This document shows, in pieces, positions 1-37,107 of a stretch of 37,107 nt of DNA (position 1 is its first letter; each line of letters starts with the position of its first letter). This DNA comes from an uncultured Lachnoclostridium sp. GTDB lineage: Bacteria; Bacillota; Clostridia; Lachnospirales; Lachnospiraceae. A program made the translations under genes and the position numbers. The notes beneath the pieces are model-generated. The model saw nothing but the letters and a program-made list of their open reading frames with translations, was not told the origin of the DNA and ran no database searches. The stretch spans positions 1 to 37,107 of the forward strand of contig CAMWXG010000009.1 of the NCBI GenBank assembly GCA_947178155.1, given 5' to 3'.

Positions 1-124
1 TCCGTTTGATTTTTAAACTGATTATTGTTTCCGATTGAACAACCGTCGGACGTGCCAGAATCTTTTAGCTTCTAAGATGATTATAAACCAACACTGCGGA
101 TTTTGCAAGGGGGTTTAGTAAATG

Positions 125-155
125 GGGGTGCTTAGGCACTCCTATTGTTGTTTTT
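125..155 (+). terminator. Possible rho-independent terminator at left edge
   Basis: GGGGTGC (125-131) pairs with GCACTCC (136-142), with one G-U pair and a TTAG loop. A T-rich but interrupted run follows (143-155). It would end a plus-strand transcript coming from outside the window. The interrupted T tract keeps confidence low. Confidence 0.4.
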
Positions 156-178
156 CGCACTTTGCAGTGCCATTTGTC

Positions 179-203
179 ATGATTTTGGCAAAATGTGTGC
201 ATT
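179..203 (+). repeat. Dispersed intergenic repeat, copy 1
   Basis: These 25 bases match 13126-13150 at 24 of 25 positions (C/T difference at the tenth base). The right flanks are also loosely alike: both carry a TGCT or TTGCT followed by TGTTGC some 15-30 bases on. Both copies are intergenic, which suggests a short dispersed element or a shared regulatory site. Function unknown. Confidence 0.6.
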
Positions 204-405
204 TATTGCTTCCTGTTGCCAGATGTTCTATATTAGATATAAGAAAAGGGAAAAGCCATAGGAGCGGCTCTATCCCAAACAGTTAAAAACTAATTTTTAT
301 ATCAGCCGTTGATATTGCAGTAGTGGCGGTTATTTCTTTTTTTCATTGTGTTAAATATAGAAAAACTACCACGAATATTCATTGTTTATATAATTTTATT
401 TTTGA

Positions 406-1200
406 TTAATTTGGATTATTTAACTTTTCAAATTCAGTCATATGCTTTCTTAAACGAATAGGAAGATTGCCACGTTGCAGTTTATAATTTTCCCTTTCAG
501 CAGTAGATGTTGATTCAAAAAATATTTTCCATAAATCAGCATATTCTTCATCTTCACTGGCAAGTTCATTTAGTTTTGCAGTTTCATCTTCATTGAGAAG
601 TTTTATTTCCCATAAACCATCACTGCGGTAAAATGATGCTTCATTGTGTTTAAGGTCATGTATAATAAAATTTTGTGCATTAAATCTGTCTGCAAAGTGA
701 TTAGTGACAATTGGCAGTATATGGTGATGCGGTTCCATTTGTGCAAATAATACTTTGTTTTGAAGTTCCTTAAAACGAAGAAATTCAATAAGTCTGTGGG
801 CTTCATTTTGAACACTTAGTTTTATTTTAAATATTTTTTCAACACAGTTAAGCTGCATTGCTTTTGTAATGTTTTTGCCAATAGTAAAGCCGTATGTTAC
901 AAATTGATATATAATATCACCTTTTGAAGTATCATCAGAAATAAGAGCATTAATTACAAATTCATAAGCTTCATGTGATATTTTGGTTTGTATTGCATTT
1001 AATACATTGTCAGCTTTCTTTTTGGAAGTGTCTACGTTTATATATTCAGCGAAAAGTTCAATATTATATAAATAACTGTCAGATACAGGCTGTATACGTA
1101 TGTAGTCATGTCCATAACCAGAGATGCCGGCATCGTAAATGGCACTTAAGATACCATTAAAAGTATCTTCACATTGATATATTCTTAAGGGTTTGTCCAT
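406..1200 (-). CDS. DUF4130/TIGR03915 putative DNA metabolism protein
   Basis: A 264-residue soluble protein of the family found beside, or fused to partners of, a DNA-linked radical SAM protein (TIGR03915, 'probable DNA metabolism protein'). Recognition rests on the C-terminal half: a histidine-rich HHHILPIVTNHFADRF stretch followed by FIIHDLKHNEASFYRSDGLWEI, and on its place directly downstream of the partner gene (77-base gap, same strand). The start has a GAGGTTA ribosome site. In other bacteria this domain can be joined to a uracil-DNA-glycosylase-like domain; this copy is too short to carry one. The family reaction is not known, so the repair role is inferred from partnership. Confidence 0.8.
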   Translation of the reverse strand: MDKPLRIYQCEDTFNGILSAIYDAGISGYGHDYIRIQPVSDSYLYNIELFAEYINVDTSKKKADNVLNAIQTKISHEAYEFVINALISDDTSKGDIIYQFVTYGFTIGKNITKAMQLNCVEKIFKIKLSVQNEAHRLIEFLRFKELQNKVLFAQMEPHHHILPIVTNHFADRFNAQNFIIHDLKHNEASFYRSDGLWEIKLLNEDETAKLNELASEDEEYADLWKIFFESTSTAERENYKLQRGNLPIRLRKHMTEFEKLNNPN

Positions 1201-1276
1201 AATTTAACCTCATTTGTTGCATATAATACAATAGTATTAATAGTTGAATAAAAGTCATGTACATATTACTTCAGAA

Positions 1277-2839
1277 TTAATATAGTGTTGTATCATTATC
1301 AAATAATGTAAGCTGCTTATATGTTACTTTTTCATCAAAGCCATTTTTAATATCAGAGTTGTCTGATATTAGATTGCGTGTAATATAATCTTCGTCCACT
1401 TTTAGAAAATCATACATCATATGGCCGTTGCAGGTTATAAAGTATATGGCTCTTTTTAATACAACACCCATAGCTTTAAGTGATTGGAAGTTAAGTGAAC
1501 CTGTACGTCTTGCAGCTACGATTCTTCCAGCGGATTTGACACCTATTCCAGGAACACGCAGTAACGTATTATAATCTGCTTTATTGATTTCTACAGGGAA
1601 GTGTTCCATATGTCCAAGTGCCCAATCGCACTTTGGATCAAGGTAAGTATTAAAAAATGGTCTTTTATCAGACAAAAGCTCTCCGGCACTAAATCCATAA
1701 TAACGCAGAAGCCAGTCTGCCTGATATAAGCGGTGTTCACGTCTCAGAGGAGGCTGACCATCATTTATAACGAGTGAACTGTCATTATTTACATTAATAA
1801 ATGCAGAGAAAAATACACGCTTTAAATCAAATCTCTGGTATAAGGCTTCTGTAACAGCAAGTATTTCATAGTCACTTTCGCCTGTTGCACCTATAATAAT
1901 TTGTGTACTCTGACCAGCAGGTACAAATCCGCGGCTTCTATCATGTCTGTGCCATTGTGTAAGTGCTGTAGATTTCTGCTTATATTGAAGCTGATTTGAA
2001 GCATCTAATGCAATGGAAGCATTAGCAGACAGAGAATTACTACTATTAATAATGCTATTACTTTCAGGTTTGTTATAAATATCTGTATTATTGTTAGTAT
2101 TAAGACGGCTGGTATTTAGATTATTTGTTTTAAGGTTCTCACCAGGAAGAAATTTACCAAGTCTTTTTTGTGTATGCCAATAAGCACTTCTATTGCCGCC
2201 CTTCATTCCCAGTACTTCCATACTTTCGGCCATACCAGACTGTATCTGGCGCATTGGGGTAAGGATATTTTTGCGGGTTTTATTAGGGGCAAGGGTTTTT
2301 AGACCTGATTCTGTAGGAAATTCTAAATTAACGCTCATTCTGTCAGCATACCATCCTGCTTTTTCTATAAGTTCATAAGAAGCACCAGGAATCGCTTTAC
2401 AGTGAATATATCCATTAAATCCATAAGTAATACGTAGTTTTTTTAAGGTTTCGGTTATAAGTTCCATAGTATAATCAGGAGACTGAATTATTCCTGAGCT
2501 TAAAAAGAGTCCTTCTATATAATTGCGTTTGTAAAATTCTATTGTAAGAGTACAGACTTCATCTGGAGTGAAAGAAGCCCTTAATACATTATTACTTGCA
2601 CGGTTAATACAATATTTGCAGTTATATATGCATTCATTAGTGAATAATATTTTAAGAAGTGAAATACATCTGCCATCAGCAGAAAATGAATGACATATAC
2701 CAGCAGCTGATGCAGAGCCAAGTCTGCCTTTCTTGCCTTCGCGTTTTACACCGCTTGAGGTACATGCAACGTCATATTTTGCCGCATCTGATAGTATATG
2801 TAGTTTTTTTGCCAAATCTGCATTCAAATCAAATATCAT
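1277..2839 (-). CDS. Putative DNA modification/repair radical SAM protein
   Basis: Radical SAM enzyme of the TIGR03916 type. The [4Fe-4S] motif is C-x3-C-x2-C in NECIYNCKYCINR (Cys 73, 77, 80 counted from a GTG at 2848). Upstream lie the family's extra conserved cysteines (YDVACTSSG, GICHSFSADGRC). The C-terminal third has a helix-hairpin-helix (NTLLRVPGIGVKSAGRIVAARR), a DNA-binding fold. Residues about 236-295 form an Asn/Ser-rich low-complexity insert, which explains a length of about 520 residues that looks long for the family. I prefer the ATG at 2839; the GTG at 2848 is possible, and neither has a strong ribosome site. It lies between spoIIR and the DUF4130 partner on one strand. The substrate is unknown. 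Confidence 0.87.
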   Translation of the reverse strand: MIFDLNADLAKKLHILSDAAKYDVACTSSGVKREGKKGRLGSASAAGICHSFSADGRCISLLKILFTNECIYNCKYCINRASNNVLRASFTPDEVCTLTIEFYKRNYIEGLFLSSGIIQSPDYTMELITETLKKLRITYGFNGYIHCKAIPGASYELIEKAGWYADRMSVNLEFPTESGLKTLAPNKTRKNILTPMRQIQSGMAESMEVLGMKGGNRSAYWHTQKRLGKFLPGENLKTNNLNTSRLNTNNNTDIYNKPESNSIINSSNSLSANASIALDASNQLQYKQKSTALTQWHRHDRSRGFVPAGQSTQIIIGATGESDYEILAVTEALYQRFDLKRVFFSAFINVNNDSSLVINDGQPPLRREHRLYQADWLLRYYGFSAGELLSDKRPFFNTYLDPKCDWALGHMEHFPVEINKADYNTLLRVPGIGVKSAGRIVAARRTGSLNFQSLKAMGVVLKRAIYFITCNGHMMYDFLKVDEDYITRNLISDNSDIKNGFDEKVTYKQLTLFDNDTTLY

Positions 2840-2919
2840 GTATATCACATCACTTTCATCTAATTAATAATCTGCGAACTTATGTTCTAAAAAGATTATA
2901 GCATTGTATAAATAGCAAG

Positions 2920-3648
2920 TCAAGAATAAATAAAGGTTTTACATATCCAGTCATAAATTGCTGAATGGATTTTAACTTTATTGGCAGAATTTTTATTTTC
3001 GTTTTGTTCACTATTGAGAGTATCTGTTTTATTATTGTTTTGTTCAAGGCTTTTGTATTCTTCAGCACTAAGTGTATCTTTTAATTTTTCCTTGGATTCC
3101 TCTGGTACAATAGTTGATGTTTCATCTAAGAAACAAAGGCTTGGGAAAAGAACACACCACCAATTTCTGCCAGAAGATTTACCTATTTCAATACATAGTG
3201 CATTATAGTCTCCTGACGGAAATACCAAATCACCATATGATTTTGCTGGGAAATATCTTTTTCCAAGAGAAACATTTACGTCATAATCATAGCCATTTTG
3301 GGAAATTACATTTAATGCACTATTTCTAATAGTTTCTGTTTCTGCTTCGAGAAGTAGTTTAGCATCATCTGCTGATGAAGACTGTGATACAGTATCTTGA
3401 AGTTTGGTTAGTACTTCATCGCGTACTTTAAGCTTAAGCGATTGGTCTGAGTCAGTGTCGCTGTTTGCAATTACATGGAGTCTTATTATATTATCGGCAA
3501 TATTTTCCTGTATTTGTTCAGGGGTTTCATGCCTATCCGGATGGAAAAAATGAAGTCCCGTAAGTAGCATCGAAAAAGATAGTGCGTATATAAATATCAG
3601 GAAAGTGATGCCTTTTGTTTTATTAAATCGTTCAAAATATAGTTTCAT
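2920..3648 (-). CDS. spoIIR: Stage II sporulation protein R
   Basis: SpoIIR is the forespore-made secreted signal that, in sporulating Firmicutes, triggers SpoIIGA to process pro-sigma-E in the mother cell. The family signatures are clear: IIRLHVIANSDTDSDQ followed by LKLKVRDEVL (about residues 55-80), and GRNWWCVLFPSLCFLDE near residue 160-175. An N-terminal hydrophobic segment (about residues 14-35) serves as export signal or anchor. The Asn/Lys-rich stretch at about 203-224 is a low-complexity linker before the C-terminal helix. GAGGTAA precedes the ATG. I could not identify a sigma-F promoter with confidence. The gene is transcribed away from the penicillin-binding protein gene. Confidence 0.93.
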   Translation of the reverse strand: MKLYFERFNKTKGITFLIFIYALSFSMLLTGLHFFHPDRHETPEQIQENIADNIIRLHVIANSDTDSDQSLKLKVRDEVLTKLQDTVSQSSSADDAKLLLEAETETIRNSALNVISQNGYDYDVNVSLGKRYFPAKSYGDLVFPSGDYNALCIEIGKSSGRNWWCVLFPSLCFLDETSTIVPEESKEKLKDTLSAEEYKSLEQNNNKTDTLNSEQNENKNSANKVKIHSAIYDWICKTFIYS

Positions 3649-3946
3649 AAGTTACCTCTTTTCTACACATAATCATAATATGTTAATGCATTTTAAATAT
3701 TCAGTGAAACAAACAATAATTTTGATACTGCAGTGACAAAATTTATAGCCGATTAAAGCTTGTTTACCTATATTATTACCAATAATTTGAAAAAATATTC
3801 ATAGAATCTTTCAAAAACATTATTTTTTTCTTAAAAAATACACAAAAGATGCAATTTAACATAAAATGTGCTATTATAGAAAGAACTGAATTTATACCAT
3901 ACAGCGATAACTATGCTCATGGGATTATATTATCTGGAGGTGTTTT
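3649..3946. other. Divergent spoIIR/pbp intergenic region
   Basis: About 300 AT-rich bases between divergent genes. An extended -10 (TGC then TATTAT, 3869-3877) points toward the penicillin-binding protein gene, and a GGAGGTG ribosome site sits just before its ATG. No clear -35, hairpin or riboswitch was seen. Confidence 0.5.
3869..3877 (+). promoter_or_regulatory. Extended -10 promoter of the PBP operon
   Basis: TG at 3869-3870, one base, then TATTAT at 3872-3877, matching the extended -10 form of a housekeeping sigma promoter. No good -35 lies 17 bases upstream, which is tolerated in extended -10 promoters. Predicted start about 3884, giving a leader of about 60 bases. Confidence 0.45.
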
Positions 3947-6304
3947 ATGGACAGCAAGAAAAAATCACAGTTGTCAAAGGATAATAAAAAGCCAGTAAAG
4001 AAACAGAAAAAGCAAAAGAAACATAAAAAATTACGGCTTGGAATTAAACTTTTCTTTTTAATATTACTGCTGACATGTTTAGGATGTCTTGTAGTATTTT
4101 ATTTTAAATTCGGTGACGACCTTCTGAAATGGAAAAACGAGGCGCATAAAATTATAGAAGAGTCCAGTGTTGATACATTCCGTTCATCAGAGACAAGCAT
4201 GGTATATGCGTCGAATGATTCGGTTATAGCAAAATTAAAAGGTGATAAGGACTCATATTATCTTACATTTGATAAAATACCGCAGTATGCAAAAGATGCT
4301 ATGGTGGTTACAGAAGATAGGGATTTCTTTGAACATGAGGGCGTAAATTTTCTTTCTACCATGAAAGCTGCTGCGCTTCTTGTAAAAAATAAGATGATGG
4401 GTAATGATAAACCAACAAGAGGCGGAAGTACAATTACACAGCAGGTGGCAAAACTTACGTTTTTGACAAATGCACAGACATATGAGAGAAAAATCAGAGA
4501 AATTTTTATTGCTTTTGAGATGGAGAAGAAGTACAGTAAAAATCAGATTTTGGAATTTTATATAAATAACTGTTATTTTGCTAACGGATATTATGGTATT
4601 GAAGCAGCTGCGAAAGGATATTTCAGTAAATCTGCATCAGAGCTTGATTTGGCAGAAACTGTATTTTTATGCGCTATTCCAAATAGACCAAGCTTATATG
4701 ATCCTTTAGATAATTTTAGTAAAACCAATGAAAGAAAGGAACGTATGCTTAAGCAGATGATGGAAGAAGGGGCTATAACAGCAGCAGAATACAGTGATGC
4801 ATCATATGAAGATATAATTTTGGACCCGGCAGATACTATTAAAACTCAAAATTATTTAACTACTTATGCTGTCAGATGTGCAGTAAAATCGCTTATGCAG
4901 ACACGTGGATTTGAGTTTAAATATAAATTTGCAAGTGATGAAGAACGTGATGAATATGATAAAGAATATGATGAGTTATATAATGAATGTCATAACTTAT
5001 TATATACTGGAGGATACAGAGTATATACATCACTTAATAAGAAGAAACAAAAGATTTTGCAGAAATCAGTAAATGAGCAGCTTAGTTCTTTTACTGAAAA
5101 GACTAAAAAGGATAAAGTATATAAGCTTCAAGGTGCTGCTACATGTATTGATAACGAAACAGGCTATGTTGTGGCAATAGTAGGTGGGCGCAAGCAGAAA
5201 TCTATCACAGGTTATACATTAAACAGAGCTTTTCAAAGCTACAGACAGCCGGGAAGTTCATTTAAACCTATAGCGGTATATACTCCACAGCTTGAAAGGG
5301 ATTATACGCCTGATACAATAGTTGATGATACTTATTTTGAAGGCGGTCCTAGAAATTCAGATGGAACATATGCGGGGAAGGTGCCTTTAAGATATGCTGT
5401 TGAAAAATCTAAGAATGTAGTTGCATGGAAACTTTTTGAAGAGCTTACGCCAGCAGTTGGATTGTCATATGTGTTAAAGATGAATTTTAACAGAATTGTT
5501 GATACAGATTATGTACCTGCTGCATCTCTTGGAGGAATTACAAATGGCGTAACAACAGTAGAGATGGCATCAGCATATGCTACACTTGCTAATGATGGTG
5601 TATTTCGAGATCCGACATGTATTAAAAAGATTACAGATGCAGATGGCAATGTTATTGTCAATAATAATAAACTGCGTAAGGAGAAAAAGATATATGAAAA
5701 AAATGCATCACGTATGATGACAAGCATACTTACAGGTGTATTAAAGACTGGTACTGCTGCAGGCCATGCTCTTAGCAATATGGCATGTGCGGGAAAGACA
5801 GGTACAACAAGTGATAAAAAAGATGGATGGTTCTGTGGATTTACTCCTTACTATTCTACAGCGGTTTGGGTTGGCTATGATACACCTCAGACTCTTAGCA
5901 ATCTGTATGGTTCAACTTACCCTTTAAGCATTTGGGAAGAATTTATGGGACAGATACATTCTGACCTTGAATATAAAGATTTTGAAAGCTATGAGAATGA
6001 GAATAAGGATTATAATGATTATACCCCAAATAATGACAATACATGGTCTAATCCACAACCGGAAAATACAGATGATGGACCAGATGAGGATGAAACTCCT
6101 GAACCTGTGCCTGATGATATAGACGATGAGTATGAAACACCCGAACCACAGGAAACACCTGAACCACAGCCGACACCTGAACCGCAGCCGACACCTGAAC
6201 CTGATGATTATGATGATGGAGATATTGGAGATGATGTGCCGGAAGATGTAGGTGATGATACAATTATAGATGATGTAGGTATAGATAATTATGATGAAGA
6301 GTAA
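3947..6304 (+). CDS. Class A penicillin-binding protein (PBP1A type)
   Basis: Bifunctional peptidoglycan synthase: glycan-strand polymerase plus DD-transpeptidase, acting outside the membrane. A very basic cytoplasmic head (1-30) precedes one membrane helix (about 33-53). The GT51 domain shows VVTEDRDFFEHEGVN with catalytic Glu123 and RGGSTITQQVAKL (about 158-170). The transpeptidase shows SSFK with Ser437, the SKN motif (in VEKSKNVVAWK) and KTGTT at 617-621. The C-terminal 100 residues are an acidic, Pro-rich tail with four TPEPQ-like units. An ATG with GGAGGTG ribosome site supports the start. It is followed 11 bases later by a glycosyltransferase gene, so probably an operon. Confidence 0.95.
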   Translation: MDSKKKSQLSKDNKKPVKKQKKQKKHKKLRLGIKLFFLILLLTCLGCLVVFYFKFGDDLLKWKNEAHKIIEESSVDTFRSSETSMVYASNDSVIAKLKGDKDSYYLTFDKIPQYAKDAMVVTEDRDFFEHEGVNFLSTMKAAALLVKNKMMGNDKPTRGGSTITQQVAKLTFLTNAQTYERKIREIFIAFEMEKKYSKNQILEFYINNCYFANGYYGIEAAAKGYFSKSASELDLAETVFLCAIPNRPSLYDPLDNFSKTNERKERMLKQMMEEGAITAAEYSDASYEDIILDPADTIKTQNYLTTYAVRCAVKSLMQTRGFEFKYKFASDEERDEYDKEYDELYNECHNLLYTGGYRVYTSLNKKKQKILQKSVNEQLSSFTEKTKKDKVYKLQGAATCIDNETGYVVAIVGGRKQKSITGYTLNRAFQSYRQPGSSFKPIAVYTPQLERDYTPDTIVDDTYFEGGPRNSDGTYAGKVPLRYAVEKSKNVVAWKLFEELTPAVGLSYVLKMNFNRIVDTDYVPAASLGGITNGVTTVEMASAYATLANDGVFRDPTCIKKITDADGNVIVNNNKLRKEKKIYEKNASRMMTSILTGVLKTGTAAGHALSNMACAGKTGTTSDKKDGWFCGFTPYYSTAVWVGYDTPQTLSNLYGSTYPLSIWEEFMGQIHSDLEYKDFESYENENKDYNDYTPNNDNTWSNPQPENTDDGPDEDETPEPVPDDIDDEYETPEPQETPEPQPTPEPQPTPEPDDYDDGDIGDDVPEDVGDDTIIDDVGIDNYDEE
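6137..6202 (+). repeat. 18-bp tandem repeat in the PBP tail
   Basis: Three full 18-base units (6137-6154, 6155-6172, 6173-6190) and a partial fourth encode TPEPQE/TPEPQP. The units differ at a few positions. In-frame length change would lengthen or shorten the extracellular tail without frameshift. Confidence 0.85.
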
Positions 6305-6315
6305 GGGTGAAATTA

Positions 6316-7278
6316 ATGATAACAATAAGTCTTTGTATGATTGTAAAAAATGAGGAAAAGGTGCTTGTAAGATGCTTAAACAGCTTTGCGGATATAATGG
6401 ATGAGATTATTATAGTAGATACTGGCTCAACTGATAATACTAAAGATATTGCCTTAAAATACACAGATAAAGTATATGATTTTAAGTGGACAGGTGATTT
6501 TTCAGAAGCTAGAAATTTTGCTTCTTCTAAGGCTTCAATGGAGTATATATACACAGCAGATGCGGACGAATATCTTGATAAAGAAAACAGGGATAAATTA
6601 AAGAAACTTAAAAAGATACTTCTGCCGGAAATTGAGATAGTGCAAATGCTTTATTGTACTCCATCTGATATGAGCACAGTTTATAATTTTGAAAAGGAGC
6701 ATAGACCAAAGCTGTACAGACGTTTAAGAGAGTTTGTATGGATTGATGCAATTCATGAAACTTTGCGTATAGATCCTATAGTGTATGACAGTGATATAGA
6801 GGTACAGCATCGGCCGGAGGGCAATCATGCGTCACGCGACCTTGATGCACTTGCCGGAGTATCAAAAGATACACGACTTTCAAAAAAGCTTCATCATATG
6901 TATGCAATGGAGTTGTTTCATTCTGGTACAGATGAGGATTTTATTAAAGCATCATCTGTATTTATGCAGACATTGGAGCAGGATGGACGAAGTATGGATG
7001 AAGTTAAAGAGGCAATATGTGTACTGACAAGATATTATCGTATAAAAAATGATGTGGTGGGATTTTTTGGTAATGCACTTAAAGATGCAGTAACAGAGTC
7101 ATGTGCAGAAGTATGCTGTGAGCTTGGCATGTATTATGAAGGTGTTGGAGATTTTTCAGAGGCAGCAATATGGTACCAAAATGCATTGACAGAAACAGAG
7201 AGCATACTTGATATAAGAACATCTGGAGAAATACCACAGGCAGGTCTTGATAGATGCAAAGAAGCTTTAAAAGAGTAA
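6316..7278 (+). CDS. Family 2 glycosyltransferase with helical-repeat tail
   Basis: The N-terminal half is a GT-A fold glycosyltransferase: ISLCMIVKNEEKVLVRCLNS, EIIIVDTGSTDNTKDIA (nucleotide-binding DTGS) and the DXD-like TADADEYL. A central block KLYRRLREFVWIDAIHE also fits this cytoplasmic GT2 type. The C-terminal 120 residues are helical and TPR-like, with YEGVGDFSEAAIWYQNALTE. I chose the ATG at 6316 because AGGGTG lies 9 bases upstream; the GTG at 6307 would abut that ribosome site. It probably shares the PBP promoter. The acceptor sugar or protein cannot be told from sequence. Confidence 0.85.
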   Translation: MITISLCMIVKNEEKVLVRCLNSFADIMDEIIIVDTGSTDNTKDIALKYTDKVYDFKWTGDFSEARNFASSKASMEYIYTADADEYLDKENRDKLKKLKKILLPEIEIVQMLYCTPSDMSTVYNFEKEHRPKLYRRLREFVWIDAIHETLRIDPIVYDSDIEVQHRPEGNHASRDLDALAGVSKDTRLSKKLHHMYAMELFHSGTDEDFIKASSVFMQTLEQDGRSMDEVKEAICVLTRYYRIKNDVVGFFGNALKDAVTESCAEVCCELGMYYEGVGDFSEAAIWYQNALTETESILDIRTSGEIPQAGLDRCKEALKE

Positions 7279-7322
7279 TATTTAAAAAGAGTGTCAAAAA
7301 TTAAGAAAGGAAGGATACAGGG

Positions 7323-8567
7323 ATGGAAAAGGAACAATTTGAAGGTTATAAATATATTGAAGGTGGGGTATGTGCAGCAGCAGGTTTTACTGCTAATGGG
7401 CTTAATTGTGGTATTAATCCGGTAAAAGAAAAGAATGATTTAGGTATGGTTTACAGCGAAACATTGTGCAATACGGCAGCAGTGTATACTACAAATAAAG
7501 TTAAAGGTGCACCAATAACTGTAACGCAAAGGCATTTGGAAGCAAGCCAAAATACATCAAAGGCTGTTGTTGTAAATTCTAAAAATGCCAATACATGTAA
7601 TGAAAATGGGGAACAGATTGCAGAAGATGTAAGCAGGCTTGCGGCAGAAGTACTTGGCATTAAGGCACAGGAAGTTATAGTTGCATCTACAGGTGTTATA
7701 GGTGAGAAGATGAGTATTGAGCCATTTGAGCAGTATATGAAAGAACTTGCATCTGGCTTGTCTGTAGAAGGGCATATTGAGGCTGCTAATGCTATTATGA
7801 CTACAGATACTGTAAGAAAAGAGGTGGCAGTGGAGTTTGAGGCAGCAGGAAAGATATGTCATCTTGGAGGTATGGCAAAGGGAAGCGGCATGATAAATCC
7901 TAATATGGCTACTACGCTTAATTTCATAACTACAGATATTGCAATATCATCTGAAATGCTTCAAAAGGCATTGTCGGATGTTGTGAAAATTACCTATAAT
8001 TGTTTAACCATCGATGGAGATACATCAACTAATGATATGGTAAGTGTAATGGCAAATGGAATGGCAGGAAACAGTGAAATTGTGGCAGAAGATGAGAGCT
8101 ATGAAAAATTAAAAAAAGCGCTGTATATAGTAATGCTTAATATGACAAAGATGCTGGCAGCAGATGGAGAAGGGGCTTCAAAATTTCTTGAGTGTACATG
8201 CTCACAAGCTCCTGATTTAGATACTGCTGTAAAAGTGGCAAAAAGTGTTGTAGGTTCATCACTTGTTAAGTGTGCCATGTTTGGAGAAGATGCAAATTGT
8301 GGACGTATATTATGTGCAATAGGTTATACTGATGCAGATTTTGATATTAAAAAAGTAGATTTAGAGCTTGCATCGTCAGCAGGCAGTGTTAAAATGTATA
8401 AGGATGGTATGAGTATTGCATTTTCAGAAGAAGAGGCGGCGAAAGTGCTTGCAGAAAATGAAATATACATCAATATAAATTTGAATCAGGGAGCTTCTCA
8501 AGCAAAAGCTTGGGGCTGTGATCTCACATATGATTATGTGAAAATTAATGGAGACTATCGTTCATAA
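7323..8567 (+). CDS. argJ: Glutamate N-acetyltransferase / amino-acid acetyltransferase
   Basis: ArgJ transfers acetyl from N-acetylornithine to glutamate (and in bifunctional forms from acetyl-CoA), recycling acetyl in arginine synthesis. The self-cleaving N-terminal-nucleophile site is clear: KGSGMINPNMATTLNF, with cleavage predicted between Ala196 and Thr197. TGVIGEKM and the C-terminal QAKAWGCDLTYDYVKINGDYRS are family signatures. The length, 414, is normal. AGGAAGGA sits before the ATG. No other arg gene is nearby; its neighbours are cell-wall genes, so it is an orphan copy, perhaps the genome's only one. Whether it is mono- or bifunctional cannot be decided by eye. Confidence 0.95.
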   Translation: MEKEQFEGYKYIEGGVCAAAGFTANGLNCGINPVKEKNDLGMVYSETLCNTAAVYTTNKVKGAPITVTQRHLEASQNTSKAVVVNSKNANTCNENGEQIAEDVSRLAAEVLGIKAQEVIVASTGVIGEKMSIEPFEQYMKELASGLSVEGHIEAANAIMTTDTVRKEVAVEFEAAGKICHLGGMAKGSGMINPNMATTLNFITTDIAISSEMLQKALSDVVKITYNCLTIDGDTSTNDMVSVMANGMAGNSEIVAEDESYEKLKKALYIVMLNMTKMLAADGEGASKFLECTCSQAPDLDTAVKVAKSVVGSSLVKCAMFGEDANCGRILCAIGYTDADFDIKKVDLELASSAGSVKMYKDGMSIAFSEEEAAKVLAENEIYININLNQGASQAKAWGCDLTYDYVKINGDYRS

Positions 8568-8599
8568 GTGTGTAGTAAGCAGCAACGACAGCAGTTTTA

Positions 8600-11056
8600 T
8601 CATAAATTCCAAAATTGTTCTGTGTAGTATTTTATGGATTTTCTTGTTACAACCTGATAAGGAAACCATTCTCTTGGAAAAAGCTCCTGATAGGTTTTTT
8701 GCAGAAATCTTTCGTCAAGAAGAAGTATTGCACCACGGTCTGTATCGGTACGTATTACCCTTCCGGCCGCCTGCAGTACTTTATTCATGCCGGGATATTG
8801 ATATGCATAATTAAATCCAGATTTCTTTTTATTATCAAAATATTCCCTGAAAAGTTCGTTTTCTGTACATACCATTGGAAGACCGGTTCCTACTATAATT
8901 GTACCTATAAGTCTGTTGCCTTTAAGGTCTATACCTTCGCTGAATATTCCTCCCATTACACAAAATCCTATAGTTGTTTGTTTTGACTCAGCTTCAAAGT
9001 GTGCAAGAAATTCCTCTCGCTGCTGTTCATTCATTGATGCAGACTGTTGGTAAATGTATACTTCTTTTGGTGTATCATAATTATCCATTTCATCTAGTGG
9101 ATTGTATATTCTTCCGTCCATAATAAATTTTGTATATTTTATATTTTTATTATAAAATTTTTCACATAAATATTCTCCAATATCATCCATTAATTTATAA
9201 GAAGGGAAGAATATCATGTAATTGCCCTTTTTTATGCTTATAAATTGGTAGATATATTCAACAGCTTTTTTATATTCTTCTGGGCCGCGTCTGGTATATT
9301 TTGTGCTTATATCGGAAGCTATCAGAAGCAGTCTGTTATTTGCCGAAAATGGAGATGGAGCATATATTGCGTAATCATCAGCTCTGCCTGCAAGTTGTTC
9401 CTTATAATATTTTACAGGAATAAGGGTTGCAGAAAAAAATATAGCGGCTCTTGCTTTATTTAAATATATATCAAGATTTTTAGAAGGGTCCATACATTTT
9501 AGATGAAGGCAAAAATCATTATTTTCATTGTAGTCAGAATATATGATATATTTGCTGTCAATTGTTTCATATATAGATAAAAATGAACGCACATTAAAGT
9601 AAAATTCTAAAAGGTTTTCACGTAAATTGTTATCAGTTATATGTTCAATGGAAGCAGGTTTTTGCAGGAATTCATCAAAACACGCAGCAAGACGCATTAG
9701 TTTTATTACAAATTCTTCTATATCAATTATATCGTATTTTTTTAGTTCATCACAATCCTTTTTAAGTGCTAAAAGTGATTGATTACAATGTCCAAGCTCT
9801 TTAGTTAGTTTTTTGCTGACTCTTTTAGTTATCTGCCTTGTTTCAAGAAAACTTTCTTTGGTAAGTTCTGCTGAATACATCTGTCTTGCACGTTCCACGA
9901 GATTGTGAGCTTCATCAATCAAAAATATATAGTTGTTATGTGTTTCAGTGCTAAAAAAGCGCTTAAGGCTTGTATTTGGATCAAAGGCATAGTTGTAGTC
10001 TCCAATTACTGCATCCACCCAAGTCGATATATCAAGGCACATTTCAAATGGACAAACATTGTGCTTTTCTGCATAAGTATTAATAATGTTTCGCGTTATT
10101 TGTATCTCATGTGTAATAACATCATATACTGCATCATTTACTCTGTCAAAATGTCCATGTGCTCTGGGACATGAAAAAGGGTGGCATTGTGGTTTATCAA
10201 ATATGCATATTTTTTCTTTTGCAGTAATTGTGACAGATTTTAGCTGAACTCCTTTATTAGTAAGTATATTAAATGTTTCTTCGGCAACAGTTCTTGTTAT
10301 AGTTTTTGCAGTCAGATAAAAAATTTTATCTGCAATACCTTCGCCTAAAGCTTTTACAGATGGATATACTGTTGAAATGGTCTTGCCAACACCTGTTGGA
10401 GCTTCTATATAAAGTCTTTTTTTACGAAGGATTGACTGGTATGCCCCTTTTACAAGGGTATTTTGACCTGGACGGTATTCAAAGGGAAATTCAAAGTCTT
10501 TAATAGATGTATTTCTTGTTTCGTGCCATTTAATCTGCCATGCTACCCATTTGGAATATTCATTTATTAGATTTTCAAACCATAATTTAAGCTCACCATA
10601 TTCTATATATTCATTAAAATAGCGCACTTCTTCTGTAGGGATATGGCAATAGGTCATTCGTATGCCTATACCTTCAAGATTATGTTCAGAGGCGTATATA
10701 TATCCATAACATAAAGCTTGTGCTCTGTTAATTGCTACAGGTTCAGGCAAAAGATTAATATCATAATATACACCTTTTATTTCATCTATAGTAGTGATGC
10801 CATTATCTGTAAAAATGCCGTCGGCTCTCCCTTCTACACATAGTTCAAATTCTGCACCATCGTAATTAATGGGCAGAGTAATAGACAGGGTAACTTCTGC
10901 CATGTATCCGCTTCCGGCATGTTTTTGCAGTTTTTTGTGAATACGTGTGCCTTCATGCATTGCGTCAGTATCCCTAATGCCTGTAGAGGAAGTAATGTCA
11001 CCGGAACGCAGTATAAATTCAATAAGGTCACGTACAGATATCTTTATTTTGTTCAT
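8600..11056 (-). CDS. Rad3/DinG-type helicase with N-terminal nuclease-like domain
   Basis: Superfamily 2 Fe-S helicase of the XPD/DinG class joined to a PD-(D/E)XK domain. Numbering from the ATG at 11056: nuclease-like residues Asp79 (EGRADGI), Glu92-x-Lys94 (DEIKG) and Gln113 (QALCYGY) resemble RecB/Cas4 nucleases. Walker A is EAPTGVGKT (about 218-226), and the DEAH box lies in FLIDEAHNL near residue 382. Iron-sulfur cysteines are in CIFDKPQCHPFSCPRAHGH plus a later CPFEMC. Motif VI is QAAGRVIRT near the C terminus. ATG 11056 is preferred because GGGGAT precedes it; a GTG at 11068 would overlap that site. It lies downstream of dinB and the Mrr-like gene, suggesting a repair operon. No terminator is seen in the 32 bases before convergent argJ. 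Confidence 0.88.
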   Translation of the reverse strand: MNKIKISVRDLIEFILRSGDITSSTGIRDTDAMHEGTRIHKKLQKHAGSGYMAEVTLSITLPINYDGAEFELCVEGRADGIFTDNGITTIDEIKGVYYDINLLPEPVAINRAQALCYGYIYASEHNLEGIGIRMTYCHIPTEEVRYFNEYIEYGELKLWFENLINEYSKWVAWQIKWHETRNTSIKDFEFPFEYRPGQNTLVKGAYQSILRKKRLYIEAPTGVGKTISTVYPSVKALGEGIADKIFYLTAKTITRTVAEETFNILTNKGVQLKSVTITAKEKICIFDKPQCHPFSCPRAHGHFDRVNDAVYDVITHEIQITRNIINTYAEKHNVCPFEMCLDISTWVDAVIGDYNYAFDPNTSLKRFFSTETHNNYIFLIDEAHNLVERARQMYSAELTKESFLETRQITKRVSKKLTKELGHCNQSLLALKKDCDELKKYDIIDIEEFVIKLMRLAACFDEFLQKPASIEHITDNNLRENLLEFYFNVRSFLSIYETIDSKYIIYSDYNENNDFCLHLKCMDPSKNLDIYLNKARAAIFFSATLIPVKYYKEQLAGRADDYAIYAPSPFSANNRLLLIASDISTKYTRRGPEEYKKAVEYIYQFISIKKGNYMIFFPSYKLMDDIGEYLCEKFYNKNIKYTKFIMDGRIYNPLDEMDNYDTPKEVYIYQQSASMNEQQREEFLAHFEAESKQTTIGFCVMGGIFSEGIDLKGNRLIGTIIVGTGLPMVCTENELFREYFDNKKKSGFNYAYQYPGMNKVLQAAGRVIRTDTDRGAILLLDERFLQKTYQELFPREWFPYQVVTRKSIKYYTEQFWNL

Positions 11057-11134
11057 AAATATCCCCACATTATAAATTCATTCAGATTAACTTTATGTTT
11101 GATAAAGTCTATTTAAATGAGTTATATTAGTTAT

Positions 11135-11701
11135 TTAAAGCAGTTCGCGCAAAGTATCTCTGTCCCATAGTACAACTCCTATCTTGTCGGCAAGTTTTTG
11201 TGCTGCAGAGGTAAAATATCTGTTAGTTAAAACGACTGCAACATGACATTCATAATAAGCACGTCCTGCATAAACCTGTTGAACTGCCTCAATGCCGACT
11301 GTTTCCTGATACCTTTTGCATTGTATGGCATATGTTATATTGTCTTTTAAAGCCAGTACATCCACTCCGAAGTCAGCACTGATTTGAGTATTTTCAGCAA
11401 TTTCAAATCCATTAGCAATAAGTATATCACATGTTAGCTGCTCAAAACCTATCCCATCCATATCATCAAGGTCTCTTAAAGACATGATACCTTTTTTGAA
11501 TATGCTTTGGCGTTTTGTTTGTCTTACTATTTTATATATGCAAAATATTGCAAAAAGCAACCAAACGGATATACAGGTGGCGATAAATTTGGTTTCTTTG
11601 CTTTTGCTGCTTATAAGTATAAATATAAGCAGTCCCAGTCCGGCAATAATAAAAAAGAGATACATTACAGTTTTAATAGTATTTTTACGTTGTTTTATCA
11701 T
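11135..11701 (-). CDS. Membrane-anchored Mrr-like restriction endonuclease
   Basis: A 188-residue protein with two N-terminal membrane helices (about 11-31 and 38-60) and a cytoplasmic Mrr-cat type nuclease domain. The catalytic set is visible: Glu87 (GIGFEQLT), Asp114 (DFGVDVLA) and Gln127-x-Lys129 (YAIQCKRY), followed by AVQQVYAGRAYY typical of the fold. Mrr-type enzymes usually cut modified or foreign DNA; membrane-tethered forms are common and their targets are mostly unknown. It lies 43 bases after dinB and 78 bases before the helicase start. GAGGGA precedes the ATG. Confidence 0.85.
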   Translation of the reverse strand: MIKQRKNTIKTVMYLFFIIAGLGLLIFILISSKSKETKFIATCISVWLLFAIFCIYKIVRQTKRQSIFKKGIMSLRDLDDMDGIGFEQLTCDILIANGFEIAENTQISADFGVDVLALKDNITYAIQCKRYQETVGIEAVQQVYAGRAYYECHVAVVLTNRYFTSAAQKLADKIGVVLWDRDTLRELL

Positions 11702-11714
11702 TTCAGTCCCTCAT

Positions 11715-11731
11715 GCCGCGTTTTTTGCGGC
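11715..11731. other. Intercistronic hairpin between dinB and mrr-like gene
   Basis: GCCGC (11715-11719) pairs with GCGGC (11727-11731) around a T-rich loop. In the minus-strand transcript it lies just ahead of the ribosome site of the Mrr-like gene. There is no T tract on that strand, so it is not a standard terminator; it may affect message stability or translation. Confidence 0.4.
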
Positions 11732-11744
11732 TTAAATTTTTACA

Positions 11745-12995
11745 CTATTGCTTTTTAATTTTTTTACGTTGTTTTTCGACGCTAAGACTTGTCTTGCCTG
11801 ACATGTTATTGTCAAGAAAACATGCACGTATTATAGAGTCTTTTCCGTATTTTGTATGTATGTTATCAATGGCATTATTTAGTTTGGAAAGTTTTTCGTA
11901 CTTGTCCATGTCAAAAAGATTATACTGCTCATATTTTTGTTCAGAAGCATGACTTGTACTTACTCCAAGCTGTCGTATTGGTTTTTTATTCCATGCGGCG
12001 TCAAATAGATGACAGGCAGTTTGATATATAAGTTCTGTAACATTAGTTGTAGAATCCAGTGTAGTCTGTTTAGAACGATGTCCAAATTCGGAGTCAACTA
12101 TTGTAACTGATACAACACTTATATATACACCATCAAGTCTTATGCGTTCTCCTACAGTTTCACATAGTGACAGCAGAAATTTTTTGGCGGTATCAGCATC
12201 TGTAACATCAAAATGTATTGTAAGTGAATTGCCATAACCTTTATTAGGTGCGGGCATGTCACTAAGAGTATCAGGTGCAATGCCATTAGCATAATTCCAT
12301 ATTACTTCACCATGCTTTTTAAAAGTTTTTTTAATAACATTATAATCAGAATGTGCAAGTGCGCCAATAGTTTTTATGCCAAGTGATTTTAACTTTGCTG
12401 CAGTAGATTTTCCTACATAGAATAAACTTTCAACAGGAAGAGGCCAGAGCTTCTCTTCGATTTCAGAAGGAAAAAGAGTGTGGACTTTATCAGGTTTTGT
12501 AAAATCAGAGGCCATTTTTGCAAGCAGTTTATTGCTTGAAACTCCTATATTAACAGTGAATCCAAGGTGGCTTTTAATCTCTTTACGCAGCCTGTTGGCA
12601 TATTGAACAGGATTGCCATGCAAAAGCTCCATTCCTGTCATATCACAATAAGCTTCATCTATACTATATTGTTCAACAATAGGGGTATGTTCATGTAAAA
12701 GCTTTATAAATCTGTTTGAGTATTCAACATATACTGAAAAATCAGGCTGCTTAACTACAAGTGAAGGGCATTTTCTGTAAGCATTAACAAGAGGTTCACC
12801 TGTTTGTATGCCATATGCTTTTGCTGAAGTGGACTTTGCAAGTACAATGCCATGGCGCATCTCTTGACTGCCACCTATAGCGGCAGGAATAGTACGTAAA
12901 TCAACAGCATTTGCGTCAATGCTTATGTCGTAGCATGATTGCCATGATAAAAATGCTGAGTTTACATCAATATGGTAAATGGTTGAAGAAGACAT
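11745..12995 (-). CDS. dinB: Y-family DNA polymerase IV
   Basis: Error-prone translesion polymerase. Palm residues: Asp10 (YHIDVNSAF) and Asp113-Glu114 (YSIDEAYCDMTG). The second metal-region position reads Asn12 where many family members have Asp, but only its backbone is normally used. Phe15 is the likely steric gate. The little-finger domain follows the helix-hairpin-helix region (FYVGKSTAAKLKSLGIKTIGALA). Near the C terminus, QYNLFDM fits the beta-clamp binding motif QxxLF. It is the first gene of a three-gene minus-strand repair group with its own promoter. The start ATG has AGGATG upstream. Confidence 0.94.
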   Translation of the reverse strand: MSSSTIYHIDVNSAFLSWQSCYDISIDANAVDLRTIPAAIGGSQEMRHGIVLAKSTSAKAYGIQTGEPLVNAYRKCPSLVVKQPDFSVYVEYSNRFIKLLHEHTPIVEQYSIDEAYCDMTGMELLHGNPVQYANRLRKEIKSHLGFTVNIGVSSNKLLAKMASDFTKPDKVHTLFPSEIEEKLWPLPVESLFYVGKSTAAKLKSLGIKTIGALAHSDYNVIKKTFKKHGEVIWNYANGIAPDTLSDMPAPNKGYGNSLTIHFDVTDADTAKKFLLSLCETVGERIRLDGVYISVVSVTIVDSEFGHRSKQTTLDSTTNVTELIYQTACHLFDAAWNKKPIRQLGVSTSHASEQKYEQYNLFDMDKYEKLSKLNNAIDNIHTKYGKDSIIRACFLDNNMSGKTSLSVEKQRKKIKKQ

Positions 12996-13027
12996 AAATA
13001 ATCACATCCTAAATGTAATATATTTAT

Positions 13028-13056
13028 ATTATATCAGAACATTAGTTCATAGTAAA
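13028..13056 (-). promoter_or_regulatory. Promoter of dinB
   Basis: Read on the minus strand: TTTACT (13056-13051), 17-base spacer, TATAAT (13033-13028), about 35 bases ahead of the dinB start. I see no convincing LexA-type box, so SOS control cannot be claimed. Confidence 0.6.
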
Positions 13057-13125
13057 GCATAATATATAAGAATAATTTGGAAAAGGTTATAATTCACATT
13101 TGGTTAAATTTTGAGGTTTTTTGGT

Positions 13126-13150
13126 ATGATTTTGGTAAAATGTGTGCATT
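13126..13150 (+). repeat. Dispersed intergenic repeat, copy 2
   Basis: Matches 179-203 at 24 of 25 bases in the same orientation. It lies midway between divergent genes, so it could be a shared regulatory site or part of a short dispersed element. Confidence 0.6.
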
Positions 13151-13347
13151 CAGTGCTGAAAGCAATATTTGTTGCTGGTCAATGAAGTGAATAGTAACAC
13201 AGAGTGTTAAAATATTCCTGTGGATTGTAAATATCTGCTTTTACTTCTGCTTGTGTTATGTTATAATTACATAAATTATGTTGAAGCATACATTATAAAT
13301 AAAACGATAATATATTTTGAGTAAATATAAAAATAACAGGAGGTGCT

Positions 13348-14235
13348 ATGGCAGATTATATAATTAAAAATGGCGTACTTGAGGCTGGGATTAATCAAAA
13401 AGGTGCAGAGTTAGTGAGCCTTATACGCAGTAGTGACAACAGGCAGTATATGTGGAGTGGTGATTCAGAGTATTGGGGCAGGGTTTCACCAGTACTTTTT
13501 CCGTTTGTAGGAAAATTAAATGGACAAAAGTACAGATATAAGAATGTATGGTATGAGAAAATTCCACAACATGCATTTGCAAGGGACATGGATTTTACAT
13601 TGGCAGAAAAGAAAGACGATTCTATTTGGTTTAAGCTTGAAAGTGATGAAGAAACTCAGAAGATATATCCATTTAGTTTTTTATTTGAAGTTGGATACCA
13701 GCTGGAAGTAAATTCAATAAAAGTAATTTGGAAAGTATATAATAATTCACAACAGACAATGTACTTTTCACTTGGGGCACATCCGGCTTTCTTATGCCCG
13801 GAGAGTGGTAAAGGAAGTAAGGACGGATATTTCATCAATCTGCATACAGATGCAGAAAATGTGGAAAGCGGTGAGCTTACAGCAGATGGGCTGTTAGGAG
13901 ATGTAACAAATACTTTTTCTCTTAATGATGGCTGTCTTAAAGTAACTGATAAGATGTTTGACAAAGATGCTTTAGTTTTAGATTCAACTGGTATTAAAAA
14001 AGTTTCACTTGAAACCCCACAGAGAAAGGAGTATCTTACAGTTTCATTTGACACACCATTGCTTGGTATCTGGTCGCCTGCTAAAAAAGCTGCCCCATTT
14101 ATCTGCATTGAGCCATGGTATGGCAGATGTGACAGAGAAGGGTTTACTGGCAGTTTAGAAGATAGGGAATATGGCAATGTATTAAAAGCTGGAGAAGTTT
14201 TTGAAAAAAGCTATACAATAGAAGTAAATATTTGA
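13348..14235 (+). CDS. Aldose 1-epimerase family protein (LacX-like)
   Basis: A 295-residue galactose-mutarotase-fold protein. Such enzymes interconvert alpha and beta anomers of aldoses in the cytoplasm. Family marks: KGAELVSLI, SPVLFPFVGKL, PQHAFARDMDF, SLGAHPAFLCP (likely active His) and FICIEPWYG (likely catalytic Glu). No signal peptide. It carries its own promoter region and a strong terminator just downstream. Its place immediately before the arabinan genes suggests, but does not prove, action on arabinose or released sugars. The LacX branch includes proteins of unproven substrate, so the sugar is left open. Confidence 0.9.
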   Translation: MADYIIKNGVLEAGINQKGAELVSLIRSSDNRQYMWSGDSEYWGRVSPVLFPFVGKLNGQKYRYKNVWYEKIPQHAFARDMDFTLAEKKDDSIWFKLESDEETQKIYPFSFLFEVGYQLEVNSIKVIWKVYNNSQQTMYFSLGAHPAFLCPESGKGSKDGYFINLHTDAENVESGELTADGLLGDVTNTFSLNDGCLKVTDKMFDKDALVLDSTGIKKVSLETPQRKEYLTVSFDTPLLGIWSPAKKAAPFICIEPWYGRCDREGFTGSLEDREYGNVLKAGEVFEKSYTIEVNI

Positions 14236-14245
14236 GTAAATATGG

Positions 14246-14275
14246 GACACCTGTTGGATCAGGTGTCTTTTTATT
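14246..14275 (+). terminator. Terminator after the epimerase gene
   Basis: Perfect 8-bp stem GACACCTG (14246-14253) / CAGGTGTC (14260-14267), loop TTGGAT, then TTTTTATT. It separates the epimerase from the arabinanase operon. Confidence 0.92.
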
Positions 14276-14351
14276 GCTGTTAGACTTTAATTTTGTATGT
14301 GTGAAAGATAATCCTCTTTTTTATTATATGTTATTACTTGCAATATCCAAA

Positions 14352-14380
14352 TTGACACAACCATAAAATGATAGTAAAAT
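14352..14380 (+). promoter_or_regulatory. Promoter of the GH43 lipoprotein operon
   Basis: Perfect TTGACA (14352-14357), 17-base spacer, TAAAAT (14375-14380). Predicted start near 14387, leader about 60 bases with AAGGAGG just before the ATG. Near-consensus strength suggests that any control is by repression rather than activation. Confidence 0.8.
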
Positions 14381-14445
14381 GAGAAGTATAAGAAGGAGAG
14401 GTTTAATGCAGCTAATATAAACAAGGAGAAGGAGGAACATTTATT

Positions 14446-16059
14446 ATGGCGAAAAAATTTAAGAAAGTACTTGGAGCGGCAGCAGTTGCATCTATGGTAT
14501 TTATGCTTGCTGCATGCGGTAATTCTGATTCGGGAGATGATGCCAAAACTGATGAAAACAAAGAAACCGAAACGAAAGACAAAGAGGCGGCAAAACCACC
14601 AGAAGATGCTGATTATACAGTTAATTATGATGGTATAAAAACAGCATCGATTAAAGCTGGTGTAAGTGTGCATGATCCATCTATTCTTCAGGTTGGAGAT
14701 ACATATTATATTTATGGTTCACATATGTCTGCTGCTAAATCAACAGATTTAAGAAACTGGACTAAACTTGGAGATGGGTATGATACTAATAATCCTGTAT
14801 ATGGTACATTTATGGAGAATGACCATATATTTGACTTTGCAGGCAATATGTTTTCTGCTATACCTACTGATAATGGTGGTACACATGTATGGGCACCTGA
14901 TATATACTATAATGAGGAAAAGCAGCTTTATTATATGTATTTTTGTACTTCATCAACATGGAATGCATCTAATTTATGTTATGCCACATCAAAATCTCCA
15001 GAAGGGCCTTTTGAATGGCAGGGAGCATTTATATATTCAGGATATAATGAAAATACACTTAAAAATACAGACATACTTGATTATGTGAGCAAAGAATATG
15101 CCCTTGAGAATTATATAAGCGGAGTGCAATATAATTTTAATGAATGTCCTAATGCAATAGATCCTACAATATTCCATGACAAAGATGGGAGATTATGGAT
15201 GGTATATGGTTCATGGTCAGGTGGAATACATCTTTTGGAAATTGATGAAAATACAGGCAAGTTAATACGTCCCGAAGCAGATGAAGAAAACGGGATTGAT
15301 CCATATTATGGAAAGCGTATTCTAGGTGGAGGACATACATCTATAGAAGCTCCATATATTTTATATGATGAGCCAAGCGGATATTATTATCTGTATGTGT
15401 CATATGGTAAACTTGATAGAAAGGGAGGCTATCAGATAAGAGTATTTCGTTCAGATAAGGTTGATGGAGATTATGTTGATATGAATGGCAATACTCCGTT
15501 GATAGGCAAGGGAAATCCTGCATATATGGGACTTAAGCTTTCAGGCAATTATTTACTGCCAAGTCTTGAAAAAGCATATATGGCTACAGGTCATAATTCA
15601 GCTTTTATAGACGAAAAAGATGGCAAGAGATATATAGTATATCATACACGCTTTGACGATGGTTCAGAATACCATGAGCCAAGAGTACATCAGTATCTTC
15701 TTAATGAAGATGCATGGCCATGTATGCTTCCATATGCTACAGATGGAGAAACTGTTTCAGAAACAGGCTATGCGGCTGATGAAGTTGCAGGTGAGTATTA
15801 TGTAATTAATCAGGGAATGGGTGTAGATGCCAAAATAGCAACTCCGTTTAAACTTATATTTACTGAAGATGGCGGAGTGTTTGGCAATAAGATTACAGGT
15901 ACATGGGAAGCTAAAGATAACAGTTATTATGTAACTATCAAATATGACAAAAATGAATACAAAGGAGTATTTTGCGCCATGAATGATGAAGCAGGTACAG
16001 CTGTTATGACATTTTCGGCAGTTGGTTCTAATGAGAGTATCTGGGGCGTTAAGTATTAA
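14446..16059 (+). CDS. GH43 arabinan endo-1,5-alpha-L-arabinosidase, lipoprotein
   Basis: Predicted cell-surface endo-arabinanase that cuts alpha-1,5-linked arabinan. The lipoprotein signal ends in LAAC with lipidated Cys24, followed by an acidic Lys/Glu linker to about residue 55. The five-blade propeller carries the GH43 triad: Asp77 (SVHDPSI), Asp239 (NAIDPTIF) and Glu301 (SIEAPYIL). HVWAPDIYYN, YGSWSGGIHLLEID and TGHNSAFIDEKDGKRYIVYHTRFDDGSEYHEPRVHQ match the secreted endo-arabinanase branch. A C-terminal beta domain (about 445-537) ends in ESIWGVKY, as in the larger homologue at 33979-37026. It is followed 16 bases later by a small membrane protein gene. Confidence 0.93.
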   Translation: MAKKFKKVLGAAAVASMVFMLAACGNSDSGDDAKTDENKETETKDKEAAKPPEDADYTVNYDGIKTASIKAGVSVHDPSILQVGDTYYIYGSHMSAAKSTDLRNWTKLGDGYDTNNPVYGTFMENDHIFDFAGNMFSAIPTDNGGTHVWAPDIYYNEEKQLYYMYFCTSSTWNASNLCYATSKSPEGPFEWQGAFIYSGYNENTLKNTDILDYVSKEYALENYISGVQYNFNECPNAIDPTIFHDKDGRLWMVYGSWSGGIHLLEIDENTGKLIRPEADEENGIDPYYGKRILGGGHTSIEAPYILYDEPSGYYYLYVSYGKLDRKGGYQIRVFRSDKVDGDYVDMNGNTPLIGKGNPAYMGLKLSGNYLLPSLEKAYMATGHNSAFIDEKDGKRYIVYHTRFDDGSEYHEPRVHQYLLNEDAWPCMLPYATDGETVSETGYAADEVAGEYYVINQGMGVDAKIATPFKLIFTEDGGVFGNKITGTWEAKDNSYYVTIKYDKNEYKGVFCAMNDEAGTAVMTFSAVGSNESIWGVKY

Positions 16060-16075
16060 TGGAGGAGATTATAAA

Positions 16076-16315
16076 ATGAGTGATATCAGAACGATAAAGG
16101 AACGGGCAGTAGATACAGTAAAAGATGTTCTTATGTGGGTAGTAGTTACAGGGGGAGCGTTTATATATTGGATTGCAGTTCTTCTTATAATTTCACTTGT
16201 TTTGATGAATGTATGGCATACAGACTTTGATTCAATATTAAAGTATACAATTGTTCTTACAGTTATTACGTCTGCTGTATATCTTATCAGAATGGTATAC
16301 AAAAAGTTAAAATAA
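16076..16315 (+). CDS. Small two-helix membrane protein, unknown function
   Basis: A 79-residue protein starting MSDIRTIKERAVDTVKD. GGAGGAG lies 8 bases before the ATG. Two hydrophobic stretches (about residues 20-45 and 52-72) predict a hairpin in the membrane, with both ends in the cytoplasm if the positive-inside rule holds (basic N-terminal part and KKLK tail). It is co-transcribed with the GH43 lipoprotein and ends just before a strong terminator. I do not recognise the family. Confidence 0.75.
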   Translation: MSDIRTIKERAVDTVKDVLMWVVVTGGAFIYWIAVLLIISLVLMNVWHTDFDSILKYTIVLTVITSAVYLIRMVYKKLK

Positions 16316-16337
16316 GCTGGTGTTATTAGCTAAATAG

Positions 16338-16390
16338 GCAGGTATAGGTTAAGTTTATTAATGGTTTTGCTTAATCTATGCCTGCTTTTT
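16338..16390 (+). terminator. Strong terminator after the GH43 lipoprotein operon
   Basis: A 16-bp stem with two G-U pairs: arm 16338-16353 (begins GCAGGTATAG) and arm 16370-16385 (ends TATGCCTGC), with a 16-base loop, then TTTTT at 16386-16390. Confidence 0.92.
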
Positions 16391-16531
16391 GTGTAGAACT
16401 TAAAGGCTTTTGTATAAAGTGCAATAAGGGTAAAATGCTGACTTTGTGAAATATGTATACAATTTGACTAAAAAAATGACAAAAAAATGTCTGTAATAAG
16501 CAAATATCACAATAAAATGGTATGTGTAGTA

Positions 16532-16560
16532 TTGACTTTTGTTAAAAATCATAGTATTAT
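16532..16560 (+). promoter_or_regulatory. Promoter of the central transporter operon
   Basis: TTGACT (16532-16537), 17-base spacer, TATTAT (16555-16560). Predicted start about 16567, giving a leader of about 120 bases that contains a small reading frame. Confidence 0.75.
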
Positions 16561-16570
16561 ATAATAAACT

Positions 16571-16590
16571 AAAGTATTTTAAATTAATAT
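16571..16590 (+). promoter_or_regulatory. Candidate operator, copy B
   Basis: Matches the palindromic site at 37052-37071 at 17 of 20 positions, including the 14-base core TATTTTAAATTAAT. It lies at about +5 to +24 of the predicted transcript, the same place relative to its promoter as copy A. Both are very AT-rich, so chance similarity must be considered. Confidence 0.4.
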
Positions 16591-16604
16591 AAGGATGAGG
16601 AGCA

Positions 16605-16718
16605 ATGAGTAAATTTGTTACTTTTTACATCTTAACCAGAAATGGCTTTAGGGTGAACAGTAACATAAAGCTTAAAGGAGGATGTTATGCGGCACAAAAA
16701 AATTGGAGACAAGGTTAA
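16605..16718 (+). CDS. Possible leader peptide overlapping the binding-protein gene
   Basis: A 37-codon frame (starts MSKFVTFYILTRNGFRVNSN) with a good ribosome site (AAGGATGAGGAG, ending 4 bases before the ATG). It runs in another frame across the ribosome site and first 10 codons of the solute-binding protein gene and stops at 16718. No family is recognised. Its position would let its translation control that of the downstream gene. It may also be a chance frame. Confidence 0.35.
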   Translation: MSKFVTFYILTRNGFRVNSNIKLKGGCYAAQKNWRQG

Positions 16719-19695
16719 AAAAACCGTTGTGCTTGGCTTAATAGCAGCTCTTTCAGTCGGAAGTGTGGGGTATTGCGTAAAAGCTACCTCAAGTACCTCT
16801 GATACGACAGAGGGCGCAGAGCCGGAAAGCACACCGACAGCATCATCATCATCTAATGATGCTGAAGATTATTCCAGCGAACGTATTTCTACAAATTACA
16901 GTGTAATAAGTGAGAAGTACAAATTATCTGATTATACAGGCAGTACAGTTGAATGTTCTGCTGAAAGTATGATATCGGATAGTGATAAGTCAAAATTGAC
17001 AGAAGATACGCAGGGATATAGTAAAAGTTCAGAAGTAATTAGACTGAAAACTGGAAACAAAATAAGTCTTAAAGTAGATATTCCAGAAGATGGTCTATAT
17101 TTTTTGAGTCTTGATTACTTATCATATGATGTATCGATTCTTCCGGTGTCTATGAATATCAAGATTGATGGTGAATACCCGTTTTATGAGATGCGCAATC
17201 TTGAATTTAAGACTACATGGAAACTTAGTGATGAACCATCATATGACAGATATGACAATGAGGTGGTCACAGTTCCTGAGAAGGTAGTACAGTGGGAACA
17301 TGGCTACATAAAAGATTCAAGCTATCGTCATTCAGATCCGCTTAAACTTGAACTTACTAAGGGTGAACATACTTTGGAACTTGATGTAGATGAAGGTAAA
17401 TTCCTTTTAGGTAATTTGGAATTTGAAGCACCTTCGGTTGCTGATACTTACAGTGGTTCAGAAAAGGCAGACGGAGATGAGATTGTTGAGATTGAGGGTG
17501 AGAAATACAGTTATACCAATGACTCATCAATTCATGCTGTAGCAGAATATGACACAAGTCTTTCGCCATATGAGGTAAAGGACACAGTTTTAAACACCAT
17601 TGATTCTTCATCATTTAGCGTAGCAGGACAGAAAATTACATATCAATTTGATGCACCATCATCAGGCAACTACTATATTGCAATGAATTATCGTCAGTCT
17701 GAAAAAACAGATTTTCCGGTATTTGTTGATATAGAAGTAGATGGCAAGATACCAAATGAAGCGTTTCGCTCATATGGTATGGCATATACAACTAAGTATA
17801 AGACATCAACTTTGGAAGATGAAGACGGCAATAAGCTCAGTGTTTATCTTGATGAAGGTACACATACAATTTCATATACATTAAGCATGGATCCTATATG
17901 CTATATCATGGAAGAAATTGATGTGGTTATGTCAGAGGTCAATGACCTTGCACTTGAAATTACAAAGGTTGCAGGAACTAATGCGGATAAGTATCGTGAC
18001 CTTAAACTTTCAAGATATATCCCAGGGGTTGATGATATACTTCATGGATATGCTGACAGACTTAAAGAACTTGAAAAGAGCGCCATTAAGTGGAGCGACA
18101 GTGATAAAGGTGTTGCGGTAATGTCATCAATGCTGATTGCAGCAAACCAGCTTCAAAGCTTAGGTGATAATCCTGATGAGATACCTTATCGTGTAGCAGA
18201 GCTTACAACAAGTACAAACTCAGTAAACCATTATCTTGCACAGACAATAGATAATCTTATCGCGAATGATCTTGCAATAGACCGTTTATGGATATATCAG
18301 GAGGGAGCAGACCTTCCTAAAAAACCGGGTATCTTTAAGTCAATGGCAATGAATGTTCAGAGGTTTGTTGCATCATTTACTGAACAGGCATATTCGACAA
18401 AGAATACAGATAAAGATCATATACAGGTATGGGTAAACCGTTCAAATCAGTATGTGCAGATTATGCAAAAGATGATTGATGAGGACTTTACACCTGAAAC
18501 AGGTATAGAAGTAGATATAAGTATCATGCCTGACCAGTATAAGCTTGTATTGGCAAACTCAGCAGGAAATGCGCCAGATGTTGCAACCGGTATTAACTAT
18601 ACTATTCCATATGAGCTGGCTATAAGAGGGGCTCTTGTGGATATGACAAAATATAGTGATTTTAAAAAGGCAGCAGAAGATTATGAGCCTGGTTTCTTTA
18701 TGACAGGTACAATTGGTGACAGTGTTTACTCAATGCCTGAAACAATGAATTTCTGGGTATTGTTCTATCGTAAAGATGTTATGGAAAAACTTGGTATTCC
18801 AATACCTAATACAATGGAAGAAGTAATAGATATGCTTCCTGACCTTCAAATGAGGGGGCTTAACTTCTACTATCCGACAGCAGGAATGATTTTAATGAGG
18901 AATTTCCATGGTACTACACCACTTATTGTGCAAAACGGAGGTTCACTATACAATCCTACAGCAGCAGAGGGCGTGGCACTTGGAAACGAGTCAACAGTAA
19001 ATGGTTTTACAACACTTACAGACCTCTTTACAATTTATAACTTGCCTGTAAATATTGATAACTTCTATCAGCATTTTAGAAATGGTGATATGCCGATAGG
19101 AATTGCAGATTATGCCACATATAATATGCTTACAAATGCGGCACCTGAACTTGAAGGTTCATGGGAGATAGCTCTTATACCTGGCACAGAGCAGAGTGAT
19201 GGAAGTATCGATCGCTCCGTATGTGGATGTGCAGAGAGTAGTGTTATATTTAAGAGTGACAACAAAAGAGAAGAAAAGGCATGGGAATTTGTAAAATGGT
19301 GGTCTTCAAACGAGACACAGGCAAAATTTGGTCAGACAATACAGATTTCGTACGGAAGTGAATATATCTGGCCTACAGCAAATATGAAAGCCTTTCAACA
19401 GCTTCCGCTTGAGGTTGATTCTAAGAATGTTATCGCTGAAACAGCTAAGAATGTTGTAGATGTTCCAAGAGTTCCCGGAACTTATCTGCTTGAGCGTGAG
19501 ATGAGCAATACCTTTAATGATATTACTGTTAACGGCAGTAATGAACAGACTAGGATTGACAAGGCTGTGAAGTCCATTAACCATGAGTTTGACAGGAAAC
19601 TTGAGGAGTTTGGTTATAATAACAGCGATGGTTCTGTTGTCAAGGATTATAATATTCCTACGCTGAAGAGTGTAACTGAGTTGCTTGGAAGATAG
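16687..19695 (+). CDS. Large family-1 solute-binding protein with N-terminal beta-sandwich modules
   Basis: 1002 residues, about twice the usual length. Order: basic N terminus and export helix (about 10-33); Ser/Thr/Glu linker (35-65); two related beta-sandwich modules resembling carbohydrate-binding domains (about 70-250, with [11 protein letters not shown], and about 280-420, with [12 protein letters not shown]); a helical spacer (about 425-575); then a family-1 sugar-binding protein from [11 protein letters not shown] (579) onward, with [27 protein letters not shown] and [20 protein letters not shown]. The signal region lacks a normal lipobox: the only nearby cysteine follows Tyr (GSVGYC). 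It precedes a permease pair. Predicted ligand: arabinan-derived oligosaccharides, from context. Confidence 0.85.
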
Positions 19696-19751
19696 AGCTT
19701 AGGCGGCTTAGTGATGTTAAGTTCAGCTTAAACGGAGGGATGAGAAAAAAT

Positions 19752-20678
19752 ATGGCAAATAGTGAAAAGAAAACAAAAAAGAATAATATCAGGAAGCGTG
19801 AGAATTCCAATTATAATGGATATGGCTTCATGGCACCATATGCATTGGTATTTATTATATTCATACTGGTGCCTGTAATAGTGGCAGCAATCCTGTCATT
19901 TACAAACTTTAATGCAATTCAGTGGCCGTCTTTTGTAGGTTTTCTGAATTACATTACACTGATTACCAGTGATGAAGTATTTATGCAGCATGTATTGCCA
20001 AATACTGTAGTATATGCTGTGGTTGTAGGTATTGGAGGATATATGTTATCTTTCGTGCTTGCATGGGCACTGTGTAATCTTACAAAACCATTTAGAACTG
20101 TATTTGCCCTTATACTTTATTCACCAAGTATGACGGCAGGTGTAGCTATGACGGTTTTGTGGAAGGTTATTTTCTCAGGTGACCAGACAGGTCTTTTGAA
20201 TAGCTGGCTTATGAGTATTGGTATTATAAATGAGCCTATAATATGGCTGGTAAGCGAAAAATACCTTCTTACAATAGTAATAGTAATCGGTCTGTGGTCA
20301 TCAATGGGTATCGGCTTCTTATCAATGATAGCAGGTATTCTTAACTCAGATGAAGAGTTATATGAGGCAGCAGCGATTGATGGTATTAAGAATCGTTTTC
20401 AGGAGATGATTTACATAACAATCCCACAGATGAAGCCACAGATGTTGTTTGCTGCGGTTATGGCTGTTGTTAATGCTTTTCAGAACGGCCTTATATCAAC
20501 ACAGCTTACAGGAAATCCTTCACCGGGATATGCGGCACAGCTTATTGTAAACCATATAGAGGATTATGGTTTCTTAAGATACGAAATGGGATATGCAGCA
20601 ACAGTTTCAGTAGTATTACTGTTGATTGTACAGATATTCTCAAAGGGTGCTAATGCACTTCTTACTGAAAAAGATTAA
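19752..20678 (+). CDS. Sugar ABC transporter permease (MalF/UgpA type), first pair
   Basis: Membrane component of a carbohydrate importer. Six predicted membrane helices; first helix [19 protein letters not shown]. The ATPase-contact EAA loop reads [28 protein letters not shown]. The ATG at 19752 is chosen because GGAGGG (19734-19739) directly abuts the ATG at 19740, leaving no spacing. Pairs with the next gene. No ATPase gene is present in the window, so a shared MsmX/MsmK-type ATPase is inferred. Confidence 0.93.
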
Positions 20679-20696
20679 AAGGAGGGAAGCTTAAAT

Positions 20697-21566
20697 ATGG
20701 CATATAAAGGAAAAAGGATGAATCCTCAGCATTTTGAAATAGGTCAATTAAAGATTATAGCAATTATGCTTCCGTTGGTTATTATGATGGCGATACCAAT
20801 AGTATTTATTGCAAACCATGCATTTAAGCCAATGGATGAGCTCTTTGCGTTTCCACCGACCTTCTTTGTTCGGAATGCTACATTTGAGAACTTTACAAAG
20901 CTCATTAAGTTCAGCCGTACTTCAGGTGTACCGCTTAGCCGATACGTATTTAACAGTGTTATTGTTACAGTGCTTACGGTAGGATTGTCATTGCTCTTTA
21001 CAACTTTTGCAGCATTTGCGCTTTCAAAGTTAAAGTTTAAAGGACGTGATATGATGATGACAATTAATCAGTTTGCTCTTATGTTTGTGCCAACTGCCGT
21101 ACTTATTCCAAGATATCTTGTTATCTGTAAGTTCGGACTTATTGACAGCATTTGGGCACATATCCTTCCGCTTTTGGCGTATCCGGTAGCCCTATTTCTT
21201 GTAAAACAGTTCGTTGAACAGGTGCCTGATGCATTGATTGAGGCAGCATATATAGACGGAGCTACGGACTTGACGGTGTATTTTAAGATTATCATACCTA
21301 TGATTAAACCCGCAATAGCAACAGCAGCAATTCTTGTATTCCAGCAGGTATGGGTGAATGTAGAAACTTCTAACTACTATGTAAATGATGATAGTATGAA
21401 AACATTGACATTCTATATGAACTCGCTGGTAAATGCAAATAATACTGTGTCTGGTCAGGGTATGGCGGCAGCAGCTTCATTGATTTTGTTCCTGCCAAAT
21501 CTTATATTATTTATAGTTCTTCAGAATAATGTCATGAATACAATGGCACATTCTGGTATTAAGTAG
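20697..21566 (+). CDS. Carbohydrate ABC transporter permease (MalG type), first pair
   Basis: 289 residues, six predicted helices, and the EAA loop ALIEAAYIDGATDLTVYFKIIIPMIKPAI. GGAGGGA precedes the ATG; the gap to the upstream permease is 18 bases. The C terminus ends MNTMAHSGIK, as is usual for MalG-type partners. Forms a heterodimer with the upstream permease by family precedent. Confidence 0.94.
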   Translation: MAYKGKRMNPQHFEIGQLKIIAIMLPLVIMMAIPIVFIANHAFKPMDELFAFPPTFFVRNATFENFTKLIKFSRTSGVPLSRYVFNSVIVTVLTVGLSLLFTTFAAFALSKLKFKGRDMMMTINQFALMFVPTAVLIPRYLVICKFGLIDSIWAHILPLLAYPVALFLVKQFVEQVPDALIEAAYIDGATDLTVYFKIIIPMIKPAIATAAILVFQQVWVNVETSNYYVNDDSMKTLTFYMNSLVNANNTVSGQGMAAAASLILFLPNLILFIVLQNNVMNTMAHSGIK

Positions 21567-21607
21567 TAGCTGGTAAACATTGCAAAGAGGAGAAGGAATA
21601 AGGCGTT

Positions 21608-23677
21608 ATGAAAATAAGTGAAAAGTTTATAAAACTTGTGGCTACGTTTCTGACTGCAATTGTTCTGATTTCCGGCATAAGTCCGGCAATAGCCTCAGCA
21701 GAAACACCATATCGTACATTTACAAAGGACGGATATGGAAGGACGCTGGAGACACAGACAGCCTATCTGGCACATTCTACAATCATAAAATTTGGAGAAG
21801 AATTCTTAAAAAATCCAAATGATATGTATATTACAAAAGATGGAACAATGTATGTGGCAGATACCGGAAATGGACGAATTGTGGTAGGCAAAGCATCAGG
21901 TGAATTGATTAAAGTAATTGGTGAGGGAACTCTTGTCTCACCAAGAGGTGTATTTGTTACAGAGGAGAATAAGCATGTATATGTGGCAGATAGAGATGCT
22001 GCCGCCGTATTTGAATTTGATGAGGATGGCAATGTAGTTAATAAGTATACAAAGCCAGACAGTCCATTGTATGGTGAGGCGTTGGAGTTTATGCCGGTTA
22101 AGCTTGTTGTAAATGATGCAGGCATAATGTATATCGTGTGTGAGTCAAATACAAATGGTATAGTTGAAATTGCACCAGATAACGGTGGCACATTCCTTGG
22201 ATACTTCGGAACAAACTTTGCATCAGTAAGCCTGCAGCAGATTATATTCCGTGCAATACTTACTGATGAGCAGCGTGCAAAGCAGAGAAGTAATATACCA
22301 TCTACACCGGATAATCTTGCAATAGATGCAAAAGGGCTTATCTATACAGTTACACGTGGTGAAGAATATAATACGCTCAAAAGACTTAATATTGCAGGTA
22401 ACAATCTTATAAAAAGCATAACATCAGCATCAGCATATGATGAAACTCCTGCAGCAGTTGCAGCAGGAAACCATGATAATGTGTATGTAGCTTCAAGTGA
22501 AGGTTATATATATGAGTTTAATAATCAGGGCGAGCTTCTGTTTGTATTTGGTGCATCAGATGATGGTACACAGCGTGTAGGTTTGTCTACACAGGTTTCA
22601 AGCATACAGGTTGATGCCAGTGATAATATTTATATACTTGATGCTGACAAACGTCAGATACAGGTATATCAGCCTTCAGAATTTACGAAGCTTCTTCATA
22701 ATGCATTGTATCTTTACTCAAAGGGACGTTATACAGAGAGTAAAGAGCCGCTTAGAAAAGTCCTTGAGATGAATAGTATGTTTGACTATGCAAATAAAGC
22801 TATGGGGCGCGCATATTTCCAAGAAGAAAATTATGATACAGCGCTTAAATATGCAAGACTTGCCAAGGACTGGGAAGGTTATTCAGATGCATTTTGGGAA
22901 ATTAGAAATGAATGGCTTAAAAAGAATATTGTAGCTGCATTGTTATTCATCATAGCCTTGTATATTATTATTAAAGCAGTTAAGTATGCAGATAAAAGAA
23001 AAGGCATATTAAATAAGCCTAGAGCAGCATGGGACAGCGTAAAGGATAAAGGTGTGCTTTCAAATGTAAGATATGCAAAGTATTTCATGAGACATCCAAT
23101 GGATGGTTCATACGGCATAGCGAGGGAAGGAAGGGCATCATGGAGTGCACCATCTATAATATTGCTCATATTTACGATAGAATATGTTATTAATAAATAT
23201 TTGTGTGGTTTCCTTCAAAAAGATATACGTGAGGGAAGATATGAGATTCCATCTGATATAGGTACAATAGTTATTGCGATAGTAGCTGTTACATTGTGTA
23301 ATTATCTTGTATGTACAATAAACGAAGGTGAGGGTACAATTAAAAAGATATATACATATTTCTGTTACAGTCTTATGCCATATGTAATGCTTACTCCTGT
23401 GGTATTTATACTATCACATGTTGTTACAATTAATGAGGAGTTCCTTATCACACTTGTAGAAGTAGTAATGTATGGCTGGATATTAGTTCTTATGATACTT
23501 GGAATTAAAGATGTAAATAACTATACTCCTAAGGAGACATTTAAAGTTATATGCCTTACATTGTTTACAATTTTGATTGTAGCACTTTTAATATTTATCA
23601 TATATGTACTCTGGGCTCAGGTATTCGAGTTCATAAGTGCGGTTGTCGGAGAGGTGGTGTATAGGCTTGGTTATTAA
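21608..23677 (+). CDS. NHL-repeat, TPR and Yip1-domain membrane protein
   Basis: An unusual 689-residue fusion. A cleavable signal peptide ends near residue 31 (IASA/ET). NHL-type beta-propeller blades follow (about 55-355: NDMYITKDGTMYVADTGNGRIV, SPRGVFVTEENKHVYVADRDAAAV, DASDNIYILDADKRQIQVY). Then come a TPR-like helical pair (about 358-435, YSKGRYTESKEPLRKVLEMN), a membrane helix (about 439-459), a cytoplasmic basic stretch, and a five-helix Yip1-type domain (about 510-689, with YFCYSLMPYVMLTPVVF). The propeller and TPR are therefore outside, the Yip1 part in the membrane. It sits between two permease pairs and overlaps the next gene by 11 bases. No enzymatic residues seen; a scaffold or sensor role is inferred. 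Confidence 0.85.
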   Translation: MKISEKFIKLVATFLTAIVLISGISPAIASAETPYRTFTKDGYGRTLETQTAYLAHSTIIKFGEEFLKNPNDMYITKDGTMYVADTGNGRIVVGKASGELIKVIGEGTLVSPRGVFVTEENKHVYVADRDAAAVFEFDEDGNVVNKYTKPDSPLYGEALEFMPVKLVVNDAGIMYIVCESNTNGIVEIAPDNGGTFLGYFGTNFASVSLQQIIFRAILTDEQRAKQRSNIPSTPDNLAIDAKGLIYTVTRGEEYNTLKRLNIAGNNLIKSITSASAYDETPAAVAAGNHDNVYVASSEGYIYEFNNQGELLFVFGASDDGTQRVGLSTQVSSIQVDASDNIYILDADKRQIQVYQPSEFTKLLHNALYLYSKGRYTESKEPLRKVLEMNSMFDYANKAMGRAYFQEENYDTALKYARLAKDWEGYSDAFWEIRNEWLKKNIVAALLFIIALYIIIKAVKYADKRKGILNKPRAAWDSVKDKGVLSNVRYAKYFMRHPMDGSYGIAREGRASWSAPSIILLIFTIEYVINKYLCGFLQKDIREGRYEIPSDIGTIVIAIVAVTLCNYLVCTINEGEGTIKKIYTYFCYSLMPYVMLTPVVFILSHVVTINEEFLITLVEVVMYGWILVLMILGIKDVNNYTPKETFKVICLTLFTILIVALLIFIIYVLWAQVFEFISAVVGEVVYRLGY

Positions 23678-26015
23678 AAAATTAAAGAAAATGCTTGCTC
23701 TGGCTACTGCAATAGTTCTTGCTGTTGGCGTAGTTCCAAGTGTCTCGCAGTCGACAGAAGTAGATACAGAGGGTACTGCCACAGAAGGTGCTGAAGGCAC
23801 AGAAGAGGGCGGCGAAGGTGAAGAACAGGAAGAACAAAATACAGTACTTGAAGATGGTGAAGTAGTACAGGATGGAGCTGTTGGTAAGATTGACAAGGAC
23901 AAATGGATTACTATAGATGATTATGAACTTGTGGCTGAGAATGATGTATATAAGATGTACCTTTATGAGCCTAGGCTTTCAATAATTCTTGAGGAAAAAG
24001 CTACAGGAAAGTATATTGAGTCTACTCTTAGTGATGAGAAAGATGATGGTAATAGTAATTCAGTTTGGAATGCTTATATGAAGTCAGGTATTGTCATTAC
24101 TGCTATCATTGGTACAATTAATACATATCAGGTTGACCTTATAACTACACCGGTTACAATAGATGTTACAAAGAATGACAATGGTTTTGCGGCTAAGTTG
24201 TATTACAGTGAGTATCAGTTCGGGCTTACAGTCAATGTAACGCTTGATGGCAGTGATCTTGTAGTAAGTATACCTGATGACTCTATAGTTGAAGAAAAAG
24301 AGGGAACATATATTTCAACTGTAAGTTTATTCCCATTTATGGGATATTCATTCCTTGATGATGAAGAGGGATACATGCTTATACCTGATGGAAATGGTGC
24401 ATTAATAAATCTTGACAATAAAGAGGGACGTTATACAACAGGTTTTTCGCAGATGATTTATGGAAAAGACATCGGATTTGATGACGCAACTGCAAAAGAT
24501 TACCTCTGGGGCGATGCAAATGATGGCATTGATATGTCAAGAAATGCAAATAAAGTAATTGCACCAATTTTTGGTATGGCACATACAAAAAGTGAGACAG
24601 GATATATTGCAGTAGTTGAAGAAGGTGATAAACGTGCTTATATAGAAGCGCAGCCAAATGGGGTTATGGTAAATTATAACCGCTGTTTTGCAAGGTTTCT
24701 TCTTCGTGACATATATGTACAGCCACTGAATAATTCTAGTTCAGGTACAATGAAAAAAGCAGAAGAAGACCGTACACATATGGATATGCAGGTGCGTTAT
24801 ATGCTTCTTTCAGGGGATAAAGTTAATTATTCTGAAATGGCAACAAAATATCGTGAATATCTTCTTAACAAAGGGCTTATATCAGAAAAGGACAGCAGTT
24901 ATAATACAAGGGTTGATTTCCTGGGAACAGACAGAGAGGAATTCCTGTTTGGAACAAGAGCTGTTACTGTGACAACAATAGAAAATATTGAGGAGATATT
25001 TAAAGAGCTTCAGGGCAATGGAGTGTCAAGTCTTGTATCTGTGTATAGAGGCTGGCAGAAGGGCGGTTTGTACAATGTTCCTATTACAAAATATAAGGCT
25101 GATAGACATATTGGCGGAACTTCAAAGCTTACAAGCCTGATAAAAGATGCAGAAAGTAAGGATTATCATGTATATCTTTATAATGATGCGCTTCGCCTTA
25201 ATCCATCAACTAATAGAATGACATTTGATATGATAAAGCAGGTTAATAAAAGGAATTTTGAGGAATCAATATGGGCACAGGTATATAAAAGTTTCTACTT
25301 CCTCACACCTGAAAAGACATCTAAGAATTTGAAAAAGTTCATAGATTCGTATACCAAAGATGGAGTTTCAAATCTTGCTGTATCAGGAATAAGTGATACG
25401 ACATATTCATACAGCTACAAAGGCGATTTTTATACAAGATGCACAACTTCAGATAAGTATGTGGAACTCATAAATGAAGTAGATGAAGGTGTAAATCTTA
25501 TGCTTGAAGAGCCGGCATCATATCTCTGGAAAAATGCAGATGCATTTCTTGATATGCCGCTTGGTTCATCTGATTACATGTATGTAAATGAGGAGATACC
25601 ATTCCTTTCAATGGTACTTAAGGGTATAATGCCTATGTATTCAGATTATGTTAATTTTGAAGCTAACAAGCAGGAATTTTTATTGCAAATGGTTGAGGCT
25701 GGTGTATATCCTTCATTCTATTTGACATATGAAAATTCATCAGATTTGCTTTATACCAATTCATCTAACTTATTCAGCACAGAGTATTCTACATATAAAG
25801 ATACAGTTGCTGATTATGATAAACAGCTTAGGGCGGTAAACGCAAAGACAGAAGGAGCATTTATAGTAAAACATGAAAAATTGGACAACGGGGTTACTAT
25901 TGTGACTTACGACAATGGCGTAAAAATATACGTCAATTATACTGACAAATCCCAGATAGCAGATGGTACACCTGTTGAAGGAATGTCTTATAAGGTAGGT
26001 GAGTCAAATGAGTGA
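23667..26015 (+). CDS. DUF5696-like secreted protein, possible divergent glycosidase fold
   Basis: About 782 residues. The TTG start at 23667 is chosen because it begins a good signal peptide (VIKKLKKMLALATAIVLAVGVVPSVS) and GGAGAGGTGG lies upstream; it overlaps the previous gene by 11 bases. An acidic linker (TEVDTEG to EDGEV) is followed by an N-terminal beta-rich half (FMGYSFLDDEEGYMLIPDGNGALINLDNKEG) and an alpha/beta half (EIFKELQGNGVSSLVSVYRGWQKGGLYN, HVYLYNDALRLNP, NLMLEEPASYLW) that reads like a TIM barrel, ending in a small beta domain (GVTIVTYDNGVKIYVNY). No lipobox. The resemblance to DUF5696 proteins and to retaining glycosidase architecture is by eye; activity is unproven. Confidence 0.75.
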   Translation: MVIKKLKKMLALATAIVLAVGVVPSVSQSTEVDTEGTATEGAEGTEEGGEGEEQEEQNTVLEDGEVVQDGAVGKIDKDKWITIDDYELVAENDVYKMYLYEPRLSIILEEKATGKYIESTLSDEKDDGNSNSVWNAYMKSGIVITAIIGTINTYQVDLITTPVTIDVTKNDNGFAAKLYYSEYQFGLTVNVTLDGSDLVVSIPDDSIVEEKEGTYISTVSLFPFMGYSFLDDEEGYMLIPDGNGALINLDNKEGRYTTGFSQMIYGKDIGFDDATAKDYLWGDANDGIDMSRNANKVIAPIFGMAHTKSETGYIAVVEEGDKRAYIEAQPNGVMVNYNRCFARFLLRDIYVQPLNNSSSGTMKKAEEDRTHMDMQVRYMLLSGDKVNYSEMATKYREYLLNKGLISEKDSSYNTRVDFLGTDREEFLFGTRAVTVTTIENIEEIFKELQGNGVSSLVSVYRGWQKGGLYNVPITKYKADRHIGGTSKLTSLIKDAESKDYHVYLYNDALRLNPSTNRMTFDMIKQVNKRNFEESIWAQVYKSFYFLTPEKTSKNLKKFIDSYTKDGVSNLAVSGISDTTYSYSYKGDFYTRCTTSDKYVELINEVDEGVNLMLEEPASYLWKNADAFLDMPLGSSDYMYVNEEIPFLSMVLKGIMPMYSDYVNFEANKQEFLLQMVEAGVYPSFYLTYENSSDLLYTNSSNLFSTEYSTYKDTVADYDKQLRAVNAKTEGAFIVKHEKLDNGVTIVTYDNGVKIYVNYTDKSQIADGTPVEGMSYKVGESNE

Positions 26016-27045
26016 AAAAATGAGTAAAGAAGAAAAGAAGCAGGCAAGAAAGAACAGAAAGAAGATGAAAGCGGGAAGGCTTGCCAAAAGAGAAGCGATA
26101 ACAGGTCTGTTGTTCATTACGCCATGGATTATAGGAGCATTAATGTTCCTTGCATATCCGCTTATAACATCATTCAGGTATGCGCTTAATAATATACGTA
26201 TCACACCTCTGGGAATGAATTTTGAGTATGTCGGATATGAGAATTTTACACAGGTACTTTTGTCTGATGCAGAATTTCCTATGCAGCTTGCAGATTATGT
26301 AGTTTCGACAATTATATCAGTCCCTATAATAGTAGTATTTGCCTTGATTATTGCCATTATGTTAAATCAGAATATTAAAGGCAAGGGATTTTTCAGACTG
26401 ATATTCTTCCTTCCGGTTATAATTGTCAGTGGACCTATACTTGGGATGCTGAATGAAGAGGGAGCAGGAAGTATCACAGCTATTGATACACAAGCTATTA
26501 CAACTTCGATACAAGGGGTTTTGCCATCTTCACTTGCGGACCCGATATCTAGTATATTTGAGAATATGGTAACAATACTTTGGTATTCAGGAGTACAGAT
26601 ACTTATATTCCTTTCAAGTTTGCAGAAGATGGATCGTTCAATGTTTGAAGCTGCAAAGATTGATGGCGGTTCAGGCTGGGAATGTTTCTGGAAGATTACA
26701 CTTCCAAATATTAAGCCTATGATATTATTAAATATTGTATATACAATCGTATTTATATCTAATAATGAGCAAAATACAATTATTGAACTTATTAAGACAT
26801 CAATGTTTGCAGGTACACAGGAGAAAGGTTATGGCTATGCGTCAGCGATGGCATGGATGTATTCATTGATAGTTGTAGTAATTGTAATCTTATTTGCAGT
26901 ATTGTTTATGGCAAAGAAAGATGTATATGAGAAGCAGGTTAAGAAGGCAAAGAAAGCTCATAAGAAAGAGCTTCGCCAGCTTAAGAAGATAGAAAGGAGG
27001 AGTGCAAGAAATGCCAAAAAGAACGCAAGAGCAGGCAGAGTCTAA
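26008..27045 (+). CDS. Sugar ABC transporter permease (MalF/UgpA type), second pair
   Basis: Second MalF-type subunit. The EAA loop reads MFEAAKIDGGSGWECFWKITLPNIKPM. It has a long basic N-terminal head (EKKQARKNRKKMKAGRLAKR) and an even more basic C-terminal tail of about 40 residues, both cytoplasmic. The ATG at 26008 overlaps the stop of the DUF5696-like gene by 8 bases, a translational-coupling arrangement; a GTG at 25999 is less likely. Its last 35 bases overlap the next permease. Confidence 0.93.
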   Translation: MSEKMSKEEKKQARKNRKKMKAGRLAKREAITGLLFITPWIIGALMFLAYPLITSFRYALNNIRITPLGMNFEYVGYENFTQVLLSDAEFPMQLADYVVSTIISVPIIVVFALIIAIMLNQNIKGKGFFRLIFFLPVIIVSGPILGMLNEEGAGSITAIDTQAITTSIQGVLPSSLADPISSIFENMVTILWYSGVQILIFLSSLQKMDRSMFEAAKIDGGSGWECFWKITLPNIKPMILLNIVYTIVFISNNEQNTIIELIKTSMFAGTQEKGYGYASAMAWMYSLIVVVIVILFAVLFMAKKDVYEKQVKKAKKAHKKELRQLKKIERRSARNAKKNARAGRV

Positions 27046-28048
27046 GGTGAGAGACGATGGCTCAGTACAGATAGTTACACCGTCAGGTGAGATTCTTATA
27101 AAAGATAAAAAGCAGATTACAAAAGACAAAATAAGAAAATTTTTGCTTGGCACTAAAGAACAGGAAGGTTTTCTTAAGGTATTCATTATATATGCACTTT
27201 TGATATGTATAGGTTTTATATATATCTACCCTATTCTGCATATGGTCAGCACAAGCTTTATGACACTTGATGACCTTTTAGACCAGTCAATTAACTGGAT
27301 ACCAAGCTCCTTCAATCTTGATAATTATAAGCAGGCAGCTACAAGTATGGATTTCTGGGGTTCATTTGGAAAGAGTATTATTCTTGCCGGTGTTCCTACA
27401 ATATGTAATTTAATATCATGTTCAGTAATAGGCTATGGGCTTGCACGTTTTGAGTTCCCAGGTAAGAAAGTAGTACTTGGTATCATTATCTTTACATTTA
27501 TTTTACCTAGTCAGATTACGATGATACCTACATATGTACTTTATTCAAATATGGGTATACTTGGAACAATATGGGCGTTTATTCTTCCATCGCTTCTTGG
27601 ACAGGGAATTAATGCACCGATATTTATACTTATATTCTGGCAGTTCTTTAGGCAGGTGCCTAAGGTGCTTATTGAGGCGGCACAAATTGATGGCGCAGGA
27701 TTTTGGAAGTCATTTTACAGAATATCAATTCCGTCAGCAGCACCAGCGATTATTACAGTATCACTTTTCTCATTTGTATGGTACTGGAATGAGTCATATC
27801 TTACACAGATGTATGTAGCAGGTGTAACTGTTAAATCAGGCTGGACTTCACTTATAATACAGCTTGACCAGTTTGCAACTAATTATAGCAAATATGCAAC
27901 TACAGCGACAAATGCTGTTACAAACATAAATGAATCTATCAATATGTCAGGTACTATGCTTAGTATTCTGCCACTGCTTATTATGTACTTTGTATTACAG
28001 AGATACTTCGTTGAAAGTATTGACCGTTCAGGTATTACAGGTGAATAA
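27011..28048 (+). CDS. Carbohydrate ABC transporter permease (MalG type), second pair
   Basis: EAA loop VLIEAAQIDGAGFWKSFYRISIPSAAPAI and six predicted helices. It carries an unusual N-terminal extension of about 55 charged residues (PKRTQEQAESKVRDDGSVQIVTPSGE) before the first helix. ATG 27011 is preferred because AGGAGG lies about 9 bases upstream, while the GTG at 27002 abuts it. It overlaps the upstream permease by 35 bases, so its ribosome site lies inside the codons for that protein's basic tail. A terminator follows 75 bases after the stop. Confidence 0.93.
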   Translation: MPKRTQEQAESKVRDDGSVQIVTPSGEILIKDKKQITKDKIRKFLLGTKEQEGFLKVFIIYALLICIGFIYIYPILHMVSTSFMTLDDLLDQSINWIPSSFNLDNYKQAATSMDFWGSFGKSIILAGVPTICNLISCSVIGYGLARFEFPGKKVVLGIIIFTFILPSQITMIPTYVLYSNMGILGTIWAFILPSLLGQGINAPIFILIFWQFFRQVPKVLIEAAQIDGAGFWKSFYRISIPSAAPAIITVSLFSFVWYWNESYLTQMYVAGVTVKSGWTSLIIQLDQFATNYSKYATTATNAVTNINESINMSGTMLSILPLLIMYFVLQRYFVESIDRSGITGE

Positions 28049-28123
28049 AAAATTATTGTTTATACCTATACAGAATATTTTATAAGCAGAAATTATTAAT
28101 CCATTATATTTTATAGCATATTA

Positions 28124-28164
28124 TAGCGGTTATTCTATTTGTATAGAATGACCGCTAATTTTTT
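28124..28164 (+). terminator. Terminator of the central transporter operon
   Basis: 15-bp stem with one G-U pair: TAGCGGTTATTCTAT (28124-28138) and ATAGAATGACCGCTA (28143-28157), loop TTGT, then a T run to 28164. Confidence 0.93.
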
Positions 28165-28185
28165 ATAAATATTTACAAAAAAGTG

Positions 28186-28214
28186 TGGAAATTGCAAGCT
28201 AAACGTGCTATAAT
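28186..28214 (+). promoter_or_regulatory. Promoter of the lipoprotein binding-protein gene
   Basis: TGGAAA (28186-28191), 17-base spacer, then TGC-TATAAT: an extended -10 with a perfect hexamer at 28209-28214. Predicted start about 28221. The next gene is thus expressed separately from the transporter operon. Confidence 0.7.
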
Positions 28215-28266
28215 TGACTATATTGAGGAGAGGTCTATAGTAAAAATATCTAAAAGGAGGAAGACT

Positions 28267-29850
28267 ATGAGAAAAAAATTATTAGTATTGACACTTGCTA
28301 TGTCTATGGTAGTAGGACTTGTTGGATGTGGCAATAAAGGTAACGGCAATGGAGGAGGCGGCGGTGGTGACAGTGCTGCAGCTGTTTCTGGTGAGACAGA
28401 GGCTAAGGAAATTAATGGAATTACTTATAATAGGGCTACTGACTTGACAGATAAAAATATTGAACTTACATATTTCCATTTTGATCAAAATGAGACTGTT
28501 GAGTATCTTGCAGATCGCTTTGAGGAGATTTATCCTAATATTACAGTAAATCCTGTTTATGAGAATGTTGGTACTTATAATGATACATTGACAACACTTA
28601 TATCAAATGGTGAATCACCTGATATTATTATGTTTTCAGATGCTGATGCTGCTTTAAGTAATTTCTGGGTAGCAGATATTTCAGCGTATTATGATTCTGA
28701 TCCTGAGACAAAAGAATTAGCATCTACTATAAATGAGTGCGGACTTGGATGCTATTCTACAAGTAAGAGATATGCGGTGCCTATTAAATTCTTCCCAGGT
28801 GTAATGTATATTGATTTAAATGTTTTAAAGAAGCTTAATGTTGAAGCACCTTCAAGAAACTGGACATGGGCTGATATGATTCAGTTAATAAAGGATTGTA
28901 CTGTTAAAGATTCGTCAGATGGTATGCCATATTATGGATGTGGTTTCTATAACAGACTTGATTCATATTATGGTATTGCAGCAGCTCAGACTATTCAGGG
29001 TGAGTTCGGATTTGATGGAACGGATTTTGATTTAGGTGTATGGGCTGTAGGTGAGCAGGAATTTGCAGGACTTAAGCAGGGTGGATATATTGCGCCTTCT
29101 TCACAGACAGTTGAAATGGAAAACTGGATGGGTGACTGGGAGCAATGGTGCGGCAATTCAGGTCATGTTGCACTCTTTACAGAGGCATTCTGGACTTTCC
29201 AGAATACATGGAATACACCAACATATCATGAACAGTATGATCTTGATATTGTTCCTTATGTAGTTCCTGCAGTAAGCGAAGAAGATGCAGCAAAAGACCA
29301 TCATACTATTGCTACTATTGACTTTGGTGGAATTACAACAGCATGCCAGTATCCACGTGAAGCATATGAGCTTCTTAAGTTTATGAGCTTTGGTAAAGAT
29401 GGTTGGAAGACAAGGATTGAGCTTTATAATGATGAAACTCAGGTAAATGCTTCAGGTATTGCACTTAAGTATGATGTTATGCCAGCTCCTATTACAACTG
29501 ATTCAGAAATATGGGATGGATATATTGAGATGTACTGCAAGGGAATGGACGAGACGCATGTAGGTTATTGGAGAGAATTTTTTGAGAGTTGTTTACAGCC
29601 TATTCCATATGGCTGGGTTAGCATAGCCGGATATTGGAACTATTGTGATCAGTATTTCAATAAACTTGGTATTCATGACCTTGTAGACAGTGGTAAGGGC
29701 AAAGCAGCCGATTATGCAGATGAAGCTACGGAGAAAGCTAATTATTATCATGCAAAGGCGATGCTTGATTACTTTGGCAAGAGTGGATATGATGTACTTT
29801 CTGATGAAGAGATTGAGAAGTATGAAACAATGGAAAAAGAAAATTCATAA
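28267..29850 (+). CDS. Family-1 sugar-binding lipoprotein
   Basis: 527 residues. The lipoprotein signal ends LVGC with lipidated Cys21, then a Gly/Asn linker (NKGNGNGGGGGGDS) to the binding fold: IELTYFHFDQNETVEYLADRFEEIYPNITVNPVY, NGESPDIIMFSDADAALSNFWVADIS, and a Trp-rich ligand region (EMENWMGDWEQWCGN, FWTFQNTW) fit for sugar stacking. ATG 28267 has AAAGGAGG before it. It has its own promoter and terminator, immediately after the second permease pair and before the cytoplasmic arabinosidases, so it probably feeds one of the two permease pairs. Predicted ligand by context: arabino-oligosaccharides. Confidence 0.92.
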   Translation: MRKKLLVLTLAMSMVVGLVGCGNKGNGNGGGGGGDSAAAVSGETEAKEINGITYNRATDLTDKNIELTYFHFDQNETVEYLADRFEEIYPNITVNPVYENVGTYNDTLTTLISNGESPDIIMFSDADAALSNFWVADISAYYDSDPETKELASTINECGLGCYSTSKRYAVPIKFFPGVMYIDLNVLKKLNVEAPSRNWTWADMIQLIKDCTVKDSSDGMPYYGCGFYNRLDSYYGIAAAQTIQGEFGFDGTDFDLGVWAVGEQEFAGLKQGGYIAPSSQTVEMENWMGDWEQWCGNSGHVALFTEAFWTFQNTWNTPTYHEQYDLDIVPYVVPAVSEEDAAKDHHTIATIDFGGITTACQYPREAYELLKFMSFGKDGWKTRIELYNDETQVNASGIALKYDVMPAPITTDSEIWDGYIEMYCKGMDETHVGYWREFFESCLQPIPYGWVSIAGYWNYCDQYFNKLGIHDLVDSGKGKAADYADEATEKANYYHAKAMLDYFGKSGYDVLSDEEIEKYETMEKENS

Positions 29851-29903
29851 TATAAATTATCAGAAATTGCAAAGCAAATTTTGATAAAAGAGCATATTTA
29901 TGT

Positions 29904-29935
29904 GAGTGCTGTGCCAATAGGTGCAGCACTCTTTA
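29904..29935 (+). terminator. Terminator after the binding lipoprotein
   Basis: GAGTGCTG (29904-29911) pairs with CAGCACTC (29924-29931); the stem extends inward by four more pairs using G-U. A short TTT run follows, so the signal is moderate in strength. Confidence 0.8.
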
Positions 29936-29957
29936 TATGTTTATTAATTATTAATTA

Positions 29958-29993
29958 TTTAGGAAAAACTAAAATATTTTAGGAAAAACTAAA
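29958..29993. promoter_or_regulatory. Tandem palindromic operator-like pair
   Basis: The 16-base TTTAGGAAAAACTAAA occurs at 29958-29973 and again at 29978-29993, spaced exactly 20 bases. Each copy is an inverted repeat (TTTAG, six bases, CTAAA). The pair lies about 50 to 90 bases upstream of the -35 of the arabinosidase promoter, a position typical for an activator or a DNA-looping repressor. Confidence 0.6.
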
Positions 29994-30044
29994 TATATTT
30001 AAGCAATTTTCTCAAAAAATCCTATAAATTTTTAAATATAATAG

Positions 30045-30073
30045 TTGCATATGCCACAATGGTATGGTATAAT
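30045..30073 (+). promoter_or_regulatory. Promoter of the cytoplasmic arabinosidase operon
   Basis: TTGCAT (30045-30050), 17-base spacer, TGG-TATAAT: an extended -10 with a perfect hexamer at 30068-30073. Predicted start about 30080, 40 bases before the GH43 ATG. Confidence 0.78.
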
Positions 30074-30119
30074 TTATCAAAATTTAAAGTATTTTACGTC
30101 TAAGAAAGGAAACTTTATT

Positions 30120-31076
30120 ATGTCAGCAGAAAAAGAACTGAAATATAATGAACCATGGATTTTGCAACGTGCAGATCCATTTGTATGTTTTAAAGATGGC
30201 TGGTACTATTTTACAGCATCTATTCCAAGTTATGATTGTATTGCTATTCGCAGGGCTAAGACTTTAGCAGGACTTGCTGATGCAGAGGAGAAGATTATAT
30301 GGAAAAAGCATGAGAGCGGTATTATGAGTGAGCATATATGGGCACCGGAGATGCATTTCCTTTTTGGTAAATGGTATGTATATTTTGCAGGCGGTGATAA
30401 AGATGATATATGGGAAATACGTCCATATGTGTTAGAGTGTCAAGGTGCAGATCCATACAATGATGAGTGGGTTGAAAAGGGAAAAATGGGTTGCGCAGAT
30501 GATGATGAATTTTCATTTCGGGCTTTTTCTCTTGATGCTACTATTTTTGAAAATAAAGGAAAGTATTATTATGTGTGGGCTGAAAAGGTTGGTGTAGGCA
30601 AGCAGATTTCAAATCTTTATATTGGCGAGATGGAGTCTGGTTATAAGCTTAAGACAGTTCAGGTTATGCTTACAACTCCTGATTATGACTGGGAACGTTA
30701 TGGTTTCTGGGTGAATGAGGGACCTGCTGTAATTAAACATAATGGGAAAATATTCCTTACATATTCAGCTAGTGATACAGGTGTAAATTACTGTATGGGT
30801 ATGCTTACAGCTGACGAGAATTCTGATATGCTTGATCCGCTTTCATGGAAGAAGGAAAGATATCCTGTACTTAAGACAGATTATGACCTTGAAATATATG
30901 GTCCGGGGCATAATTCGTTTACTATTGATGAAGAAGGCAATGATGTTATGGTATATCATGCCCGTAAGGAAGCTGAAATAGTGGGAGATCCTCTTTACAA
31001 TCCGAATCGTCATGCGATGCTTATGCGGATTAAATGGGACGAAGAGGGCAGACCTGTATTTTCATATAAAAATTAA
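30120..31076 (+). CDS. Cytoplasmic GH43 arabinofuranosidase (exo-acting, GH43_26-like)
   Basis: 318 residues without signal peptide. The GH43 triad is visible: Asp19 (QRADPFV), Asp139 (FSLDATIF) and Glu200 (WVNEGPAV). The pattern RADPFVCFKDGWYYFTASIPSYDCIAIRRAKTLAGL resembles the subfamily that trims arabinose from the end of alpha-1,5-arabino-oligosaccharides; the subfamily is judged by eye. ATG 30120 is chosen over an upstream in-frame ATG because AAGAAAGGAA precedes it and the family motif begins soon after. It lies 18 bases before abfA, in one operon, so oligosaccharides are expected to be finished inside the cell. Confidence 0.88.
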   Translation: MSAEKELKYNEPWILQRADPFVCFKDGWYYFTASIPSYDCIAIRRAKTLAGLADAEEKIIWKKHESGIMSEHIWAPEMHFLFGKWYVYFAGGDKDDIWEIRPYVLECQGADPYNDEWVEKGKMGCADDDEFSFRAFSLDATIFENKGKYYYVWAEKVGVGKQISNLYIGEMESGYKLKTVQVMLTTPDYDWERYGFWVNEGPAVIKHNGKIFLTYSASDTGVNYCMGMLTADENSDMLDPLSWKKERYPVLKTDYDLEIYGPGHNSFTIDEEGNDVMVYHARKEAEIVGDPLYNPNRHAMLMRIKWDEEGRPVFSYKN

Positions 31077-31094
31077 CAATAATTGGAGGGTATA

Positions 31095-32672
31095 ATGGCA
31101 AAATTATATATTAATGAAGAGAATGAGCAGTGCAAGATAGAACCAGAAGTATATGGACATTTTTCAGAGCATCTTGGCAGATGTATTTATGAGGGTATTT
31201 ATGTAGGTGAAGATTCTGATATACCTAATGTAAATGGTATGAGAGTTGATGTTGTAGAGGCGCTTAAAGAACTTAAAGTACCTATGCTTCGCTGGCCGGG
31301 TGGCTGCTTTGCTGATGAATATCATTGGAAAGATGGTATAGGACCTAAAGAGAACAGGAAAAAGATGATTAATACCCATTGGGGTGGTGTTGTTGAAGAT
31401 AATAGCTTTGGTACACATGAGTATATGGAGCTTTGCCGTCAACTTGGATGTAAGACATATGTAAATGGTAATCTTGGAAGCGGTACTGTTCAGGAAATGT
31501 CTGAATGGGTAGAATATATGACATTTAATGGGGTATCGCCGATGGCAGATTTAAGAAAAGAAAATGGACATGCTGAGCCATGGACAGTTGATTTCTTTGG
31601 AGTTGGCAACGAAAACTGGGGATGTGGCGGTAATATGACACCAGAACATTATGCCAATGAATATCGCAGATATCAAACATATGTAAGAAATTATGATTCT
31701 AAGAAGATGATTAAAAAGGTCTGCTGTGGTCCTAATATAGATGATTATGAGTGGACAGAAGGCGTTATGAAGACTGTTTTTTATAAGACGAATAACGGTG
31801 TTGGTGTTGATCCGGAAGGTGATGCTGCCGCTGCTGAAATTGTTCTTGAGGATGAAGAAGAAGTACCAGAGAGCAGCATGATAGATTATCTGTCACTTCA
31901 CTATTATGTTCATCCTGAAGGCTGGAAAATTAAGGGAAGCTCAACGGATTTTGATGGTGAAGTATGGTATAAGACGCTTTATAAGGCTTTGTTTATGGAT
32001 ACACTCATTAAACGTCATGGTACAATTATGGACAAATATGATCCTGATAAAGAGGTTGGCCTGTGCGTAGATGAGTGGGGAACATGGTTTAAGAATGAAC
32101 CAGGAACTAACCCAGGTTTCCTTTATCAGCAAAATACAGTGCGTGATGCGCTTGTAGCGGGTATTACACTTAATATATTTAATAAACATGCTGATAGGGT
32201 AAAGATAGCAGCGCTTGCGCAGATGGTTAATGTTTTACAGGCTGTACTTTTGACAGAGGGCGAGAAGATGATAAAGACACCTACTTATCATGTAATGCAT
32301 ATGTATCGTCATCATCAGGGGGCTATGCTTCTTGAAAGTGCGCTTACAGGGGTAGATGAGATAGGTATAAACAAATGGAAAGTGCCAAAGATTACAGAAT
32401 CTGTATCAAAGGGAGAAGATGGTATTATTACAATTACACTTAACAATCTTTCCATAGAAGCAGCAGAAGACGTTGATATTCAGTTTGCAGACAAGGGCTA
32501 TAAGGTAGTTGAGGCTCGCATAGTTACTGACACTGATATGCATGCTCATAATACATTTGATGCGCCTGAAACAGTTACAGAGAAGGATTTTGACGCATAT
32601 AAAGAGGAGCAGGACAAAATAGTTGCAAGTCTTCCTGCAAATAGTGTTGTAGAGTTAAGGGTTAAGAAGTAA
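31095..32672 (+). CDS. abfA: GH51 alpha-L-arabinofuranosidase
   Basis: Cytoplasmic retaining arabinofuranosidase of about 525 residues, normal for GH51. The acid/base is Glu173 in [13 protein letters not shown] and the nucleophile Glu327 in [44 protein letters not shown] and [16 protein letters not shown] are strong family marks. The C-terminal beta domain (about 420-525) is as expected. GGAGGG lies 7 bases before the ATG. No signal peptide, so it works on imported oligosaccharides with the upstream GH43. Confidence 0.96.
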
Positions 32673-32723
32673 TTTGCTTTTTGCTTAAATTGTGTGAATT
32701 TATGTATAAGAATATTATTAAAT

Positions 32724-32750
32724 TTGCAAAATTGTTGATTAAAGTATAAT
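32724..32750 (+). promoter_or_regulatory. Possible promoter of the small cysteine-rich protein gene
   Basis: TTGCAA (32724-32729) and a perfect TATAAT (32745-32750), but with a short 15-base spacer. No terminator is evident between abfA and here, so read-through is also likely. Confidence 0.4.
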
Positions 32751-32776
32751 AAAAATGAAGTATAGGTTTGATTGCT

Positions 32777-33028
32777 ATGGCAAGAATTTGCAAGAAATGC
32801 TACATTTACGGAATGGCGGAAGAAGATGCCAGGAATATAGAGAAGTACAGAGAAGCCATTAAAGAGGCTGACAGAGTAAGTGAGGAAACATATGAGGAAA
32901 GACTGGCAGTTTGTGAGAACTGTGAGATGTTAAATGCAGGGACATGTGGGGCGTGTGGTTGCTATGTACAACTTCGTGCCACAGCCAAATCTGGCAGATG
33001 TCCACGTAAAAAATGGCAGCCGCTTTGA
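32777..33028 (+). CDS. Small cysteine-rich zinc-ribbon-like protein (DUF6171-like)
   Basis: 83 residues from the ATG. Cysteine pairs CKKC near the N terminus, CENC near the middle, and CGACGC followed by a final C form a likely metal-binding site; the middle is a charged helix (EEDARNIEKYREAIKEADRVSEETYEERL). CGACGCYVQLRATAKSGRCP is reminiscent of DUF6171 proteins. Function unknown. The ribosome site is weak, and a TTG at 32768 is an alternative start. The final codons lie inside a perfect terminator hairpin whose loop is the TGA stop. Confidence 0.75.
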   Translation: MARICKKCYIYGMAEEDARNIEKYREAIKEADRVSEETYEERLAVCENCEMLNAGTCGACGCYVQLRATAKSGRCPRKKWQPL

Positions 33029-33043
33029 AAGCGGCTGCCATTT
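33011..33043. terminator. Bidirectional terminator spanning two convergent gene ends
   Basis: Perfect 15-bp stem: arm 33011-33025 (contains GGCAGCCGC) and arm 33029-33043, with a three-base loop 33026-33028 that is the TGA stop of the cysteine-rich protein. On the minus strand a run of six T follows, so it best terminates the regulator transcript; the plus strand has only TTT. The left arm encodes the last residues of one protein and the right arm touches the stop codon of the other. Confidence 0.92.
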
Positions 33044-33956
33044 ACATATGTGCATAATTTATTGCGATATTTATATCCTGCCCATAGTTTCCAAATGACT
33101 TGCCAAAGAGGGTAAGTCCTCCTTTGTGTTCAGAACTGTCATCTACTGCAAGTTTAAAACGTATATTGCTTCTGTAATCAAGAGCCAAATCAGATATATT
33201 TACATCAGATATTTTAAGCCCATCAATATAAGTGCCTTTTCTATTTATTACAAGAAGTTTTAGAAGTCCATATTGATTCCAGTTTTCAGGCCACCATTGT
33301 GGAGTGAAAAGTCCCTTTACATCGCCAAAATCACCAGGTGAAGTCCAGCAGCCAATATTGGTGTTGTTAATATAAAACTCAATATCTGAAGGCCATTCAC
33401 TGTTTATGCCCGGAGCCTCCGAACTTAACTCCATAGTAATAGAAATCTTAGTTATCTTTTGAAGTTTTGGTATAAAGTTAGGGATAACATATTCTATGTA
33501 GCCTTTAGTAAACCAGAGGATATCAGCATCATAACGGTCGGGGTGTTCAAAATATCTTGCATCATCTACTTCGCCAATTAAGGCCTGCTTTGATGCAAGA
33601 CCACACGTGGGTACTACATCAAAATTTGAATAATGCCCAATCCTGACTTCTGAATTATATATATCATCATTATCTGTCTGTTCTTCGAGGTCAATTAAAA
33701 TTCTATCCCAAGGTATTGAACATATCTTTTGATTGCCATGTACGACAGATTCTGCTGACGTACTGATAAGTCCACAGTTTTCGAGCTTTTTAATGTGACC
33801 AGTTAAAGCTCCATTTGTAATATTAAGTCGAGAAGCTAGTTCTTTCATGCTCATATTACTGTTTTCAAGTAAGATATTTAGTATCTGGATTCGGATATCC
33901 GAACCCAGAGCCTTAAATATCTCAAGACCTTCATCTAAGGAAGTTATGTGTAACAA
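33042..33956 (-). CDS. ArsR-type winged-helix regulator with beta-rich sensor-like domain
   Basis: 304 residues. The N-terminal winged helix (about 5-85: EIFKALGSDIRIQILNILLENSNMSMKELASRLNITNGALTGHIKKLENCGLI) is ArsR-like. The remaining 200 residues form a beta-rich domain with Trp-rich patches (IGCWTSPGDFGDVKGLFTPQWWPENWNQYG), reminiscent of a carbohydrate-binding sandwich; no metal-binding cysteine set is seen. The TTG start is supported by AGAAGG seven bases upstream. It lies 22 bases after the secreted GH43 gene on the same strand and beside abfA, so it is the best candidate for local control of arabinan genes. Sugar sensing is inferred. Confidence 0.85.
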   Translation of the reverse strand: MLHITSLDEGLEIFKALGSDIRIQILNILLENSNMSMKELASRLNITNGALTGHIKKLENCGLISTSAESVVHGNQKICSIPWDRILIDLEEQTDNDDIYNSEVRIGHYSNFDVVPTCGLASKQALIGEVDDARYFEHPDRYDADILWFTKGYIEYVIPNFIPKLQKITKISITMELSSEAPGINSEWPSDIEFYINNTNIGCWTSPGDFGDVKGLFTPQWWPENWNQYGLLKLLVINRKGTYIDGLKISDVNISDLALDYRSNIRFKLAVDDSSEHKGGLTLFGKSFGNYGQDINIAINYAHM

Positions 33957-33978
33957 AGTAGTACCTTCTTTCTGTACC

Positions 33979-36900
33979 CTATTTTTTAACTGTTACTTTT
34001 ACTGATACTTTAAATCCTTTGTATTTTGCTGTAATAGTAGCTTTGCCGGCTTTCTTTGCTGTAGCCTTACCATTATTTTTAATCGTGAGAACAGCTTTCT
34101 TTGAAGATGACCATTTAATTGAATTGGTCTTAAGACCATAGCCGGTTACTTTAAATGTGGCGGTCTTGCCAACTTTTATTGAAGTCTGCTTCTTTGAAAA
34201 TTTCAGATAAGCTTTCTTTACAGTAATATTTTTTGTAAGTTTAATAGTTTCGCCGTTTACTGTGATGTTCGCTGTAATAGTAACCTTGCCGGCCTTTTTA
34301 GCGGTAACCTTACCAGAAGAATTTACTGTTGCAATAGAGCTATCAGAGGAACTGTAATCTACTGTATATCCTGAATTTTCATCACCAGATACTGTTACAT
34401 TAGCAGTATTAGCTTTATCACCACCTGAATATATTGTATTTCTTGAAGACTCAATTTTAAAGTTAGGATAGTTGCCTTTTTCTGCGTTGTATTTGTTCTT
34501 GAATGTATCAGCATCAAGTGCTACTGAATAGAATTCTATATTGTCAAAGCTTGCTTCTTTAAAACCATCGAGTTCAAGGATACCTCCACCTATATATATG
34601 GTGTCTATCAGTGAAAATACGTCTGGATTAGCGGCATCATACAAATTATCTTCTAGTGAAGTTAATAAATTACCATTTGCATATGTGTGTATTCCATTCA
34701 TATCTACAGTATAAGATAATAAATTCCATTCATCTGCGTTTGGCATCAGTTTGTATGCGCTTCTGCACAAAATATCATTTGAAGCCATAAGTGCATGCCC
34801 CCCTGCATACATAGCGGTAGCTGGTACACCATTGACAGCAGAAGAATTAGTTGCTTCAAAAAGTGTTACCTGTTCAGATGTAGAACTGTCAAACTTAACC
34901 CACATATTTACAGTAAAACCTGACTCATCAATATTTTTAAACATATCAGAAGGAAGAGCTAGATAGTTTTTGTCTTTTTGGCTATTATTGTTATTTATAG
35001 TGAGCACATTTCCTACAAATGTTTCATTTGATACAGAAGCATTTCCTGTCAGAGTTGCAGCATCTGTCTTGCTTCCGCTTCCTGCAACACTTGTTCCATT
35101 TACACTTTCAAAATCATATTTATAATCAGGAAGCATATTTGCAGGCATAACTGTAGTTTTATATGGTTTTGTAATTTGTGAGCTGCCATAAGATATAGTT
35201 GCTGTAAGTGTTACCTCTGTTGCTGTTTCAGGGCGTGTAACTTTACCATCATCTTTGATAACAGCAGTATTGTCAGAAGTCCATTTTATATCTGCGAGGT
35301 AAGCTTTATCAGGAAGTTCTATATCAGACACTGTCTTTGACAGAATGAATTTACTGTTGTCAAGGTCAGACACAGCTCTGTCTAACATATCATCATCGCT
35401 TGAATTGAACATTTTTTTGTTGACGCCCCAGATTGTTTTGTTATCAGTACCTATGGCAGTGAAGGTCATAACTTTATTACACTGTGCTGATTCATCATGC
35501 TGTGCAAAAAATACACCAGAGTAAGTTACTCCATCAATAACAGCTTCCATATGATAGCTGCCTTCTTTTTCTTTCCATGTGCCACTTATATCACCTGAAA
35601 TAGTACCGTCAGCGTTAAGAGTGATATTTTTTGGTTGTATTACATTTGTTTTGTCAGATTGTGTTCCATGATTTATAAATTCATATTCACCAATAATATC
35701 TTCTGTCTTGTATCCTGTTGCTGATATTACATCACCTTTGTTTTCAAATACAGCAGTAACAGGCCAGCCGGCTTCATTTATAAATTGCTGGTGTACACGC
35801 ATTTCAAAATATTCTCCTGAATTATCGAAACGTGTATGGTAGAATAAGTATCGTTGACCATCTTCATCAATAAATGCAGAGTTATGTCCTGGAGATTTAT
35901 AGCCTCTTTGGAGTGTTGAGAAGTAATAATTTCCCATAACCTTTATGCCTATATTATTGTGGTTTACATTTCCTGAAAGTGCAGCATTATTACCTGCTGC
36001 GTCAAGATATGGTCCATCAGGATTTTTTGAACGGAATAGACGCATGTTATATCCACTTATAGAATCAAGATATTCATAAGTAAAATATAAATAGTAATAA
36101 TCAGTTTCAGCATCATACAAAATATATGGACCTTCACCAGATTGTGTATATCCGCCACCTATGCGCGTACCAAAGTATGCGTCAACTACAAGTCCATCTG
36201 CTGTAACAGAAGATGTTCCTGGATATTTTACTTTGCCTGTAGCAGGATCTACTTCAATAACATATATACCACCAGACCATGAGCCATAAGTCATCCACAG
36301 TTTGCCATCTTTATCATAAAATATAGTAGGATCAATAGCATTTGGACAATAGCTGGTGTTGAAAGAACCATTCCTTGTAAACCAATTATCTTTTGCTTCT
36401 TCATTAATAGTACCATTTGCAAGAAGTTCTTGTATATTGGTTTCGACATAGTTGTATGGGTTTATGTCAGTAATCTCCTGATTGTTAAATCCTGAGTATA
36501 TCAGGGTGTCAACCATAGTATATGGACCTTCTATATTTTGTGATACACCATAAGCAATAACAGAACGCCATGCCGTAGAGCTTGTGCAAAAATACATCAT
36601 ATATGCACCTGTGCTTCCATCGGCATTTACATAGTCCTTATTATAAAACACATCAGGTGCCCATACTCGGTATTCAGTACGAAGTTCTTTAATGCCTCCT
36701 GCCCAATCAAATGCTTTGGAGAGGTTTGTGTCAAGATCACCAAATATTGCATTATTTGTAGGCGTGTAGCCATTAGAAAAATAATCCCAGTTTACTAAAT
36801 CATCAGACTTTGCTGCTGTGATATGTGTGCCAAATATGTAATATGTACCATCCTTTGCTTCTGTAATAGATGGATCATGTAACATTACATGTTTTGGCGC

Positions 36901-37026
36901 AGCAGTAAATGTTTCAACAGAAGCCGCACTGGCGGTACTGCTGTCAACTGCGCTGCTCATTGCAGGTGTAACAGCAAGCGCTGCAGTAAGCAGATAAGAA
37001 ATTAGTTGTTTAAATTTTTTCTTCAT
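33979..37026 (-). CDS. Secreted multidomain GH43 endo-arabinanase with LamG-like and Big2 domains
   Basis: 1015 residues. A signal peptide (about 1-35, ASA/AS region) is followed by a GH43 propeller with Asp51 (MLHDPSI), Asp232 (NAIDPTIF) and Glu298 (SGEGPYIL), plus SPGHNSAFIDEDGQRYLFYHTRFDNSGEYFEMRVHQ. The arabinanase C-terminal beta domain ends TIWGVNKK (about 540). Then come an Ig-like segment (about 550-630), a LamG/concanavalin-like domain (about 640-830: SGFTVNMWVKF, WNLLSYTVDMNGIHTYANGNLL, DTIYIGGG) and two Lys-rich Big2 Ig-like domains (about 845-925 and 930-1015, ending ATITAKYKGFKVSVKVTVKK). No LPXTG or lipobox, so it is released or held by the basic repeats. TAGGAGGT precedes the ATG. 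Confidence 0.93.
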   Translation of the reverse strand: MKKKFKQLISYLLTAALAVTPAMSSAVDSSTASAASVETFTAAPKHVMLHDPSITEAKDGTYYIFGTHITAAKSDDLVNWDYFSNGYTPTNNAIFGDLDTNLSKAFDWAGGIKELRTEYRVWAPDVFYNKDYVNADGSTGAYMMYFCTSSTAWRSVIAYGVSQNIEGPYTMVDTLIYSGFNNQEITDINPYNYVETNIQELLANGTINEEAKDNWFTRNGSFNTSYCPNAIDPTIFYDKDGKLWMTYGSWSGGIYVIEVDPATGKVKYPGTSSVTADGLVVDAYFGTRIGGGYTQSGEGPYILYDAETDYYYLYFTYEYLDSISGYNMRLFRSKNPDGPYLDAAGNNAALSGNVNHNNIGIKVMGNYYFSTLQRGYKSPGHNSAFIDEDGQRYLFYHTRFDNSGEYFEMRVHQQFINEAGWPVTAVFENKGDVISATGYKTEDIIGEYEFINHGTQSDKTNVIQPKNITLNADGTISGDISGTWKEKEGSYHMEAVIDGVTYSGVFFAQHDESAQCNKVMTFTAIGTDNKTIWGVNKKMFNSSDDDMLDRAVSDLDNSKFILSKTVSDIELPDKAYLADIKWTSDNTAVIKDDGKVTRPETATEVTLTATISYGSSQITKPYKTTVMPANMLPDYKYDFESVNGTSVAGSGSKTDAATLTGNASVSNETFVGNVLTINNNNSQKDKNYLALPSDMFKNIDESGFTVNMWVKFDSSTSEQVTLFEATNSSAVNGVPATAMYAGGHALMASNDILCRSAYKLMPNADEWNLLSYTVDMNGIHTYANGNLLTSLEDNLYDAANPDVFSLIDTIYIGGGILELDGFKEASFDNIEFYSVALDADTFKNKYNAEKGNYPNFKIESSRNTIYSGGDKANTANVTVSGDENSGYTVDYSSSDSSIATVNSSGKVTAKKAGKVTITANITVNGETIKLTKNITVKKAYLKFSKKQTSIKVGKTATFKVTGYGLKTNSIKWSSSKKAVLTIKNNGKATAKKAGKATITAKYKGFKVSVKVTVKK

Positions 37027-37051
37027 AAAATACCTCCTAGATTTTAGTTTC

Positions 37052-37071
37052 AGATTATTTTAAATTAATCT
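37052..37071 (-). promoter_or_regulatory. Candidate operator, copy A
   Basis: A 20-base inverted repeat: AGATTA (37052-37057), eight bases, TAATCT (37066-37071). It falls at about +1 to +20 of the predicted minus-strand transcript, where a bound repressor would block RNA polymerase. The downstream operon encodes the winged-helix regulator, so autoregulation is plausible. A 17/20 match lies after the promoter at 16532-16560. Confidence 0.5.
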
Positions 37072-37077
37072 AAATTA

Positions 37078-37106
37078 AATTTAGCATATTTGGACAAAGT
37101 TTACAA
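37078..37106 (-). promoter_or_regulatory. Promoter of the secreted GH43 / regulator operon
   Basis: Read on the minus strand: TTGTAA (37106-37101), 17-base spacer ending TGC, then TAAATT (37083-37078), an extended -10 form. Predicted start near 37071, 45 bases before the GH43 ATG. Confidence 0.55.
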
Positions 37107-37107
37107 T

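Follow-up and report, generated by a model that had tools for sequence, protein, structure and literature searches.

Related transport systems

CUT1 importers comprise MalFG, UgpAE and the MsmX-powered systems of Gram-positive bacteria, and the EAA loop is the part of their permeases that docks the ATPase. By definition, gpPULs unite a degrading enzyme, a transporter and a regulator in one locus, while in the SusCD systems of Bacteroidota surface glycan-binding proteins are joined to the importer. The uptake of large plant glycans by Gram-positive bacteria of the gut, rumen and soil is less understood than that by Bacteroidota, which use Sus-type systems.

The locus described here lies in a window of 37,107 nucleotides (the whole stretch of DNA analyzed, from an uncultured Lachnoclostridium sp.) and is built around a cassette encoding the solute-binding protein SBP1, the permease pairs MalF1-MalG1 and MalF2-MalG2, an NHL-TPR-Yip1 protein and a DUF5696 protein. 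Like CUT1 importers, the cassette has SBP_bac_1 binding proteins, PF00528 permeases with EAA loops and, probably, an ATPase encoded elsewhere. Unlike them, it possesses two orthologously distinct permease pairs tied to NHL-TPR, Yip1 and DUF5696, as well as an SBP1 of about 1000 aa with two extra N-terminal domains. The likeness to SusCD is functional only, as the latter is an outer-membrane system and a host of this kind is expected to have no outer membrane.

The gpPULs resemble the locus in combining hydrolases with one or more ABC importers, and two of them, Ros-5 and Ros-9, are given as ‘2 x ABC’; the main text of their description contains no mention of Yip1 (PMC5320581). Compared with gpPULs, the window locus has the enzymes and the importers, and a winged-helix regulator (33042-33956) is encoded on the opposite strand. 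This minus-strand gene adjoins a secreted GH43 gene and is a possible regulator of an arabinan locus. The Yip1-family protein YknW of the Bacillus YknWXYZ system is a partner in the assembly of an ABC transporter; there, a Yip1-family protein operates alongside the transporter and a partner outside the cell, an arrangement that the cassette may share (PMC4887032). YknWXYZ, however, is an export system and includes a membrane fusion protein, whereas the cassette comprises importers, a propeller-TPR part and a GH-like protein. A scan of the cassette ORFs at E<=0.01 detected neither a membrane fusion protein nor a MacB-like permease.

No mention of DUF5696 was found in open-licence PMC full texts, which does not in itself establish its absence in print. 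In the same texts, no two of the names DUF5696/PF18952, YIP1, NHL-repeat and carbohydrate ABC permease occurred together, nor did Caldicellulosiruptor together with Yip1. The open-licence literature pairing ‘YIP1 family protein’ with an ABC transporter consisted of seven papers, on YknWXYZ, bacteriocins and unrelated matters, and a search by title and abstract returned nothing matching the cassette. As to papers on similar loci, YIP1 does not appear in one (PMC6484121), and the terms ‘unknown function’ and ‘hypothetical’ are both absent from another (PMC10318527).

Organization of the locus and properties of its proteins

The plus strand carries, in succession, a GH43 gene (14446..16059) with a GH43_C domain and an N-terminus resembling a lipoprotein signal (LAACGN, read by eye), SBP1 (16687..19695), MalF1 (19740..20678), MalG1 (20697..21566), the NHL-TPR-Yip1 gene (21608..23677), the DUF5696 gene (23667..26015), MalF2 (26008..27045), MalG2 (27002..28048), the lipoprotein-like solute-binding protein SBP2 (28183..29850, with the true start probably within the ORF), a second GH43 (30045..31076), which shows no visible export signal and is probably cytoplasmic, and an alpha-L-arabinofuranosidase of the GH51 kind (31083..32672), for which no export signal was seen either. 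A further GH43 on the minus strand (33979..37026), with an export signal and GH43_C, LamG and Big_2 domains, is probably an extracellular arabinanase and presumably belongs to the sugar locus. Outside the latter, the window contains two ordinary-looking gene pairs, namely a DUF4130 gene with a radical SAM gene (406-2848) and a helicase gene (DEAD_2, Helicase_C_2) with an Mrr_cat nuclease gene (8600-11701).

SBP1 and SBP2 both exceeded the SBP_bac_1 cut-off. In SBP1 (1002 aa), an N-terminal hydrophobic segment is followed by a homologous pair of domains that lie within residues 90-265 and 266-430 (mutual hhalign E 3e-12), and by the binding-protein domain at residues 592-885; no clear lipobox was seen by eye. 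The N-terminal half had no Pfam match over the cut-offs, and all PDB matches start at residue 568 or later. Residues 90-430 possibly represent a new carbohydrate-binding module fused to a binding protein. All four permeases match PF00528 and contain an EAA-type loop. In the permease trees, built from the distant loci described below and one close locus in six, with a small outgroup of same-genome CUT1-like permeases and a few non-cassette permeases of the distant loci, each permease formed its own clade: MalF1 (81/81, support 1.0), MalG1 (84/84, support 1.0, with one extra member, the downstream MalG1 of L201), MalG2 (100/100, support 0.99) and MalF2 (100/100, with a support of only 0.66). One gene for an ATPase of the UgpC/MsmX type exceeded the cut-off elsewhere in the genome, and a second candidate, at 295.9 bits, fell short of the cut-off of 432.

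The NHL-TPR-Yip1 protein (689 aa) begins with a hydrophobic signal (residues 3-21), followed by a propeller (37-356), TPR-like helices (358-419), a transmembrane segment (440-458) and a Yip1 domain (494-662; 23087..23593, plus strand), so that the propeller and the TPR-like helices are placed between the export signal and the membrane segment. The Yip1 domain (PF04893) scored 43.6 bits against a cut-off of 28.6, and five hydrophobic segments lie beyond residue 500; the VIA-align matches listed for the predicted model of the whole protein include none to Yip1, which bears neither way on that part. The best start of the DUF5696 gene is the TTG at 23667, 11 bases inside the preceding gene, with a good probable ribosome-binding site before it (23648..23657, plus strand). 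The first-pass annotation had described the two genes with this overlap, the TTG start and permease pairs on both sides, and this description stands. Its view of NHL-TPR-Yip1 as one protein holds for the window and for close loci (fused in 54 of the 54 evaluable), but not in general: of the 92 distant loci that carry both parts, 49 encode NHL-TPR and Yip1 as separate adjacent genes and 41 as a fusion, two being unclear (L145, L217). They are also split in Butyrivibrio fibrisolvens pNP243 (L248), while a Paenibacillus cellulosilyticus plasmid (L249) carries one gene of 719-codon size annotated as a YIP1 family protein, with ugpC directly upstream of SBP1.

Conservation of the cassette across Bacillota

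As judged from gene order and sequence matches, the cassette SBP1-MalF1-MalG1-NHL/TPR-Yip1-DUF5696-MalF2-MalG2 is kept together across Bacillota. We annotated 62 close loci from titled public records with the window proteins, and 100 distant stretches, from 58 genomes of 20 family-level groups, with profiles derived from the close set; alignment A1 comprised 48 of the 62 close loci plus the window, A2 likewise 48 plus the window, and A6 31 plus the window. Where the contig was long enough for positions to be counted, NHL-TPR-Yip1 was situated directly upstream of DUF5696 in 54/54 close and 92/93 distant loci, MalF2 downstream of DUF5696 in 53/53 and 94/96, and MalG2 downstream in 53/53 and 95/96, respectively. 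The complete set SBP1-MalF1-MalG1 lay upstream in 48/48 close and 66/83 distant loci. Both MalF2 misses (L213, L217) are ORFs with an early start, and the MalG2 miss (L221) is located behind a 1189-aa ORF matching MalF2. The single NHL-TPR-Yip1 miss (L134) belongs to genome G040, in which the cassette is found in two halves: SBP1, MalF1, MalG1, NHL-TPR and Yip1 on contig C8 (L255, 9479-16433), and DUF5696, MalF2 and MalG2 on contig C16 (L134). Six of the 17 distant loci without a complete upstream SBP1 set have a full-size SBP1 downstream (L192, L201, L205, L213, L214, L215; L160, with a weak match of 20 bits over 456 aa, was left out of this count). Since the upstream set is incomplete in 17 of the 83 loci, strict stoichiometry does not seem to be required. 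SBP1 relatives were present in 11/11 genomes drawn from distant groups.

The linkage to transporters, on which the first-pass annotation had made its proposal depend, was therefore upheld, being nearly invariant for the permeases; the unit, however, goes beyond the importer-attached pair originally proposed, being a cassette that comprises eight or more genes, SBP1 and both permease pairs among them. A chance neighborhood was rejected on the grounds of near-invariant gene order and genome-by-genome co-occurrence, and an assembly artefact in the window was rejected since the same order is found in Butyribacter intestini (L047) and Eubacterium sp. MSJ-13 (L033).

Of the genomes sampled, 24 of 146 in the order and 37 of 398 in the phylum encoded full or near-full DUF5696 proteins (G000 and G005 being positive in both samples), short partial PF18952 matches (true GH129, GH13 and others) being excluded; two longer matches of the order sample, G130:C86 and the partial G114:C402, were left out of the locus set. 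The NHL-TPR-Yip1 profile found 26/146 genomes in the order (E<=1e-10), 24 of them identical to the DUF5696 holders and the other two (G020, G139) dropped as NHL-only matches near E 1e-11. In the phylum (E<=1e-20) it found 38/398, 37 of them identical to the DUF5696 holders, the remaining one (G385) being dropped as a 284-aa NHL fragment running off the contig end. SBP1 (E<=1e-50) was detected in 26/146 genomes of the order, including all 24 DUF5696 holders; the two extra genomes, G091 and G100, have none of the other parts, and we read them as cut loci because SBP1-MalF1-MalG1 in G091 and SBP1 in G100 reach the contig end.

Over the 66 complete distant loci, pairwise distances of the seven components were correlated (Spearman 0.70-0.89), and none of 500 label shuffles reached the observed correlation for the four component pairs tested; these correlations are partly due to shared species history. 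The nearest locus by DUF5696 was also the nearest by other parts in only 39-48 of the 66, from which some reassortment of parts appears possible.

Flanking enzymes and substrate

The families of the window hydrolases suggest arabinan as the substrate. In the distant loci, the gene following MalG2 was SBP_bac_1 in 46 of the 77 scanned (77 of 91 such genes were taken in) and otherwise varied, with many hydrolases. Among 94 of 316 flanking ORFs scanned, from 26 loci, 28 matched SBP_bac_1, and GH42, GH10, GH43, GH26, GH3, GH5, GH67, GH31, GH127, GH30 and pectate lyase were each met one to three times among the matches listed, i.e., the first 25 families of 81. The core thus stays the same from locus to locus, with different enzymes beside it.

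Other kinds of neighbors were observed as well. On the Paenibacillus cellulosilyticus plasmid (L249, 18186-28833), the genes after the cassette encode LLM-class flavin-dependent oxidoreductases, two further binding proteins and reductases instead of hydrolases; such neighbors hint at an unusual substrate, perhaps a non-glycan or a modified sugar. In Butyrivibrio fibrisolvens pNP243 (L248, 1394-4926), a histidine kinase and a response regulator are encoded directly upstream of the cassette.

Fold and catalytic residues of the DUF5696 protein

The DUF5696 protein consists of a hydrophobic signal, an acidic linker and a GH129-like fold, and it matches PF18952 over profile positions 3-612 of 612 (594.7 bits against a cut-off of 25.6). 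In comparisons of predicted monomers (VIA-align), it has a common fold with GH129 (NagBb), ZgGH129 and GH101 over 560-582 residues of GH129-type chains, which identifies the barrel-like half noted in the first reading of this protein as a GH129-type fold. Unlike GH129, DUF5696 constitutes a separate family (PF18952), mostly lacks the catalytic Asp/Glu pair and is tied to a transporter cassette. The Pfam GH129 profile (PF11308) did not match the window protein, PF18952 being the only match at E<=0.01, and the PDB search with the DUF5696 profile gave just two small chains (E 0.025 and 0.032), one of them a de novo design by its name. The approximately 625-aa proteins of L026-L031 are true GH129 (NagBb-like) relatives bridging the DUF5696, DUF6259, GH101 and GH129 profiles.

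One of the two NagBb catalytic residues is Glu478; the motif positions of both were counted on the alignment, which puts the equivalent columns near residues 584 and 624 in the window protein, numbered from GTG 23637. The other NagBb catalytic residue is Asp435, with Asp486 as its ZgGH129 counterpart (PMC5698469). In the window protein, Gly stands where the nucleophile aligns, and the acid/base position is Glu. Gly occupies the nucleophile column in 60/60 close sequences and the acid/base Glu is kept in 59/60, while Asp is found at the aligned nucleophile position in 42/98 distant members, the register at this column being uncertain by one residue. The Asp584 and Glu624 pair occurs in 0/60 close and 5/98 distant sequences, on which account a canonical GH129 enzyme was rejected, and a loose count (within one residue, either acid) gives 0/60 and 18/98. 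Positions D278, E687, D251 and D427 are acidic in 81-87 of the 98 distant members, and no invariant acidic position was found among these 98. The near-invariant E5, R6 and C8 of alignment A1 were rejected as support, as they are upstream of the TTG start and the stretch also codes for the end of the Yip1 gene.

The retained Glu of the window protein together with the conserved D278, E687, D251 and D427 makes a different catalysis possible. DUF5696 might accordingly be an active surface glycosidase of a new GH129/GH101-related family with other catalytic residues, anchored or matured by NHL-TPR-Yip1, the rest being an ordinary Gram-positive polysaccharide locus with two importers. The GH129 fold, the Asp aligned with the nucleophile in 42/98 distant members, the acids near both positions in 18/98 by the loose count, the conserved D278, E687, D251 and D427, the hydrolases in many flanks and the activity of ZgGH129 with just one of the two NagBb catalytic residues (PMC5698469) speak for such an enzyme. 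We nevertheless find it doubtful, considering that no acid is invariant among the distant members, that the whole window clade has Gly at the nucleophile and that DUF5696 adjoins hydrolases of many families, which no single reaction fits easily. Because the catalytic pair is mostly absent and the other acids are never universal, we read the family, at the level of sequence, as mostly pseudoenzymes, some members of which may be active.

Proposed function of the cassette

That the core rarely separates and has many kinds of hydrolases alongside is easier to reconcile with a general-purpose machine for holding and uptake than with a dedicated enzyme. We consider it somewhat more likely than not that the two genes form the core of a composite carbohydrate importer, in which NHL-TPR-Yip1 would be a surface scaffold and DUF5696 a sugar-holding receptor of apparently enzymatic descent, linking two importers. 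If the genetic linkage reflects a physical one, the pair may form part of a putative complex with a docking or sensing role. The Yip1 domain would pack against the permeases within the membrane, and the external propeller-TPR part would gather DUF5696, SBP1 and SBP2 above them. Glycan fragments, here those of arabinan, would be released by surface GH43 enzymes, retained by DUF5696 together with the N-terminal domain pair of SBP1 and then handed to the binding-protein domains. Both permease pairs would import them, driven by a shared UgpC/MsmX-type ATPase encoded elsewhere, and the cytoplasmic GH43 and GH51 enzymes would cut the imported fragments. Specificity could be swapped through SBP2 and the hydrolases with the core unchanged. 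Against this proposal, the two importers could operate side by side without contact, and the known Yip1 precedent is an exporter.

More tentatively, the cassette may be a Gram-positive counterpart of SusCD, i.e., one surface complex that joins two different CUT1 importers through the NHL-TPR-Yip1 scaffold and a glycan receptor derived from an enzyme, and that grips and draws in long or branched fragments. It is unlikely that NHL-TPR-Yip1 and DUF5696 act as a sensor of flux or substrate reporting transporter occupancy rather than as an assembly scaffold, given that the Pfam-profile scan of the window NHL-TPR-Yip1 protein revealed no kinase, cyclase or other output domain and that its C-terminus is made of membrane helices. 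A frozen operon order in which two CUT1 importers work independently and the accessory genes hitchhike, with no machine shared, would agree with the two SBP-permease sets, each permease having an EAA-type loop, and with the SBP1 set moved downstream in six distant loci, but is highly improbable, since, contigs permitting and apart from the exceptions given above, the accessory genes accompany the permeases of the cassette across the distant loci (58 genomes, 20 family-level groups), and NHL-TPR-Yip1, DUF5696 and SBP1 co-occur genome by genome.

Taken together, the cassette represents CUT1 import in kind, and there is a real possibility that it forms a machine of its own. As a composite importer, its nearly fixed core of eight to nine genes, with exchangeable hydrolases and binding proteins, makes a testable candidate for a general uptake machine, and DUF5696 gains a functional context from the cassette. 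If true, a SusCD-like complex would take up long or branched glycan fragments beyond the reach of a single importer.
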